A stretch of DNA of 64,000 bases from Lachnospiraceae bacterium (lineage in GTDB: Bacteria; Bacillota; Clostridia; Lachnospirales; Lachnospiraceae), in NCBI GenBank assembly GCA_017399445.1, contig JAFQCM010000105.1, forward strand, positions 1 to 64,000, read 5' to 3'. How positions within the stretch are numbered: position 1 is the first letter of the stretch; each line of letters begins with the position of its first letter. The notes under the pieces were generated by a model, which did not search any database, was not told the DNA's origin, and saw nothing but the letters and a program-made list of their open reading frames with translations. Position numbers and translations under genes: made by a program. This document shows, piece by piece, positions 1-64,000 of this stretch.

Positions 1-69
1 CCTTCGGTGTGGCAAAGTCCCATTAACGTGCTTTCCACTGCTTTGCAGCTACCTTAGCTGAACTGTTAC
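1..69. repeat. Partial copy of dispersed palindromic repeat (family 1)
   Basis: The stretch resembles the repeats at 1194-1340 and 13970-14133: it shares the core GGCAAAGTCCCATTAACGTG-like segment and ends with GCTGAACTGTTAC at 57-69. The left end lies outside the window, so its full length is unknown. Confidence 0.6.
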
Positions 70-160
70 AGTAGAAATTAATATTCTATCTGTACATTAC
101 AGTAGATTTTTGTTATAATCCATAGGAAAGTTAATCAAAAAAGATTCTAAGGAGGATTTT

Positions 161-886
161 ATGAGAAAGAAAAATCTTATTTTATGCGCAGGAATTTTAT
201 CTATGGCAATGTTAGGTGGATGTGGGAGCACAACTCCAGAAGAAAATAACACAGCTGTTACACAAGAAGTAGAAGAAACAACAGAAACAGAAGAAACAAC
301 AGAAACAGAAGAAACAACAGAAACAGAAGAAGCAACAGAAACAGAAGAAACAACAGAAGCAGAAGAAACAACAGGAGCAGAAGAAGCAACAGAAACAGAA
401 GAAGCAACAGAAACAGAAGAAGCAACAGAAACAGAAGAAGCAACAGAAGCAGAAGAAGTAACAGAAACAGAAGAAGCAACAGAAACAGAAGAAGCAACAG
501 AAGCAGAAGAAGTAACAGAAACAGAAGAAGCAACAGAAACACAGGAAACTGCTGAAACAGGTGTTGATTCTAATGCAGAATTTTCATCACTTATGACAGA
601 AATCTATGGAGTAAGTACTGATGCTGCAAGTGCAGAGGCGGTTGCAGAAAAATTCAAAAATTATGCATTTGCTAATGGTGCACCTAGTTCTTCCACGGTT
701 TTTGAAGCTATGGCAAACGATTGGTTTCAGACAATGGAAGAAACAGAAGGTAAAGATATCCGTTCTGAATTTAGTGGATGTTTTGAAACAGTAACTTCAA
801 CAGCACAAAAAATGGACGAGACTTTAGAATATGATTTGGCTTATACAAATGTAGTTAGTGGTATTTTTGCAGCTATTGGGGAATAA
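161..886 (+). CDS. Lipoprotein with acidic Thr/Glu tandem repeats
   Basis: This 241-residue protein has an N-terminal signal with a lipobox (LGGC, Cys21), so it is predicted to be lipidated and anchored outside the membrane. Residues about 40-130 are a low-complexity tract built from a six-residue unit close to ATETEE, encoded by an 18-bp tandem repeat. The C-terminal ~105 residues are a normal-composition domain that I do not recognise. A strong ribosome site (AAGGAGG) lies just upstream of the ATG. The acidic tract probably acts as an extended spacer or cell-wall stalk, which is inference. Function is unknown. The opposite strand reads as a long poly-Leu frame, a shadow of the repeat. Confidence 0.85.
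   Translation: MRKKNLILCAGILSMAMLGGCGSTTPEENNTAVTQEVEETTETEETTETEETTETEEATETEETTEAEETTGAEEATETEEATETEEATETEEATEAEEVTETEEATETEEATEAEEVTETEEATETQETAETGVDSNAEFSSLMTEIYGVSTDAASAEAVAEKFKNYAFANGAPSSSTVFEAMANDWFQTMEETEGKDIRSEFSGCFETVTSTAQKMDETLEYDLAYTNVVSGIFAAIGE
272..541 (+). repeat. 18-bp tandem repeat inside lipoprotein gene
   Basis: About fifteen imperfect copies of an 18-bp unit (close to GAAGCAACAGAAACAGAA) run through the gene. The unit length is a multiple of three, so copy-number changes keep the frame and only alter the acidic spacer length. Higher-order 36- to 60-bp repeats are also visible, as in the copies around 450 and 510. Confidence 0.9.
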
Positions 887-1193
887 TAGTGTTTTAGATT
901 ATTATATACACTGAATACGCAAATATTAAATCAATTCGGAGAAAGTTTCTCCTGATTCAAAAATTTTCTTTTATCTAAGCAAGAGTGCTACACCATGATA
1001 GCACTCTTGTACTCATTCATTATCCTATTTATCGTCTAACCATTCCTTCCACTTTTAGTAATTAGATTAACGAATGTTTTGCTACCCTTTTTACTACGCA
1101 CCATGTATGTACAAAAAACTGGAAATTTTCCTGCCATGCACAAGACATACAGATAGATTCTGGCACGATTGTGCTGAATTGTTATGCAAATTT
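887..1193. other. Intergenic region with one hairpin
   Basis: I see no gene here. A perfect 11-bp stem (CAAGAGTGCTA at 980-990, its complement at 999-1009) may be a terminator for the lipoprotein gene, but no strong T-run follows. The rest is AT-rich sequence without recognisable features. Confidence 0.4.
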
Positions 1194-1340
1194 GTAACAG
1201 TTCAGCCTACGCCATTCGCAAAGTCGCACTAACGTGCTTTCCGTTGCTCATATACAGGCGTTCCGCTCATGATATGTGATACAAGTGCATTTTATGCGAG
1301 CATAATGCACTTGTATCACATATCATGGCTGAACTGTTAC
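1194..1340. repeat. Dispersed palindromic repeat, full copy (family 1)
   Basis: The element is bounded by terminal inverted repeats GTAACAGTTCAGCC (1194-1207) and GGCTGAACTGTTAC (1327-1340). Inside are a segment shared with other copies (CGCAAAGTCGCACTAACGTG) and a perfect 24-bp inverted repeat (1268-1291 with 1304-1327) that would form a long hairpin. No coding capacity is seen. The structure resembles a miniature inverted-repeat element. It lies directly upstream of the chemotaxis receptor promoter. Confidence 0.8.
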
Positions 1341-1388
1341 CGAAATTGTGGAAAAATATCAAAAATAGTGGAAAAAATCAGATAAAAA

Positions 1389-1397
1389 TGGTATAAT
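1389..1397 (+). promoter_or_regulatory. Extended -10 promoter of the chemotaxis receptor gene
   Basis: TGGTATAAT is a perfect extended -10 element about 68 bp upstream of the likely start codon at 1465. No good -35 hexamer is seen, which is usual for extended -10 promoters. Confidence 0.5.
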
Positions 1398-1464
1398 TTT
1401 ACATGTTGCAAAACAGCAAACAGTGAAAAGTAAATATAATCTAACAGCGAATGGGGGAAACGAC

Positions 1465-2994
1465 ATGAACCAAAAAGAAAAAGAATGGGAAGGTACTGTA
1501 AGAAAGTATAGTGATGCAAGTGCCCGCAGAACCAAGGTTAACCAAACCGCATTAATTAGTATTACTATTATAGAAGTATTATTGATTTTTGCATTGTTTG
1601 TTCAGACCTTTGCAGTGGAAACAAGTTATGGGAAAATGGGGATTATTCCGTCAATCATATTATTGGTTGGAGTAGTAGTAAACTGGATAGCATACAAAAA
1701 AAACAGAGCTAGTGAAAAGCTGAAATATATTATTTTGGCAAGTATTGCTATTGGATGGGGATACATTATGATTACTGGAGAGAATGTAATGGTTACATTT
1801 TATATTTATCCAATTTTAATAGCAACTATCCTGTACCATGATAAAAAATTCGAAAAAACTACATTTTGGCTTGTAATAGTAATTGACATTTTACGTGTGA
1901 TTGTCTGGCAGTCTAAGAATCTTCTGTTTGGAGGCGATAATGTTGCATTTATCAGTTTGATTATCAATTTTGAGTTGGTAATCGTTGTTCATGTGGTTGC
2001 AAGACTTTCAGAACGCTTTACTTATGATATGACCCAGTTTGTAAGAGATGAACAGATAATGCAAAGTAAAATGGTAGAGGATATTCTACGAATTTCAGAT
2101 TCTGTAAAAGAAGAAGTGGCAGATACAGATACTCTGATTGAGAGTTTAAGGGAATCTTCGAATGTGGTTCACTCTTCCATGCAGGAAATTACAGAAAGAA
2201 CTCAGGAAACAGTTGAAAGTGTTCAGGAACAAAGTAAGATGACCGAAAAGATTAATAGTGCCATCAGCGAAACAGCAGAAAATGCGAAAATAATGGTAGA
2301 AGCAGCTACTGATTCAGCCCATATGATGGAACAAAGTATGGAGTCTATTCAAAATATTCAAAAAAGTGCAGAAGCGATTGGACAGACCAATTCTCATGTG
2401 GCAGAAACAATGGAAGAACTTCAAAAGAAGGCAAAAGAAGTACAACAGATTACAGAAGTTATTTTTACCATATCCAGTCAGACAAACTTGCTGGCATTAA
2501 ATGCATCTATTGAAAGTGCAAGAGCAGGAGAAGCAGGAAGAGGGTTTGCGGTAGTAGCAGATGAGATTAGAAAGTTATCAGAAGAAACCAGGCAGTCTAC
2601 CGAAAAGATTGCCGGAATCGTCCAGGAATTAGGACAACATGCTCAGGATGCTACAGAAATTGTAGCAAGTTCGATTGAGGCAATGAACAAACAAAATGAT
2701 ATGGTAGAAGCAGTTGCCGGTAACTTTGGAAATGTTCGTGATAATATTGATGTATTAACACAGCGTGTAGAAGACATTAATCAGAAGATTGAAAATCTTG
2801 TGGAATCCAATAATGGTATTATTGATAATATTCATCAGCTTTCTGCTTCCACAGAACAAGTATCAGCCAGTGCAGAGGAAGTAGAAGCACACAGCTCCAG
2901 AAACCAGATGGAAGCAGAAAAAGCAAAACAGTTATTAAGTGAAGTTGGAGAACTTGTAGAAGAGTTTGAAAAGTACAAAAATAAAGCTGAGTAG
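1465..2994 (+). CDS. Methyl-accepting chemotaxis protein
   Basis: The protein (509 residues) has about six N-terminal transmembrane segments (roughly residues 29-180) and no large extracellular sensor loop. A C-terminal cytoplasmic coiled-coil signalling domain carries the conserved hairpin tip [20 protein letters not shown], which in this family contacts CheA and CheW. It probably senses a signal within or near the membrane and controls the chemotaxis kinase. I chose ATG 1465 because a GGGGGAAA ribosome site lies eight bases upstream; an in-frame ATG at 1423 lacks one. No other chemotaxis or flagellar genes are adjacent, so it appears to be a stand-alone receptor. Confidence 0.93.
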
Positions 2995-3211
2995 TCAGTA
3001 ATAAACTAGAGAGAATAAGGTGTCATTGCGAAAAAGTAGGCAATGATACCTTATTTTGTGAAATAATATTACATGAAAGATGTGGAAAGCAGAGAAGGAA
3101 ATGAAGAAGAGATAGAAAAGATAAATGAGAAAAAGTATATAGTATATAAATGTAGTTTGTTAAATATAAAGTCTAATTTTACCAATATTATATGCTATTT
3201 TTTCCATGATA

Positions 3212-3240
3212 CGGCACAATGTTCTAAAATGTGCTAAAGT
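3212..3240 (+). promoter_or_regulatory. Promoter-like element shared with agr module B
   Basis: CGGCACAAT (3212-3220) and ATGTG-N-TA (3229-3236) occur with identical spacing at 26137-26162, upstream of agrD of module B. Read as a promoter, CGGCAC takes the -35 position, 17 bp from an extended -10 (TGC TAAAGT, ending at 3240). The gene start is 40 bp downstream. It is probably the target of a LytTR regulator, but that is inference. Confidence 0.5.
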
Positions 3241-3279
3241 TAAGAGTGGAAAACTCTTACAATCAGACAAGGAGAAAAT

Positions 3280-3714
3280 ATGAAGAGAATAAAAGAAATA
3301 GTAACATTAGCATTAGTTATATCTATCCTTTGTGGAAATGCAACTTGTGTGCAGGCAAGTGACAATGAAAAAAACATGAATACGGCAAGTACAACTTTGA
3401 CAACAAGTACATTAGGACCTTATGAATTTGGAAGTACATGGACAACATATTAATTGGGATTATTTTATGTTACATCTTCAACAACATTAACATTAGAAAT
3501 GCCTTCTAATAATGATAAGGATTTAGTACAGGGAACAATTTATTTTGTTCCGCTTAATGGTGGCACTTCTGTAAACTTGAGCTATGGAAATTATGCAACG
3601 GAAACCTATAATGTAAATTTATCTAGTGTTCCTGAAGGAGGATACATGATAAAAATTGGTGGTGTGGCCGTAGGAACATCAGATTATGCAAAAGTAACAT
3701 GTGCAATTAATTAA
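3280..3714 (+). pseudogene. Secreted protein gene interrupted by an in-frame stop (module A)
   Basis: The reading frame opens at ATG 3280 after a GGAGAAAAT ribosome site and encodes a signal peptide (hydrophobic core, then CVQAS cleavage region). It meets TAA at 3451-3453 after 57 residues. The same frame stays open to 3714 with plausible secreted beta-rich sequence, so a single nonsense change splits a protein of about 144 residues. A TTG directly after the stop could restart translation but has no ribosome site. Position upstream of agrD and under the shared promoter-like element suggests it was an effector or target of the Agr module. I do not recognise the family. A sequencing error is the main alternative. 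Confidence 0.6.
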
Positions 3715-3783
3715 TACAGTAGAGAGAGTAAGGGTTTTCCAGTTAATAAGTAATAAAAGAATGATAGCAAAGGGGGAAAATAA

Positions 3784-4797
3784 ATGAGTTATATAACCAA
3801 TAATATATCAAGAATGGAGCAAATAAATTATAGTAATTCTACATGGAAGAAAGAGAAAACCCAAGAAAAGTATTTAGAAAAAAAAGTATTAAATGAGAAT
3901 ATGGAAATGGTGAAGCAACAAAGCCAGAACAATCAGCAGGCAATGTTAGATGCTTATAAGGTAATGGGAGGAAATAAAGGCTGTATTTTAAATGAAAATC
4001 TGGAACAGAATATAGTCAGTCTTTTAGAACAAACTTCTGCAGTGAAAGACAAGGCGGAGAATGATAAATATATAGTATCTAAAGAGGGACAGAGTGATGA
4101 GTTTTGGAGCATATATAATAAAAATTCTGGCAAAAAAAGTTACTTTTATCCAGCTTATTCATCGGTACAAACAGATTTGAATACTGGTGAAAAATATATA
4201 ATATGGGCAATGTGGGGATATGTGGGAGATGCTGTAAAGATAGATGAGGAATTAGAAGAAGTATTACAAGAATTTATGGGTATTGAAGAAATAAAGGAAA
4301 GTTCCTTAAATGCAGGATATGAGATAAGAAAAGATGAATTTACAGGAATAGAAACTTTAATGCCTAAGGGAAATGTACTTCAAGGAATAAGTTTTATTGA
4401 AACTGATGAGCAAAGTGAAAGATTAGAGATGTTAGCCCAAAAATATTTAGAGGCATATCCCAATATAGTGAAGGATTTTGAGGGGGCAAAAACATATGCT
4501 ATGGCAGAGGTGCAAGGTCGATGTTGGTCTACTACCAATGGAATTCTTTTGCTTGGTGGAAATGCATTAATATATGAAGATGAAACAAATTCAAATAGAA
4601 ATTGGAGTATTCGGGTGGAAGAAGGATTTCAAGAAGGAAACCTTGATGTGCTTAAAATGATAACAGAAGCAATTGAAAGACAAGCTGCTAGTGGAAGTTT
4701 GGAAAAGTTAGAGAATTGGTTGGAAGTGTTTGAACAGAAAGAGGAAGAAAAAGGGAAAAATTGGTATAGCTATCGTTGGATTTCAAAAGAAAATTAA
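3784..4797 (+). CDS. Uncharacterised cytoplasmic protein in agr module A
   Basis: The 337-residue protein has a clear ribosome site (AAAGGGGGAAA) and no signal peptide or membrane segment. The N-terminal ~60 residues are polar, Asn/Gln/Lys-rich and probably helical. The middle is rich in aromatic residues (YFYPAYSS, WAMWGYVGDA). It sits between the broken secreted-protein gene and agrD and ends 21 bp before agrD, so it is probably cotranscribed with the signalling genes. I cannot assign a family. Confidence 0.75.
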   Translation: MSYITNNISRMEQINYSNSTWKKEKTQEKYLEKKVLNENMEMVKQQSQNNQQAMLDAYKVMGGNKGCILNENLEQNIVSLLEQTSAVKDKAENDKYIVSKEGQSDEFWSIYNKNSGKKSYFYPAYSSVQTDLNTGEKYIIWAMWGYVGDAVKIDEELEEVLQEFMGIEEIKESSLNAGYEIRKDEFTGIETLMPKGNVLQGISFIETDEQSERLEMLAQKYLEAYPNIVKDFEGAKTYAMAEVQGRCWSTTNGILLLGGNALIYEDETNSNRNWSIRVEEGFQEGNLDVLKMITEAIERQAASGSLEKLENWLEVFEQKEEEKGKNWYSYRWISKEN

Positions 4798-4818
4798 TAG
4801 ATATAGGAAGGTGAAAAA

Positions 4819-4971
4819 ATGAATTTAATAAAAAAAATAGAAAAAGCAATTGTAATTCTTGCTAAGAAAAAAGCGATTATTGAGGCAAATTCAGCATGTA
4901 CTTTATGGGGATATCAGCCTAAAGAACCAAAAGAAGTTGAAAAACTGTGCAGGTTTAAAAATGATAAATAA
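4819..4971 (+). CDS. agrD: AgrD-like autoinducing peptide precursor (module A)
   Basis: This 50-residue product follows an AGGAAGGTG ribosome site. It has the three-part AgrD layout: an amphipathic Lys/Ile-rich leader, a short core with a Cys (NSACTLWG), and a polar C-terminal tail YQPKEPKEVEK. In Staphylococcus AgrD the ring-forming Cys lies ten residues before the conserved Pro of the AgrB recognition tail, and the same distance is seen here. The likely signal is a five-residue thiolactone ring CTLWG with a short N-terminal tail, which is inference. It overlaps the start of the truncated agrB by 11 bp. With agrB broken, this precursor may no longer be processed unless another AgrB acts on it. 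Confidence 0.8.
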   Translation: MNLIKKIEKAIVILAKKKAIIEANSACTLWGYQPKEPKEVEKLCRFKNDK

Positions 4972-5155
4972 AATAGTGGAAAATTGTATTCGAGATAACA
5001 TTATACAAGATTCAGAAGTTGAAGTTATAAGATATGGTTTGAAAAGTCTTGTTAGCAATGCCTTAGGATTTATTTTGTTAGCGATTTTAGGAGCATATTT
5101 TGGAAATGTCATAGAAGGAATTATCTTATGGATATATATAAAAATTAAAATATGA
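4961..5155 (+). pseudogene. agrB: Truncated AgrB-like peptide processing protein (module A)
   Basis: The frame starts at ATG 4961, overlapping agrD, and resembles the N-terminal third of AgrB: a polar helix (residues 1-25), then a transmembrane stretch around LGFILLAILGAYFGNVIEGIIL. It ends after 64 residues, against about 190 for the intact copies at 26334 and 50908. It lacks both the His and the Cys of the cysteine protease site. The last residues (IYIKIKI) may be the original C-terminus joined by an internal deletion, which is inference. It is probably inactive. Confidence 0.7.
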
Positions 5156-5188
5156 TGGCATCAGCATAAATTAGAAATGAGGGAGTTT

Positions 5189-5893
5189 ATGTGGAACATT
5201 GGAATATGTGATGATGGGGTAAATACCTGTTCAGATATAGAAACTATGATTTTGGACTTTAGTGAAAGGTCAAGAGAAAAAGTTTGTGTAGAAATATGGT
5301 ATACTGGAGAGGCATTGTGTGAATATTTGACAAAGGGAAACAATCTGGATATTTTGTTTTTGGATATTGAACTTTGGAAAATGTCTGGTATTCAGGTTGG
5401 GAATTTTATTCGCAATCAGTTGGAAGACAGGGGAATGCAAATTATCTATATTTCAGGAAAACAATCTTATGCACCACAATTATTCAAAACACAACCGATG
5501 GATTTTTTGGTAAAACCTATTACACAAATCCAAATAGATGAGATTTTTCAATTAGCCGAAAAAATGCCTGCAAGAGGAAGACAAAAATTTGAATTTCAAG
5601 TAGGAAAAGAGTATTATTACGTACCACTTTCTGATATTTTTTACTTTAACAGTGATGGGAAAAAGATTACTTTGAAAACAAGAAGAGAAAAGTGGGTTTT
5701 TTATGGGAAATTAAAAGAGATTCTTGAAAAGTTACCAGAAAATTTCATGTTGATTCATCAGTCTTTTATCATCAATAGAGCTCATGTTTTTTTGTATGCT
5801 TATGAGATGGTTGAGATGGAAGATGGGACAAAAATAAATATTAGCAAAGCAAACCGGAAAAAAATTCGTCAGAAAATTTTAGAGAAAGGCTAG
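5189..5893 (+). CDS. LytTR response regulator (AgrA-like, module A)
   Basis: The protein has an N-terminal receiver (residues 1-~120) with acidic pocket CDDG and phospho-acceptor Asp59 in LFLDIE, and the receiver Lys in FLVKPI. A C-terminal LytTR DNA-binding domain (about 135-234) contains the typical IHQSFIINRAHV segment. It would be phosphorylated by the downstream kinase and activate target promoters. ATG 5189 places the conserved NIGICDD motif at the start; a GGGAG lies close upstream. ATG 5177 is an alternative. The kinase gene follows after 4 bp. It appears intact although both neighbours are damaged. Confidence 0.85.
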   Translation: MWNIGICDDGVNTCSDIETMILDFSERSREKVCVEIWYTGEALCEYLTKGNNLDILFLDIELWKMSGIQVGNFIRNQLEDRGMQIIYISGKQSYAPQLFKTQPMDFLVKPITQIQIDEIFQLAEKMPARGRQKFEFQVGKEYYYVPLSDIFYFNSDGKKITLKTRREKWVFYGKLKEILEKLPENFMLIHQSFIINRAHVFLYAYEMVEMEDGTKINISKANRKKIRQKILEKG

Positions 5894-5897
5894 AACA

Positions 5898-7139
5898 ATG
5901 TTAAATACTTTTTTGTGTTGTGTCACTAATTTGTTTCGATTTTATATTGTTGGAATCTTTGTGAGAAATTTTTTCAAAGAGACCATTGTGGGAAGAAAGT
6001 TGGAAATTCTTACGTATTCTTTGGTTTATATTATAAATACAGGATTGTATCTTGTGTTTCACCAACCATGGGTGAATTTCACTACCAGTATAGTAGGAAT
6101 TTTTGGTATCACATTACTTTATTCCAGAAAATACAGGATGAACATATTTGTTACAGTATCAATATATTTGGTCAATATGGTTTGTGACACAACAGCAGTT
6201 TTTTTATTTGTGAATTATCAGGCAGGCAAAGAATTTAATCAAATGTGCGAAGTGTTGACTATTTTATTATTTTTCCTTTGTGTTGCAATAGTGGATAAAA
6301 TTATTGAAGTAAAAGAATGTCAGGAAGAAAGAAAAAGTGCGTTTTTCATTTTAGTACCTGTGATTAGTATTAGTATCTTACTATTTCTAGCTTTTAGTCA
6401 GGAGCTATCAAAAACTAATCTAGTTATAGTAGAAATAGGGATACTAATAATTAATTTTTTGATGTTTTATCTGTATAATGAGCTAGTGAAATACTATCAG
6501 ACAAAGTGTGAAAATGAAATACTTTCACAACAAGTTTTAAATTATTCCAATCAAATAGACCAAATTTTAACCTCTGAACAAAGTATAAAATCTTTAAGGC
6601 ATGATATGAAACATCATATGAATGAGTTAAAGATATTAGCTAGAAAAGGAGATACTTCAGGTATAGAAAGTTATATTGATGATATGACAGAGTATATAAA
6701 AAACCCTGACGAAATTATAGCATCGGGTAATCAAGAAATTGATAGTGTATTGAATTATATGTTAAAAAAGGCAAAACAGAAATTGAAAGAGGTAAAAATA
6801 GATATAAAGATACCGGAAAAAATGAGCCATTCTTTTGATATAAATATAATATTTGGCAATTTGTTGGAGAATGCCATAGAAGCATCAGAAAAAACCGAAG
6901 AAAAAAAATTGTACATATCCGCTTATCTAAAACAAGGTGTATTTAAAGTGGAAGTACATAACAGTTGTCAGGGGAAAATAAAAAAAGGAATACAAGGCTA
7001 TCTCTCTACAAAGAGAGATAGTAATAATCATGGAAATGGTCTAAAAAGCGTAAAAAAAATTGTAGAAAAATACAACGGAATTATTAGTATGGAACAATTA
7101 GTATGGAACAAAAGGAAAGAACATTTTATACAAAATTAA
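5898..7139 (+). CDS. AgrC-like sensor kinase with frameshifted C-terminus (module A)
   Basis: The protein has about six N-terminal membrane segments (residues 1-~205), a dimerisation/phospho-acceptor helix with LRHDMKHHMN, and a GHKL ATPase domain with N-box GNLLENAIEAS and G-box HGNGLKSVKKIVEKYNG. It would sense the autoinducing peptide and phosphorylate the regulator at 5189. A perfect 14-bp tandem duplication (7083-7096 and 7097-7110) shifts the frame near the end. Removing one copy restores a typical GHKL ending (SMEQKERTFYTKLILYINP) that stops at 7159. The last ~17 residues, the final ATPase beta strand, are therefore replaced, so activity may be lost. Confidence 0.85.
   Translation: MLNTFLCCVTNLFRFYIVGIFVRNFFKETIVGRKLEILTYSLVYIINTGLYLVFHQPWVNFTTSIVGIFGITLLYSRKYRMNIFVTVSIYLVNMVCDTTAVFLFVNYQAGKEFNQMCEVLTILLFFLCVAIVDKIIEVKECQEERKSAFFILVPVISISILLFLAFSQELSKTNLVIVEIGILIINFLMFYLYNELVKYYQTKCENEILSQQVLNYSNQIDQILTSEQSIKSLRHDMKHHMNELKILARKGDTSGIESYIDDMTEYIKNPDEIIASGNQEIDSVLNYMLKKAKQKLKEVKIDIKIPEKMSHSFDINIIFGNLLENAIEASEKTEEKKLYISAYLKQGVFKVEVHNSCQGKIKKGIQGYLSTKRDSNNHGNGLKSVKKIVEKYNGIISMEQLVWNKRKEHFIQN
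7083..7110 (+). repeat. 14-bp perfect tandem duplication in kinase gene
   Basis: ATTAGTATGGAACA occurs twice head to tail. Fourteen is not a multiple of three, so the duplication shifts the kinase C-terminus out of frame. Such duplications can revert by slippage or recombination. Confidence 0.9.
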
Positions 7140-7189
7140 TACTATATATAAATCCATAACATTTTTTGTTTTAGAATTTAGAAAAACAG

Positions 7190-7272
7190 CCGAGAGCCTT
7201 AGTCGCAGTTAATAGTTAGTTCATCGCAGCGTTGTCCCTGTCTTTGAAGGCAGTCCTGGTGCCGGTTCTCGG
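7190..7272. repeat. Dispersed repeat, family 2
   Basis: The segment begins CCGAGAGCCTTAGTCGCAG and ends GGTTCTCGG, so its ends can pair as a stem. Its middle (TTAATAGTTAGTTC, CGCAGCGTTGTC) reappears in both orientations at 18571-18675. It has no coding capacity and fills most of the gap between the module A kinase and the threonine operon. Confidence 0.6.
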
Positions 7273-7436
7273 CATCCGTATATCCAATGCTTTTCCGCAT
7301 AAATGAAAATAGTTGTTGCCAATCCTTCCCAATTGTGCTAATATCTTTCTAGTGAAAACAAGTGTTTTCCTCAAACAAACATGCAAGCTCAGCAGGAAGA
7401 TATTCTTGCCAATTAAACGTTTAGGAGATAAGGAAG

Positions 7437-7880
7437 ATGGCAGAAGTAAATAAGTATTTTGTCGTTAAACAAAAAGCAGTTCCAGAAGTTCTTCTAAAGG
7501 TCGTGGAGGCCAAACGACTTCTCGAATCAGAGAAGGCAATCACCATTCAGGAAGCAACGGATCGGGTTGGAATCAGCAGAAGTTCATTTTATAAATATAA
7601 AGATGATATTTTTCCTTTTCATGAAAATGTCAAGGGAAGAACCATTACTATGGTACTTCAGTTAGATGATGAGCCGGGACTTTTGTCAGATGTATTAAAA
7701 ATAGTGGCGGAATATCATGCCAATATTCTTACCATTCATCAAAGTATTCCTGTGAACGGAGTTGCAACTTTAACCTTAAGTGTTGAGGTCTTACCATCTA
7801 CGGATGATATTTCGCAGATGATAGAAGAAATGGAAAATCCAAAAGGAATCCATTCCATAAAAATATTAGCCAGGGAGTGA
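7437..7880 (+). CDS. ACT domain protein (PheB/UPF0735 type)
   Basis: The 147-residue protein has an N-terminal helix-turn-helix-like half (AITIQEATDRVGISRSSFYKYK) and a C-terminal ACT domain (residues about 70-145) with the motif DEPGLLSDVLKIVAE. ACT domains bind amino acids. This family is typically encoded just before homoserine dehydrogenase, as here, and is thought to sense amino acids and regulate that pathway. The hom start lies 6 bp after the stop, indicating one operon. A ribosome site (TTAGGAGATAAGG) precedes the ATG. Confidence 0.9.
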   Translation: MAEVNKYFVVKQKAVPEVLLKVVEAKRLLESEKAITIQEATDRVGISRSSFYKYKDDIFPFHENVKGRTITMVLQLDDEPGLLSDVLKIVAEYHANILTIHQSIPVNGVATLTLSVEVLPSTDDISQMIEEMENPKGIHSIKILARE

Positions 7881-7885
7881 AAGAA

Positions 7886-9097
7886 ATGATAAACATTGCA
7901 TTATTAGGATACGGAACAGTAGGTTCAGGAGTAGTAGAAGTACTTCAGACAAACCAGGACAGTATTAATAAAAGAGCCGGAGAAGAATTAAATCTAAAAT
8001 ATGTTCTTGATTTAAGAGATTTTCCAGGTGATCCAATTCAGGAAAAAATCGTTCATGATTATGAAGTAATTGCAAACGATCCTGAAGTTCAGATTGTAAT
8101 TGAAGTTATGGGTGGTGTAGAACCAGCATATACTTTTGTAAAGCGTGCATTGCTTAGTGGAAAAAGTGTATGTACCTCAAATAAAGAATTAGTAGCAAAA
8201 CATGGTGCAGAACTTTTAGAAATTGCAAAAGAAAAGAACATTAACTTCTTATTTGAAGCAAGTGTAGGTGGCGGTATTCCAATTATCCGTCCTTTAAATT
8301 CTTCATTGACAGCAGATGAAATTGATGTAATCACAGGTATCTTAAATGGTACTACAAACTATATTCTTTCTAAAATGTCAGATGAAGGTTTAGACTTTGA
8401 CAGCGTTTTAAAAGATGCACAGGATAAGGGTTATGCAGAACGTAATCCGGAAGCTGACGTAGAAGGATATGATGCATGTAGAAAAATTGCAATTCTTTCT
8501 TCTCTTGCATTTGGAAATCAGGTAGATTATGAAGATATTTATACAGAAGGAATTACAAAGATTACTGCAGAAGATATTAAATATGCAAAAGCAATGGGAA
8601 GATCCATTAAGCTTTTAGCTTCCAGTAAAAAAGTAGATGACAGCTTTTATGCAATGGTAGCTCCATGTATGGTAGCTCCAAGTCATCCTTTATTTAGTGT
8701 AAGCAATGTATTTAATGCAATCTTTGCTCATGGTAATGTATTAGGTGATGTTATGTTCTACGGAAGTGGTGCAGGAAAATTACCTACAGCCAGTGCAGTA
8801 GTAGCAGACGTAGTAGATGCAGCAAAACATTTGCATCGTAATATTATGACATTCTGGAGCAGCAAGAAACTGGAGTTAACAGATATTAAGAATGCTAAAA
8901 GACGTTTCTTCGTAAGAGTACAGGGAGACGATTCTAAGGTTACAGAAATGGAAAACCTATTTGGAAAACTTACTGTAGTAGATGGAGGAGTTTCCGGAGA
9001 AATCGGATTTGTTACAGAAGTTATGACAGAAGCAGAATTTTCAGAAAAAGCTGAAAAGGCAGATGGTTTAATTAACCGTATTCGTATGGAGGACTAA
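7886..9097 (+). CDS. hom: Homoserine dehydrogenase
   Basis: The enzyme reduces aspartate semialdehyde to homoserine with NAD(P)H, the branch point to threonine and methionine. The N-terminal Rossmann motif is ALLGYGTVGSGV. The catalytic domain contains TGILNGTTNYIL, DAQDKGYAERNPEADVEG and the usual Lys/Glu/Asp active-site residues. A short ACT-like C-terminus (FFVRVQGDD to the end) probably gives feedback control. ATG 7886 is preferred to GTG 7877, because AGGGAG lies seven bases upstream of the ATG. Length (403 residues) is normal. Confidence 0.95.
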   Translation: MINIALLGYGTVGSGVVEVLQTNQDSINKRAGEELNLKYVLDLRDFPGDPIQEKIVHDYEVIANDPEVQIVIEVMGGVEPAYTFVKRALLSGKSVCTSNKELVAKHGAELLEIAKEKNINFLFEASVGGGIPIIRPLNSSLTADEIDVITGILNGTTNYILSKMSDEGLDFDSVLKDAQDKGYAERNPEADVEGYDACRKIAILSSLAFGNQVDYEDIYTEGITKITAEDIKYAKAMGRSIKLLASSKKVDDSFYAMVAPCMVAPSHPLFSVSNVFNAIFAHGNVLGDVMFYGSGAGKLPTASAVVADVVDAAKHLHRNIMTFWSSKKLELTDIKNAKRRFFVRVQGDDSKVTEMENLFGKLTVVDGGVSGEIGFVTEVMTEAEFSEKAEKADGLINRIRMED

Positions 9098-9102
9098 TTA
9101 AA

Positions 9103-10305
9103 ATGAAATATGTCATTGTATTAGGCGATGGTATGGCAGATGAGCCAATTCAAGAATTAGGAGAAAAAACACCTTTGGAATATGCAAAAACACCAGTTAT
9201 GGATATGCTGGCTGCTAAGTCAGAAATAGGGCTGGTACACACTATTCCAGAGGGCATGAAACCAGGAAGTGATACAGCCAATTTATCTGTAATTGGTTAT
9301 GATCCAAAGAAATATTATACAGGACGTTCACCATTAGAAGCTTTAAGCATTGGGGTAGATATGAAGACTACAGATGTAGCACTTCGTACCAATATGGTTA
9401 CTATCTCTGAGGAAGATGTTCCTTATGAAGAAAAGACCATTATTGACCATAGCTCAGGAGAAATCAGTACAGAAGATGCAGCTGTTTTATTAGAGGCAGT
9501 AAAAGAAGGCTTAAAGAGAGAGGGCTATGAATTTTACTTAGGAACCAGTTACAGACATCTGTTAATCTGGGATAAGGGAGAAGTTGTGGACTTAACAGCA
9601 CCTCATGATGTACTTGGTCAGACCATAGGACAGTATCTTCCACAAGATGAAGTCTTAAAAGATATGATGAAGAAAAGCTATGATATTTTAAATACACATC
9701 CTATTAATGTAAAAAGAGCGGAAGCGGGATTAAACAAAGCAAACTCCCTTTGGTTCTGGGGTGCAGGTACCAGACCTGCCTTATCTTCTTTCCAAGAAAA
9801 AACAGGAAAGAAAGGTGTCATGATTTCTGCAGTAGATTTGTTAAAAGGTATTGCAGTAGGCGCTTCCATGCATAATATTGAAGTAGAAGGTGCCAATGGT
9901 GGGCTTCATACTAATTATGAAGGAAAAGCACAGGCAGCAGTAGATGCTCTTACAAAGGATGGCTATGATTTTGCTTATGTTCATGTAGAAGCTCCAGATG
10001 AAATGGGACACCAGGGAAGCGTGGAACGAAAAGTACAGGCAATTGAGAATTTGGATGGAAGAGTAATTAAGAAAGTATTAGAAGGTTTAGAAGCTTCCGG
10101 AGAAGATTTCCGTATTTTAGTTCTTCCAGACCATCCAACGCCAATTCGTGTGCGGACCCATACTTCTTCACCAGTACCATATCTTTTATATGACAGTACA
10201 GATGTGAAGAAAAATACATGGCATTATAATGAGAAAGAAGCAAAGGCAAGCGGAAATTATGTGGCACAGGGACATGAAATGATAGATTATTTTTTGAATC
10301 TGTAG
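9103..10305 (+). CDS. Cofactor-independent phosphoglycerate mutase-like / proposed homoserine kinase
   Basis: The 400-residue protein belongs to the alkaline phosphatase superfamily, archaeal-type phosphoglycerate mutase group. Metal and catalytic motifs visible are VLGDGMADEP, GSDTANLSVIGYDP (catalytic Ser), HVEAPDEMGHQG and LPDHPTP. This subgroup is named either apgM or proposed homoserine kinase. Its position 5 bp after hom, with no thrB visible in the window, favours a role in threonine synthesis, phosphorylating homoserine. That is inference from context and a published family name, not proof. Confidence 0.85.
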   Translation: MKYVIVLGDGMADEPIQELGEKTPLEYAKTPVMDMLAAKSEIGLVHTIPEGMKPGSDTANLSVIGYDPKKYYTGRSPLEALSIGVDMKTTDVALRTNMVTISEEDVPYEEKTIIDHSSGEISTEDAAVLLEAVKEGLKREGYEFYLGTSYRHLLIWDKGEVVDLTAPHDVLGQTIGQYLPQDEVLKDMMKKSYDILNTHPINVKRAEAGLNKANSLWFWGAGTRPALSSFQEKTGKKGVMISAVDLLKGIAVGASMHNIEVEGANGGLHTNYEGKAQAAVDALTKDGYDFAYVHVEAPDEMGHQGSVERKVQAIENLDGRVIKKVLEGLEASGEDFRILVLPDHPTPIRVRTHTSSPVPYLLYDSTDVKKNTWHYNEKEAKASGNYVAQGHEMIDYFLNL

Positions 10306-10366
10306 TTGCGTAGCGACGGAAAGCACGTTAGTGCGACTTTGCGAATGGCGTGGGCTGAACTGTTAC
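10306..10366. repeat. Half copy of palindromic repeat family 1
   Basis: The segment starts directly after the stop codon of the phosphoglycerate mutase-like gene. It carries the family core in reverse orientation (AAGCACGTTAGTGCGACTTT) and ends with GCTGAACTGTTAC. The long hairpin part is missing. Confidence 0.7.
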
Positions 10367-10484
10367 GTTGATTTATTTCAAGAATATTAAAAAAGATTGA
10401 AAAAAATGTTTATCTATGTTAAACTACAAAATGACGTTCGTATTAGAAAATGAATGAATATAGAAAGAAAAGGGGAGAAGAAAA

Positions 10485-11087
10485 ATGGATAACAATTTCA
10501 ATAATGGAAATAACGGCTTTGGAAATAATAATGCTGGAAATTCCGGTAGTGGTTATGACTTAAACAAAGGTTACGATAATAATCCAAATGGTAATGAGTT
10601 TAATCAGTCAAATAGTGGATATGGCCAGAATGGTAGCTTTAATCAGAACGGTGGATACAGCCAGGATGGAAGCCTTAATCAAAACAATGGATACAATCAG
10701 TATGACAGCTTTAACCAGAATGGTAGCTTTGTAAGCCAGGGTAGTGATAACTTCAATAATGGAAGTTACAACAATTATGGCTCTCAGCAGCCACAGCAAG
10801 GAAGCAATGGTATGGCAATTGCTTCTATCGTGGTTGGTGCATTATCAATCCTTTCCTGTTGTTGCTGGTGGCTTGCTTTGATTTTGGGTATTGTTGGTGT
10901 TGTATTGGCAATCCTTTCAAAGAACAAGTCTGTTACAGGTAAGATGGAAACAACTGCAGTAGTAGGTATGATACTTTCTATTATAGGTGTTGTAATTGCT
11001 ATTGTTGTAGTAATTGGATCAGCAGCATTAGCTGGTACACCGGAATATCAGGAATTTTACAACGAATTAATGAATTCATACTATTAA
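10485..11087 (+). CDS. Asn/Gly-rich membrane protein with DUF4190-like domain
   Basis: Residues 1-~105 are low complexity, rich in Asn, Gly, Gln, Ser and Tyr, with repeats such as NQNGSF and NQNGGY. The rest has two transmembrane segments around a conserved-looking core (AIASIVVGALSILSCC and VVGMILSIIGVVIAIVVV) separated by a short loop. This is the DUF4190 type of small membrane domain. The disordered N-terminus is probably cytoplasmic or wall-exposed. The function of the family is unknown. A ribosome site AGGGGAGAAG precedes the ATG, and a strong terminator follows. Confidence 0.75.
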   Translation: MDNNFNNGNNGFGNNNAGNSGSGYDLNKGYDNNPNGNEFNQSNSGYGQNGSFNQNGGYSQDGSLNQNNGYNQYDSFNQNGSFVSQGSDNFNNGSYNNYGSQQPQQGSNGMAIASIVVGALSILSCCCWWLALILGIVGVVLAILSKNKSVTGKMETTAVVGMILSIIGVVIAIVVVIGSAALAGTPEYQEFYNELMNSYY

Positions 11088-11093
11088 TGAATT

Positions 11094-11130
11094 AAAAAAA
11101 GCTATAAGGTGAAAGCCTTATAGCTTTTTT
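11094..11130 (+). terminator. Intrinsic terminator
   Basis: The stem GCTATAAGG/CCTTATAGC with a six-base loop is followed by TTTTTT. A-run and T-run flank the stem, so it may work in both directions. Confidence 0.9.
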
Positions 11131-11146
11131 AGACAGTGGAGTAGAT

Positions 11147-11551
11147 ATGGAAAAAACAGAAAAACGATTATATATACTTGGGCTTATAAGTATTACATTA
11201 CTGATTATTTTTTTATTGATTTGTAAAAAATTGAATTTTGATTTTTTGGACATGATTCCACCTTGTGGATTTCGAGTGATAACCGGGTATTATTGTCCGG
11301 GGTGTGGTGGTACCAGAGCAGTCAGAGCATTTTTTGCGGGAAAATTTATCACTTCTTTTTTTTATCACCCCTTTGTGATATATTGTGTTATAATTATGAC
11401 GGTTTTTATGATTACAAATACCATCCAGCTTCTTAGTAGAAATGGGTTGAAGGTTGGTCTAAAATATAGACATGGTTATCTTTATGGTGGAATTGTGGTA
11501 ATTATAGTAAACTGGATCGTTCAAAATATATATATTCTCTTATCAAAATAA
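11147..11551 (+). CDS. DUF2752 family membrane protein
   Basis: The 134-residue protein has three transmembrane segments (about 10-28, 68-90, 110-130). It carries the DUF2752 signature PPCGFRVITGYYCPGCGGTRA, in which Cys-rich PCG and CPGCGGTRA motifs precede a helix and a His (FYHP). The function of the family is not established. The start lies just after the terminator at 11130, preceded by a weak GTGGAGTAG ribosome site. Confidence 0.85.
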   Translation: MEKTEKRLYILGLISITLLIIFLLICKKLNFDFLDMIPPCGFRVITGYYCPGCGGTRAVRAFFAGKFITSFFYHPFVIYCVIIMTVFMITNTIQLLSRNGLKVGLKYRHGYLYGGIVVIIVNWIVQNIYILLSK

Positions 11552-11563
11552 AAGTAATATTTA

Positions 11564-11650
11564 GTAACAGTTCAGCCATGGTATGATGTTCAAGTACATT
11601 ATGCTGGCATAGAATGCACTTGAACATCATACCATGAGCAGAATTATTAC
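11564..11650. repeat. Short copy of palindromic repeat family 1 with a different hairpin
   Basis: The element starts GTAACAGTTCAGCC and ends GAGCAGAATTATTAC, a degenerate right terminal repeat. Between them is a long inverted repeat (CATGGTATGATGTTCAAGT... mirrored to the right). The hairpin sequence differs from the other copies while its layout is the same. It lies between the DUF2752 gene and tex. Confidence 0.7.
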
Positions 11651-11678
11651 AATATTTATATAGAAAGGATTTGAAACA

Positions 11679-13820
11679 ATGGACATTATAAAAGCTCTTG
11701 CAGAAGAACTGGAAGTGAAAAAATGGCAGGTGGAAGCTGCTGTAAAATTAATGGATGAAGGAAATACCATTCCTTTTATCTCACGATACAGAAAAGAAGC
11801 TACCGGTACTTTAAATGATGAGCAATTGCGAAAATTGCATGAAAGACTGACTTATTTAAGAAATTTAGAAGAAAAGAAGGAACAGGTTCTTGCCAGCATT
11901 GAAGAACAGGGAAAATTAACAGAAGAATTAAAGGAAAGAATCATAGAAGCAGAGACGCTGGCACTGGTAGATGATTTATATCGTCCTTATCGACCAAAAA
12001 GAAGAACCAGAGCTACCATTGCCAAGGAAAAAGGCTTGGAAGGCCTGGCAAATTATATTCTGTTACAGATGTGTAATGAACCAGTGGAACAGGAAGCATT
12101 AAAATATGTATCCGCTGAAAAAGAAGTGGCAGATGAAAAAGAAGCCATTGAAGGTGCAAAGGACATTATTGCAGAATCTATTTCAGAAGAAGCAGATTAC
12201 AGAATTTACATTAGAAATCTTACTATAAAAGAAGGAAACATGACATCTTCTGCAAAAAGTGAAGAGGAAAAATCAGTATATGAAACTTACTACAACTTTA
12301 CCCAGCCTGTCAGTAAGGTGCCAGGGTACAGAGTGCTTGCAATGAATCGTGGGGAAGCAGATAAAATCTTAAATGTAAAGATTGAAGCTCCTGAAGATGG
12401 GATTATTACTTACTTAAACAGTAAAATCATTGTAAAGGAAAATCCATATACTACACCAATTTTAAAAGATGTGGTATTGGATAGTTATAAAAGATTAATT
12501 GCACCGGCTATTGAACGTGAAATTCGAAATGAATTAACAGAAAAAGCAGAGGACAGTGCCATTGTAGTATTTGGTAAAAACTTAACTCAGCTGTTAATGC
12601 AGCCTCCAATTGTGGGACATGTGGTCCTTGGATGGGATCCTGCATTCCGTACCGGTTGTAAGCTGGCTGTAGTAGATGAAACAGGAAAAGTACTGGATAC
12701 TACAGTAATATATCCAACAGAACCTCAAAAGAAGGTAGAGGAATCAAAAAAAGTATTAAAGCAGTTAATTAAAAAGTACAATATCAGCCTGATTTCTGTT
12801 GGAAATGGTACGGCTTCTAGAGAATCAGAACAGATAATTGTAGACCTACTAAAAGAATTGGATTCTCAGGTGCAGTATGTCATTGTAAATGAAGCAGGTG
12901 CTTCCGTATATTCTGCAAGTAAACTGGCAACAGAAGAATTTCCGAATTTTGATGTGGGACAGCGTAGTGCCACATCGATTGCAAGAAGACTTCAGGATCC
13001 ATTGGCAGAATTGGTAAAGATTGACCCAAAATCCATTGGAGTAGGTCAGTACCAGCATGATATGAATCAGAAAAAATTAAGTGAAGCTTTGGGTGGTGTA
13101 GTAGAAGACTGCGTAAATAAGGTGGGAGTAGATTTGAATACAGCATCTGCTTCACTGTTAGAATATATTTCTGGTGTGTCAAAAGTAATTGCTAAAAATA
13201 TTGTGGCATACCGTGAGGATAATGGAAGATTTAAAGACAGAAAAGAATTGTTAAAGGTAGGAAAGTTAGGACCTAAGGCATTTGAACAGTGTGCAGGTTT
13301 CTTAAGAATCAGTGGGGGAAGCAATCCTTTGGATGCTACCAGTGTGCATCCGGAAAGTTATGAAGCCGCAAAAGAATTATTAAAGAAGTTAGATTATACA
13401 CCAGAAGATGTTATTGCAGGAAACTTAAATGGATTATCTAAGAAAGTAAAAGATTATAAAAAGCTGGCAGAGGAATTGGAAATTGGTGAAATTACCTTAA
13501 GAGATATCGTAAAGGAATTAGAAAAGCCTGCCAGAGACCCTCGTGATGAAATGCCGAAGCCTGTGTTAAGAACAGATGTATTGGATATGAAGGACTTGAA
13601 AGAAGGCATGATTTTAAAAGGAACTGTGCGAAATGTAATTGATTTTGGTGCCTTTGTGGATATCGGGGTTCATCAGGATGGATTACTTCATATCTCACAG
13701 ATCACCAACCGGTTTATTAAGCATCCAATGGAAGTTTTGGCTATTGGAGATGTGGTTGAGGTGAAGGTCTTGAGTGTGGATATGGAAAGAAAGCAGATTA
13801 AACTGACTATGAAATTCTAA
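11679..13820 (+). CDS. tex: Tex RNA-binding transcription accessory protein
   Basis: The 713-residue length and domain order match Tex: an N-terminal helical region with PFISRYRKEATG, a YqgF/RNase H-like core around VVLGWDPAFRTGCKLAVVDE, helix-hairpin-helix repeats near VGVDLNTASASLLEYISGV, and a C-terminal S1 domain (about 640-713, GTVRNVIDFGAFVDIGVHQDGLLHIS). Tex binds nucleic acid and affects transcription and stress tolerance in several bacteria. A ribosome site AGAAAGGA precedes the ATG. It appears monocistronic. Confidence 0.96.
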   Translation: MDIIKALAEELEVKKWQVEAAVKLMDEGNTIPFISRYRKEATGTLNDEQLRKLHERLTYLRNLEEKKEQVLASIEEQGKLTEELKERIIEAETLALVDDLYRPYRPKRRTRATIAKEKGLEGLANYILLQMCNEPVEQEALKYVSAEKEVADEKEAIEGAKDIIAESISEEADYRIYIRNLTIKEGNMTSSAKSEEEKSVYETYYNFTQPVSKVPGYRVLAMNRGEADKILNVKIEAPEDGIITYLNSKIIVKENPYTTPILKDVVLDSYKRLIAPAIEREIRNELTEKAEDSAIVVFGKNLTQLLMQPPIVGHVVLGWDPAFRTGCKLAVVDETGKVLDTTVIYPTEPQKKVEESKKVLKQLIKKYNISLISVGNGTASRESEQIIVDLLKELDSQVQYVIVNEAGASVYSASKLATEEFPNFDVGQRSATSIARRLQDPLAELVKIDPKSIGVGQYQHDMNQKKLSEALGGVVEDCVNKVGVDLNTASASLLEYISGVSKVIAKNIVAYREDNGRFKDRKELLKVGKLGPKAFEQCAGFLRISGGSNPLDATSVHPESYEAAKELLKKLDYTPEDVIAGNLNGLSKKVKDYKKLAEELEIGEITLRDIVKELEKPARDPRDEMPKPVLRTDVLDMKDLKEGMILKGTVRNVIDFGAFVDIGVHQDGLLHISQITNRFIKHPMEVLAIGDVVEVKVLSVDMERKQIKLTMKF

Positions 13821-13969
13821 GGATGTGGCTACGCGGATGCCCATAAGCGGCAGTAATGCTGTTAATGGGAGGGTTTGGCAGTGCCAGCAAAAGAGGGGGG
13901 ACATACTGAGTTTCTGATAATAAGATTCAAGAAATTTTGTAAGGGAAAATGCCATAAAGTTACAAAATG
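13821..13969. other. Intergenic region without recognised gene
   Basis: The stretch after tex is purine-rich near 13890 (a GAGGGGGG run) and has no convincing ribosome site or frame on either strand. I see no clear terminator. Confidence 0.3.
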
Positions 13970-14133
13970 GTAACAGTTCAGCCCACGCCATTCGCAAAGT
14001 CGCACTATCGTGCTTTCCGTTGCTACGCAACTACCTTTGCTCATATACAGGCGTTCCGCTCATGATATGTGATACAAGCCCATTTTATGTCAGCATAATG
14101 CACTTGTATCATATATCATGGCTGAACTGTTAC
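13970..14133. repeat. Dispersed palindromic repeat, full copy (family 1)
   Basis: Ends are GTAACAGTTCAGCC and GGCTGAACTGTTAC. The interior matches the copy at 1194-1340, including the CGCAAAGTCGCACTA core and the long TGATATGTGATACAAG hairpin, with a few changes and about 17 extra bases (TACGCAACTACCTTTGC region). It lies just upstream of the glnK promoter. Confidence 0.8.
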
Positions 14134-14161
14134 ACAAAATGTGATATTTTTCGAAAAGTGG

Positions 14162-14189
14162 TTGACAAATGATTGTCAAGGTGTATAAT
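14162..14189 (+). promoter_or_regulatory. Sigma-A promoter of glnK-amt
   Basis: TTGACA (14162-14167) and TATAAT (14184-14189) are both consensus hexamers, 16 bp apart. Transcription would start near 14196, giving a leader of about 138 bases before glnK. Confidence 0.8.
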
Positions 14190-14204
14190 GTATTTCAGAA
14201 ACAA

Positions 14205-14252
14205 GGGAGTTTCGAAAGACGTAAAGTCTGTCGAGACTCTCTTTTTGTTTTG
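14205..14252 (+). promoter_or_regulatory. Terminator-like hairpin in the glnK leader (candidate attenuator)
   Basis: In the leader, GAGTTTCGA pairs with TCGAGACTC and the inner AGAC pairs with GTCT around a GTAAA loop; TTTTTGTTTT follows directly. A second small hairpin (AAGAAAC/GTTTCTT, about 14255-14279) follows. A terminator between promoter and gene implies regulated read-through, presumably by nitrogen status. The factor is not identifiable here. Confidence 0.6.
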
Positions 14253-14333
14253 TAAGAAACAGTGGAAAAGGTTTCTTAAAGTCTAAACAAGTGCTGTGAG
14301 ATAAAGAACATAGCAAGATAAGGAGGTTTCTAT

Positions 14334-14672
14334 ATGAAAAAATTAGAAATTGTTATCAGACCAGAAAAATTGGAGGAGCTCAAGGATATTCTTGATACTT
14401 GTAAGGTTACAGGGGTTATGATAACTAACGTAATGGGTTATGGTAACCAGAAAGGTTACAAGCAGACATATCGGGGTAGTGAGTACAATGTAAATCTTTT
14501 ACCAAAGATTAAGGTGGAAACAGTTGTGGCTGAAGATGTGGCAGAAAAATTAATTGAAATGGTTGTAAAAGAGATAAATACCGGTAATTACGGAGATGGT
14601 AAAATATTTATTTCAAACATTGAAGATGTTGTTAGAGTACGTACCGGAGAGCGTGGAGAAGGCGCTGTATAA
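14334..14672 (+). CDS. glnK: P-II nitrogen regulatory protein (GlnK type)
   Basis: This 112-residue protein has the P-II fold signature: an N-terminal MKKLEIVIRPEKLEELKDIL strand-helix, a T-loop GYGNQKGYKQTYRGSEYNVN with the Tyr51-equivalent in RGSEY, and the C-terminal nucleotide-binding segment NYGDGKIFISNIEDVVRVRTGERG. P-II proteins bind ATP/ADP and 2-oxoglutarate and gate the ammonium channel. Its place directly before amt marks it as GlnK. The ribosome site AAGGAGG is strong. Confidence 0.96.
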   Translation: MKKLEIVIRPEKLEELKDILDTCKVTGVMITNVMGYGNQKGYKQTYRGSEYNVNLLPKIKVETVVAEDVAEKLIEMVVKEINTGNYGDGKIFISNIEDVVRVRTGERGEGAV

Positions 14673-14827
14673 AAAACCACAGTTAGATGTGGAAAATACA
14701 TATAGATTCCGTTATCAATGGGGATAACACATGCAGGATAGTTTTTATCAGTGCAGTGTTGTCCCTTTTTATATGGAATTTATAATTATGGCAGGAGTCT
14801 GATTTATATAGATAGGAGGAAGATATT

Positions 14828-16081
14828 ATGATGATATTAACGAGTGAGTTAGCACCGGAAATTTTGGAGGCTGTACAGTCAGAGGTGTTTAGTGTTTGGT
14901 TTTTGATTGGTGCGGCATTGGTATTTTTTATGCAGTGTGGTTTTGCAATGGTAGAGGCTGGTTTTACAAGAGCAAAAAATACAGCAAATATTATTATGAA
15001 GAATTTAATAGATTTTTGTTTAGGTACGGTAGCTTTCTTTTTATTAGGATATAATTTATTATGTGGAGAAGGAAATAAATTTATTGGATTTGGATTAAAT
15101 CCTTTTGGTAGCTTTACTGAAATGGATTGGTCAGGTTTTGTATTTAACTTAGTGTTCTGTGCAACAGCAGCTACCATTGTTTCAGGTGCTATGGCAGAAC
15201 GTACGAAATTTATATCGTATTGTATATACAGTTTTGTTATCAGCCTTGTGATTTATCCAATCGAAGCTCATTGGATTTGGGGTGGAACAGCATGGTTAAC
15301 AGATTTAGGATTTGTAGATTTCGCAGGTTCTTGTGCTATTCATATGGTAGGTGGTATCTCCGCATTTATCGGTGCCGCTTTCTTAGGACCTCGTATTGGC
15401 AAATATGATGCAAATGGAAAGAGTAAACCAATTCTTGGACATAACCTGTTAGCAGGTGCTCTTGGATGCTTTATTCTTTGGTTTGGATGGTATGGATTCA
15501 ATGGTGCGGCTGCAACCAGTGTAGATCAGTTGGCACAGATTTTTGTAACAACTACAATTGCACCTGCTATGGGTACTCTTTCTGCTATGATTTTTACATG
15601 GGTTAAGAATGGAAAACCAGATGTATCTATGTCATTAAATGGTGCATTAGCAGGTTTGGTAGGTGTGACAGCAGGGTGTTCTAATGTAGATGCCATAGGC
15701 TCCTTTGCTATTGGTATTGTAGCAGGTATTATTGTATGTGTTGTAGTACTTTTCGTTGAAAATGTATTAAAAGTAGATGACCCGGTAGGTGCTGTTGCAG
15801 TTCATGGTGCATGTGGTATCTGGGGAACATTTGCAGTAGGTTTATTCGATTATACAAATGGTCTTTTCTATGGTGGTGGTGTTCATTTATTATTAATTCA
15901 GTTACTTGGTATTGTAGTAGTAGCTGCATGGACAATTATCACAATGACGATTGTATTCTTCGTTATTAATAAAACAATTGGTCTTCGTGCTTCTAAGGAA
16001 GAGGAACTTCAGGGGTTGGATCCAACCGAACATGGTTTGGAATCATCTTATCCAGATTTCCAGAAGGCAAACTACAAGTAA
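14828..16081 (+). CDS. amt: Ammonium transporter (Amt family)
   Basis: The 417-residue channel has about eleven transmembrane helices. Amt motifs are visible: GAALVFFMQCGFAMVEAGF at the N-terminus, the signature DFAGSCAIHMVGG with one pore His, FGWYGFNGAA, and AVHGACGIWG with the second pore His. It conducts ammonium/ammonia into the cell and is inhibited by the GlnK encoded 155 bp upstream. The ribosome site GATAGGAGGAAG supports ATG 14828. A strong terminator follows. Confidence 0.96.
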   Translation: MMILTSELAPEILEAVQSEVFSVWFLIGAALVFFMQCGFAMVEAGFTRAKNTANIIMKNLIDFCLGTVAFFLLGYNLLCGEGNKFIGFGLNPFGSFTEMDWSGFVFNLVFCATAATIVSGAMAERTKFISYCIYSFVISLVIYPIEAHWIWGGTAWLTDLGFVDFAGSCAIHMVGGISAFIGAAFLGPRIGKYDANGKSKPILGHNLLAGALGCFILWFGWYGFNGAAATSVDQLAQIFVTTTIAPAMGTLSAMIFTWVKNGKPDVSMSLNGALAGLVGVTAGCSNVDAIGSFAIGIVAGIIVCVVVLFVENVLKVDDPVGAVAVHGACGIWGTFAVGLFDYTNGLFYGGGVHLLLIQLLGIVVVAAWTIITMTIVFFVINKTIGLRASKEEELQGLDPTEHGLESSYPDFQKANYK

Positions 16082-16138
16082 TATATATAAATTAGCGTTT
16101 ATCTTATCCCCCGTATAGTTTATGACATATATTGAGAG

Positions 16139-16171
16139 AGCCCCCAAGTGCTTCCACCACTTGGGGGCTTT
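16139..16171 (+). terminator. Intrinsic terminator after amt
   Basis: AGCCCCCAAGTG pairs with CACTTGGGGGCT around a short loop and is followed by a short T-run (TTTCCC). The stem is very stable. Confidence 0.85.
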
Positions 16172-16288
16172 CCCGTTACTGTTCATTTGCAAGCTTCCCT
16201 AATTCTGTAACAGTTTAGACACTTGGCTGAATTGATAGTTCGCAGTAATCAATTGATATTTAATAAGTGGAATTTAAGTACAAACTTG

Positions 16289-16318
16289 TTGTGAATAACT
16301 TTAAGTATATGGTATACT
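16289..16318 (+). promoter_or_regulatory. Putative promoter of the PilZ gene
   Basis: TTGTGA (16289-16294) and TATACT (16313-16318) are 18 bp apart and 58 bp upstream of the start codon. A degenerate trace of repeat family 1 (GTAACAGTTTAG, about 16206) lies further upstream. Confidence 0.4.
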
Positions 16319-16375
16319 ATATAAAATGGTGTAAAACTAGCATACACTGAAATTTTATACAAAGGAGTTGGCTGC

Positions 16376-17059
16376 ATGGGGGTAATGAAGATTGGCGACT
16401 TAGAAGAAAAGCAGAAGCTTAGCATTGAGGTGATTGCAAAAGGTGGGAGATTGGAATACGAAGTAGAAACTTTATTTTCAGAAGCTGGAGCAACCTTTAT
16501 TGAACCTATACGCTATAAGAATCAAATCATTGATTTTATGCATTCTGATATGCTTATTAATGTAATTTATTCAAGAAGTGGGGAAAAACCAATTGAGTGG
16601 CGAGGATGTTATATCAAAGCTATAGAATACAAAGGGAAACATTATCATGCCATTGTTTGTAAAAATGTAGGAGTAGAAGTAAATAGAAGGGGCTGTTTAA
16701 GGATTTTTGTAGGAGAACCAGGAAGCGTACTAATGGGAGGAACCAGAAAAACTCTCAAAGTTACGGTGAAGGATGTTAGTGCCAATGGATTTTCCTTTCT
16801 GTGTGAGCAGGGTGAAAGCGGAAAACCAGGCGAGGAAGTAAGTCTTTCCTTCGAGGACCGTACTCATCATGTGCGATTTACTTTGGATGGAAAACTGGTA
16901 AGAACAATAGAAGAAGAGGATGGACGTATTCTATGTGGTTGCCAACTGGATGCAGCGCATAAGGGTATAGAGGAATATATCGCACAACGTCAAAGGGAAC
17001 AAGCACGACATGTACAGAAACAGTTAATAGAACGAACAAAAGAAAATTTATACAGATAG
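16376..17059 (+). CDS. PilZ domain protein (YcgR-like, cyclic-di-GMP binding)
   Basis: The 227-residue protein has an N-terminal YcgR-like beta domain (residues about 1-100) and a C-terminal PilZ domain. The c-di-GMP binding residues are visible as RRGCLR (RxxxR) and DVSANG (DxSxxG). In motile bacteria such proteins slow or stop flagella, or adjust surface properties, when c-di-GMP is high. No flagellar genes are in the window, although a chemotaxis receptor is. RBS AAAGGAGTTG precedes the ATG. Confidence 0.9.
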   Translation: MGVMKIGDLEEKQKLSIEVIAKGGRLEYEVETLFSEAGATFIEPIRYKNQIIDFMHSDMLINVIYSRSGEKPIEWRGCYIKAIEYKGKHYHAIVCKNVGVEVNRRGCLRIFVGEPGSVLMGGTRKTLKVTVKDVSANGFSFLCEQGESGKPGEEVSLSFEDRTHHVRFTLDGKLVRTIEEEDGRILCGCQLDAAHKGIEEYIAQRQREQARHVQKQLIERTKENLYR

Positions 17060-17292
17060 TAATTAATGGGAAGGAGCTAAAAGTTTCTTCCCATTTTTGT
17101 GCATTTTATACAGAAAAAATACGTAGAAAAGTAACAAAAACAATAGTGCAAAATTGTATATGTTATAAAAATGTAAAGAATATGTAACAAATCTATTGAA
17201 AAACCGTTATAATTGCTATACAATAAAAAAGTGAGAAGAAAAAAATGTGCAAATTATATAAAAGAAGGTATTTTTTAAGGAGAGAATGTTTC

Positions 17293-18453
17293 ATGAATTT
17301 TAAGAAAATGAATGCGTGGCTTATGGCTGTATCCCTTACAGCTACCACAGTAGGTGTAAATGGAGTACCAATCCATGCAGATGCAGCACAGCCTGGCATG
17401 AAGAGGGAAGTAAATGAAGAAACATTAAGAGAAAACGGGTTAGAAGTAAGTACAGTAGCAAAAAAGTATGATGTAGATGAAAATGGAAAAGTTACAAAGT
17501 ATAATGGAACAGAAGAGAATGTTTTTATTCCAAATAAAAAGAATGGAAGGCAGATTCAAGAAATCGTACAGGGGGTATTTCAGAATCAGCAAAACATTCA
17601 CTCAGTAGTAATTTCAGAAGGAATTACAAAAATTGGACAAGATGCATTTTTTAATTGCAAAGCCTTAAAATATGTAGTAGTACCATCTACAGTTACAGAA
17701 ATTGAAAGAGAAGCTTTTCAAAATTGTGAAAGCTTAGAAGAAATTGATTTATCAAAAACTTCTATTACAAAAATAGCAGAAGGTACATTTAAAAACTGTA
17801 AAAATTTAAAGAAAGTAATTTTGCCAGAGGGACTTCTTTCTATAGAAGCAGATGCTTTTATGGGGTGCGGTCAGCTTGCAGATATTAACATGGAAAACCT
17901 GCAGAGCTTAGGCAGAATTGGAAGTGGAGCATTTGGAAATTGTATTTCCTTAACAAATGTTGTGTTACCGGAAAGTGTCACAAGAATATCTAATGGAGCT
18001 TTTGCTAATTGCATACAACTTCAGACAATTACTATTCCGGCAAGAGTTACAGAATTTGGACAAGCAGTTTTAACAGGAAATTCAAATGTAACAATAAAAG
18101 GCACCATCAATTCGCTTGCGTACGATTATGCTAAGAAAAAGGATATAAGCTTCCAACCAGTATCCGAAGAAATTCTTGTGTCATCCATAGAACTTTCAGG
18201 AACAGACATAACACTGGATAAAGAAAATATAAAGAAATTAAATATCTCGGAAGGAACAGAAATTTCAGTAAATGTTAAAGTGTCATCAGATGCAACCGAT
18301 CAGAATGTCTGTTGGGAATGTGAAAAAGAAGGAATTGTGGAAATTTCAAAAGATGGAGTAATCAAAGCACTGAAAAAAGGATTCACCGCAGTGGTTGTTA
18401 GGGCCGCTGGAGGAGTCAATAAAACAGATTATATGGAAATTAATGTAATATAG
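17293..18453 (+). CDS. Secreted BspA-type leucine-rich repeat protein with Ig-like domain
   Basis: A signal peptide (residues 1-~30) is followed by about seven BspA/TpLRR repeats of roughly 23 residues, with cores such as IGQDAFFNCKALKYVVVPSTV and IEREAFQNCESL. The C-terminal ~95 residues form a Big2-like Ig domain (SSIELSGTDITLDKEN to the end). Such proteins are exported and often adhere to host or other surfaces. No LPxTG or wall anchor is seen, so the mode of retention is unclear. ATG 17293 follows AAGGAGAGA; the upstream ATG at 17245 would give no proper signal peptide. Confidence 0.88.
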   Translation: MNFKKMNAWLMAVSLTATTVGVNGVPIHADAAQPGMKREVNEETLRENGLEVSTVAKKYDVDENGKVTKYNGTEENVFIPNKKNGRQIQEIVQGVFQNQQNIHSVVISEGITKIGQDAFFNCKALKYVVVPSTVTEIEREAFQNCESLEEIDLSKTSITKIAEGTFKNCKNLKKVILPEGLLSIEADAFMGCGQLADINMENLQSLGRIGSGAFGNCISLTNVVLPESVTRISNGAFANCIQLQTITIPARVTEFGQAVLTGNSNVTIKGTINSLAYDYAKKKDISFQPVSEEILVSSIELSGTDITLDKENIKKLNISEGTEISVNVKVSSDATDQNVCWECEKEGIVEISKDGVIKALKKGFTAVVVRAAGGVNKTDYMEINVI

Positions 18454-18570
18454 CCACTCCTTTATTTATTATATATGAAAGAGACATATACTAGTTTTGT
18501 ATGTGTCTTTTTTTGCGTGGAGATTCAATGACGGAGGTTGGGAAGCAGCGCCAATGCTTTCTAAGAAGAC

Positions 18571-18675
18571 GAGACAACGCTCCGCCGAACTAACTATTAA
18601 CTACGACTAAGACTCTCGGATCAAGACCTCGAGCCTAAGTCTCCGTAAATAGTTAGTTCGTCGCAGCGTTGTCTC
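18571..18675. repeat. Large imperfect inverted repeat, family 2
   Basis: Arms at 18571-18598 and 18648-18675 (28 bp, two mismatches) can form a long hairpin. Both arms and the sequence TTAACTACGACTAAGACTCTCGG match the repeat at 7190-7272 in opposite orientations. It lies between the BspA-type gene and the heat-shock operon and codes for nothing recognisable. Confidence 0.7.
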
Positions 18676-18787
18676 AGCCTGCTTCTCCCACCCTGGCTCC
18701 CTCTCCTAGTCGTCCCCTCAGCCAACCCTTTAAACAAGCGGAAAAGTATAAAAAGAAAATAAATTTTATAAAATAATGAAAAGAGGG

Positions 18788-18816
18788 TTGACTTTTCCCC
18801 CACGCAGTGCTATGTT
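18788..18816 (+). promoter_or_regulatory. Sigma-A promoter of the hrcA operon
   Basis: TTGACT (18788-18793) and TATGTT (18811-18816) are 17 bp apart. The start of transcription would be near 18823, so the CIRCE element falls in the leader, as is usual for this operon. Confidence 0.7.
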
Positions 18817-18829
18817 AAGTACATGAGTG

Positions 18830-18856
18830 TTAGCACTCCACATAAACGAGTGCTAA
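18830..18856. promoter_or_regulatory. CIRCE operator (HrcA binding site)
   Basis: TTAGCACTC-N9-GAGTGCTAA is a perfect match to the CIRCE inverted repeat. HrcA binds it to repress the operon, and heat shock relieves repression. Confidence 0.98.
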
Positions 18857-18879
18857 CAAGCAGGAAGGAAGTGAATGGA

Positions 18880-19908
18880 TTGGAGCTGGATGAAAGAAAA
18901 ACGAAAATATTAGAAGCTATTATTGGTAACTATTTAGAAACAGGAGAACCTGTTGGCTCAAGAACAATTTCAAAATATACAGATTTGAATTTAAGTTCTG
19001 CAACCATTCGAAATGAAATGTCTGATTTAGAGGAAATGGGTTACATTATTCAGCCTCATACATCAGCCGGAAGAATTCCTTCCGATAAAGGTTATCGTTT
19101 CTATGTGGACCGTATTATGGAAGACAAGGAAAAGACCGTTTCAGAAATGAAAGATCTGATGATTGAAAAAGCAGATAAAATGGAGCTGGTATTAAAGCAG
19201 GTAGTAAAAGTGCTGGCAAATAATACCAACTATGCAGCAATGGTTTCTGCCCCTTCCTATCATAGAAATAAGCTTAAATTTATTCAGCTTTCTCAAGTGG
19301 ATACAGAACAGATTTTAGCAGTGGTAGTAGTAGAAGGGAATATTGTAAAGAATAAAATCATTGATGTAAGAGAAAATCTTGATAATGAAACGATTTTAAA
19401 ATTGAATATGCTTCTGAATACCAACCTAAATGGCTTGAGTCTGGAAGAAATTAATCTTGGAATGATTTCCAAGTTAAAAGAGCAGGCAGGCATTCACAGT
19501 GACATTGTCAGTGAAGTGCTAGATGCGGTAGCAGAGGCAATCAGAATTGATGATGACCTTGAAATTTACACCAGTGGAGCAACCAATATTTTCAAATATC
19601 CTGAATTAAGTGATAGTGAAAAAGCCAGTGAACTGATTAATACCTTTGAAGAAAAGAAACCATTATCTGAACTGGTACAGGAAACATTGTCAGATGAAAA
19701 CAACACAGGAATTCAGGTTTACATTGGAAATGAGACACCGGTTCAGGCAATGAAAGACTGCAGTGTAATTACTGCAACTTATGAATTGGAAGAAGGAATG
19801 CAGGGAACCATAGGAATTATTGGTCCAAAGAGAATGGATTACGAAAAATCCTTAAATGCCATGAAAACTCTTATGGCACAGTTAGACAATATATTTAAGA
19901 AAACATAA
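18880..19908 (+). CDS. hrcA: Heat-inducible transcription repressor HrcA
   Basis: The 342-residue protein starts MELDERKTKILEAIIGNYLE, typical of HrcA, with a winged-helix N-terminus (GSRTISKYTDLNLSSATIRN) and a GAF-like middle. It binds CIRCE with help from GroE chaperonins. I chose TTG 18880 because AGGAAGGAAG lies about nine bases upstream and the product matches the family start. The in-frame ATG at 18823 would sit at the transcription start and translate through CIRCE, so it is rejected. First gene of hrcA-grpE-dnaK-dnaJ. Confidence 0.93.
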   Translation: MELDERKTKILEAIIGNYLETGEPVGSRTISKYTDLNLSSATIRNEMSDLEEMGYIIQPHTSAGRIPSDKGYRFYVDRIMEDKEKTVSEMKDLMIEKADKMELVLKQVVKVLANNTNYAAMVSAPSYHRNKLKFIQLSQVDTEQILAVVVVEGNIVKNKIIDVRENLDNETILKLNMLLNTNLNGLSLEEINLGMISKLKEQAGIHSDIVSEVLDAVAEAIRIDDDLEIYTSGATNIFKYPELSDSEKASELINTFEEKKPLSELVQETLSDENNTGIQVYIGNETPVQAMKDCSVITATYELEEGMQGTIGIIGPKRMDYEKSLNAMKTLMAQLDNIFKKT

Positions 19909-19926
19909 GGAAAGGTGGAAGATATA

Positions 19927-20550
19927 GTGGCAGAACAGAAAAAAGAGATACTGGAAGAAGAAATCGCAGAAGAAAATGAAAATAATGAAGAAGCAGAGGA
20001 AACTTTGGAAGGTACCGTAGAAGAAACAGAAGAGGTTTTAGAAGAAGGTACTGAAGAAGAGGGAACCAAGGAAGAAGGAACCAAGAAGTCTTTATTTGGA
20101 AAGAAGAAAAAAGACAAAAAGGATGAACAGATAGAAGAGCTTACAGACAGATTAAAAAGACAGATGGCAGAATTTGATAACTTCCGTAAACGTACAGAAA
20201 AAGAAAAAACACAAATGTACGAAATCGGAGCAAAAAGTGTTATTGAAAAAATTCTCCCTGTGATAGATAACTTTGAAAGAGGATTTGCAACAGTAACAGA
20301 AGAAGGAAAAGCAGATCCATTTGTAGAAGGTATGGATAAGGTTTACAAGCAGATGATGACAACCTTAAATGAAATTGGTGTTACACCAATCGAGGCATTA
20401 GGCGAAGAGTTTAATCCTGATTTCCATAACGCAGTAATGCATGTGGAAGATGAAGAAGCAGGAGAAAATGTAATTGTAGAAGAATTCCAAAAAGGATATC
20501 TATATAAAGAAACAGTAGTAAGACATAGTATGGTAAAAGTCGCGAATTAG
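19927..20550 (+). CDS. grpE: Nucleotide exchange factor GrpE
   Basis: GrpE releases ADP from DnaK. The first ~70 residues are a very acidic low-complexity tail (EE-rich, with GTEEEGTKEEGTKK). Then comes the coiled coil EQIEELTDRLKRQMAEFDNFRKRTEKEK and the C-terminal beta domain (GVTPIEALGEEFNPDFHNAV). GTG 19927 is preferred, with AAGGTGG eight bases upstream; GTG 19915 is an alternative. The long acidic extension is more repetitive than usual. Confidence 0.93.
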   Translation: MAEQKKEILEEEIAEENENNEEAEETLEGTVEETEEVLEEGTEEEGTKEEGTKKSLFGKKKKDKKDEQIEELTDRLKRQMAEFDNFRKRTEKEKTQMYEIGAKSVIEKILPVIDNFERGFATVTEEGKADPFVEGMDKVYKQMMTTLNEIGVTPIEALGEEFNPDFHNAVMHVEDEEAGENVIVEEFQKGYLYKETVVRHSMVKVAN

Positions 20551-20650
20551 ACTTTGAGTACTTAGCGATACATTGAACACTTAGCCAGGTGTTTTCGAGC
20601 CGTAGCCCACGGAACTATGGAGCCAAACAAGAATATTATAGAAAAATTAG

Positions 20651-22537
<1,887 letters not shown>

Positions 22538-22566
22538 TATACCAAAGGACTTAAATAATTGTTATC

Positions 22567-22594
22567 TTAGGGACATAGATTTCTGTGTCCCTAA
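22567..22594 (+). other. Hairpin between dnaK and dnaJ
   Basis: TTAGGGACA pairs with TGTCCCTAA around a ten-base loop. No T-run follows, so it is more likely an mRNA processing or stabilising structure, or a weak attenuator, than a full terminator. Confidence 0.6.
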
Positions 22595-22620
22595 TGTAGT
22601 AGTATGGAAGGGATAAAAAT

Positions 22621-23799
22621 ATGGCAGAGAGTAAAAGAGATTGTTATGAAGTCTTAGGCGTTGACAGAGGCGCCGATGATGCCACAATTAAAAAAGCATA
22701 TCGTCAGCTTGCGAAAAAGTATCATCCGGATATGAACCCGGGAGATGCAGAAGCAGAAAAGAAATTTAAAGAAGCTTCTGAGGCATATGCAATACTTAGT
22801 GATCCGGATAAAAGAAGACAGTATGATCAGTTTGGTCATTCTGCATTTGATGGTGGTGCCGGCGGCGCTGGTGGATTCGGAGGATTCGATTTCAACGGTG
22901 CAGATATGGGTGATATCTTTGGTGATATTTTTGGTGACTTATTTGGCGGTGGAAGACGTCAGTCTTCAAATAATGGACCAATGAAGGGTGCCAATATCAG
23001 AACCAGTGTAAGGGTTACCTTTGAAGAAGCAGTTTTTGGCTGTGAAAAAGAAATTGAATTGAATCTGAAAGATGAATGTGGTACCTGTAAAGGAACCGGT
23101 GCAAAACCAGGCACAAGTCCACAGACTTGTAGCAAGTGTGGTGGTAAAGGTCAGGTGGTATTTACCCAGCAGTCTTTATTTGGTATGGTTCGTAATGTAC
23201 AGACCTGTCCGGATTGTGGCGGTAAAGGTAAAGTGGTAAAAGAAAAATGTCCGGATTGTTACGGAAGTGGTTACATTACCAGAAAGAAGAAAATCCAGGT
23301 ATCTATCCCTGCAGGTATTGATAACGGACAGAGCATCCGTATCAGAGAAAAAGGAGAACCAGGTGTTAATGGTGGACCAAGAGGAGACTTGCTGGTAGAA
23401 GTAGTAGTTTCCCGTCATCCAATCTTCCAGAGACAGGATACCAATATTTTCTCTACAGCTCCAATTTCCTTTGCACAGGCAGCATTAGGTGGAGAAGTAA
23501 GAATTAGCACTGTAGATGGTGATGTAATGTATGATGTGAAACCGGGTACTCAGACAGATACCAAGGTACGCTTAAAAGGAAAGGGTGTTCCTTCCCTTAG
23601 AAATAAAAATGTACGTGGTGACCATTATGTAACTTTAGTAGTACAGGTACCAGAAAAATTAAATGAAGAAGCAAAAGATTTACTTCGTAAATTTGATGCA
23701 GTAACAGGTAACAGCCTTGCAAAAGCAGATGGAACCGGGGCAGAAAAGCCAAAGAAGAAAGGCTTTATGGATAAGGTGAAAGAGGCTTTCGAGGATTAA
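22621..23799 (+). CDS. dnaJ: Co-chaperone DnaJ (Hsp40)
   Basis: The protein (392 residues) has an N-terminal J domain with the HPD motif ([10 protein letters not shown]), a Gly/Phe-rich linker (about 75-110), four CxxCxGxG zinc-binding repeats ([32 protein letters not shown]), and a C-terminal substrate-binding region. It stimulates DnaK ATPase and delivers clients. RBS GGAAGGGAT precedes the ATG. Last gene of the heat-shock operon, closed by a terminator. Confidence 0.98.
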
Positions 23800-23824
23800 A
23801 TTTTATAATATGTGATGAAAGATT

Positions 23825-23874
23825 CCCGCAGAATGCTGTGAAAAGCAGTATTTTGTGGGTATTTTTTTGATTTT
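23825..23874 (+). terminator. Intrinsic terminator after dnaJ
   Basis: CCCGCA pairs with TGTGGG, and GAATGCT with AGCAGTATT (one bulge), followed by TATTTTTTTG. Confidence 0.75.
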
Positions 23875-24058
23875 TAAGTAGTATTGTGTTACAATATAGC
23901 TATGCTAAAACAGTGGAGGGAAAGTGTACTAAAAATATTAGAATTGTTTCAAAATGAAAAGAAATATTGAAAACATATGTTGGATATAGTGAAATATGAA
24001 ATTGGAATAAAGATAAAAAAATAATATCAAACTTCAAGAGGATTTAAGGGGGGATTAT

Positions 24059-24784
24059 ATGCAGATAAATATAGGAATATGTGATGATGAAAAAGTGCTA
24101 TGTACACAATTAGAAGAAACATTAGCAGAAATACTTACAAAAGAAAAAGTGGAATATGAAATAGAGGTGTTCTGGACAGGTAAAAGTTTGTGTGAAAGTA
24201 TGAAAGAAATGAAATATGATTTAATATTTCTGGATATTGAGCTGCCGGATATGGACGGAATTGCTATAGGAAATTATATAAGAGAAACGTTGCATGATGA
24301 GCGGGTACAGATTGCATATATCTCTATGAAGGGAGAATATGCATTAAGACTTTTCGACTTTCGTCCTATCAATTTTCTGGTAAAACCATTAGACTGGGAA
24401 AAAGTGAAAAAGGTGATAGATAAATATCTGGTTCTGGCGGAAAATGGAATGCAGTTATTTACATATAAGAAAAAGTTCCAGTATTATAAAATTTCTTTGG
24501 AGGACGTTTTGTATTTTGAAAATAAGGGACGAAAAATTCATATTCATACACTGGATGGAAAACAGGATGATGAATTTTATGGTTCTATGGAGGATGTTTA
24601 TTCCAAAATAAAGAGAAATCAATTTTTGTTTATAAATCAGTCATTTATAGTTAATTTTCGATATATCAGCAGATATAAGTATGAATTTGTGGAATTAGTG
24701 AATGGAAAGGAACTGCCTGTCAGCCAGTCCCGAAGACCGACAATTCGGACTAGGTACTTAGAATTAGAGGAGGCTGAAATGTAG
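24059..24784 (+). CDS. LytTR response regulator (AgrA-like, module B)
   Basis: The 241-residue protein has a receiver domain (CDDEKV acidic pocket; phospho-acceptor Asp in LIFLDIELPDMDGIAIG; Lys in FLVKPLD) and a C-terminal LytTR domain with INQSFIVNFRYISRY. It resembles the module A regulator closely (GICDD, LDIE, GNYIRE). It would be activated by the kinase that starts at its stop codon, and its likely target is the agrD-agrB-subtilase operon just downstream. RBS AAGGGGGG precedes the ATG. Confidence 0.92.
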   Translation: MQINIGICDDEKVLCTQLEETLAEILTKEKVEYEIEVFWTGKSLCESMKEMKYDLIFLDIELPDMDGIAIGNYIRETLHDERVQIAYISMKGEYALRLFDFRPINFLVKPLDWEKVKKVIDKYLVLAENGMQLFTYKKKFQYYKISLEDVLYFENKGRKIHIHTLDGKQDDEFYGSMEDVYSKIKRNQFLFINQSFIVNFRYISRYKYEFVELVNGKELPVSQSRRPTIRTRYLELEEAEM

Positions 24785-26100
24785 TGGAAGAAGTTTTGAA
24801 TAATTTTACGTTGTTATTATCAAATGGGTTGGCAACGTATATTATATATCGGTTTATGCATGTGTTTTTTGAAAAGCGTGCGGTGGATAAGAAAGTGGCG
24901 GTATTGGCGTATGTGGTGCAGTATGTAATATCTGCTATTGGACTTGTCTGGGTTACATATCCAATAGTAAATGTGTTTATTGCACTTCTTTGCTATGGAA
25001 TTATTACATGGTGTTATGAGGGAACTTTTTGGAAAAAAATAACTGTTGTAGCAATTGGTTATTTAACTGGATTTATGGTAGAACTTTTTGTAATGTTTTT
25101 GATAAGTAAAGAAAGCATTCTACCCATGGAGAAACGACATTTCGATGCATATATTACAATTGTAATACAATGCATTATTTGGATTATTGTTTTGGTGATT
25201 GATAATTTTTTAAAACATGTTCAAAAAAGAGAAAATATACCTGTTTCTTTTGCAATTGCTATTGTGGGAGAGATGGTGATGATTATTATCTTAGAATTTT
25301 TGATTTTTCAACAAAACGGAATTAATAGTACTATTCGAATAGCATCTGTAATGGTTGTTACATTTATTTTTCTGATAATAATTTATTTGTATGCTTCATT
25401 AGCGACTATTGCAGAGGAACAGACAAAAAATCAGATGATAAAAAGAGAGAAAGATTATTATCACAAACAAGCAGAATTATTACAAAATAATAGTGAAGAA
25501 TTAAGAGAGTTCAGACACGATCTTAAAAATAAAATGCTAGTGTTATATGAACTGCTAGAGAAAAATGAAACAAGAGAAGCAGTTAATTATCTTCGGAAAT
25601 TGGCAGAAAGAATAGAACTAGTACAGACTTATAGCCAATCGGGAAATGTTGTAATAGATAGTATTATAAACTACAAATTAAGTCAGGCAGAAAAGCAAGG
25701 ATGTCGTATACAGACAGAGATTTTTTTGCCAAGTAAAATTTTAATAGAAGAAGATGATTTGATAGTTGTTATAGGAAATTTGCTGGATAATGCCATTGAG
25801 GCAATTGAAAAGTTAAAAGAAAATAAATATATTCAAGTAAAAATAAAATATGACAGAGGATGTTTACTTGTAAAAGTAGTAAATAGTTTTGACAGTCATG
25901 TGATAGTGAAAAAAGGAAAGTTACAAACCAGAAAAGGAAAACAAGAATTCCATGGAATAGGATTACAGAGCGTGCAAAATGTTGTGGACAAATATCAGGG
26001 AGAGTTGAAACTTACATATAAAGAGAAAATGTTTTCTGTAGGAGTCGTAATATATCCTAGAGAAGAATATGGCAGGTGCGATAAAAAAATTAAACTTTAG
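24784..26100 (+). CDS. AgrC-like GHKL sensor kinase (module B)
   Basis: This kinase (438 residues) begins at GTG 24784, overlapping the regulator stop by one base; GGAGG lies 10 bases upstream. About six or seven membrane segments fill residues 5-215. The phospho-acceptor helix has LREFRHDLKNKM, and the GHKL ATPase domain has N-box GNLLDNAIEAIE and G-box HGIGLQSVQNVVDKYQG. It would detect the module B autoinducing peptide at the membrane and phosphorylate the regulator. It is complete, unlike the module A kinase. Confidence 0.92.
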   Translation: MEEVLNNFTLLLSNGLATYIIYRFMHVFFEKRAVDKKVAVLAYVVQYVISAIGLVWVTYPIVNVFIALLCYGIITWCYEGTFWKKITVVAIGYLTGFMVELFVMFLISKESILPMEKRHFDAYITIVIQCIIWIIVLVIDNFLKHVQKRENIPVSFAIAIVGEMVMIIILEFLIFQQNGINSTIRIASVMVVTFIFLIIIYLYASLATIAEEQTKNQMIKREKDYYHKQAELLQNNSEELREFRHDLKNKMLVLYELLEKNETREAVNYLRKLAERIELVQTYSQSGNVVIDSIINYKLSQAEKQGCRIQTEIFLPSKILIEEDDLIVVIGNLLDNAIEAIEKLKENKYIQVKIKYDRGCLLVKVVNSFDSHVIVKKGKLQTRKGKQEFHGIGLQSVQNVVDKYQGELKLTYKEKMFSVGVVIYPREEYGRCDKKIKL

Positions 26101-26136
26101 TTTTTTACAAAACCATATATAAAAAATGACAACATT

Positions 26137-26165
26137 CGGCACAATAGAAAAAAATGTGATAGGAT
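26137..26165 (+). promoter_or_regulatory. Promoter-like element upstream of agrD (module B)
   Basis: CGGCACAAT (26137-26145), eight bases, then ATGTG-N-TA match the element at 3212-3240 with identical spacing. CGGCAC falls 17 bp from an extended -10 (TGA TAGGAT, ending 26165). The agrD start is 32 bp downstream. It would allow agrDB and the subtilase to be switched separately from the regulator-kinase pair. Confidence 0.5.
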
Positions 26166-26196
26166 AATGGCGTCGAAAGTGAGAGAGGAGATTATA

Positions 26197-26340
26197 ATGA
26201 AAAAAGGAAAAAAAATAATTTTAAAAGAAATGGCTAATTGGGCATATACAACAGCCAAAAAAGAAGCAAATTCTGTATGCTATGGATTTTTTTGTCAGCC
26301 TAAGCTTCCAGAAAAAGTAAAAAGCCTAAGAAAATGGTAA
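26197..26340 (+). CDS. agrD: AgrD-like autoinducing peptide precursor (module B)
   Basis: The 47-residue product follows a GAGAGGAG ribosome site. It has a Lys/Trp amphipathic leader (MKKGKKIILKEMANWAY), a core EANSVCYGFF, and a tail CQPKLPEKVKSL close to the module A tail QPKEPKEV. The ring Cys lies ten residues before the conserved Pro, as in Staphylococcus AgrD, so the predicted ring is CYGFF (inference). A second Cys follows the ring directly. The gene overlaps agrB by 7 bp. Confidence 0.88.
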   Translation: MKKGKKIILKEMANWAYTTAKKEANSVCYGFFCQPKLPEKVKSLRKW

Positions 26341-26912
26341 TGCTTAATCGAGTTACAGAGCATATAGTGACATATTTGGTACAACAAGGCGTAATAGAAA
26401 GTGAACAAAGAGAGATTTATTTTTATGGATTTCATAGGGGATTTGTGGATGGAATTAATATTATATCTCTCATCCTAATAAGTCTTTTCTTTGGACAACT
26501 ATTAGAAGCAGTTGTTTTTATTATAGCATTTCGGCTACTACGCAGTTATGCGGGTGGCTATCATGCAAAAACACAATGGCACTGCTATTTTCTTACCATG
26601 TTTACAATTGTTACTGCACTTTCGATAATCAAGTATATTAATGTAAGTATGATAGTAAGTGTAGCATTGTGGATGCTTTCAGGTGTGATAATTTTTCTAT
26701 GGTCACCAGTAGAGGCGGAGAACAAGCCGTTAGATGAAATAGAAATAAGAATCTATGGGAAAAAGGCAAAACTAATATTCCTTATGGAAACAATATGTTT
26801 TTTAGTAAGCCTTGCTTGTAATTGGATATCCATGTATGAGAGCATTTTGTTAGCAGTTATCTGTACAAGTATGTCATTGGTGGTTGCAAATGTGAAAAAG
26901 TTAAAAAGTTAA
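26334..26912 (+). CDS. agrB: AgrB-like autoinducing peptide protease (module B)
   Basis: The 192-residue membrane protein has the accessory gene regulator B layout: about five or six membrane segments and the conserved LLRSYAGGYHAKTQWHC segment. The catalytic His77 and Cys84 fall at the same numbers as in Staphylococcus AgrB. It would cut the AgrD tail and form the thiolactone. ATG 26334 overlaps the agrD stop; translation is probably coupled. The subtilase gene starts 25 bp after its stop. Confidence 0.93.
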   Translation: MVMLNRVTEHIVTYLVQQGVIESEQREIYFYGFHRGFVDGINIISLILISLFFGQLLEAVVFIIAFRLLRSYAGGYHAKTQWHCYFLTMFTIVTALSIIKYINVSMIVSVALWMLSGVIIFLWSPVEAENKPLDEIEIRIYGKKAKLIFLMETICFLVSLACNWISMYESILLAVICTSMSLVVANVKKLKS

Positions 26913-26937
26913 AAGTACAAATTTGAAAGAATATAAA

Positions 26938-28848
26938 ATGAAACGTAAAAAGATATTAACAAGTTTATTGGTTGCAGTGACAATTATGAGCCAACAAACA
27001 TTAGGAAATAGTTTAACATTAAATGCAGCAGAGAAACCGCAAAAAGCAAAAAATTCTGTTGAAAGAAGAGTTCCGCATGAAAGAGAATTTTCTAAAAAAG
27101 AAAAGAAATTAGTGGATAAAATTAAAGACACCTCCATGAAAGAAGGGAAAACAGCCGCCGAATTCTTAAATGAAGTAGATGATGAAGAAGTATATGAATA
27201 TGCTTTGAAAAATACATTGGAAGAGTTATATACAGATGATAATAACAGTGAATTAGAAGAATTTATTGATACAGTTGAAAGTAATCCAATAGCAGAAGAA
27301 GTGATTGAGGATTACCAAAAAGCAAAAGAAGAAAGAGAAAATGCAGAAAATTTGACATATGATGTAAACAGCATTATTATTGGATATAGTCCAAAAACAG
27401 AAGAAGAATATCTTGACAGCGTTGCAGAAGAGCAATTTGGAAATGTAGAACAAGTTGCAAAAACAGAAGAAAATATTGATGTAAGTGGTCTTACACAGAA
27501 AAAAGTGGAACAAATTAGAAATATAGATACAGAGGCAAAAGATGTAGTTGCTAAAGTTGAAATCTCAAAGGGACAAACAGTTGAACAGGCAATTGAAGAG
27601 TATAGCCAGTATGCGAATGTGGAATATGTACAGCCAAATTACAAAATTCCTGTAAGTAGTTTGACAGATGATACATACAGTGAGGAGCAATATTATTTAG
27701 ATAATATTAATATATCAGATGGATGGAATGCGGTTGAAGATTTTGGCTTTTATCAGACCTTTGTAGCAGTTATTGATACAGGAGCTCAAATGGATCATCC
27801 GGATTTGAAGAATGTATACATAAAAAAATATTGTGTGGATGCTACGCAAAGTGGTTATCCATTATTATCATCTTTAAGCACTCAATATACAGATTTTCAT
27901 GGAACAGCAGTAGCGGGTATTATTTCTGCAGAAGCTAATAATAGAAAAGGTATTGCAGGTGTTGGAACAGGTGTGGATAACGAGATGGCAAGAATTATGG
28001 CAATTAAATGTAGCACAAAGGCAGATTATTTGGATACTAATGCTATAATTAATGGAATTTATTATGCCGTAGATCATGGGGCTGATGTTATTAATATTAG
28101 TGCAGGCGGATATGAAACAACGGATGCTGAACAGGCAGCAATTAATTATGCTTATCAAAATGATGTTGTTGTAGTAGCTGCAGCAGGAAACGATAATACT
28201 AGCCAACCAATGTATCCGGCAAGTAGTGAGCATGTGATTTCTGTAGGGGCAACTAAGAGTAATAATAAAAAAGCAGATTTTTCAAATTACGGGAATTATA
28301 TTGATATTTCAGCACCAGGAGACTTTATATATACATGTGATGTTGGAAGTAGTTATACATGGGCTATTGGGACATCTTTTTCGGCACCTATTGTATCTGG
28401 AACAATTGCTATCATGAAAGCATATGGTGCTCTTTCTGTTGATGAAATAGAAAAGATTATTAAGAATACAGCTACAGATATAGGTACAAGTAATATGGGA
28501 GCTGGATTAATTAATAGTGGTTTAGCAATACAGCATACAAAATATTTGTCTTTTAAGAGTGAAAAGGAAGTAATAAATAGCATAAAAAGTACAAGTACAA
28601 AAGGAGGAATAAAAATAGGGTGGAGAGGCAATACTTCATCGGAAGGTTTTGTTATATATCGTTCCACAAGTAAAGATGGTACTTATAAAAGAATAAAAAC
28701 GATAACTAACAATGATACTACGTCCTATACCGATACAGGGTTAAAATCTGGAAAGACATATTACTATAAAGTTCGAGGTTATATGAAGTATAATGATGGT
28801 AAGAAATATTGCCAATATTCAACTGTTAAATCTGCAACGGCAAAGTAA
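26938..28848 (+). CDS. Secreted subtilisin-like serine protease with C-terminal Fn3 domain
   Basis: The 636-residue protein has a signal peptide (1-~32) and a long charged propeptide (to about 235) with an I9-like part. The S8 catalytic domain has the triad at Asp280 (VIDTGAQ), His321 (HGTAVAGI) and Ser480 (GTSFSAP). The last ~95 residues form a fibronectin type III-like domain (ends YYYKVRGYMK...VKSATAK). It is in the agrDB transcription unit, so it is probably quorum-controlled; it may be an exoenzyme or may trim the peptide signal. ATG 26938 gives the better signal peptide, although its ribosome site is weak. Confidence 0.9.
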   Translation: MKRKKILTSLLVAVTIMSQQTLGNSLTLNAAEKPQKAKNSVERRVPHEREFSKKEKKLVDKIKDTSMKEGKTAAEFLNEVDDEEVYEYALKNTLEELYTDDNNSELEEFIDTVESNPIAEEVIEDYQKAKEERENAENLTYDVNSIIIGYSPKTEEEYLDSVAEEQFGNVEQVAKTEENIDVSGLTQKKVEQIRNIDTEAKDVVAKVEISKGQTVEQAIEEYSQYANVEYVQPNYKIPVSSLTDDTYSEEQYYLDNINISDGWNAVEDFGFYQTFVAVIDTGAQMDHPDLKNVYIKKYCVDATQSGYPLLSSLSTQYTDFHGTAVAGIISAEANNRKGIAGVGTGVDNEMARIMAIKCSTKADYLDTNAIINGIYYAVDHGADVINISAGGYETTDAEQAAINYAYQNDVVVVAAAGNDNTSQPMYPASSEHVISVGATKSNNKKADFSNYGNYIDISAPGDFIYTCDVGSSYTWAIGTSFSAPIVSGTIAIMKAYGALSVDEIEKIIKNTATDIGTSNMGAGLINSGLAIQHTKYLSFKSEKEVINSIKSTSTKGGIKIGWRGNTSSEGFVIYRSTSKDGTYKRIKTITNNDTTSYTDTGLKSGKTYYYKVRGYMKYNDGKKYCQYSTVKSATAK

Positions 28849-28860
28849 TGGAGGAAAAGT

Positions 28861-29655
28861 ATGAAATACATAAAAAAAATAGTAACAAGTCTATTATTGA
28901 TATGTATGGTGTTTTCTTTGTATACACCATTTCATGTAGAAGCAAAAAGCAGTAACGTGCAGAAAAAAGTATTGTATACTAAGCAAACCATAAGCCTGGA
29001 CAAGGTGGAAAATGTTAGTAAAAAACAAATAAAGTGGACATCTAGTAATAAAAAAGTAGTTCGTGTAACTTCAGCAGGAAAAATAACAGGTATAAAGAAG
29101 GGAACAGCAACTGTGAAAGCTGTTCATAAGACAACAAAAAAAGCATTAGCTACTTATAAAATAACGGTAAAAGCTTTTAGTGAAAAAGAAATAAAAAGCA
29201 AGATAACAGTGGTATCGGATTATTCTATGCAAGCTATGGAAATGCTGGGAAAGAAATATTGTGTAGTAAATTCAAAAGCAGAATTGGAGCAGTTAAAGAA
29301 GGATATTTGCACGCAATATGTAAAAGTCGGGTATGGAACAAAAGAAGAATGTAAAAAGACAGCATTTTATAAGCAATTATCCAGTTATAAAAAATCATTT
29401 TTCAAGACAAAAGCCTTATGTATTACAGAACATATGCTTCCATATAGTGGTCAGTCAACGGAAATAGGAAAGTTTACTAGAAAGCAAAGTTCAAAAGGAA
29501 AAGTGTATGGGCAGTTGGATATTACATACTCAAAGGCACCATCAGGTATGGCATCTACAACAGTGGTATCTTATCAGGAATATTTTATTGAATTGAAAAA
29601 AAGTGATGCAAATGTTTTGCAGGATTACAAAATCTCAGTAACAAAACAAAAATAG
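28861..29655 (+). CDS. Secreted protein with Ig-like (Big2) domain, module B
   Basis: This 264-residue protein has a signal peptide (1-~28) and a bacterial Ig-like domain (about 38-115, with WTSSNKKVVRVTSAGKITG, typical of Big2). The C-terminal ~150 residues are of unknown family, Lys-rich, with four Cys. It starts 12 bp after the subtilase gene with a strong GGAGG, so it belongs to the module B operon. It may be a substrate, inhibitor or partner of the protease, which is inference. Confidence 0.8.
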   Translation: MKYIKKIVTSLLLICMVFSLYTPFHVEAKSSNVQKKVLYTKQTISLDKVENVSKKQIKWTSSNKKVVRVTSAGKITGIKKGTATVKAVHKTTKKALATYKITVKAFSEKEIKSKITVVSDYSMQAMEMLGKKYCVVNSKAELEQLKKDICTQYVKVGYGTKEECKKTAFYKQLSSYKKSFFKTKALCITEHMLPYSGQSTEIGKFTRKQSSKGKVYGQLDITYSKAPSGMASTTVVSYQEYFIELKKSDANVLQDYKISVTKQK

Positions 29656-29669
29656 TAAGGTGATATGTT

Positions 29670-29732
29670 ATGACCAATGATATAATGAATAGATTTGGAA
29701 GTTATGGGCTGGAAGAAAAGATAAAAGAGTAA
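29670..29732 (+). CDS. Possible 20-residue peptide
   Basis: A short frame with a ribosome site (TAAGGTGAT) starts 14 bp after the previous gene and encodes MTNDIMNRFGSYGLEEKIKE. It ends just before the operon terminator. It could be a real small peptide or the remnant of a larger gene; there is no other support. Confidence 0.25.
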   Translation: MTNDIMNRFGSYGLEEKIKE

Positions 29733-29738
29733 TATTTT

Positions 29739-29781
29739 AGAGCTGTACACATTAGACAATTAGTGTACGGCTCTGTTTGAT
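29739..29781 (+). terminator. Intrinsic terminator ending the module B operon
   Basis: AGAGCTGTACAC (29739-29750) pairs with GTGTACGGCTCT (29763-29774, one mismatch) and is followed by a short T-rich tail (GTTTG). Confidence 0.8.
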
Positions 29782-29937
29782 CTATATTGCGGAAGAACTA
29801 ATAATAGGAAATAGGAAGCGTGTTAACTGTAAATCTTGACAAAATATAAGTGAAAAATTATAAAAAAATTAAACAGTGAAAAAAATATGGTAAGATGACA
29901 ATGATAAATTAAAACTTATTAGTGGAGTGAAACAAAA

Positions 29938-30684
29938 ATGAAAAGAAACAAGAAAAATGTTAGCAAGCTATGTTTAGTGGGGTTATTAGTTGCAAGTTCT
30001 TTTAGTGCTTGTAGTACTAAAAAAGAAAATGAAATACAAGATACAAATATAACACAGGAAGAAATGGCAACAATTCCACCAGAAGAAATCAACAATGATG
30101 TAATAAAATACGAAGCAGATCTCACAGGAGATGGAGAAAACGAAATAATTATAGTAGATGCATCAAAAATTAAAAAAGATGGACAAGAAATGGCAATCAT
30201 TTCAGTAACAGACTCCACTGGAAAGGAATTATGGAGCGAGGAAGCTGGTCTGCCTCATATGGCATGGAGATCCTACTATCTCTGCTGCATAGATGGAGAA
30301 TACTCTATTGTCAGATATAATCCGTATGCTACACAGGGAATAGGAACATATTCATATGAAAGATTTACATTAAGTGAGAAAGGCGAGCAGCTGATAGAAG
30401 CAAAAGAAGTGGAATTTCAAACTCATGCATTAGAAGAAAATGTATTAGAATTTCCAATAGAAGATATGCTTTCTTTTGCGGATAGTGTAAACGTATCTTT
30501 ATCAAACAGCTTCCTTCTGTTAAATACTTATCAGGGAGAATTGAAATATAGCACTGAAGAAAATAAGATTACATATATAGAAAAATATCAATATATTATT
30601 CCGGATGATATTCAAAGAGAAGAACTTTCTTTAAAAGAAAAGATAGAGAAAACAAGGCAAAGAATTTTAGAAGAGTCTAAATAG
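29938..30684 (+). CDS. Lipoprotein of unknown function
   Basis: The 248-residue protein has a lipobox (SFSAC, about Cys25). Residues ~45-120 contain DLTGDGENEIIIVDA, an Asp/Gly-rich calcium-loop-like motif seen in FG-GAP/VCBS-type repeats and in many Firmicute lipoproteins. The rest is unassigned. It is preceded by GGAGTG and stands alone between the module B terminator and a small membrane protein gene. Confidence 0.75.
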   Translation: MKRNKKNVSKLCLVGLLVASSFSACSTKKENEIQDTNITQEEMATIPPEEINNDVIKYEADLTGDGENEIIIVDASKIKKDGQEMAIISVTDSTGKELWSEEAGLPHMAWRSYYLCCIDGEYSIVRYNPYATQGIGTYSYERFTLSEKGEQLIEAKEVEFQTHALEENVLEFPIEDMLSFADSVNVSLSNSFLLLNTYQGELKYSTEENKITYIEKYQYIIPDDIQREELSLKEKIEKTRQRILEESK

Positions 30685-30829
30685 TATCAACGTGTTAAAT
30701 GACAACAACAACTATGTGACTAGAAAACATACCATTTATAACAAAAAAGATGCAACAACAGAAAGGGAATGGTAATCTGTAAGGATAGCGCAATGAGATA
30801 TTAGAAACAAGAAAAGGAGAGAGAAGTGA

Positions 30830-31285
30830 ATGGGTAGGGCGAAAAGTAGTACATTAGAAAAAATAAAAGATAGTTTTGGAGAGATCACACAATTTGGACA
30901 GGAAAGATATTTAGGATTTTGTAAAGGTGCTCTTTTCTTTGTTGTTTATTGTGATGGGAAGAAGTTTGTTCGCTGTAATCCTGTTTCTTATAGTATACTT
31001 GGGATGTGTAGAGAAGGCAGAGATGGAAGGAATATTCATTATATTCTATTTCCGGGACTTACAGATCCGTTGTCTTTTTTGTTAGTTTATTTTGGAACGG
31101 TTCTAATTTTAAATTTGGGTGGACTTTCGATAGGGGAATCAGCCTTTATTGGAATCCTTTGGTATATATGTGTTGCCGTTCTTACTTTTTTAGCTTCTAA
31201 ATACACAAGTAGAAGTAAGAAAAAGAAGAAGGCATTAGAAGATTTTATGGAATATATAATAAAAATTCCAGGGAATGAAGGCTAA
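30830..31285 (+). CDS. Small membrane protein of unknown function
   Basis: The 151-residue product has a soluble N-terminal half (about 1-75) and two transmembrane segments (around LTDPLSFLLVYFGTVLILNL and SAFIGILWYICVAVLTFLA), then a very basic tail (SRSKKKKKA). The ribosome site AAGGAGAGAG is strong. I do not recognise the family. Confidence 0.65.
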   Translation: MGRAKSSTLEKIKDSFGEITQFGQERYLGFCKGALFFVVYCDGKKFVRCNPVSYSILGMCREGRDGRNIHYILFPGLTDPLSFLLVYFGTVLILNLGGLSIGESAFIGILWYICVAVLTFLASKYTSRSKKKKKALEDFMEYIIKIPGNEG

Positions 31286-31404
31286 AGAAATGTTTAGAAA
31301 AATTTAAAATAGCAGTATCGTGTTAAAATTTGCCAATATCCTCGTTGAACCTCATACAAAATGTTTCTATACTGTAAGTAAAGAAACAAAGGGGGCAAGA
31401 CAAA

Positions 31405-32757
31405 ATGAAAAGGGATTTTTATAAAAATATGTACCAGATTGCTCTGCCTGTTACCATACAGGGATTACTCCAGGCATCCTTAAGTCTTATCGACCAGATT
31501 ATGATCGGAAGTCTTGGCAATGCCAGTATTGCCGGTGTAGGATTAGGAGCAAAATTCATTTCCCTGTTTACAGTAACCATGACAGCAATTGTCACAGTAG
31601 CAGGAATCTTAATTGCGCAATATTGCGGCAACAAAAATGAAAAGGGAGTTAGTGACAGCTTTTTTGCTAACCTGTATTTTGCGTTACTGGTAGCGTTAAT
31701 TTTTGCAGCATTGTCATTGAGTTTTCCAAAGCAGATTATGGGATTGTATTCAGAAGATGCAGAGACTATTAAGGAATCAGTGATTTATTTAAGGATTATG
31801 ACCATGGGGTTTCTGCCACAAACATTGACTTTAATGTTATCAGCACTGCTGCGAAATTTGGAGGCAGCAAAGATTCCTATGATAGCCGGAGGAGTTTCTG
31901 TAGCTTCTAATACGGTGCTAAATTATCTGTTGATATTTGGTATAGGAGGAATTCCTGCCATGGGTGTAGCTGGTGCAGCTCTGGCAACGGGGATATCCAG
32001 AATTTTAGAACTGCTAATTATTTTCGGGTTGTTTCTAAAGGTAAAGAAAAAGAAACAAATTCAGCTAAAGGCAACCTTTTCTTATCCGAAAGAATTTTTA
32101 AAGAAAATCATAACAGTACTGGCACCAATTCTACTCTGTGAATTCTTGTGGAGCCTGGGAGAAAATGTGTATGCGGTGATTTATGGGCGTATTGGCACAG
32201 AAAGTTGTGCAGCCATGACTTTGACCTATCCATTGCAGACATTAGCCATAGGAGCCTTGTCAGGGGTATCTGCGGCAGCGGGAGTCATGATTGGAAATTT
32301 ACTTGGAGAAGGTAGTAACGGTAAGGCTTATGAAGATTCTAAAAGTTTTATTAAAGTGACCATTGGAATTGCCTTAGGAATTTCTCTGTTGATTGCATTG
32401 CTTGGCAGTTTTTATGTGAAGTTGTATCAGGTAGAAGAAGCTACCAGACAGATGACAGTATATATTTTGCTGGCATATGCAGCGGTGTTCCCGGCGAAAG
32501 TTGTCAATATGGTGCTGGGAGGAGGAATCCTTCGAAGTGGTGGAAAGACAAAATATATTATGGCAGTGGATATGATTGGAACCTGGATATTTGGAGTGCC
32601 TTTGGGACTGCTGGCAGCCTATGTATGGAAACTGCCGATTTACTGGGTGTATTTGATTTTATCTATGGAAGAGTATGTAAGAGTGATTCTGTGTGTAATT
32701 ATATTTAAGTCAAAACGCTGGATGGTGAATATGACAGAAGAAAAAGCAAATCGATAG
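31405..32757 (+). CDS. MATE family efflux transporter
   Basis: The 450-residue protein has about twelve transmembrane helices in two related halves, typical of MATE (NorM/DinF-like) exporters. Motifs include QGLLQASLSLIDQIMIGSLGNASIAGVGLG in the first half and GRIGTESCAAMTLTYPL in the second. Such proteins export cationic drugs or metabolites using sodium or proton gradients. The substrate cannot be read from sequence. RBS AAGGGGGC precedes the ATG. Confidence 0.93.
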   Translation: MKRDFYKNMYQIALPVTIQGLLQASLSLIDQIMIGSLGNASIAGVGLGAKFISLFTVTMTAIVTVAGILIAQYCGNKNEKGVSDSFFANLYFALLVALIFAALSLSFPKQIMGLYSEDAETIKESVIYLRIMTMGFLPQTLTLMLSALLRNLEAAKIPMIAGGVSVASNTVLNYLLIFGIGGIPAMGVAGAALATGISRILELLIIFGLFLKVKKKKQIQLKATFSYPKEFLKKIITVLAPILLCEFLWSLGENVYAVIYGRIGTESCAAMTLTYPLQTLAIGALSGVSAAAGVMIGNLLGEGSNGKAYEDSKSFIKVTIGIALGISLLIALLGSFYVKLYQVEEATRQMTVYILLAYAAVFPAKVVNMVLGGGILRSGGKTKYIMAVDMIGTWIFGVPLGLLAAYVWKLPIYWVYLILSMEEYVRVILCVIIFKSKRWMVNMTEEKANR

Positions 32758-32834
32758 AGAAATAAAATGAGAAGAAAGAAAAAATAGGATATAATGCAAT
32801 AGAAAAGAATAGATAAAAAGTCGGCAGAAAGACG

Positions 32835-33512
32835 GTGATTACAATTTATACCATAATGATAGTAGAAGACGACAAAACAATACGCTTAGAGCTTCAAGTC
32901 CTGCTGAAAAATGCAGGATATGAAGTATATGCAGTAGAAACATTTGAAGATGTGATAGAACAGGTAAAAAAGGTGCAGCCGCACATGATTTTAATGGATG
33001 TGATGCTGCCAATACAGTCAGGATTAGAACTGTGTATGAAAATTCGAAGCTTTTCCCAAGTGCCTGTTTTGTTTGTAACCAACTGTAATACAACAGAAGA
33101 TGAGATGAGGTGTATTACCATGGGTGGGGATGATTTCGTTGCAAAACCATATAATGTACCTATTTTGCTGGGAAGAATTGCCAATGTGCTGAGACGGACT
33201 TATGGAAATGAAAAGGAATCTAACCTTATCTCCCATAAAGGTGTTGTACTAAACCTGGAAACAGGAGAATTGGCCTATATGGAGCAAAGTATTGAACTGA
33301 CCTGGAGCGAATTGAAAATATTAACCTGCTTGTTTAAAAAGAAAGGAACCTTTGTTTCCAGAGTCAGTCTTATTGAGTATTTATGGGAAAATAAGCTTTA
33401 TATTGACGATAATACATTAAGTGTGAATGTAACCCGAATACGAAAAAAACTGAGTGAATATGGATTAGAAGATTTTATTGAAACAAAACGAGGGGTGGGG
33501 TATCGGATTTGA
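32835..33512 (+). CDS. OmpR-type response regulator (BceR-like)
   Basis: The 225-residue protein has a receiver domain (IVEDDKT pocket; Asp in ILMDVMLPIQSG; Lys in FVAKPYN) and a winged-helix DNA-binding domain (about 125-225, ending FIETKRGVGYRI). With the following kinase and ABC genes it makes a Bce-type peptide-antibiotic sensing module. I keep GTG 32835; an in-frame ATG at 32856 is an alternative that starts next to the acidic pocket. Confidence 0.92.
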   Translation: MITIYTIMIVEDDKTIRLELQVLLKNAGYEVYAVETFEDVIEQVKKVQPHMILMDVMLPIQSGLELCMKIRSFSQVPVLFVTNCNTTEDEMRCITMGGDDFVAKPYNVPILLGRIANVLRRTYGNEKESNLISHKGVVLNLETGELAYMEQSIELTWSELKILTCLFKKKGTFVSRVSLIEYLWENKLYIDDNTLSVNVTRIRKKLSEYGLEDFIETKRGVGYRI

Positions 33513-34519
33513 AGTTGAAAAATTATATTCTGGATCGAATATCGCTGCTGTTAGTAATGATATTTTCCTTTGCATTTTTTCTTATCTTTTTATTACTGGC
33601 AGGAATTAATAAAGACATTGTAATATTTCTTGCCATGGTATATCCAGCTGTATTTGTGGTGTATTTTTTATCCCATTTTCTGTATACGAAGAAGAAATGT
33701 AAAAATCTGGAGCAGACCATGGATTTGCTGGATAAAAAATATCTGATTTCCGAAGTGGTAAAGAAAAGAGGAAATTACCAGCAACAGTTTTATATGGAAC
33801 TGGTGCGAAGAGCCTGTAAATCCATGATGGATGAATTAAACGAACAGGAACAGCAAAATTTAGAGTACAAGGAATATATAGACAGCTGGATACATGAGGT
33901 AAAGACTCCCATTACTGCCATTCAGCTCATGTGTGACAATGAAAGAAATACATTAACAGACCGGATTAAGCTGGAAACCAAAAAGGTGGAAATGGATATT
34001 GAGCGTATGCTTTATTATTCCAAATCATCAGAAACGTGGAAGGATTATGTGATTACACGTCATTCTCTTAGGGATATTGTAGAAAGTTCCATTATGAATG
34101 TGTATCAGATTTTTATCTATAATGGTGTAAAAATTGATGTAAATGTGGAAGAAGAACTTGTGTATACAGATGCAAAATGGAGTTCTTTTATTATCACTCA
34201 GATATTGTTAAATTGTGTCCAGTATAAGGGAGAAGAAACCTTATCTATCCGCATTTATGCAAAGAAGGAAAAAGAGAGCACCAGTCTTATCATTGAAGAT
34301 AACGGTTTGGGAATTAAGCCGGAGGAAATTGACCACATTTTTGAAAAAGGTTATGTGGGAACCAATGGAAGAAAAAATGAAAGATCCAGTGGTATGGGAA
34401 TGTATATTTGCAGTAAGCTTTGCAAAAAGTTAGATATTGGGCTTCATGCAGTTTCGGAATATGGGAAATATACCAAAATGATTCTTGTGTTTGGAGAAGG
34501 AAGCTTTTACAAGTTCTGA
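33509..34519 (+). CDS. Intramembrane-sensing histidine kinase (BceS-like)
   Basis: The 336-residue protein has two N-terminal transmembrane helices with almost no loop between them (residues 10-60), the mark of BceS-type kinases. The phospho-acceptor motif is WIHEVKTPITA, and ATPase motifs are NCVQYKG and EDNGLGIKPEEIDHIFEKGYVG. It cannot sense drug on its own; in this family the cognate permease signals to it. The TTG start at 33509 overlaps the regulator stop, with GGGGTGGGG upstream. Confidence 0.92.
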   Translation: MKLKNYILDRISLLLVMIFSFAFFLIFLLLAGINKDIVIFLAMVYPAVFVVYFLSHFLYTKKKCKNLEQTMDLLDKKYLISEVVKKRGNYQQQFYMELVRRACKSMMDELNEQEQQNLEYKEYIDSWIHEVKTPITAIQLMCDNERNTLTDRIKLETKKVEMDIERMLYYSKSSETWKDYVITRHSLRDIVESSIMNVYQIFIYNGVKIDVNVEEELVYTDAKWSSFIITQILLNCVQYKGEETLSIRIYAKKEKESTSLIIEDNGLGIKPEEIDHIFEKGYVGTNGRKNERSSGMGMYICSKLCKKLDIGLHAVSEYGKYTKMILVFGEGSFYKF

Positions 34520-34631
34520 ATGGCTGCTTTCTGAAAGTTACAAAAATGTAAGATTATTGTAATCCTCCAGTATAGGAAAGAGTAAAAAAGTTGGTTATGA
34601 TAAAAAAAGAAAATAACCAGGAGGAATGAAC

Positions 34632-35396
34632 ATGTCGCTGTTAAAAATCAAAGACGTTTGTAAATACTATGGAAATGAGTCCAATGTAACGAAAGCACTG
34701 GATAAAGTGAATTTTGAAATTCAAGAAGGGGAATTTGTGGGAATTATGGGGGCTTCCGGTTCCGGGAAGACTACCATGTTAAACTGCATTTCCACCATTG
34801 ATACGGTAACATCCGGTCATATTTTTTATGACCAGACAGATATTACAGAGATGAAAAATACACAATTGGCAGAATTTCGAAGAAAGAATTTAGGATTCGT
34901 TTTTCAGGATTTCAATTTGCTGGATACTTTAACGGTAGAGGAAAATATTTCCCTTGCCTTAACCATCAATCATGCAGATGCAAAGGATATTCCAAAACGG
35001 GTAGAAGAGATAGCAGAGGTGTTAGGCATCGGACATATTTTGAAACGTTTTCCATATGAAATATCCGGGGGACAAAAGCAAAGATGTGCCTGTGCAAGAG
35101 CATTAATTAATCATCCAAAATTAATTCTTGCAGACGAGCCAACAGGAGCCCTAGATTCCAAATCTGCACAGCTTTTGTTAGAAACTATGGAAAAAATGAA
35201 TATCCAGTTAGGGGCAACTATCTTAATGGTAACTCATGATGCATTTTCAGCTAGCTATGCACAGAGGATTCTATTTTTAAAAGACGGAAGTTTGTTTAAG
35301 GAACTTAGTGGACAGGAAAAAAGCAGGAGAGAATTTTACAATGAAATTCTAAATGTGCTTGTTCTGCTAGGAGGTGAAACAAACAATGCTTACTAA
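34632..35396 (+). CDS. ABC transporter ATPase (BceA-like)
   Basis: Walker A GASGSGKTT, Q-loop FVFQDFNLLD, signature EISGGQKQR and Walker B LILADEPTGALD are all present in 254 residues. It drives the permease encoded next. ATG 34632 is chosen because AGGAGG lies six bases upstream; ATG 34626 would touch the ribosome site. The gene overlaps the permease start by about 11 bp. Confidence 0.95.
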   Translation: MSLLKIKDVCKYYGNESNVTKALDKVNFEIQEGEFVGIMGASGSGKTTMLNCISTIDTVTSGHIFYDQTDITEMKNTQLAEFRRKNLGFVFQDFNLLDTLTVEENISLALTINHADAKDIPKRVEEIAEVLGIGHILKRFPYEISGGQKQRCACARALINHPKLILADEPTGALDSKSAQLLLETMEKMNIQLGATILMVTHDAFSASYAQRILFLKDGSLFKELSGQEKSRREFYNEILNVLVLLGGETNNAY

Positions 35397-37365
35397 ATTG
35401 GCACTTCGAAATATAAAACGTTCCATAAATGACTATATTTTATATGTGATCACAATTACTTTGATAATTTCTTTGATGTTTGCATTTAATTCCATGATGT
35501 TTTCGGATTTGATACTTGGAATGAACGTCCATATGGCAGATTACAAGACATTATTAGTGTTATTTTCCATTATTGTCCTTGTGGTAGTTGCATGGTTAGT
35601 TAATTATATGACAAAATTTATGCTGGAACGGCGAAGTAAGGAATTTGGAACCTATTTAATCTTAGGAATGGAAAATAAAGATGTTTCTAAATTGTTTTTT
35701 TATGAAAATATCATATTTGGTGTGATAGCACTGGTATTAGGCTGTTTCATTGGAAGTTTTGTTTTTCAGGGATTATTGATTATTATTACAGCATTCTTTG
35801 GAGAAGAATACCGTTTGAAGGCAGAGTTTAGTATAGCTGCCATGTTGTTGACTGTTTTTTATTATTTTATTATTCAGATTCTGGTGGTATTTCGCAATAA
35901 CAAGTATTTAAAAAAGTTGAAAATCCACGATTTAATGAAGGCTGAAAAAGTAAACGAACAGGTTCAGGTAAAGCATGTTACAAGAAATGTAATTTTATTT
36001 GTATTATCTATTGTAGCGGGAGTGATTGCATGCAGTAAGGCACCGGTTATTGTGGTAATTATTTGTATCATTTTTTGTATTTATGGATTTTATATGGGAA
36101 TATCCGGAATATTGGCATTATTAATCAGCAAAACCAATAGATTTAAATATAAGAAAATGCATGTGTTTGTATTCCGTCAGCTTTCTTCTAAAATTAATAC
36201 CATGGGATTTACTATGGGAACCATTGCCATGCTATTTACGTTAGCTTTATTAAGCAGTAATTATGCCATTGGATTAAGCAGTTTCAAAGGAGAAATTGAA
36301 AAGTATGCACCATTTGATGTTTGTCTTACGGATTTAGATCAGAATGAAAATTTTGAAGAAGTAAGAGAAATGTTAAAACAGGATGGCTGGGTAAAAAATG
36401 ACCTGGTATACAGCATTTATCGTGGAGATGAGGCTGTCTTTGGAGAAGTTCTAAAAGAAAATCAGGTTTCCGGGGGATATTTTCAATATGATACTTATAT
36501 GAAAGTTAGCGATTACAATGTGTTAAGAAGTTATCTTGGATTAGAGGAAATTACTTTAAAGGAAAGAGAATATTTGCTTCATTGTGTTGGTTCTGTTTCA
36601 AAATATTATGAAGCATGGCGGAAAGAAACACCAATCATAGAAATCCAGGGACAGGAATGTGAATGTTTGGGAATTTATGATGAAGATTTTGCACAGAATG
36701 GACAAAACGGTGCAGGTTATGTGGTAGTTGTGCCAGATGTTGTAGCAGAACAGATGGAAGTATATTATTCCCAGTATGTGTGTGATACATTAAAAGAAAC
36801 CAATGATGAGCTTTATGTACAGCTTACAGAATATGTGTCTCAGGATGCAGAATACTGGACAACCTCTGCAGCAAGAGAAGGGGAATTGGATCATGGTATG
36901 GGATTGGATAGTATGTATGTAATTTTCGATAATATTATGGTGAAAAATGGAGGTCTGGTTTCTGATATAGAAGCGGCAATTATTACAGTGGTATCTTCTA
37001 TCTTTTATGTAGCACTGGTATTTATTTGTGTAGCTTTAACCATACTTGCAGTACAGCAGTTAAGTGATTCTGTGAAGTATAAATATCGTTATCGTGTGTT
37101 ACATAACATGGGAGTAAGTGAAAAACAGAGAGCAAAGCTTATTTGGAAACAACTGCTTATTTATTTTGGGTGCCCAATATTGATGCCTGTGATTATTAGC
37201 ATGATAATTTCTTTTAAGTTCAATGATATTCTCTTAACAGGAACCCAGATTTATTCCGGTAATTATACCTTTTTTGGAATTGCATTAGCATTATTTTTAC
37301 TGGTGTATAGTATATATTTTAGTGTAACTTATCTTTGTTTTAAGAGAAATGTGGAAGTAGATTAG
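35386..37365 (+). CDS. ABC transporter permease (BceB-like)
   Basis: The 659-residue permease has ten transmembrane helices, two FtsX-like domains, and a large extracellular loop of about 200 residues (roughly 300-530) between helices 7 and 8. In the Bce family that loop recognises lipid II-binding peptide antibiotics such as bacitracin and signals to the kinase. ATG 35386 follows AGGAGG by 11 bases; the GTG at 35374 lies on the ribosome site. A terminator follows. Confidence 0.93.
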   Translation: MLTKLALRNIKRSINDYILYVITITLIISLMFAFNSMMFSDLILGMNVHMADYKTLLVLFSIIVLVVVAWLVNYMTKFMLERRSKEFGTYLILGMENKDVSKLFFYENIIFGVIALVLGCFIGSFVFQGLLIIITAFFGEEYRLKAEFSIAAMLLTVFYYFIIQILVVFRNNKYLKKLKIHDLMKAEKVNEQVQVKHVTRNVILFVLSIVAGVIACSKAPVIVVIICIIFCIYGFYMGISGILALLISKTNRFKYKKMHVFVFRQLSSKINTMGFTMGTIAMLFTLALLSSNYAIGLSSFKGEIEKYAPFDVCLTDLDQNENFEEVREMLKQDGWVKNDLVYSIYRGDEAVFGEVLKENQVSGGYFQYDTYMKVSDYNVLRSYLGLEEITLKEREYLLHCVGSVSKYYEAWRKETPIIEIQGQECECLGIYDEDFAQNGQNGAGYVVVVPDVVAEQMEVYYSQYVCDTLKETNDELYVQLTEYVSQDAEYWTTSAAREGELDHGMGLDSMYVIFDNIMVKNGGLVSDIEAAIITVVSSIFYVALVFICVALTILAVQQLSDSVKYKYRYRVLHNMGVSEKQRAKLIWKQLLIYFGCPILMPVIISMIISFKFNDILLTGTQIYSGNYTFFGIALALFLLVYSIYFSVTYLCFKRNVEVD

Positions 37366-37370
37366 AGAAT

Positions 37371-37396
37371 AAAACGGGAGCGATTTCCCGTTTTTT
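37371..37396 (+). terminator. Intrinsic terminator after the Bce module
   Basis: AAAACGGGA pairs with TCCCGTTTT around a short loop, followed by more T residues. Confidence 0.9.
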
Positions 37397-37544
37397 CTAT
37401 AGAATCTAAAGGAAAATTTTAGAAATCTTAAGGAAAATATACTTGACAAATTGCTTTATATGTACTATTGTACTAATTGACTAATACAAATAAGAACAGA
37501 AAATTATTTACAACACAAACAACAGTTAGTTTGAGGAGGATTTT

Positions 37545-38252
37545 ATGAGTGCATTAATTGACATTCGGAATATTTACAAAATATATAATCCTGGCGAAAA
37601 TGAAGTAAGGGCGTTGGACGGAATTAATTTATCTATTCATCATGGTGAATTTGTTGCCATTATCGGACAATCAGGTTCCGGGAAGTCTACACTTATGAAT
37701 ATGCTGGGATGTCTAGATGTTCCTACTGCAGGTCAGTACTTTCTAAATGGGGCGGATGTGTCCCATATGAGAGATGACGACCTTTCAGATATTAGAAATA
37801 AAGAAATCGGATTTATTTTCCAGGGATTTAACCTGATTCAAAATCTGACAGCAGTGGAAAATGTAGAATTGCCATTGATTTACAGAGGAATTGGAAAAAA
37901 GGAAAGAAGAGAACTGGCTTTAAAAGCCTTAGAAATGGTTGGATTGTCTCATCGACTAGACCATAAACCATCAGAAATGTCAGGTGGACAGCAGCAAAGA
38001 GTTGCCATAGCAAGAGCCATAGCAGCAAAGCCGCCGGTAATACTGGCAGATGAGCCAACCGGTAATTTGGATTCCCGTTCTAGTAAAGAGATTTTAGAGA
38101 TTTTAAAAGGCTTACATAAAGATGGAAGAACCGTAATATTAATTACACACGACAATGATATTGCCGATCAGGCAAAGCGTGTGATTCGAATAAGAGATGG
38201 AAAAATTGAAAAAGATTATTTAAATGAAAGCACAAGTGTCAGGGAGGAATAA
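37545..38252 (+). CDS. ABC transporter ATPase (MacB/LolD-like)
   Basis: The protein (235 residues) carries Walker A GQSGSGKST, Q-loop FIFQGFNLI, signature MSGGQQQR and Walker B VILADEPTGNLD. With the adaptor and permease genes that follow it forms a MacAB-type mechanotransmission exporter. Such systems in Firmicutes export or resist peptides. RBS GAGGAGG precedes the ATG. It sits 180 bp after the Bce permease, beyond a terminator, so it has its own promoter. Confidence 0.95.
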   Translation: MSALIDIRNIYKIYNPGENEVRALDGINLSIHHGEFVAIIGQSGSGKSTLMNMLGCLDVPTAGQYFLNGADVSHMRDDDLSDIRNKEIGFIFQGFNLIQNLTAVENVELPLIYRGIGKKERRELALKALEMVGLSHRLDHKPSEMSGGQQQRVAIARAIAAKPPVILADEPTGNLDSRSSKEILEILKGLHKDGRTVILITHDNDIADQAKRVIRIRDGKIEKDYLNESTSVREE

Positions 38253-38256
38253 AGAA

Positions 38257-39942
38257 ATGAAGTTAGGAAAGAAAAAGAAGCAGATGGATGCAACACCAGA
38301 GGTAACAACGGTTTCAGTACCTGTAGGCAGTCCCGTAATGCAGGCTCCAAAGAAAAAGATGAAACCAGGAAAAGTAATAGGAATAGCTGTTGCAGTTACT
38401 GTAGTAGGAATTGTTGTTCTTTCTAATGTGGTGAAAGCTATAACACCAGAGCCATTACAGATGGTAGAAGTAGCAACTGCGGAAATAAGAGACTTAGAAG
38501 AAACCATTGATACCAGTGGATTTATTGAAAGCAGTCAGGAAAAAACATATTTTTCACCGGTGAATGCCGTTATTAATGAATGTAATGTTACGAAAGGTTC
38601 TTATGTAGAAGCAGGAGCATTATTGGTAAGCTATGATATAACCGATTTAGAAACAGCTGCAAAACAGGCAGAACTTACAGATAAGGCAGCACAAAATGGT
38701 TATGCCAGCACTTTAAAAGCAGGAAGTGATAGTGAAGCGAAACTTGCAGATTCTACAGAAAATGTTACCAAATATGAAGATTTGGTTGCAAAAGCAGAAG
38801 AAGATGTGAAATATCTGAATAATAAAATTGCAGAATTTAATCGTGAACTTTCACAGATTACTCAATCTTTAGATGCAACAAATCCAGACGCTGCAGCCTT
38901 AAAGAGAAAAGGGGAACTGGAAGATGCTATTTTGGTACATCAGCAGAGATTAACAAATATGCAAAGTGATTTGACAAAGTATAGTACAGAACTGGCAGAA
39001 TATGAAGGAATTAAGTCAGGAGCAGAAGCAGGAAAATTAAACAGTGAAACAAAAGCCCAGATTGAAGCGGAGAAAGAATTATCTACTTTTACAAAGGAAA
39101 TGGCACAAAAGGATTTAGAAACAGCAAAAGCAGGAGTTACTTCTGAATTTAAAGGAATTGCTACAGATGTTCAGGCAGTAAAAGGTGCTATGGCGGCAGA
39201 AGGTACTGCATTATTTACCATTGCGGATATCAGCAGTGTCAAGGTGTCTGTAAATGTTTCTAAAAACGATTTAGAACGTCTGGCAGAAGGACAAAGTGCA
39301 GAAGTTACCATTGCAGGACAGGAATATCCAGGAACAGTTTCTAGAATTAATCGTCAGGCAACTACAAACCAGTCAGGAACGCCTGTAATTACGGCAGAGA
39401 TTACAGTAAATGAAACAGATGATAATATTTATCTTGGAATAGAAGCAGCAGTTGTAATACATACAGCCAGTGCTACAGACGCTGTAACCATTCCGGCACA
39501 GGCTTTAAATACCGGAAAAGATGGTGAATTCTGCTATGTAGTAGTAGATGGATTTGTAGAAAAAAGAGATGTTATCATTGGAGTGAATGATGGAGAATAT
39601 ATTGAGATTTTAGAAGGTGTAGAAGAAGGGGAAGACGTTATTACTGTTGTAAATAGTGAAATTGAAGATGGTATGGAAGTTAGCACTATGTATGGTGATG
39701 AAGATGATGAATTAGAGGATGAATCAGAAGAGGTATCTGAGGATGAAACAGAGGAGGAAGATGGAACCGAGGAAGAGTATGACGAGGAAACAGATGACGA
39801 AGAAGTAGCAGAGGAAGAATATGACGAGGAAACAGATGACGAAGAAATCCTAGAGGAAGAGTCTGAAGGCGAAAGTGATGAGGAAGAAGTAGTAGAAGAG
39901 GAAAGTTCAGAAGAAGTAGATTCTGAAGAAACAGCAGAATAA
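38257..39942 (+). CDS. MacA/HlyD-like membrane fusion protein with acidic tail
   Basis: The protein (561 residues) has one N-terminal transmembrane helix (about 43-65), a biotinyl-lipoyl-like half motif, a long coiled coil (about 140-290), and beta-barrel domains ending near residue 480. It would link the ATPase/permease pair to the outside. The last ~80 residues are nearly all Glu/Asp with a few Ser, Thr and Tyr, including a 42-bp direct repeat (about 39769-39852). That tail is unusual for MacA. ATG 38257 follows AGGGAGGAAT. Confidence 0.88.
   Translation: MKLGKKKKQMDATPEVTTVSVPVGSPVMQAPKKKMKPGKVIGIAVAVTVVGIVVLSNVVKAITPEPLQMVEVATAEIRDLEETIDTSGFIESSQEKTYFSPVNAVINECNVTKGSYVEAGALLVSYDITDLETAAKQAELTDKAAQNGYASTLKAGSDSEAKLADSTENVTKYEDLVAKAEEDVKYLNNKIAEFNRELSQITQSLDATNPDAAALKRKGELEDAILVHQQRLTNMQSDLTKYSTELAEYEGIKSGAEAGKLNSETKAQIEAEKELSTFTKEMAQKDLETAKAGVTSEFKGIATDVQAVKGAMAAEGTALFTIADISSVKVSVNVSKNDLERLAEGQSAEVTIAGQEYPGTVSRINRQATTNQSGTPVITAEITVNETDDNIYLGIEAAVVIHTASATDAVTIPAQALNTGKDGEFCYVVVDGFVEKRDVIIGVNDGEYIEILEGVEEGEDVITVVNSEIEDGMEVSTMYGDEDDELEDESEEVSEDETEEEDGTEEEYDEETDDEEVAEEEYDEETDDEEILEEESEGESDEEEVVEEESSEEVDSEETAE
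39769..39852 (+). repeat. 42-bp direct repeat encoding an acidic tail
   Basis: Two near-identical 42-bp copies encode EEEYDEETDDEE-type sequence at the C-terminus of the adaptor protein. Copy-number changes would keep the frame. Confidence 0.75.
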
Positions 39943-39956
39943 GAAGGGAGACAGCT

Positions 39957-41174
39957 ATGACACAATTGAAAGAATATGTGAAAATGGCTTTGGACAATAT
40001 AAGAGCCAATAAAGGACGCTCCGTTCTTACCATGCTGGGTATTATCATTGGTATCTCCTCGGTTATTATGATTATTTCCTTGGGAAATGGAGCGAAGGGG
40101 CAGATTTCAGATGAGTTAAATGGAATTGCAGGAGGTCAGGTTTATTTATATGCAAATACCAGAGACGAAAGCCTTGAAAATCCTATTACATATGATGACA
40201 TGATGGCAATTAAAGAGCAGGTTGAACATGTAAAGGCAATTACCATAGATGAAATGATGTTTGGTAATACATCCAGCAGTAAAGGTGAATTTGAAGTTTA
40301 CTGTGATATGGGAACTGAGGATTTAAAGTATGTTATGAATTCGGAGTTGAAATATGGAAGCTATTTTACAAACAGTGATGTAGTTTCTGCCAATAATGTG
40401 TGTGTCATTGATGAAACAAGTGCAGTTACATTATTTGGTACCAGTGATGTAGTAGGAATGGATATTGATGTTACTTTGTATGGATATACAAGAAGTTTCC
40501 GAATCGTAGGTGTATCTAAGGTGGAGGATGGAGATTTCTTTTCCATGAGTTATGGAAGTGATATTATAACACTTGAAATTCCATATACTACTGCAGATGC
40601 AATTATTGGATATACCAGAGATGAATTTGAAGCTGTTTATGTGGTGGCAGAGGAACCAAAGTATTCCAAACAGGTTGCAGAAGATGCCATTAGATTACTG
40701 GAAAAGCGTAATAAATGTGCAGGACAGGATGCCTATTTGGTACAAAGCTTCGAAGATGAGATGGGGTCCATTATGCAGGTTCTTGATTTGGTAACTTACT
40801 TTATTGTATTTGTAGCAGCTATTTCTCTGCTGGTAGGTGGTATTGGTGTTATGAACATTATGTTGGTGTCCGTAACAGAACGAACCAGAGAAATTGGGAT
40901 TCGAAAAGCTCTTGGTGCCAGAACACGTTCCATTATGATGCAGTTTTTGGCAGAGTCAGCAATTATTACCCTGATTGGTGGAGCCATTGGAATTGTACTG
41001 GGAATTGGTGGGGCAGAGCTGATTTGTTTGGTGGCACCAATTTCACCAAGATTAAGCGTTTCTACGGTTGTAATTGCAACGTTGTTCTCTTCCGGGGTAG
41101 GTATTTTCTTTGGAATTTATCCGGCAAAGAAGGCAGCAAAAATGAGCCCGATTGAAGCGTTGAGATTCCAGTAG
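39957..41174 (+). CDS. MacB-like ABC transporter permease
   Basis: The 405-residue permease has four transmembrane helices: one near the N-terminus (about 20-45) and three at the C-terminus. Between them lies a MacB_PCD-type extracellular domain (about 50-270). The FtsX domain shows VGGIGVMNIMLVSVTERTREIGIRKALGA. It completes the exporter with the ATPase and adaptor just upstream. RBS AAGGGAG precedes the ATG. Confidence 0.95.
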   Translation: MTQLKEYVKMALDNIRANKGRSVLTMLGIIIGISSVIMIISLGNGAKGQISDELNGIAGGQVYLYANTRDESLENPITYDDMMAIKEQVEHVKAITIDEMMFGNTSSSKGEFEVYCDMGTEDLKYVMNSELKYGSYFTNSDVVSANNVCVIDETSAVTLFGTSDVVGMDIDVTLYGYTRSFRIVGVSKVEDGDFFSMSYGSDIITLEIPYTTADAIIGYTRDEFEAVYVVAEEPKYSKQVAEDAIRLLEKRNKCAGQDAYLVQSFEDEMGSIMQVLDLVTYFIVFVAAISLLVGGIGVMNIMLVSVTERTREIGIRKALGARTRSIMMQFLAESAIITLIGGAIGIVLGIGGAELICLVAPISPRLSVSTVVIATLFSSGVGIFFGIYPAKKAAKMSPIEALRFQ

Positions 41175-41234
41175 AAGCAATGAGATAGTTATCTTAAATA
41201 ATGCAGTGGATTTTGCAATGCTACAGGAGGATAT

Positions 41235-42173
41235 CTAGTCACTTGTTTTAGAAGTATTTTTAGAAGCGTAATAGTAAGCGGCATAATTTTTAAATCCACT
41301 CTGATAGCAGGCTTCTGTTTTGGAAAGTCCGCTCTGAATTAGGCTGGTGGCTAAGAAGAGTCGCTTCCGTTCAATATATTTCATAATACTGTAACCAGTT
41401 TCTTCTTTAAATAAATGCATTAGATAAGAGCGGTGTAAGAACATGGCATTGGCAATTCGGTCAATGGAAAGTTCTTCGGTAATATGATGATTAATAAAAT
41501 TAATGGTCTGAAGCACCTTCGGATTGGAGATATATTCCGGTTCAAAGGTGTTTTTGTCTGTCTGGATGTAGATATTCAGGTGGAACAAGAAGTCCAGCAA
41601 ATGGATTTTTTTATGTAGTGCTAAAAGACTGGAAGCGGTGTTAGGGGCAGCATTTTCAAATAGCTTTGAATCGGTCTCTGTGGAAATAGTTTCGAAAAAT
41701 TTCCAGGTAGTTTCGTGGACAGAAGTATCAAAAAGCATTTTTAAGCTGGAAATGGAATGTAATACAGATTCTTGCTGTTTTGTGGCTAGAGTTGGATATG
41801 TAGAAGTATTAACTAAATGTATTACATTGGAATTTAATAAAGCACTATTTTGAAAACAGTCCTCCAACGGTGCATATTCAGGAATCTGGAAAAAGGCAGG
41901 GGAAAGGTATATAATTAACCGTTCATAAGGAGAATCATCATGAATTACCGGTTTGTGGATCTCACCTGCTTTTACAAGGACTACATCATATGGGGAAAGC
42001 AAATAATTTTTTCCTTCTATAAAATAGGTCACATTTCCTTTCAGGAAAATAAGAATTTTATGAAAATCATGGTAGTGAAGTTGGAAATCTTTTTTGCTGC
42101 TATCCTGTAAATAAAATATCTGAAACGGTTCAGTTAAATATCCGGTTTTTTGGTAATCTTCCATTGGTCTCAT
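41235..42173 (-). CDS. AraC family transcriptional regulator
   Basis: The 312-residue protein has an N-terminal cupin-like sensor domain (with LHYHDFHKILIFLKGNVTYF) and two C-terminal helix-turn-helix motifs (SIDRIANAMFLHRSYLMHLFKEETG, then SGLSKTEACYQSGFKNYAAYYY). It probably senses a sugar or small metabolite; the target is not evident. Reading leftward, AAGGAG lies seven bases before ATG 42173, so I prefer this to the upstream ATG at 42209. It converges with the exporter operon. Confidence 0.9.
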   Translation of the reverse strand: MRPMEDYQKTGYLTEPFQIFYLQDSSKKDFQLHYHDFHKILIFLKGNVTYFIEGKNYLLSPYDVVLVKAGEIHKPVIHDDSPYERLIIYLSPAFFQIPEYAPLEDCFQNSALLNSNVIHLVNTSTYPTLATKQQESVLHSISSLKMLFDTSVHETTWKFFETISTETDSKLFENAAPNTASSLLALHKKIHLLDFLFHLNIYIQTDKNTFEPEYISNPKVLQTINFINHHITEELSIDRIANAMFLHRSYLMHLFKEETGYSIMKYIERKRLFLATSLIQSGLSKTEACYQSGFKNYAAYYYASKNTSKTSD

Positions 42174-42413
42174 ATGGTTACTCCTTTTTATACTTTTATG
42201 AAAAAGCACTATTTGAAAGAATTATAGCATAAAATCAGTATTTATTCAAAATAATGTGGTGTATGATAGGAGGCAGACAGGAATAGTTGTTACTGTTTAC
42301 AGTATGCTATGAACAGTAACGAATAGTTATCGCATATCAGAGAATAGTATGGTATGATAAAGAGTAAAATGAAGAAAGTGAAAAATTTATATAGAAGGGA
42401 AAGGAAGAAAACA

Positions 42414-43448
42414 ATGAAAATAGTAGTATTAGCGGGAGGAACCAGTACAGAAAGAGAAGTATCCTTAAATTCAGGAAAAATGGTATGTAAAGCTTTAAAA
42501 AGCAAAGGTCATGAAGCAGTTTTATTAGATGTATTTATGGGATATGAAAGCGAAACACCGTTTGATTTATATAAAACACAGACGGATGCAGACCAGGCAG
42601 CAGCAGAATTAAGTGGCAGAATGGAAGAAGTAGAAGAGTTAGTAAAGCTTCGTAAAAAAGAAAAACAGGGATTTTTCGGACCAAATGTACTAACTCTTTG
42701 CAAGGATGCAGATGTGGTATTTATGGCACTTCATGGACAAAATGGAGAAGATGGAAAAATTCAGGCAGTGTTTGAATTATTAGGAATTACATATACTGGT
42801 GCAGGATATTTAGGAAGTGCACTGGCAATGGATAAGGGCTTATCCAAACAGATTTTTATTCATTATCAGGTACCTACTCCAAAGTCTGTATTATTTACAA
42901 AAGCAGCTTCAATCAAGGAAATGCCGTTTAAAGGCGCAGTAGTAAAACCTTGTTGCGGCGGTTCTAGTGTAGGTGTCACCATTGCCCATACTCAGGAAGA
43001 ATATGAAAAAGCATTAGATGCAGCTTTTGCTTTGGAAGAAGAAGTGTTGGTAGAAGAATATGTAAGCGGCAGGGAATTTTCTATTGGAGTAATGAATGGA
43101 AGAGCATTACCGGTGATTGAAATTGAGCCATTGGAAGGATTTTATGATTATACCAATAAATATCAGGCAGGAAAAACAAAAGAAACCTGTCCGGCAAACC
43201 TTTCTGAAGAAATTACTAAGAAACTTCAAAAGGAGGCAGAACATGCTTATAGAGCCTTGAAACTGGAAGTGTATGCAAGAATCGACTTCTTATTGGATGC
43301 AGAAGATAATATTTACTGTTTGGAAGCCAATACATTGCCTGGAATGACAGCTACTAGTTTGTTGCCACAGGAAGCAGCGGCAGAAGGGGTGTCTTTTGAA
43401 GAATTGTGCGAGACGATTGTGTTGGATTCTATGAAGGTGGAACGATAA
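42414..43448 (+). CDS. ddl: D-alanine--D-alanine ligase
   Basis: The 344-residue ATP-grasp enzyme makes D-Ala-D-Ala for peptidoglycan. Motifs include VVLAGGTSTEREVSLNSG at the N-terminus, FMALHGQNGEDG, KPCCGGSSVGV, VEEYVSGREFSIGV and EANTLPGMTATSL. ATG 42414 follows AAGGGAAAGGAAG and starts exactly at the family N-terminus; the ATG at 42354 lacks a ribosome site. murF follows 24 bp later, and MurF uses its product. Confidence 0.95.
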   Translation: MKIVVLAGGTSTEREVSLNSGKMVCKALKSKGHEAVLLDVFMGYESETPFDLYKTQTDADQAAAELSGRMEEVEELVKLRKKEKQGFFGPNVLTLCKDADVVFMALHGQNGEDGKIQAVFELLGITYTGAGYLGSALAMDKGLSKQIFIHYQVPTPKSVLFTKAASIKEMPFKGAVVKPCCGGSSVGVTIAHTQEEYEKALDAAFALEEEVLVEEYVSGREFSIGVMNGRALPVIEIEPLEGFYDYTNKYQAGKTKETCPANLSEEITKKLQKEAEHAYRALKLEVYARIDFLLDAEDNIYCLEANTLPGMTATSLLPQEAAAEGVSFEELCETIVLDSMKVER

Positions 43449-43472
43449 AAGAGAAATAAAAGGAGAAAAAGT

Positions 43473-44831
43473 ATGCATCTTACAGTGGAAAAACTTGGAG
43501 AATATTGCAACGGAAAAGTAATAGGAAATAAAAACGGAATTGTAACTAACATCACATTGGACAGTCGAAAAGTAGCAGAAGGTTGCATGTTCGTGGCAGT
43601 AAAAGGGGAACGGGTAGATGGACATAAGTTTGTTCAAAGCACTTTAGAACAGGGAGCTGTTTGTGCATTAGTTGAAAAGATGCCGGAAACAGAAGGAACT
43701 TATATAGTAGTAGAGTCTACCTTGCAAGCAATCAAAGAGATTGCAGAAGCATACCGGAAAACCTTAAAGGCAAAAGTAGTAGGAATTACCGGAAGTGTAG
43801 GAAAAACTAGTACTAAAGAAATGGTAGCTTCTATATTAGAACAAAAATATAAGGTCACAAAAACCTTAGGAAATTTTAATAACGAAATCGGACTTCCACT
43901 GACAGTATTTCGGATTCAGGAAGATGATGATATTGCCATTCTGGAGATGGGAATCAGTGACTTTGGCGAAATGAGCCGTCTTACTAAGATTGCCAGACCA
44001 GATATATGTATGATTACTAATATAGGACAATGTCATTTAGAAAATTTAGGCGACAGAGACGGTGTACTGAAAGCCAAAAGCGAAATTTTTGAATGTATGC
44101 AGGAAAATGGAACCATTATTTTAAATGGAGAAGATGATAAATTAACCACCATAAAAGAAATAAAAGGTGTGACTCCAAAATTCTTTGGATTAAAAGAAAA
44201 TGGGGAAAACTTTGCAGTGGCAAAAAATATTGTGGATAAAGGTATGGAAGGTACAGAACTTACTATTGCTTTTCAGGATGGAGAAAGTATAGAGACCTTG
44301 ATTCCGGTTGCTGGAAATCACATGGTGTATAATGCTTTGGCAGGAGCAATTGCCGGAAAAGTATTAGGACTTACAAAGGAAGAAATTCGGGCAGGTATTG
44401 AAGGTTACCAGTCCATTGCCGGAAGAAATCATACCATTCGTACAGAAAACTTTACCATATTAGATGACTGCTACAATGCCAATCCGATGTCAATGAAAGC
44501 TGCCATTGATATTATTTCCAAATCCAAGGGAAGAAAAGTGGCTGTTCTTGGAGACATGTTTGAATTGGGGGCAGATGAATTAAAACTTCATGGAGAAGTG
44601 GGAGAACATGCTGGAAAAAGCCCGATTGATTTATTAATCTGTGTAGGTGAACTTTCCGAAAGAATGGCTGAAGAAGCCAGAAAATACAGTGATAAAGTAG
44701 TACTTCATTATCAGGATCGGGAAGAAGTAATTGGTAAGATTGGAAGTCTTTTGAAAAAGGGCGATACTATTTTGGTAAAGGCATCTCATGGAATGGGATT
44801 TGATAAGATTGTGAAATATTTGGAAGAATAA
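43473..44831 (+). CDS. murF: UDP-N-acetylmuramoyl-tripeptide--D-alanyl-D-alanine ligase MurF
   Basis: The 452-residue enzyme adds D-Ala-D-Ala to the UDP-MurNAc tripeptide. It shows the Mur ligase ATP loop GITGSVGKTSTKEM, the central EMGISDFGEM and GQCHLENLG, and C-terminal LDDCYNANPMSMKAAID. It is paired with ddl in an operon. RBS AAAGGAGAAA precedes the ATG. Confidence 0.96.
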   Translation: MHLTVEKLGEYCNGKVIGNKNGIVTNITLDSRKVAEGCMFVAVKGERVDGHKFVQSTLEQGAVCALVEKMPETEGTYIVVESTLQAIKEIAEAYRKTLKAKVVGITGSVGKTSTKEMVASILEQKYKVTKTLGNFNNEIGLPLTVFRIQEDDDIAILEMGISDFGEMSRLTKIARPDICMITNIGQCHLENLGDRDGVLKAKSEIFECMQENGTIILNGEDDKLTTIKEIKGVTPKFFGLKENGENFAVAKNIVDKGMEGTELTIAFQDGESIETLIPVAGNHMVYNALAGAIAGKVLGLTKEEIRAGIEGYQSIAGRNHTIRTENFTILDDCYNANPMSMKAAIDIISKSKGRKVAVLGDMFELGADELKLHGEVGEHAGKSPIDLLICVGELSERMAEEARKYSDKVVLHYQDREEVIGKIGSLLKKGDTILVKASHGMGFDKIVKYLEE

Positions 44832-44904
44832 TATTGTCAGATTTCTAATTTAATTATGGAACATGATGGAGCACAGTGTGTTCTAAAATAAAAAATAGTG
44901 TACA

Positions 44905-44944
44905 CAGAGAAACAACCACACAAATAGGTGTGGTTGTTTCTCTG
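44905..44944. terminator. Bidirectional terminator between murF and plsC
   Basis: A perfect 17-bp inverted repeat (44905-44921 with 44928-44944) with a six-base loop separates the convergent genes. It is palindromic enough to act on both strands. Confidence 0.8.
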
Positions 44945-44987
44945 CACTTTAGTAAGAGTTTCATTGTCTACTTTATTAAATTTGACT

Positions 44988-45725
44988 TTAAATGAAATCC
45001 ACATTCTTCCTCAACATATCTTCAATGAGTTTCTGACAATGGTTTCCAATAAACTTTTGTTCTTCCTTAGGCAACTCTTTCGCATAGACAGGTTTCCCAT
45101 ATTCAATAATTACATGAGTTTTTCTTATATAAGGAAAATGAGCTTCCCATACATTTGCTGAATTGCTAATTGCTACTGGAATAATAGGATATCCTGATTT
45201 AGATGCCATCTTAAAACTACCTTCTTTAAAAGGTATCAGTTCTAATTCGTTTTCTTTATTACGGGTTCCTTCCGGGAAAATGCAGATAGAAATACCATTT
45301 TTCAGCTTTTCCACCCCATCTAAAATCGTTTGCAGTCCCTTTTTCACATCGGTTCTATCCATAAACAGACAATGCAAATAACGCATCCAGGTACTTAAAA
45401 GAGGAATTTTTTCCATTTCCTTTTTGGCAATATATCCGGTAGGACGTGGCACTCGTACATAAGTAACTAAAATATCGAAAAAACTTCTGTGGTTAGCAAC
45501 GTAAAGCACAGCAGAATCTTTTGGAACATTTTCTTCTCCAAGTGCAGTTACTTTTACTCCAGCTTCCCAAAGAATCAGGGAGAAAACCCCATTTACAATT
45601 TTCAAAGAACTGCGTGATTTTAAATCTTCATTAAATTTTCCGATAATCCATTCAACCAACATGGTAGGAATGGCAACAATTAAAAAACCAACTACTGTAA
45701 TACATACAATTAAAAAGCGAATCAT
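44988..45725 (-). CDS. plsC: 1-acyl-sn-glycerol-3-phosphate acyltransferase (PlsC)
   Basis: The 245-residue membrane enzyme acylates lysophosphatidic acid to phosphatidic acid. It has an N-terminal transmembrane helix, the catalytic NHRSFFDIL (HX4D) motif and the FPEGTR motif. On the minus strand AAGGAG lies about nine bases before ATG 45725; the ATG at 45794 has no ribosome site. Confidence 0.93.
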   Translation of the reverse strand: MIRFLIVCITVVGFLIVAIPTMLVEWIIGKFNEDLKSRSSLKIVNGVFSLILWEAGVKVTALGEENVPKDSAVLYVANHRSFFDILVTYVRVPRPTGYIAKKEMEKIPLLSTWMRYLHCLFMDRTDVKKGLQTILDGVEKLKNGISICIFPEGTRNKENELELIPFKEGSFKMASKSGYPIIPVAISNSANVWEAHFPYIRKTHVIIEYGKPVYAKELPKEEQKFIGNHCQKLIEDMLRKNVDFI

Positions 45726-45896
45726 AACATTTTTCTCCTTGTTCTGACTACTGATGCAACATATGGAAAATAATTTAGTGTAATAATTTCCCAAATAGCA
45801 TGTTAATAATAATTATACGTCAAACTATGAAATCTGTACAGTAAATTTTAGTAATAAGGAAATGCAAAGTTTCATAGAATAGTTAAAAAGGTACAG

Positions 45897-46307
45897 GTGG
45901 TAAAAAAATTGAAAAAATGGATTCTATTGTTTATGTCAATGGTGCTCCTAAGTGGTTGCAGCATGCAGTCAGATGATAATAAGAAATTAGAAGATATCAA
46001 GTTTACAGTGTTAAGTGAGGACGAGATTCCAGAAGAATTAAAGACACAAATAGAAGAAAAGAAGCAGGAGGAATTTAAACTTACATATAGTGATGATGCT
46101 AATCTGTACATTGCAAGAGGATATGGAAAACAGGAAAGTGGTGGTTACAGTATTTCCGTAGATGAATTATATTTCACAGAAAATGCTGTTTTCATTCATA
46201 CGAGTCTGATAGGACCATCCCCATCAGAGCAGGTGGAGAATAGTGAAAGTTTTCCATATGTAGTTGTAAAAATGGAATTAACTGATAAAAATGTGGTGTT
46301 TGAGTAG
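45897..46307 (+). CDS. Small lipoprotein
   Basis: The 136-residue protein has a lipobox (LLSGC). The mature part is acidic and of unknown family (SEDEIPEELKTQIEEKKQEEFKLTY...). Similar small lipoproteins are often next to sipL-type genes in clostridia. The start is uncertain: GTG 45897, or TTG 45909 with AGGTGG upstream. It ends 9 bp before sipL and is probably cotranscribed. Confidence 0.8.
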   Translation: MVKKLKKWILLFMSMVLLSGCSMQSDDNKKLEDIKFTVLSEDEIPEELKTQIEEKKQEEFKLTYSDDANLYIARGYGKQESGGYSISVDELYFTENAVFIHTSLIGPSPSEQVENSESFPYVVVKMELTDKNVVFE

Positions 46308-46316
46308 GAGGAAGAA

Positions 46317-47891
46317 ATGGAACTGATTAAAAAAAATATTCATATGATGGTAAATGATAAGAAAACTATTACACAGATTACATTAGATGATGACATGAAT
46401 GTACCGGATAACCGACCGGATATGATAAATATCATAGAAACAAAAGGTGATATTACCATTGATGAAGTAAAAGCCAATGACAACCAGGCATTGGTAAAGG
46501 GAAATTTAAATTTCTTAGTAATGTATGTAGGGGACAGTGAAGAACGAAGAATACAAAGTATCGAAGGGAAAATTCCTTTGGAAGAATATATTCATATAGA
46601 AGATTTAAAAAGTGGAGATTTACTAAAAGCCAATGCTGATCTGGAGGATTTAAGAATCGGCATTATTAATTCCAGAAAAATGAGTATTCAGGCAATTGTA
46701 ACTATTGAAGGAATGTCAGAAGAAATGCTGGAAGAAGAAGTCAGCGTAGATGTAGCAGAAAAAGACGGAGCAGAATTTTGGAAAAATCCTATGGAAATTA
46801 TGGAGCTTCGTATGAACAAAAAAGATATGCTTCGCATCAAAGATGAAATTGCACTTCCCAATGGAAAAAATAATATTTATGAAATTGTCTGGAAAGATAT
46901 TGCTTTGAATTTAAAAGAAATCAAATTGTTGTCAAATAAAATTAATGTGTGCGGCAGTTTGGCAGTTTTTGTTCTCTATCGAGGAGAAGGAGACGAAAAT
47001 AAGCTGGAATGGCTGGGAGAAGAAATTGCTTTTACAAAAGAATTAGAATGTGTAGGCAGCAGTGAAAGTATGATACCGGATATTAAAATTAAATTGAAAA
47101 ATTGTGATATGGAAATCAAAGCAGATTATGATGGAGAAGAAAGAATCATCGGATTAGATGCTGTATTAGATGTGGATATGAAACTTTATGAGGAAGAAGA
47201 GGTAGAAATTGTAGAAGATATTTACAGCACCAGTAAGGAATTAAAGCCTCTTATGAATAAATGTCGATTCAACCGTTTGATAGGAAATAATATGGCAAAG
47301 TGCAGAATCAGTGGAAGAATGCGAATTAAGGGAGAAGAACCAAGAATTCTGCAAATTTGCAATGGCAGCGGAAAAGCACGAATTGATAATGTGGAAGCAG
47401 AAGAAAATGGTCTTGCCATTGAAGGTACATTGGAAATTCAGGTATTGTATGTAAGTGTGGATGATAATGTACCATTTTTCTCTAAAATGATTCAGATACC
47501 TTTTAGCCAGCATATTGATATGAATCATATGAAAGAAAATGCAGTGTATAAAGTAGAACCTGGAACACTTCAGATTAACACAACTATGATTGATAGTGAA
47601 GAGATGGAAGTAAAAGCAGTTCTTGATTTGACGGTAATGGCAGTGGAAGAATTTGAAAAAGAAATCATTTGCCAGATTAGTGAAGAACCTTTGGATTTTG
47701 AACGAATAGAAGATATTGCAGGGATTGTAGTTTATATGGTGAAAGAGGGAGATAGTCTCTGGAGTATTGGGAAGAATTATTTGTTAAGTGTGGGAGATAT
47801 TAAGGAGTTGAACGGGTTAGAATCGGATGTGGTGAAGAAAGGGGATAGGCTGATTCTTTGTAAGAATGTGGGGAGACAGATGATGGGGTAG
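46317..47891 (+). CDS. sipL: SipL-like spore coat morphogenesis protein (SPOCS/DUF3794 plus LysM)
   Basis: The 524-residue protein has repeated SPOCS (DUF3794) domains, starting with LIKKNIHMMVNDKKTITQIT, and a C-terminal LysM domain (about 475-520, VKEGDSLWSIGKNYLLSVGD). In Clostridioides, SipL binds SpoIVA through its LysM domain and is needed for spore coat assembly. This implies the organism sporulates. RBS TAGGAGGAAG precedes the ATG. Confidence 0.9.
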   Translation: MELIKKNIHMMVNDKKTITQITLDDDMNVPDNRPDMINIIETKGDITIDEVKANDNQALVKGNLNFLVMYVGDSEERRIQSIEGKIPLEEYIHIEDLKSGDLLKANADLEDLRIGIINSRKMSIQAIVTIEGMSEEMLEEEVSVDVAEKDGAEFWKNPMEIMELRMNKKDMLRIKDEIALPNGKNNIYEIVWKDIALNLKEIKLLSNKINVCGSLAVFVLYRGEGDENKLEWLGEEIAFTKELECVGSSESMIPDIKIKLKNCDMEIKADYDGEERIIGLDAVLDVDMKLYEEEEVEIVEDIYSTSKELKPLMNKCRFNRLIGNNMAKCRISGRMRIKGEEPRILQICNGSGKARIDNVEAEENGLAIEGTLEIQVLYVSVDDNVPFFSKMIQIPFSQHIDMNHMKENAVYKVEPGTLQINTTMIDSEEMEVKAVLDLTVMAVEEFEKEIICQISEEPLDFERIEDIAGIVVYMVKEGDSLWSIGKNYLLSVGDIKELNGLESDVVKKGDRLILCKNVGRQMMG

Positions 47892-47934
47892 GCTAGATTT
47901 CAAGAATAAATTCTCTATCGCCAAGGACGAAAGC

Positions 47935-48585
47935 GGTTACTAAAAATCAGGAGAAACTACTGCTTAAAATAGCAAATCTGATAGCGGAGTGTGAGCAGCG
48001 CTATGATATTAAAATCGTTTATGGCAATATCGTAAAAATGAAGCATGTGAAAAGGCTCCGCAAGAAACTTTATGCTTTAAAAGAACCTGAAAATCTGGTG
48101 TTTGTCCATGGTATTGGAAAACGGAAATTTCTTCTTCAGAAAAGCATCGAGACCTTGGAAACATATTTAAGCAAACTGAAATAATACAATCAGAAGCTTT
48201 ATATATGTGGAAAAAGAAACAGTTTTTTGCAAAACAGATCATGATGCCACTTTTATGAGAATGGAAGAGGATGCCATGGGAAATGGTCAGTTAAAGCCGG
48301 CTTTTAATCTTCAGCATGGAGTGGATGCGGAATATATTACATGGCTGAAGATAGGCCCCCAGCCTACAGATACTACCACACTGATTCCGTTCCTCAAAGA
48401 AGCAGAGGAAAATTTGAAATTCAAGTACAAAAAATCTGCAGGTAGCCAAAAATTTTATGAAGCAACGGCAGGCAGAACTGGAACGGATTCTGTCAGAGGA
48501 AGGTATCCTGTATCGAATGAACCGGAGTATTTAGGCATTGGAAGATGCCTGGTTAAGTGTACCCTTTTTTACCTGATATTAAAAA
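47935..48585 (+). pseudogene. IS1182-like transposase remnant
   Basis: Pieces of a DDE transposase are visible: a helical segment ending LQKSIETLETYLSKLK, then (after a TAA) QKLYICGKRNSF, then (after a frame change) KTDHDATFMRMEEDAMGNGQLKPAFN, typical of IS1182 transposases. A further frame change and deletion leads to EEGILYRMNRSI, the C-terminal motif. The N-terminus is missing. It begins within about 45 bp of the sipL stop, so an IS once inserted here. Confidence 0.75.
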
Positions 48586-48630
48586 AATTAATATGAAATA
48601 AGCAAAAAATTAGAAAAAAGCAAAAGAAGA

Positions 48631-48676
48631 GGCTGTGCCTCAACGATTTTTAATCGTTAAAGTGACAGCCCCTTTT
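48631..48676. terminator. Hairpin next to the IS remnant
   Basis: GGCTGT pairs with ACAGCC, with an inner AACGATT/AATCGTT stem; CCCCTTTT follows. This may be the right end structure of the IS or a terminator for the minus-strand kinase gene. Confidence 0.6.
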
Positions 48677-48755
48677 GCCATTGAATAATAAATGAAAATA
48701 TGTTTTAAAGTATATAGCAAATAAAGATAAGTGATAAGAATATTATTGATATTTG

Positions 48756-50030
48756 TCAAATAATAAGTTGAAATTTGATATAGGTTTGCTGATTTATTTC
48801 AGTGTTTTCCAAATAGAGCTCACCACGCAATTCCTGAACATATTTATTTAATTTATACAATCCTATACCATGACAAGTAGGATTGGTGCATTTTGTGGTA
48901 TAGTTTCGGCTAAAAATGTTTTTGCAGAATTCAGGTGTAAGAGTAGTTCCTGGATTTTGGATTTGAAAAATCAATTTATTATGTTTGGAAGAAATTTTGG
49001 CATAAATATTGCCATGAATAGGCGTGGCATCTAATGCATTATCAATTAATATACCAATATATTCAATGATTTCATATTCTGTACATTGTGTTTGGAGATA
49101 ATAACTGCCAATTTCAATGTGAAGAGATTTATGATTGTGTTGAGCTTCTAAGCTTTTACTAACAAGGAAACCTGCGACAAGATGCATGTTTAATTTTAAT
49201 AGTAAAGACTGAATATCCGGCAGCAGATAATGCTCTGTAGTGTCTAAAAGAGAATTTTTTAGAGATTCATAATCAGTACAGGAATATCCTAAAGAACGTA
49301 TACTTTGAATATTATTGTGATAATCATGTTGGCGAAAGCGTACCTGTTCAATTAGATTTTCAATAATAGGAAGATAGGTTTGATAAGCTTCCAACTGTTT
49401 TTGACGTTCTAAGGATTTTTTGTGATTAGTAAAAACTTCACCATTTAGAAATACTAAAACAATTATAACTAAAAATACCATAAGATAATTTTGAAAAAAA
49501 TTTTCAGTTTTAAATAAAACAAAAGAGGCACATCCCCAAATTAGAAGGAATGAATTTAGTATAATAACTAAAAAAGTGTTATTTCGCTGTGACAGAAGTT
49601 CATAAAAGGTTGATAGTGGAAGAATGTGATATGCTATAAGTGTAATCAAAAGTACAAAAAACAAACCTATATATTGAAACAGGCTGTGGTGAACAGAAGC
49701 AGCATTCAATCCAAATAGTGGAAGAAGTAGTAATTCCAATATTATTAACAAAGAATATTCTATAAGATAAAGAAAAGACATATGAAGAAAAGAAACTTTA
49801 GTAGTTATGCAGAAGTAAGCAATAATGAGTAGAGAGCTAAGCAAAAAAGAAATAGGGTAACTTGTAATGCTATAGTTTATAGAAATACATAATATCAAAG
49901 TCAATATTCCATAAAGTATGGTTTGAATTTTAGGAAAAAGTGAATAATCTAAAAAGCCACAAGTTAAAATATAAAAACTTACAATTTCTATAGCAGATTG
50001 TAAAAAGGTATTGATAAACTCTAAAAACAT
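48756..50030 (-). CDS. AgrC-like GHKL sensor kinase (module C)
   Basis: The 424-residue kinase has about six or seven N-terminal membrane segments (to residue ~200), a phospho-acceptor region RFRQHDYHNNIQS, and a GHKL ATPase domain with N-box GILIDNALDATP and G-box HGIGLYKLNKYVQELRGE. ATG 50030 overlaps the regulator stop and is preceded by GGAGG; ATG 50045 is an alternative. It is more distant from the kinases of modules A, B and D. Divergent from agrB-agrD, it would read their peptide. Confidence 0.9.
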   Translation of the reverse strand: MFLEFINTFLQSAIEIVSFYILTCGFLDYSLFPKIQTILYGILTLILCISINYSITSYPISFLLSSLLIIAYFCITTKVSFLHMSFLYLIEYSLLIILELLLLPLFGLNAASVHHSLFQYIGLFFVLLITLIAYHILPLSTFYELLSQRNNTFLVIILNSFLLIWGCASFVLFKTENFFQNYLMVFLVIIVLVFLNGEVFTNHKKSLERQKQLEAYQTYLPIIENLIEQVRFRQHDYHNNIQSIRSLGYSCTDYESLKNSLLDTTEHYLLPDIQSLLLKLNMHLVAGFLVSKSLEAQHNHKSLHIEIGSYYLQTQCTEYEIIEYIGILIDNALDATPIHGNIYAKISSKHNKLIFQIQNPGTTLTPEFCKNIFSRNYTTKCTNPTCHGIGLYKLNKYVQELRGELYLENTEINQQTYIKFQLII

Positions 50031-50746
50031 GTATGCATCCTCCACATCTCTTCAAACTTTGTTTTGTGACTCCGACCAAGAGGGATAGCTTGGGTATCAA
50101 GATAAATAGTATGGTGTGTGCGGTCGTAAGAAGTGATCTTATTAATATTAATTAGGTATTTGCGATGGCATCGAAAGAAACTGTGCCGTAAGGCATGTTC
50201 TAGTTGCTCCATAGTATAATCTAAAGTTTCATAAGGACCATTGTCGGTTACGATATAAAGTCGATGGTTTTTATATGGGCAAAAGTAACAAATGTTATTT
50301 TCTGGAATACGCAATGTTCCCCCCCAATAATTGGTAAAAGTAAAAGATGGTGGTTCCATTAATGGAGAGTGGAGTAATAAATTCAAACAGTTTTCAATAT
50401 CTAATGCTGAGTAGGGTTTTAAAATATAACGAAAGCAGTTGGTGTCAGATAGTGCCTGTTGTACCATTTCAGGAACAGAAGTAATAAAAACGATAGGTGT
50501 ATATAGATAAGTTGGAATAGAACGTATTTTGATACCAAGTTGTAATCCATCTTCAGCAGGATTCCACGTTTCTTCTAATTTTAAATCTAAAAAGAATAAA
50601 TCAAATTTTTCAGTTGTAATAAATGTTAATGCAGTATGATAGTTGTCTGCAGTTTGTATGACAAAATTTTCATTATAGTTTTCTAAAATATGGTAAAGAG
50701 CAGATAGCTGTTCCTCTTCATCTTCCACGACTAATATGTTATACAT
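50021..50746 (-). CDS. LytTR response regulator (AgrA-like, module C)
   Basis: The 241-residue protein has a receiver (VVEDEEEQ; phospho-acceptor in FFLDLKLEE; Lys in YILKPYS) and a LytTR domain with CHRKYLININKI and ending near PLGRSHKTKFEEMW. The receiver has a short insertion after the phospho-acceptor (ETWNPAEDG). RBS (GGAGAATA on the minus strand) precedes ATG 50746. It is transcribed away from agrB, leaving a 161-bp shared control region. Confidence 0.92.
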   Translation of the reverse strand: MYNILVVEDEEEQLSALYHILENYNENFVIQTADNYHTALTFITTEKFDLFFLDLKLEETWNPAEDGLQLGIKIRSIPTYLYTPIVFITSVPEMVQQALSDTNCFRYILKPYSALDIENCLNLLLHSPLMEPPSFTFTNYWGGTLRIPENNICYFCPYKNHRLYIVTDNGPYETLDYTMEQLEHALRHSFFRCHRKYLININKITSYDRTHHTIYLDTQAIPLGRSHKTKFEEMWRMHTCF

Positions 50747-50824
50747 AATATTCTCCTAATCTAATAAAAAAGATAATATAAGTATAAGATAAGAAAAAGG
50801 TTGATGTCAATTAGATAAAATGTT

Positions 50825-50855
50825 GTTCAAGAATGAAATGTTGCCGTTCGCGATT
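50825..50855. promoter_or_regulatory. Direct repeat with 21-bp period upstream of agrB (module C)
   Basis: GTTCAAGAAT (50825) and GTTCGCGATT (50846) are spaced exactly 21 bp, two helical turns, as for AgrA-type LytTR direct repeats. They lie 18 bp upstream of the agrB -35 element. Confidence 0.5.
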
Positions 50856-50872
50856 AAGGTGGAAATAATGTA

Positions 50873-50900
50873 TAGACAAAAAGAAATAAATTAGTATACT
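50873..50900 (+). promoter_or_regulatory. Promoter of agrB-agrD (module C)
   Basis: TAGACA (50873-50878) and TATACT (50895-50900), each one base from consensus, are 16 bp apart. Transcription would start within a base or two of the agrB ATG at 50908, predicting a leaderless mRNA. Confidence 0.5.
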
Positions 50901-50907
50901 GTTGCAT

Positions 50908-51486
50908 ATGGAAAGGATAAATGGATACTTAGCAAAACATTTTATAGAAAAACTGAATAACTATAAAAATTATAATGAGAATCAGATGATTAAGATAACA
51001 TATGCTTTTTGTGTATTAGCAGGGGAAATGGAAAAGCTACTTTTACTGATTATTATATTTAGTATTGTCGGGAAAGGATATGCGTTTTTTATTATTATGG
51101 TGGCACTATTTTGTAGTAAACACTATGTAGGGGGAATTCACATGAAAACAGTTGCTACTTGTTTTATAGCTTCATTGATTGCAATAGCAGTTATCATTTT
51201 TATGGGCGAAAAATTTATTTTTCAAAGTGAACAAAAGATGTTTATTTATATACTGAGTATACTTCTTATGTACTTTTTTGCACCGATGTATTCAGAAAAT
51301 CGTGTAATAACAAATAGAAAGAAAGTAAAAATCAAAGGAATATGTGCAGCATTCATGATGGGAATTTTTGGTGCGATTGTTGGAGGGGTCACAGAGCAGT
51401 ATATAGTATGGACACTTTTGCTAATAAATATAGAGATAGTGATAGGTTCTATTATGTACTATCGAAAAGAAAGGAGGAAGCAGTAA
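50908..51486 (+). CDS. agrB: AgrB-like autoinducing peptide protease (module C)
   Basis: The 192-residue membrane protein has about five or six membrane segments and the conserved SKHYVGGIHMKTVATC segment, with catalytic His78 and Cys85. It would process the AgrD encoded directly downstream. ATG 50908 has no visible ribosome site and lies at the predicted transcription start. Here agrB precedes agrD, the reverse of modules A and B. Its stop overlaps the agrD start by one base. Confidence 0.92.
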   Translation: MERINGYLAKHFIEKLNNYKNYNENQMIKITYAFCVLAGEMEKLLLLIIIFSIVGKGYAFFIIMVALFCSKHYVGGIHMKTVATCFIASLIAIAVIIFMGEKFIFQSEQKMFIYILSILLMYFFAPMYSENRVITNRKKVKIKGICAAFMMGIFGAIVGGVTEQYIVWTLLLINIEIVIGSIMYYRKERRKQ

Positions 51487-51668
51487 TGCTGAAAGAACAT
51501 ATGATTGTTAAGGTGGGTGAGATCTTGGAAAAAGCATCACTTGAATTAGCAGAAAGTACGGGATGTATTTTTACTATCTGGGGTGAAACAGAGCTGCCAG
51601 ATTGCATAAGGAAAGAGCTAGAAGAAAAAAATCGAAAATTAAGAAGTAGAACAAAATACAAAATCTAG
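51486..51668 (+). CDS. agrD: AgrD-like autoinducing peptide precursor (module C)
   Basis: This 60-residue product follows AGGAGG and overlaps agrB by one base. The leader is amphipathic (MLKEHMIVKVGEILEKASLEL), the core is ESTGCIFTIWG, and the tail ETELPDCIRKELEEK carries the acidic/Pro pattern of AgrB recognition sites. The distance from Cys to Pro is one residue longer than in modules A and B, so the ring may be CIFTI or CIFTIW. The C-terminal tail (to KYKI) is longer and more basic than usual. Confidence 0.82.
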   Translation: MLKEHMIVKVGEILEKASLELAESTGCIFTIWGETELPDCIRKELEEKNRKLRSRTKYKI

Positions 51669-51680
51669 GAGGAATAAATC

Positions 51681-52196
51681 ATGAGTAAAAGTAGAATTAT
51701 TAAAACAATTATATCATTTGCATTAGCAGTTATAGTATGTTGTGGATTTACCAATCAGGCAAAGGCAAGTACAAATAATAGTCATTTGCCAGAAGGTTGG
51801 AAAAGCTTGGGGTTAAATGAATTATCAAAGGAACAGATAGAAGAAATAAATAATAGTATTCAACCAATGGCAGCAGCACCAGGACTTTCTTCAGTGCAGA
51901 TTACAGATTTAGCATTAGATGAGAACAACGAAATTCATGTGGAAGTTAAGGTTATGGGAACAGCAAAAAGCTTGTTAGTATGGTGGGATAACATACAGTG
52001 CAAAGAAAATAATAATGAAACTATAAATATTGTTGGGTCTGATAATATTATTGTGGGTGCTTATAGATATTTCCATACTGGATGTTATTATTCTGAAGAC
52101 GTATCACAAACAGTGCATTCAGTACAAGCACAGGCAATCAATGCAATGAATCCATGGAACACTATATCAACTTCGAAAACTTTTACTTTACCATAA
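51681..52196 (+). CDS. Secreted protein of unknown function (module C)
   Basis: The 171-residue protein has a signal peptide (1-~30, ending NQAKAS) and a mature part with PEGWKSLGLNELSKEQIEEIN, then a beta-rich region with two or three Cys. It starts 13 bp after agrD with AGGAGG, so it is probably the first quorum-controlled output of the module, as the interrupted gene at 3280 may have been for module A. I do not recognise the family. Confidence 0.8.
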   Translation: MSKSRIIKTIISFALAVIVCCGFTNQAKASTNNSHLPEGWKSLGLNELSKEQIEEINNSIQPMAAAPGLSSVQITDLALDENNEIHVEVKVMGTAKSLLVWWDNIQCKENNNETINIVGSDNIIVGAYRYFHTGCYYSEDVSQTVHSVQAQAINAMNPWNTISTSKTFTLP

Positions 52197-52323
52197 TGAT
52201 TTATACGGAGAGTTTTTATAAAGGTAAAGTGTCGGATATAAACATAGCTTATTGCACTTTTGAAAATTAAGTATTAAAATAAGCGTAAAACAATTTTTAT
52301 ATAACTTACAGGAGGGGCAACGA

Positions 52324-52941
52324 ATGCAAGTAGGAAATATAACAAATACAAACTATTTATATCAAACAGGAAGTGCAGTACAAAGTAAAACAGAATGTTC
52401 ATTTGAAATGTCAGCATCAATAGAAAAAATTGACTGTGAAACAGAAGGTGAGTTTCTCGGTATCACCATGATTCCAGAGGAAGGGCAGTCAATGGTTTAT
52501 GGGATGCGGGCAATGCTACCAAAAGAATCTACAGCCAGCAATCCTATTGTTCAAGTAGTATCGAATCTGGAAGGAAAATATGAAGTATATAACATTGAAA
52601 TTAACAAAATAGATCCGGAAAATGCTACAAGAATGGAAATGTTTGCTTTGTGCAGTTACGAAGATAAGTTCGGAGAAGGCACAGGCAGTACCTTTGGTTC
52701 TTTTCACACGTTTCGAGTGTATGAAGAACTTGCCTCTCAGAATGGATGTACCAAACAGATAAAAGAATATGATTCTTCATGGGAACAATTTCAAAATGAA
52801 AAAGTAAATTGGGTAGAGTTGTGTAATCAGGTATGTGAGTCACTAAAAAACTCTAAAGATACAGAGATTCTTGATTTATTTGTGAAAGGCAAACGATTGC
52901 AAGAGTTGTATTCGAAATATGCAAAAAATGCAGAAATATAA
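52324..52941 (+). CDS. Uncharacterised cytoplasmic protein (module C)
   Basis: The 205-residue protein has no signal peptide or membrane segment. It begins MQVGNITNTNYLYQTGSAV, a polar N-terminus of the same style as the genes at 3784 and 59272, followed by an alpha/beta region with IDPENATRMEMFALCSYEDK. The RBS CAGGAGGGG is strong. A terminator follows. It may be cotranscribed with the agr genes. Family unknown. Confidence 0.75.
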   Translation: MQVGNITNTNYLYQTGSAVQSKTECSFEMSASIEKIDCETEGEFLGITMIPEEGQSMVYGMRAMLPKESTASNPIVQVVSNLEGKYEVYNIEINKIDPENATRMEMFALCSYEDKFGEGTGSTFGSFHTFRVYEELASQNGCTKQIKEYDSSWEQFQNEKVNWVELCNQVCESLKNSKDTEILDLFVKGKRLQELYSKYAKNAEI

Positions 52942-52978
52942 ACAAATAATAGATAATAAACAAAATATTTAAAAGTGG

Positions 52979-53010
52979 GGGGGCTGTCAAACTAAGACAG
53001 CTCCTTTTTA
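52979..53010 (+). terminator. Intrinsic terminator between modules C and D
   Basis: GGGGCTGTC pairs with GACAGCTCC around a seven-base loop, followed by TTTTTA. Confidence 0.85.
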
Positions 53011-53139
53011 CAAGTTGAGAACAAATATGTATGGGAATATTAACGATAAAATATTGAATATTCTATATAAAAATATTAAAATAAATAGGAGGTAGTTTTA
53101 AAACAATATATTATGAGTTTTATGAAAAAAGGAGAGAAA

Positions 53140-53865
53140 ATGTTAAAAATAGCAATTTGTGATGACGATGAGTATTTTCTTAAAAAAGAAAGAGCTTTAA
53201 TAAAAAAATACTTGGAAAAAAATGAGTATGATTATGAAATATTCACTTATACATCAGGAAAAAAATTATTAGAAGAAAAAGAAAAAATTACAGAATACCA
53301 GATCATTTTTTTGGATATAAACATGGAAGAAATTGATGGGATGAAAACAGCAGAAGTGATTAGAAAATACAGCATAGATACATATCTGGTTTTTGTAACT
53401 GCTTTTATTACATATGCAATTGAAGGATATAAAGTAGAAGCAGTAAGATACTTGTTAAAAGATGATAAATGTTTTAATGAAGCAATTATTGAATGCTTTG
53501 AAACTATTCTGAATAAGATGAATTATAGGGAAAAAAAGCAGTTTTTTGAATTTCAGGAAGGGGAGAAAGAAATTTCATTAAAAGATATTATATATATTGA
53601 AAGCGATCTTCATAAATTGATATTTCATTTAACAAAAGGAAAAATTCGAAAATATACTATGTATGCTAAATTGAATTCGATAAATGAGAGTTTAAAAGAG
53701 TGTGGATTTTGTAGGATACATCAAAGTTTTCTTGTAAATCTAAAATATGTAGAGAAAGTAGAAAGATATAAAGTAGAACTTTGGAATAAAAAAACACTCA
53801 ATATTGCAAAAAAAAGATACTCAGAAGTTAAAAGTGAGTTTATATATTATAGGGGGAGTATGTAA
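53140..53865 (+). CDS. LytTR response regulator (AgrA-like, module D)
   Basis: The 241-residue protein has a receiver (AICDDDEYF; Asp in IIFLDINMEEIDGM) and a LytTR domain with CRIHQSFLVNLKYVEKV. The usual receiver Lys is in RYLLKDD rather than the common KP. ATG 53140 follows AAAGGAGAGAA and starts at the conserved LKIAICDDD. The kinase gene overlaps its stop by one base. Its likely targets are the secreted protein and ABC genes downstream. Confidence 0.92.
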   Translation: MLKIAICDDDEYFLKKERALIKKYLEKNEYDYEIFTYTSGKKLLEEKEKITEYQIIFLDINMEEIDGMKTAEVIRKYSIDTYLVFVTAFITYAIEGYKVEAVRYLLKDDKCFNEAIIECFETILNKMNYREKKQFFEFQEGEKEISLKDIIYIESDLHKLIFHLTKGKIRKYTMYAKLNSINESLKECGFCRIHQSFLVNLKYVEKVERYKVELWNKKTLNIAKKRYSEVKSEFIYYRGSM

Positions 53866-55184
53866 TGGGAGGAGAGTATATTTATGGTATTTTCTCCACT
53901 GTTTGGTATGTGATTTTATGTGAAATTTTTACCGAAACTTTTGTAGGTAAGTCAGTTCGTAAAAAGTGGAACTACATATGGATTGTTATTTGGTGCATTT
54001 TAAATTATGGTATTACAATTATTTTGAAAAAACAATTATTTCTAAAATCGCTCATAGTTATATTGATAGGAAGCATTGTATTATATTTATATTTTAAGCA
54101 GGATTACATAAAAATGCTAGTTTTGGCGTGCTTGTATCAAGGTTGCAATTTTGTAGTTGATTATACAGTGTTAAATTTGATGATTAAAATTTTTCCAACA
54201 CTAATACAGCAAACATTGTCCGAAACATTGATAGCTTCTATGTTGGGACTGGTAAGTCAAGTTATAATTTTTTGTTTTGTAATGGCACTTAGAAAGTTTT
54301 TTTTAAAAGAATGGGGAGAGGTGTTGTCTTCAAAAGATTGGATGTATTTTTCCATATTTCCATTTTTTACTATCATATCCATTACATTGATTGTTATGAA
54401 TTTTGAGATAATTCAAAATAGAAAACAGGGTAATGTTCTTTTGTGTATTGCACTAGGACTGGTTGTTATGAATCTGCTCGTTTTTTATTTAATCAGAGGT
54501 ATTTTAGAACGCGAAAAACAGATACAAGAAGATAAATTGTTTAAAGCGCGAGTGGAAAATGAAACAAAGATGTATCATTCTATCTCTGAAAATTATGACA
54601 AGCAGTGTAAAAGAGAACACGAATATAAGAATCAATTATCATGCATTGTAGCACTTACTCGGGAGGGGAAAATTCAGGAATTGAGCAGGTATATAGAGAA
54701 GTTTGACCAGGAAATTAATAATAAAATCAATTCTATAGATACTAATAATGTGATTGTTAATGCAATACTTAACTCTAAGTATCAGGAAACTAGAAGAAAA
54801 AATATTTTATTTATTGTAAAAATCAATGATTTATCAGAATTACATATAGAAGATGAAGATATTGTTGTGATTCTATCAAACTTATTGAATAATGCTATTG
54901 AAGCGTGTGAGCAATGTGAGAAGAAATATATAAAATTGAAGTTTATACAAAATGAAAAAGAAACAATTATTTCTGTTGCAAATTCTCATAATAATAATTT
55001 TAGAATGCAAGATGGAAAGTATCAGACAAGTAAAGTAGTGGTGGGGGAAAAACATGGAATTGGAATCGAGAATATTAAGGAAACAGTTGAAAAGTATAAG
55101 GGGGATTGTGTGATTAGGCATAATGATAAAGAATTCTGTTTTTCAATATTGATAAAAAATGAAGAATCTAATTACATTAAGTAA
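53865..55184 (+). CDS. AgrC-like GHKL sensor kinase (module D)
   Basis: This kinase (439 residues) has six or seven membrane segments (to ~215), a phospho-acceptor region KREHEYKNQLSCI, and GHKL motifs SNLLNNAIEACE and HGIGIENIKETVEKYKGD. No agrB or agrD is found next to it, so either it reads a peptide made elsewhere (for example by module C, 1.5 kb upstream) or another exported molecule. It is complete. Confidence 0.9.
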   Translation: MGGEYIYGIFSTVWYVILCEIFTETFVGKSVRKKWNYIWIVIWCILNYGITIILKKQLFLKSLIVILIGSIVLYLYFKQDYIKMLVLACLYQGCNFVVDYTVLNLMIKIFPTLIQQTLSETLIASMLGLVSQVIIFCFVMALRKFFLKEWGEVLSSKDWMYFSIFPFFTIISITLIVMNFEIIQNRKQGNVLLCIALGLVVMNLLVFYLIRGILEREKQIQEDKLFKARVENETKMYHSISENYDKQCKREHEYKNQLSCIVALTREGKIQELSRYIEKFDQEINNKINSIDTNNVIVNAILNSKYQETRRKNILFIVKINDLSELHIEDEDIVVILSNLLNNAIEACEQCEKKYIKLKFIQNEKETIISVANSHNNNFRMQDGKYQTSKVVVGEKHGIGIENIKETVEKYKGDCVIRHNDKEFCFSILIKNEESNYIK

Positions 55185-55205
55185 TCAAAAGAATAAAAAC
55201 TGCCT

Positions 55206-55236
55206 TTTTCTGCAATAATTTGGCGTTTTCTGCAAT
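55206..55236. promoter_or_regulatory. Direct repeat upstream of the module D secreted gene
   Basis: TTTTCTGCAAT occurs at 55206-55216 and 55226-55236, a perfect 11-bp direct repeat with a 20-bp period, about 55 bp before the start codon. This arrangement suits a LytTR dimer and is the probable target of the module D regulator. Confidence 0.6.
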
Positions 55237-55291
55237 TGGTATAGAAAAATAATGTAAAATGGTAGAAAATGTAAGTGAAGGAGGAAAAGAC

Positions 55292-55666
55292 ATGAGAAAA
55301 AAAATAGTATCTTTAGCCATGGCATTAGCAATGGTAACATCAGTAGTAACAGTAGGTAGTACAGAAGCAAAGGCAGCAGATGCTTCATGGAGTCTTCGAT
55401 ATATTGCACACGCTGAAACTTCAGCAAATGTAACTAGTTGGAGCAAAAATGTTGTTGCAACAAAAGTAACTACTACAATGTATGTAGATACTGTTGGAGG
55501 TGGAGCTACTGTTTATGCTGGAAGCAATAGTGGACTTGCAAAAACATATACCGCAAGAGGTTCACAATCTGCTAGTGCATCTGTAGGACAAAAAATATAT
55601 GCAACAGCATATTATACAAACTATGGAACCTCTAACAATTTCCCAAGTGGTTATATATCATACTAG
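55292..55666 (+). CDS. Small secreted protein of unknown function (module D)
   Basis: The 124-residue precursor has a signal peptide (1-~28, ending AKAA) and a mature part of about 95 residues rich in Ser, Thr, Ala, Tyr and Gly, probably all-beta (SWSLRYIAHAETSANVTSW...). RBS GAAGGAGG. A small exported protein followed by a lipoprotein and an ABC exporter is the layout of bacteriocin or toxin/immunity loci such as lactococcin 972-type clusters, but I see no firm family match. It is the first gene under the direct repeat. Confidence 0.75.
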   Translation: MRKKIVSLAMALAMVTSVVTVGSTEAKAADASWSLRYIAHAETSANVTSWSKNVVATKVTTTMYVDTVGGGATVYAGSNSGLAKTYTARGSQSASASVGQKIYATAYYTNYGTSNNFPSGYISY

Positions 55667-55675
55667 GTGAGAATT

Positions 55676-56896
55676 ATGAAGCGGGTAGGGATAATAACCT
55701 TACTTCTTCTCGCAAGCAGCCTGACACTATCAGCGTGTCAGGCTGTTCCTGATGAAGTAAAGGAAGCACAAAAAGGATATCAGGACAATAAGCAGATTGA
55801 AAGTGCAGAAGTTGCCTATTGTAATGTAGAGGAATTGGAAAAATCAGTAGAAGAAGCACTAAAATTGCAGCCAGACAATATGATTTTGCCAAAAACAGTA
55901 GATTTTAGCCAAATAGAGGAAGTAGATACACTGACATTAGAATTTCAGGGAGATTTTCTAAAGAACAAAGAGCAGGTAGCAGAAGCATTTGGATGCACAG
56001 GCAGTGATTGGGAAAATGTAACTATAGATACCGCAGGTTATGAAACATGGTCCTTAGACCATAATCAGGAAGAATATTTCATAAATGTAGGGGACAATGG
56101 TTTTACGGCAGCAATACTTCCTAATGTTTATGAAGGATTTTTTGAAGAAGATAAGACACAGGTAAAGAAGGTATATCGATTAGGTAGAACAGCTGATATG
56201 CAGGAAGAATGTGTGCTTTCCGGGGAAACCACTACAATTGCAGAACAGATGGAATTTGTAAACAACTGGTTTCAGAACACATGGAAGTGGAAAGAAGAGA
56301 GGCTTGACTATCAGGTGAGAACAGTGATATTAAGGGAAGATGAAAAAAATGGAGAAATGCTGTCCATGGAGGTAGGAAAGAAATATCAGGGTATCTTATT
56401 GGATAATTGTGGTGGAGAAATGGATATTGATACAATCAACGGCGAAACAAAATTGTTAAATATTGGAACCGGGTTTTATATTGCACAGACAGAGAAAAAC
56501 ACCATAGACTATTTTACTAGTGGGCAGGGTGCTTTCGATATAAAAGAAGCTGTGAAGCAGGAAACATTTATTGATTTACCAAGTGCAGTACGACTTGTAG
56601 AAAAAGAACTGTCTGGATTTCAGAAAGTAAACATTTCAGAGATACAAATTATTTATATGTTACAGCCTGTATATGAAAACGAAAATGAAAGTGAGGATTA
56701 TTCCGCACCAGGAAAACAGGTGAAAGGAACGCCGGTATATCGTTTTTATATTGACCGTACTTATGAGGACATCGGTTTTTTTTGAATTGATGATAGCAGT
56801 CTTGATTATTTTATTAATGTAGATATGTTAACAGGAGAAATTTCTTTGAATTTATCCATGGCAGCCTATAATACACAGGGGCAGGAGGAAAAGTAG
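55676..56896 (+). pseudogene. Lipoprotein with premature TGA (module D)
   Basis: ATG 55676 follows AGGTGAGA; a lipobox LSAC is visible. The frame reaches TGA at 56783-56785 (369 residues), right after a run of eight T. The same frame stays open for 36 more codons (IDDSSLDYFINVDMLTGE...) to TAG 56894, two bases before the next ATG. The downstream part reads as protein, so the TGA is probably a nonsense change that trims the C-terminus; most of the protein could still be made. Linked to the ABC genes, it may be an immunity or substrate-binding partner. Family unknown. Confidence 0.65.
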
Positions 56897-56897
56897 T

Positions 56898-57713
56898 ATG
56901 AAAACAGTCCGAAGTTTTATATGTGAAATGAAACAGATTGTTATAAGTATGCCTTTTCTTGTCAGTTGTATGATTGTAACCATATTGGAATTCACAGCTG
57001 GATTTTATCTGACAGGTGATGGAAAGGAATTATCTATATTGGAAGTATTAATTAGTTTTTCCAGAGAAGATATGGAGAAAAATGTGCTTTTCAGTTCTTT
57101 TGCAGCATTTGAGTCTGGTGTGGGAAGCTGGCTTAAGTTATTTGTTCCAATTATTGCAACTCTTCCTTTTGTAGCATTGTTTAGGGATGAAACCTCTACC
57201 GGATATCGACGGTTTCGTATTGTATCGGAAGGAAAAGTACGATATTGTATGGTGAAAATTTTAACATGCTTTTTCAGTGGGGCTCTTACTTTGACAATTG
57301 GAACGCTACTATTTTCCCTAATGACAGGAATTTTCTTTCCGTCTGTCCAACAATTTGATAAGGAAAGCATTCATTTGATTCTGGCACCTTATGGCACAAA
57401 TAGTATTGCGCTTATAATGCTTTGCCAGTTTCTTATGATATTTTTATATGGAGGATTTTGGGGCAGTATCTGTCTAGGATTGGTAGGAGCAGTAAAGAAT
57501 AAATATCTTATTGTAGGAATTCCTTTTATGCTGAAATATATGTGGCAGCAGTACATAGATAAAATAGATGGAATGGGACCGGATACTTTACTTTATGCTT
57601 TTCAGGAAAAGAACTCAATATTTGGTATACTGATTGTTTATGGCATTATACTGGCAATAAGTGTACTGGTATTTTTAGTTGCAATGGGAAGAAAGGAGGA
57701 TATCGGTGTCTGA
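56898..57713 (+). CDS. ABC-2 type permease subunit 1 (module D)
   Basis: The 271-residue protein has about six transmembrane helices and no catalytic motif. The layout (short N-terminal helix, FVALFRDETSTGYRRFRIVSEGK loop, then helices) resembles ABC-2 permeases of lantibiotic-immunity or drug exporters. The following gene encodes a second permease, overlapping by eight bases, and then the ATPase, so a heterodimeric transporter is likely. RBS GGAGGAAAAG. Confidence 0.8.
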   Translation: MKTVRSFICEMKQIVISMPFLVSCMIVTILEFTAGFYLTGDGKELSILEVLISFSREDMEKNVLFSSFAAFESGVGSWLKLFVPIIATLPFVALFRDETSTGYRRFRIVSEGKVRYCMVKILTCFFSGALTLTIGTLLFSLMTGIFFPSVQQFDKESIHLILAPYGTNSIALIMLCQFLMIFLYGGFWGSICLGLVGAVKNKYLIVGIPFMLKYMWQQYIDKIDGMGPDTLLYAFQEKNSIFGILIVYGIILAISVLVFLVAMGRKEDIGV

Positions 57714-58575
57714 AATATCATTAAAAAAGATTTGGGCAATCACTAAAACAGAATATATAAAGTGGATATGTAATGGAAGAATGTATCTTTTGCTTATTCT
57801 TTGGGTATTCCTTAATGAATGTGTCATGGAACCACTGATAGCACGAAGTGAGAAGATGGAGACACCATTAAATATTTTAGAACCTTTTCTTGCTATAGGA
57901 AATTCCGGGATTGTTGTATTAATTCTGCCACTGATATATTTAACTTTAATATCCGATTTTCCAAAAGTAGATGGAAATACTATATTTTTGCTTCCAAGAG
58001 TTGGAAAAAGGAACTGGTTTCTTGGACAGGTTTTATTTGCTATAGCAAGTTTTCATACAATATTGATTCTTGTATTGGCAGGTTCAATCCTTCCAGTGGC
58101 ACATTGTTCCTTTATATATAATGGATGGAGTCTGGTAACAACAGAATATGAGTTAAGATTTCCGGAAGAAGCAGGGAGTTATGCATCAGAATTACTGCAG
58201 AAAAATTTGTACAATCAGATGCCACCATGGAAAGCAGCAATTTTAACCTATCTTTTTTTAGGAGCATATATGTTGCTATTGGTGTTAATTATGTTGCTGT
58301 TTCAGATATTAAAAAAGAAGATTTTTGGTTTTTTCTGTTGTGGTGCATTAATTACTTTTGGAACCGCTTTTTGTGGGATTCATGCAGATGCCAAGTGGCT
58401 TTTTCCTATGGCACATTCCCTAATTTGGGTCCACTATAACGATTATGAAAGAAAGATGGTTATGCCGATAAGGTATAGTGTAATTTATTATGCAGTATGG
58501 ATTGCAGGACTTTTCATAGCATGTGTGATTGGTATGAGAAAGATAAATTTTGATACCATACAGGAGGTGGATTAA
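57706..58575 (+). CDS. ABC-2 type permease subunit 2 (module D)
   Basis: The 289-residue protein has about six transmembrane helices. Its start is GTG 57706, with AAAGGAGGA a few bases upstream; an ATG at 57679 would lie before the ribosome site. It overlaps the first permease and abuts the ATPase start (stop 58573-58575, next ATG 58576). Confidence 0.8.
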   Translation: MSEISLKKIWAITKTEYIKWICNGRMYLLLILWVFLNECVMEPLIARSEKMETPLNILEPFLAIGNSGIVVLILPLIYLTLISDFPKVDGNTIFLLPRVGKRNWFLGQVLFAIASFHTILILVLAGSILPVAHCSFIYNGWSLVTTEYELRFPEEAGSYASELLQKNLYNQMPPWKAAILTYLFLGAYMLLLVLIMLLFQILKKKIFGFFCCGALITFGTAFCGIHADAKWLFPMAHSLIWVHYNDYERKMVMPIRYSVIYYAVWIAGLFIACVIGMRKINFDTIQEVD

Positions 58576-59220
58576 ATGGCAGAAGTAATGGTAAAAGTGC
58601 AGGAGCTTTTTCTTGAAATGAAAAAAGACAGTATATTAAAAGGAATTTCCAGTGAATTTGAACAGGGAAAAATTAATGGATTAATCGGAAGAAACGGTTC
58701 TGGTAAAACGATGCTTATGAAATGCATCTGCGGATTTGTGAAGCCTACCAAGGGAAGTATTCAGGTTCAGGGAAAAGTAATTGGAAAAGACAGAGATTTT
58801 CCGGAAAGTTTAGGGCTTATTATAGAAACACCGGGATTTATTCCATATTATAGTGGTTATAAGAATTTGAAGATATTGGCAGAGCCTAATGGAAAAATCG
58901 GAAAAGAAGAGATTATGGAAGCAATGAAATGTGTAGGAATAGCAGAAGCGGCTCACCGCAAGGTGGGAAAATATAGCCTTGGGATGCGACAAAGACTCGG
59001 TATCGCCCAGGCAATTATGGAAAATCCGCAACTATTGATTTTGGACGAGCCATTTAATGGATTAGATAAAGAAGGGGTAGAAGATATAAGAAAAGTACTC
59101 TTTAATTTGAAGGAACAGGGAAAAACCATTATTTTGGCATCTCATAATGGGGAAGATATTAATTTATTATGCGATACTGTTTATGAAATGGAAAAAGGAA
59201 TGATAAAAAAGATTTGTTAA
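58576..59220 (+). CDS. ABC transporter ATPase (module D)
   Basis: The 214-residue protein has Walker A GRNGSGKTM, signature YSLGMRQRLG, and Walker B LLILDEPFNGLD. The signature SLGMRQR type is typical of ATPases of ABC-2 exporters such as antibiotic immunity systems. It is the last gene of the module D operon; RBS AGGAGGTGG and a terminator follow. Confidence 0.93.
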   Translation: MAEVMVKVQELFLEMKKDSILKGISSEFEQGKINGLIGRNGSGKTMLMKCICGFVKPTKGSIQVQGKVIGKDRDFPESLGLIIETPGFIPYYSGYKNLKILAEPNGKIGKEEIMEAMKCVGIAEAAHRKVGKYSLGMRQRLGIAQAIMENPQLLILDEPFNGLDKEGVEDIRKVLFNLKEQGKTIILASHNGEDINLLCDTVYEMEKGMIKKIC

Positions 59221-59233
59221 AATAATCAAAATA

Positions 59234-59262
59234 GGGGATGCCATCCGGCATCCCCATTTAGA
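59234..59262 (+). terminator. Intrinsic terminator after module D
   Basis: GGGGATGCC (59234-59242) pairs perfectly with GGCATCCCC (59247-59255) around a four-base loop. The T-run is short (ATTTAG). It lies between convergent genes and may act both ways. Confidence 0.75.
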
Positions 59263-59271
59263 ATAGAAAAA

Positions 59272-59871
59272 TTATGCTTCTGTAGTTTCGGTAGTAGTTC
59301 CGTTTGCTTCATTTCTCCATGCTTCAAATTTTTCCATTACTGCATCGTAAGTTTTCTGGCTGATTTCCGGAAGTTCTTTTCCCCAGGATTTAGTTGCTTC
59401 TCCAAAACCTTTTTCAAAAGCTTCCTGCATTTCATCAATTAAATCAGGGTCTCCGCCAGTTAATGCTTTGGCGAAGGAAAGAATTCTTTCAGAAGTCTGT
59501 TCTACGCCCCAGTAACCATCTTCAGAAATATCTTCCTGAGCCTGAGCCTTTACCGCTGGGTCAACTTCAAAGTCGCCACTTGCAAGGAATTTCCACATAT
59601 CATCTGCAGTTCCAAGCGTCTGTCCCTGTTTTGTGAACATTTTTTCTACAAGGCTTCTTAACTGAGAAGTACGAGCTTCTGCATCCGCTTTTAACTTTTC
59701 AATCATTGCAGTATTTTGCTTGTAAGTAGTTTTTGTAGTTTTTGTGCTGCCTTCATATACAGCTGCTGCCTCTTCTTTTTGGGAAACTGTCTGTTCAGCA
59801 GCAGTTTTTGGAGTTTCTGCTGTCTTAGTTGTCTGTGAATATGTTACTTCACTAATTCCATTTACATTCAT
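59272..59871 (-). CDS. Conserved-looking cytoplasmic protein of unknown function
   Basis: The 199-residue protein begins MNVNGISEVTYSQTTKTAET with a long Thr/Ala/Glu-rich polar N-terminus (to ~50). A helical domain follows (IEKLKADAEARTSQLRSLVEKMF, then SGDFEVDPAVKAQAQEDISEDGYWGVEQTSERILSFAKAL). The tail is Thr/Glu-rich. No signal peptide or membrane segment is present. RBS GGAGGAT on the minus strand. I cannot assign a function. Confidence 0.8.
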   Translation of the reverse strand: MNVNGISEVTYSQTTKTAETPKTAAEQTVSQKEEAAAVYEGSTKTTKTTYKQNTAMIEKLKADAEARTSQLRSLVEKMFTKQGQTLGTADDMWKFLASGDFEVDPAVKAQAQEDISEDGYWGVEQTSERILSFAKALTGGDPDLIDEMQEAFEKGFGEATKSWGKELPEISQKTYDAVMEKFEAWRNEANGTTTETTEA

Positions 59872-60786
59872 AGTTTATCCTCCTTGATCAAAAGACAATC
59901 ATAAGTTTCCTATTCTATGAAATATATCGGATGAATTTAGCGGAAACATTATATGGAATAAGAATTACCGTTGATTTTTTCTTTTTATACGTTACGCATT
60001 CGATTTTTGTCTGTGCACAAATATTTTTCATTTTTTTACAGAAATTATTTCCTTAGAAGTGTTAAAACCGAATGCATTATGTAATGCAGATAAACCGGAC
60101 GGGCTTCAAATTCGCTTTTCATAATACGGAAACATTCTTCAATTTCCCATCTTCTCTTATTTATTTTTACAATATCTTGTGCATCATCTTCCAAATTTGT
60201 ACATACAGTATAAAACCCATCAAATTTTTCTTCTTCTTTTACAGTTTCGTAATCTATATAATATGTTGTTTTTGAAGAGAGTTGCCTGTATATATGTATT
60301 TAAAACCATGCTTTTTCAAATTTGACAAAAAAATATAGACATTACAATGCCTGGTGAGGTTTTGAAAGATAAGAAAGTGTCAAAGACCTGAGTGTACGGA
60401 GGTGTATTCGTGTAAATAGAATTCATTTATTTCATAAAAAAAGTTCAAATTTAGAATACATTAAGGCAGGTTATAAAAAGTTTTAAATATAGTAATTTTT
60501 TGTAAAATAGTATTTACTAAATTGTCACAATATACAAAAAAGAACCTTAGTTTTTTGAAAATTATATGCAATAAATTTGAAATATAATGCAAATTTTGAC
60601 AGAATAAATACCTATTTTGCCAAAATGGAAAAAGTTGGGGGAGAAAATTGTATAATTTAAAGAGACATTTCGTTTTTTTAGCAAGTTGAAAAGTGTTTTA
60701 GGGGTGGTGGTACGAAAAGGCATATTAGAAAGAACTGGGGTGAAAAAAATAGGGAAAATCATAATGCTGGAGATGAGGTGTATTTT
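59872..60786. other. Gene-poor region with a transposase fragment
   Basis: The region is AT-rich. It contains the transposase fragment listed at 60046-60285 and otherwise no convincing gene; short frames on both strands lack ribosome sites. It may be the scar of past insertions next to the surface-protein genes. Confidence 0.4.
60046..60285 (-). pseudogene. C-terminal fragment of a DDE transposase (IS1634/IS4-like)
   Basis: Reading the minus strand, the frame gives TTYYIDYETVKEEEKFDGFY, then NKRRWEIEECFRIMKSEFEA and RPVYLHYIMHS. The W-x-IEE-xFR-x-MK segment with its Glu is the C-terminal DDE signature of IS4/IS1634-type transposases. The rest is missing and no IS ends were found. Confidence 0.75.
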
Positions 60787-60921
60787 ATGAGAAAGAGAAA
60801 CTTGTCTCAAAAAATAATGGCACTACTTTTATGTGGAGGAATGTTGACTGGAATGTTTGATGTATCATTCGCAGAAAAATGTAGCATCACAGTCAAAATG
60901 TCAGAGCGTATAAAGAAGTAA
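60787..60921 (+). pseudogene. Signal peptide fragment of a surface protein
   Basis: A 44-residue frame after GGAGATGAGG encodes a signal peptide (MRKRNLSQKIMALLLCGG... SFAEK), then only about a dozen residues before TAA. The following bases still read briefly as protein in other frames. It is probably a truncated secreted-protein gene, or a very short secreted peptide. Confidence 0.45.
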
Positions 60922-61018
60922 AAGGCGTTCGATATTACTTGGACTGGTCGAAATGTAGGAAAGTGAAAGGTTGATTTTGACAAATGCATAAAATATAAAT
61001 GAGGAAGAGGTGTTTTTT

Positions 61019-62977
61019 ATGAGAGAAATAAAAAAAGCAAATTTATCATGGATTAAAACAGGCATCATTTGTATGATGTTGGGGTTTTTAATTAATCCTG
61101 TCATTGCACTAGCAAATCCATATAGTGGTGGAAACAGTAATTGTACATGGTATGTATGGCAAAGGGCAAATGATAAAATTGGAGTTCAACTGCCGGGGTG
61201 GGGAAATGCCGGTACATGGTATGAAAGTGCTAAAAATGCAGGATATTCTGTAGGAACAGAACCCAAAGCAGATTCGGTGGTAGTGTACTCAAACTCATAT
61301 GTTGGACATGTAGCTTACGTTGAATCCGTCAACGGAAGTCAGATTTATGTATCAGAAGGTGGATATTATACGAATGGTACAAAAGGTTATCATGAAGGAT
61401 GGGCACCTGCATATGGACGTAGATGGCCTAATGATGCAAAAAATAGCGACACTGTAATTGGTTATATATATATATCTTCTGACGATTTAAATACTTTAAC
61501 TATTTCCGCCAACGCAACCTACAAAACAACGGATGATATCACAATCGCATGGAACAGCGTTACCGGAGCGGATAAATACGGACTTTCTGTATGGAAACCG
61601 CCATATAACGGAGATGAAAATTTAGTATTCGACCAATTTGTATATGGAAATTCCCATAATATTGGAAAACTGTCTGCTGGAACTTATCGCTGTAAAATGG
61701 CGGCATGGAGTAATGGGAAAATGGGAATTAAAAGTAATGAAATTTATTTTACTGTAGAGGAAGCGGATACCGAACCACCAAGAATCACCAATGTGGTGGT
61801 TTCTGATGTGTCTACATTAGGTTATACCGTGACTTGTACAGTAAGCGATAGTAGTGGTATAGACAGAGTACAGTTTCCAACATGGACATTAAATAACAAA
61901 CAAGATGATATTCAACAAGATTGGGATACAAGTGAACAGGCTCGTGGTACTATCAATGGCAATACTGTAACCTATCGAGTAAATGATTCCGACCATAACA
62001 ATGAAAAAGGCACTTACAGAACCCATATTTATGCTTATGACATTTATGGGAATTATTCATCAGCAGGAGTAGATGTTAATGTAGAAAATCAATTCAGTGC
62101 CATAAATTCTACAAAGTACAAAGGAAATACATATATGGTATTTAATGATAATCTTTCGTATGAAGAAGCAAAACAAAAATGTATCGCATTGGGCGGTCAT
62201 TTAGCGGTTATAACTACTGCTGAAGAAAATGCAATGATTCAAAATCTGATTACCAATGGTGGAAGGTATAGTTATTGGCTAGGGGCAACTATGACGAATG
62301 ATAATTGGTATTGGGAAACTAATGAAAATTTCAGTTACACAAATTGGGCAGAGGGAGAACCAAATAACTCCGGAGGAGCAGAAAATAAATGTGAAATTAG
62401 TAAAAATGGAGGATGGAACGATATTGGCGATACAGATAGGACAAGAGGATTCATCTGTGAAATAGAGGCAGTTCCAGAACCAACATCCACACCAACACCG
62501 ACTGCCACACTGACAGCCACTCCGAAACCAACGGCTACACCATCAGCAAAAATCACAGTTGAACCAACAGTCACAAAAGCCCCTGTAATAACTGCAAAAC
62601 CAAAAGTTACAGCAGCTGCAAACCTAACAGGTGCAGCAACCGCAACGCCAACAATCACTCCAAAACCAACGGCTGAGGTAAAAGCACCTGCAAAGCCTTC
62701 CATCAAATCAGTTAAAAATGTAAAAGGAAAAAAGGTTATCGTAAAGCTTAAGAAAAAAGTGAACGGAGCAAAAGGTTATCAATTAACGTATGCCACAAAC
62801 AGTAAATTTACAAAAGACAAGAAGAATGTGGACATGAAATCAACTTCAAAAACAATTAGCAAATTGAAAAAGGGCAAAACTTACTATGTGAAAGTAAGAG
62901 CTTATACGAAAGATTCCAAGGGCAAGAAGGTGTATGGTAACTATAGTAACGTGAAGAAGGTTAAAATCAAAAAATAA
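61019..62977 (+). CDS. Secreted CHAP amidase with C-type lectin and Fn3 domains
   Basis: The 652-residue protein has a signal peptide (1-~32), then a CHAP peptidoglycan hydrolase domain (33-150) with Cys42 (SNCTWYVW), His97 (GHVAYVE) and Glu102. A GBS Bsp-like/Ig-like region follows (~150-355), then a C-type lectin domain (~360-485, with SYEEAKQKCIALGGHL, WLGA, EPNN and WND). A Pro/Thr-rich linker and a C-terminal Fn3-like Lys-rich domain complete it. It probably cuts or remodels peptidoglycan and binds surface sugars. The lectin keeps the EPN calcium/sugar motif. ATG 61019 follows GAGG. Confidence 0.88.
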   Translation: MREIKKANLSWIKTGIICMMLGFLINPVIALANPYSGGNSNCTWYVWQRANDKIGVQLPGWGNAGTWYESAKNAGYSVGTEPKADSVVVYSNSYVGHVAYVESVNGSQIYVSEGGYYTNGTKGYHEGWAPAYGRRWPNDAKNSDTVIGYIYISSDDLNTLTISANATYKTTDDITIAWNSVTGADKYGLSVWKPPYNGDENLVFDQFVYGNSHNIGKLSAGTYRCKMAAWSNGKMGIKSNEIYFTVEEADTEPPRITNVVVSDVSTLGYTVTCTVSDSSGIDRVQFPTWTLNNKQDDIQQDWDTSEQARGTINGNTVTYRVNDSDHNNEKGTYRTHIYAYDIYGNYSSAGVDVNVENQFSAINSTKYKGNTYMVFNDNLSYEEAKQKCIALGGHLAVITTAEENAMIQNLITNGGRYSYWLGATMTNDNWYWETNENFSYTNWAEGEPNNSGGAENKCEISKNGGWNDIGDTDRTRGFICEIEAVPEPTSTPTPTATLTATPKPTATPSAKITVEPTVTKAPVITAKPKVTAAANLTGAATATPTITPKPTAEVKAPAKPSIKSVKNVKGKKVIVKLKKKVNGAKGYQLTYATNSKFTKDKKNVDMKSTSKTISKLKKGKTYYVKVRAYTKDSKGKKVYGNYSNVKKVKIKK

Positions 62978-63064
62978 GTATTTCTAAAGAATTATCCCAT
63001 CTGCTACAGAAAATTACTTTAGCGGATGGGATAGTACAAAATACGAGAAACTGGGGAACTATTT

Positions 63065-63747
63065 ATGAATGAAAGAAAACAAAAGAGTATATTTATCATG
63101 CTTATGGCAGGAATAATTATATGCATGCTCCAAGGGATTTGGAAAAATGCAGAATTAAGTGTTGCTGCTAAAGCATGTAATGAAGAAGCATACGTACAGA
63201 TAACCCACACATTAAATAGTAATAACGATGTTGCAAATAGTGATTTATTAAAATTCCAGATAGCGTCATAAGCATTGGATATTCTGCATTTTGTAATTGA
63301 AAGCCGTCATCTACACTGGCACTAACTACTACAGTAACCCAAGTACCAACCAAAACAGTTCAAATTATTACCGAAAAAAATCACCAAAACATATGGCAAT
63401 AAAGCATTTCAGCTAAACGTAAAAACCAATGGTGATGGAAAATTCACTTAAGTTGTTGGAAATAAAAACATCGTAACAGTATATAAAACTCGAAAAGTAA
63501 CAATAAAAGGATGTGGTAAAACTACCATTACAATCAAAGCCTACGGTTATCTTCTGCAATATTCTACAAACAAAAATCTAAGAATAGCAGAAGTATGGAC
63601 ATTAAAAGCAACAAAACAACTTCAAAGAAAATTACAAACCTTAAAAAGGGAAAAACATACTATGTAAGAATCTGTGCATACAAGAATTCCAATGGACAAA
63701 AGGTGTATGGTAACTATAGTAATGTAAAAAAATTTAAAATAAAATAA
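63065..63747 (+). pseudogene. Decayed surface protein gene with Ig-like and Fn3 remnants
   Basis: ATG 63065 opens a frame with a signal peptide, but it stops at 63271. Downstream, fragments in different frames read as an Ig-like domain (ITKTYGNKAFQLNVKTNGDGKF, GNKNIVTV) and an Fn3-like end (LKKGKTYYVRICAYKNSNGQ) like the C-terminus of the gene at 61019. At least one stop and two frame changes are present. Confidence 0.7.
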
Positions 63748-63775
63748 GACGAGAAAGAAGAATGGGGGCTTAACT

Positions 63776-64000
63776 ATGAGAAAAAAGATAATATCTGCAT
63801 TTTTAGTGGGAGTATTAGGTTTTTGTAACTGTTCTCCGGCTTTAGCTATGGAAAATCAGGAGAGCAGGGTAGTTTCGAATGAAACTCCTGTAAAAATAGA
63901 ACAGGAAAAACAAGTTTGGGAAGAGATGGTAACTTCTGAAATGCCATGTGATATGGGGGATTTGGGAGTTGAAGAGAAGGAAATGATTGGTACTGGGCAT
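63776..64000 (+). CDS. Start of a secreted protein, cut by the window end
   Basis: ATG 63776 follows a weak GGGGGCT site and encodes a signal peptide (MRKKIISAFLVGVLGF... ALAM) and an acidic start of the mature protein. The frame is open to the window end. It belongs to the cluster of surface or secreted protein genes at the right end. Confidence 0.65.
   Translation, partial: MRKKIISAFLVGVLGFCNCSPALAMENQESRVVSNETPVKIEQEKQVWEEMVTSEMPCDMGDLGVEEKEMIGTGH

Follow-up and report, generated by a model that had tools for sequence, protein, structure and literature searches.

A candidate family of secreted antibacterial proteins in gut Clostridia, paired with a lipoprotein and an ABC-2 transporter

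Gene organisation of the locus

The window analysed here is a 64,000-nucleotide stretch of a Lachnospiraceae bacterium, a gut bacterium (assembly GCA_017399445.1, contig JAFQCM010000105.1, positions 1 to 64,000 of the + strand). At 53140–59220 it carries seven genes, all on the + strand, which encode in this order a response regulator (RR), a kinase (HK), a small secreted protein (SP), a lipoprotein (LP), two membrane proteins (P1 and P2) and an ATPase; the Pfam and NCBIfam searches and the open reading frames confirmed the content and order proposed in the initial annotation. RR (53140–53865) is of the LytTR DNA-binding type (Pfam LytTR 1.8e-16, Response_reg 4.5e-14). HK (53865–55184) is an AgrC-like membrane histidine kinase with hydrophobic segments in its N-terminal part and a GHKL domain (Pfam HATPase_c_5/GHKL 8.8e-26), although its match to the NCBIfam AgrC model (9.6e-14) falls far under the model cut-off. 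A search of 52900–55350 found neither AgrB nor AgrD beside the pair, as had been noted before.

SP (55292–55666) is a 124-aa precursor supported by homologues, and LP (55676–56785) has the lipobox LSAC and is cut by an in-frame TGA. P1 (56898–57713) is an ABC-2 type membrane protein by its hydrophobic segments and conserved position (Pfam ABC2_membrane_4 at E=0.094 only), and P2 (57706–58575), another such protein supported by family alignments, begins with GTG and overlaps P1 by 8 bp. Together with the ABC ATPase (58576–59220; ABC_tran 5.4e-31), they form the pair of overlapping permeases plus ATPase that had been described.

An intrinsic terminator on the + strand at about 52975–53010 (hairpin of −18.1 kcal/mol, z −4.3, followed by U5) directly precedes RR and parts the operon from the gene at 52324–52941 and from an upstream Agr module, here module C. 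A terminator had also been proposed at the operon end. The hairpin at 59234–59255 is genuine (z −5.3), but its U-run is better on the − strand and favours the opposite-strand gene, suggesting a shared terminator at best.

SP is a small cationic protein of no recognised family

SP has a classical signal peptide, with MRKK, a hydrophobic core and the site AKA|AD, which leaves a Cys-free mature protein of about 96 aa (10.1 kDa, pI 9.2). The view that it belongs to no recognised family was upheld: the 19 family members gave no convincing Pfam match and no NCBIfam match, and the SP profile gave no significant match against the PDB. The predicted model (pLDDT 48) is unusable and has no recognisable toxin fold. 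PDB sequence matches of SP were restricted to designed beta-propellers, whose sequences are repetitive, and were taken as composition matches. A scan of viral contigs found no relative, and tblastn against plasmids gave a single weak match that was unrelated. TMcin was compared as well and is unrelated by gene content.

LP has a predicted YycI-like fold and an in-frame TGA

The in-frame TGA of LP (56783–56785) costs 36 C-terminal residues. Beyond it the frame stays open for 36 codons (56786–56896) to a TAG at 56894–56896, HMM matches run across the TGA, and the extension aligns with full-length relatives; the TGA is therefore read, from these alignments, as a nonsense codon rather than the natural end, or as a sequencing error beside a T8 run. 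As LP carries this codon, the window copy of the module may be impaired and perhaps is not fully functional.

With the TGA read as a residue for structure modelling only, LP gave a good model (pLDDT 81.6), whose listed structure matches include 5COZ (E 2.5e-9) and YycI (E about 1e-5), and neither NisI nor SpaI was among the 50 matches listed. YycI is a regulator of the kinase that senses the cell wall. The entry 5COZ is EUBREC_2869, a solved but uncharacterised protein of Eubacterium rectale that shares the fold predicted for LP. Neither the LP family (30 members) nor the P1 family (nine members) gave a convincing Pfam match, and no NCBIfam family was found for either. A further LP-profile match in the window (45897–46307) was weak, covered the N-terminal 74 residues only and was not counted as LP.

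The transporter ATPase is closest to those of lantibiotic self-protection

The model TIGR03740 (lantibiotic protection) was the best in all five ATPases scanned, and the window ATPase scored 169.1 bits against it, below the cut-off of 309.75. It scored 131 bits against a PmtC-type model and 97 bits against TIGR03608 (lactococcin 972 transporter; cut-off 254.85). P1 of the window matched no relevant NCBIfam model, and the P2 family had none at E<=0.01 in 15 members and no convincing Pfam match, so neither permease is recognised as LanE/LanG-type.

The title of the initial annotation suggested that the transporter exports SP. The genes do adjoin, and ABC-2 exporters of unmodified peptides exist, as the PmtC-type score recalls. 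However, SP bears a standard Sec signal peptide, which needs no dedicated exporter, and many loci that have no SP nevertheless conserve the transporter. We thus consider export of SP by the transporter very improbable; given the signal peptide, P1, P2 and the ATPase more likely serve self-protection.

The module recurs across Clostridia

Searching at the family level revealed SP relatives in the sister species G276, in G292 (two copies) and in G083, each followed by LP, P1, P2 and the ATPase. RR and HK precede SP in one of the G292 copies and in G083, the latter also with AgrB. Using the ATPase as an anchor in GTDB contigs, we collected 80 loci; profile searches showed that most of these carry LP, P2 and the ATPase together, P1 lying in between, and the LP–P1–P2–ATPase set recurs in gut Clostridia. 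LP profiles run on a sample of Clostridia genomes, with six candidates scored per genome, gave few matches.

An iterated SP profile recruited members at nine loci (L061, L087, L049, L044, L047, L024, L058, L034 and L026) and weaker ones at L098, L068, L084, L039 and L048; weak matches in L005–L008 and L017–L019 were left out. In most of the recruited members the signal peptide is followed by a W/F-x-L-R...GAPSS segment. SP immediately precedes LP, save at L024, where it follows the ATPase. Of the 45 loci with 2.5 kb or more of upstream sequence, 15 have SP directly upstream, often bearing GAPSS. The proposed linkage of an Agr-type pair to a lipoprotein, an ABC-2 transporter and a small exported protein is thus a recurrent arrangement among relatives, and its presence in unrelated loci places it beyond chance. 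Judged by these comparisons, RR-HK-SP-LP-P1-P2-ATPase is a conserved module rather than a chance grouping.

Small secreted proteins of another type, about 141–147 aa long and with a TKIEITQTLQ... segment, were seen near the LP module (L029:1786-2229, L039:6121-6546 and L052:1056-1487); they fall outside the SP family.

The SP-free LP–ABC sets have an ECF-sigma-like gene upstream in 13 of 30 cases, and this gene is rarer at SP loci, a difference that is not significant (p=0.19). SP-free modules with such a gene about 1.2–1.7 kb upstream were seen at L025, L050, L051, L053, L059, L062, L065, L078, L079 and L089. From their gene content, SP-free sets with an ECF sigma gene are possible stand-alone resistance modules. 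It could be argued that the whole system is an envelope-stress or antibiotic-resistance module, in which LP and the transporter detoxify peptides of foreign origin and SP has an accessory role, for instance as a decoy. The many copies without SP, close to ECF sigma genes, agree with this, whereas SP is specifically paired with LP and tied to Agr genes, and a decoy need not co-diverge with the lipoprotein; we regard such a role as rather improbable.

SP and LP diverge and duplicate together

Over 18 loci, SP and LP distances are correlated (Mantel r=0.61, p=0.0002), and the correlation is unchanged after correction for P2 or the ATPase, while SP and ATPase distances at the same loci show none. 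When close clades are removed, the SP–LP correlation is r=0.27 (p=0.028). At two loci the SP–LP pair is doubled as a unit over one transporter, with copies 56% (SP) and 61% (LP) identical at L048 and 58% and 59% at L098. Between the window and the sister, divergence is much faster in SP (47% identity) and LP (48%) than in P2 (71%) and the ATPase (77%). The dN/dS values for this comparison, 0.19 for LP and 0.10 for P2, are rough since synonymous sites are near saturation. These sequence measures suggest that SP and LP are cognate partners.

In the sister G276, the SP start codon and upstream region are gone, and full-length LP, P1, P2 and ATPase are still readable, with P1 in one frame by tblastn. 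An apparent deletion at this site (L010:7900-8250) fuses the SP remnant to the end of the preceding gene. To judge from the sequence that remains, this would look like loss of a toxin with immunity retained. The co-divergence, the joint duplication and the loss of SP with LP and the transporter kept would all fit a toxin with its self-protection.

The first two observations would suit any ligand–receptor pair. SP might instead be a signal or matrix protein and LP its receptor, with the transporter in sensing or envelope traffic and no killing involved, and the likeness of LP to YycI, which acts on a wall-sensing kinase, points the same way. Such an arrangement poorly explains a LanF-like ATPase, SP-free copies by ECF sigma genes, and the loss of SP where LP and the transporter are kept, and we consider it unlikely.

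An Agr link and LytTR-type repeats upstream of SP

One relative (L034) has an unbroken RR-HK-AgrD-AgrB-SP-LP-P1-P2-ATPase run, and this complete run suggests that the Agr link is a repeated arrangement. Another (L058) has HK, AgrB, SP, LP, P1, P2 and the ATPase, and at L068 the agr genes are divergent from SP-LP-P1-P2-ATPase. Agr-type genes occur at 5/15 SP loci versus 1/30 others (Fisher p=0.012, with loci partly non-independent); one of the five (L023) is counted on an opposite-strand AgrB-like match.

In the gap between HK and SP, an 11-bp direct repeat, TTTTCTGCAAT, occurs twice on the + strand with a period of 20 bp (55206–55236). It was equalled by 1 in 5000 simple shuffles and 1 in 500 dinucleotide shuffles, and is the sole exact copy in the genome. 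Distinct 10-of-10 repeats at 21–22 bp occur at loci L011, L058 and L075 (0/500 shuffles); those of L012, L026 and L068 are weaker, equalled by 16–32 of 500 shuffles, and the same shuffle test found no such repeat at L034 and L047. LytTR regulators bind 9–11-bp direct repeats 11–13 bp apart, bacteriocin promoters included (PMC6193735). As the repeat before SP has this target layout, it is a probable regulator site, and SP is likely under the control of the adjacent LytTR regulator, whose binding here is predicted.

It had been suggested that the peptide of module C supplies the controlling signal. Module C has its own divergent RR/HK, its kinase is 22% identical to the HK of the SP operon, and a terminator lies between; control by module C is therefore unsupported. 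The genome has four AgrB matches, three of them on the same contig, and each sits in a module with its own kinase.

Module C (48756–52196) consists of an RR/HK of a distinct type, AgrB, an AgrD-like peptide (STGCIFTIWGETELPDC) and a 171-aa secreted protein of no family. An AgrB–AgrD pair paralogous to that of module C, with divergent RR/HK and the AgrD STCMFLWGEVEMPEC, is found in G000 on C41 (L117:2014-4936). The window also has a complete Agr module at 24059–26912, with RR, HK, AgrD (NSVCYGFFCQPKLPE; ORF 26167–26340) and AgrB (26334–26912), followed by a large secreted protein (26923–28848). A further Agr module at 4819–7139 has a 50-aa AgrD (4819–4971) and intact RR/HK; the AgrB of module A (4859–5155) is about 99 aa and looks truncated.

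A model for the SP operon

The explanation we favour, and hold to be probable with moderate confidence, is that the operon encodes an unmodified antibacterial protein with LanI/LanFEG-like self-protection, run by the adjacent two-component system. SP would leave the cell via Sec, be cut after AKA, and act extracellularly against bacteria, as a cationic protein that is unmodified and probably beta-rich. Its cognate partner at the cell surface would be the lipoprotein LP, which together with the LanFEG-like P1-P2-ATPase might shield the producer by capturing SP at the membrane or expelling it there. The neighbouring HK may sense an extracellular, probably peptide, signal, upon which the LytTR regulator would bind the direct repeat before SP and switch on SP-LP-P1-P2-ATPase. 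In this model the sequences show the gene content, its conservation, the Agr/LytTR link, the repeat, the SP–LP pairing and the loss of SP in a sister that keeps LP and the transporter; we infer the antibacterial activity, the self-protection, the regulator binding and the identity of the signal.

Loci with LP and the transporter and without SP, often by an ECF sigma gene, are as expected of stand-alone resistance and speak for antagonism. We count against it the absence of a recognisable toxin fold in SP, the YycI-like fold of LP, the ATPase score under the lantibiotic cut-off and the weaker SP–LP correlation once close clades are removed. Furthermore, a nonsense codon in LP is not to be expected in a cell that makes an active toxin, unless the transporter suffices or the codon is a sequencing error.

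More broadly, the comparisons could define a new family of unmodified, Sec-secreted antibacterial GAPSS-motif proteins of gut Clostridia. Self-protection would come from a YycI-fold lipoprotein that is paired with each protein and diverges along with it, and from a shared ABC-2 transporter; Agr/LytTR would often control the module, and ECF sigma factors would control the copies that serve as stand-alone resistance. On this broader reading we are evenly divided. If true, gut Clostridia use a secreted protein family that escapes precursor-based bacteriocin scans: these look for precursor or enzyme families already known, and neither Pfam nor NCBIfam has a model for SP, LP, P1 or P2. The LP-P1-P2-ATPase set would then be a searchable anchor, the SP–LP pairing would predict which lipoprotein guards against which SP, the LytTR repeats would link production to peptide signalling, and the YycI-like fold would gain a role beyond kinase regulation.

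Comparison with known systems

The lactococcin 972 family (PF09683) comprises Sec-type small proteins adjoining an ABC transporter (TIGR03608), and SP is likewise a Sec-type small protein beside an ABC transporter. However, PF09683, which has been named as an unmodified bacteriocin (PMC13289728), matched 0/19 SP members, and the score of the ATPase against TIGR03608 given above is far from its cut-off. EntV (enterococcin V583, ef1097) of Enterococcus faecalis resembles SP in having a Sec-secreted unmodified precursor under Agr-type control, by Fsr (PMC6606811). EntV requires a disulfide and GelE cleavage, whereas SP is Cys-free and has no recognised similarity to it, and the linked lipoprotein–ABC set distinguishes the SP operon.

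The SP operon shares with Agr systems a LytTR regulator and an AgrC-like kinase, AgrB/AgrD in several relatives, and LytTR-type direct repeats before the target operon, at which binding is predicted; it differs in that the window RR/HK pair has no adjoining agrBD.

LanI and LanFEG form the known self-protection architecture of lantibiotics such as nisin, subtilin and gallidermin (PMC4828448). As in these systems, a surface lipoprotein, two ABC-2 permeases and one ATPase lie by a gene for a secreted, here putatively antibacterial, protein and a two-component system (PMC4828448), and TIGR03740 is the best match of the window ATPase. Unlike them, the SP operon has no annotated lanthipeptide precursor or modification enzymes, its ATPase is under the cut-off, its permeases match no NCBIfam model, and its lipoprotein is YycI-like, with NisI and SpaI absent among the 50 matches listed. 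By the tests applied LP-P1-P2-ATPase is not a member of this group, yet by analogy it probably works like LanI/LanFEG.
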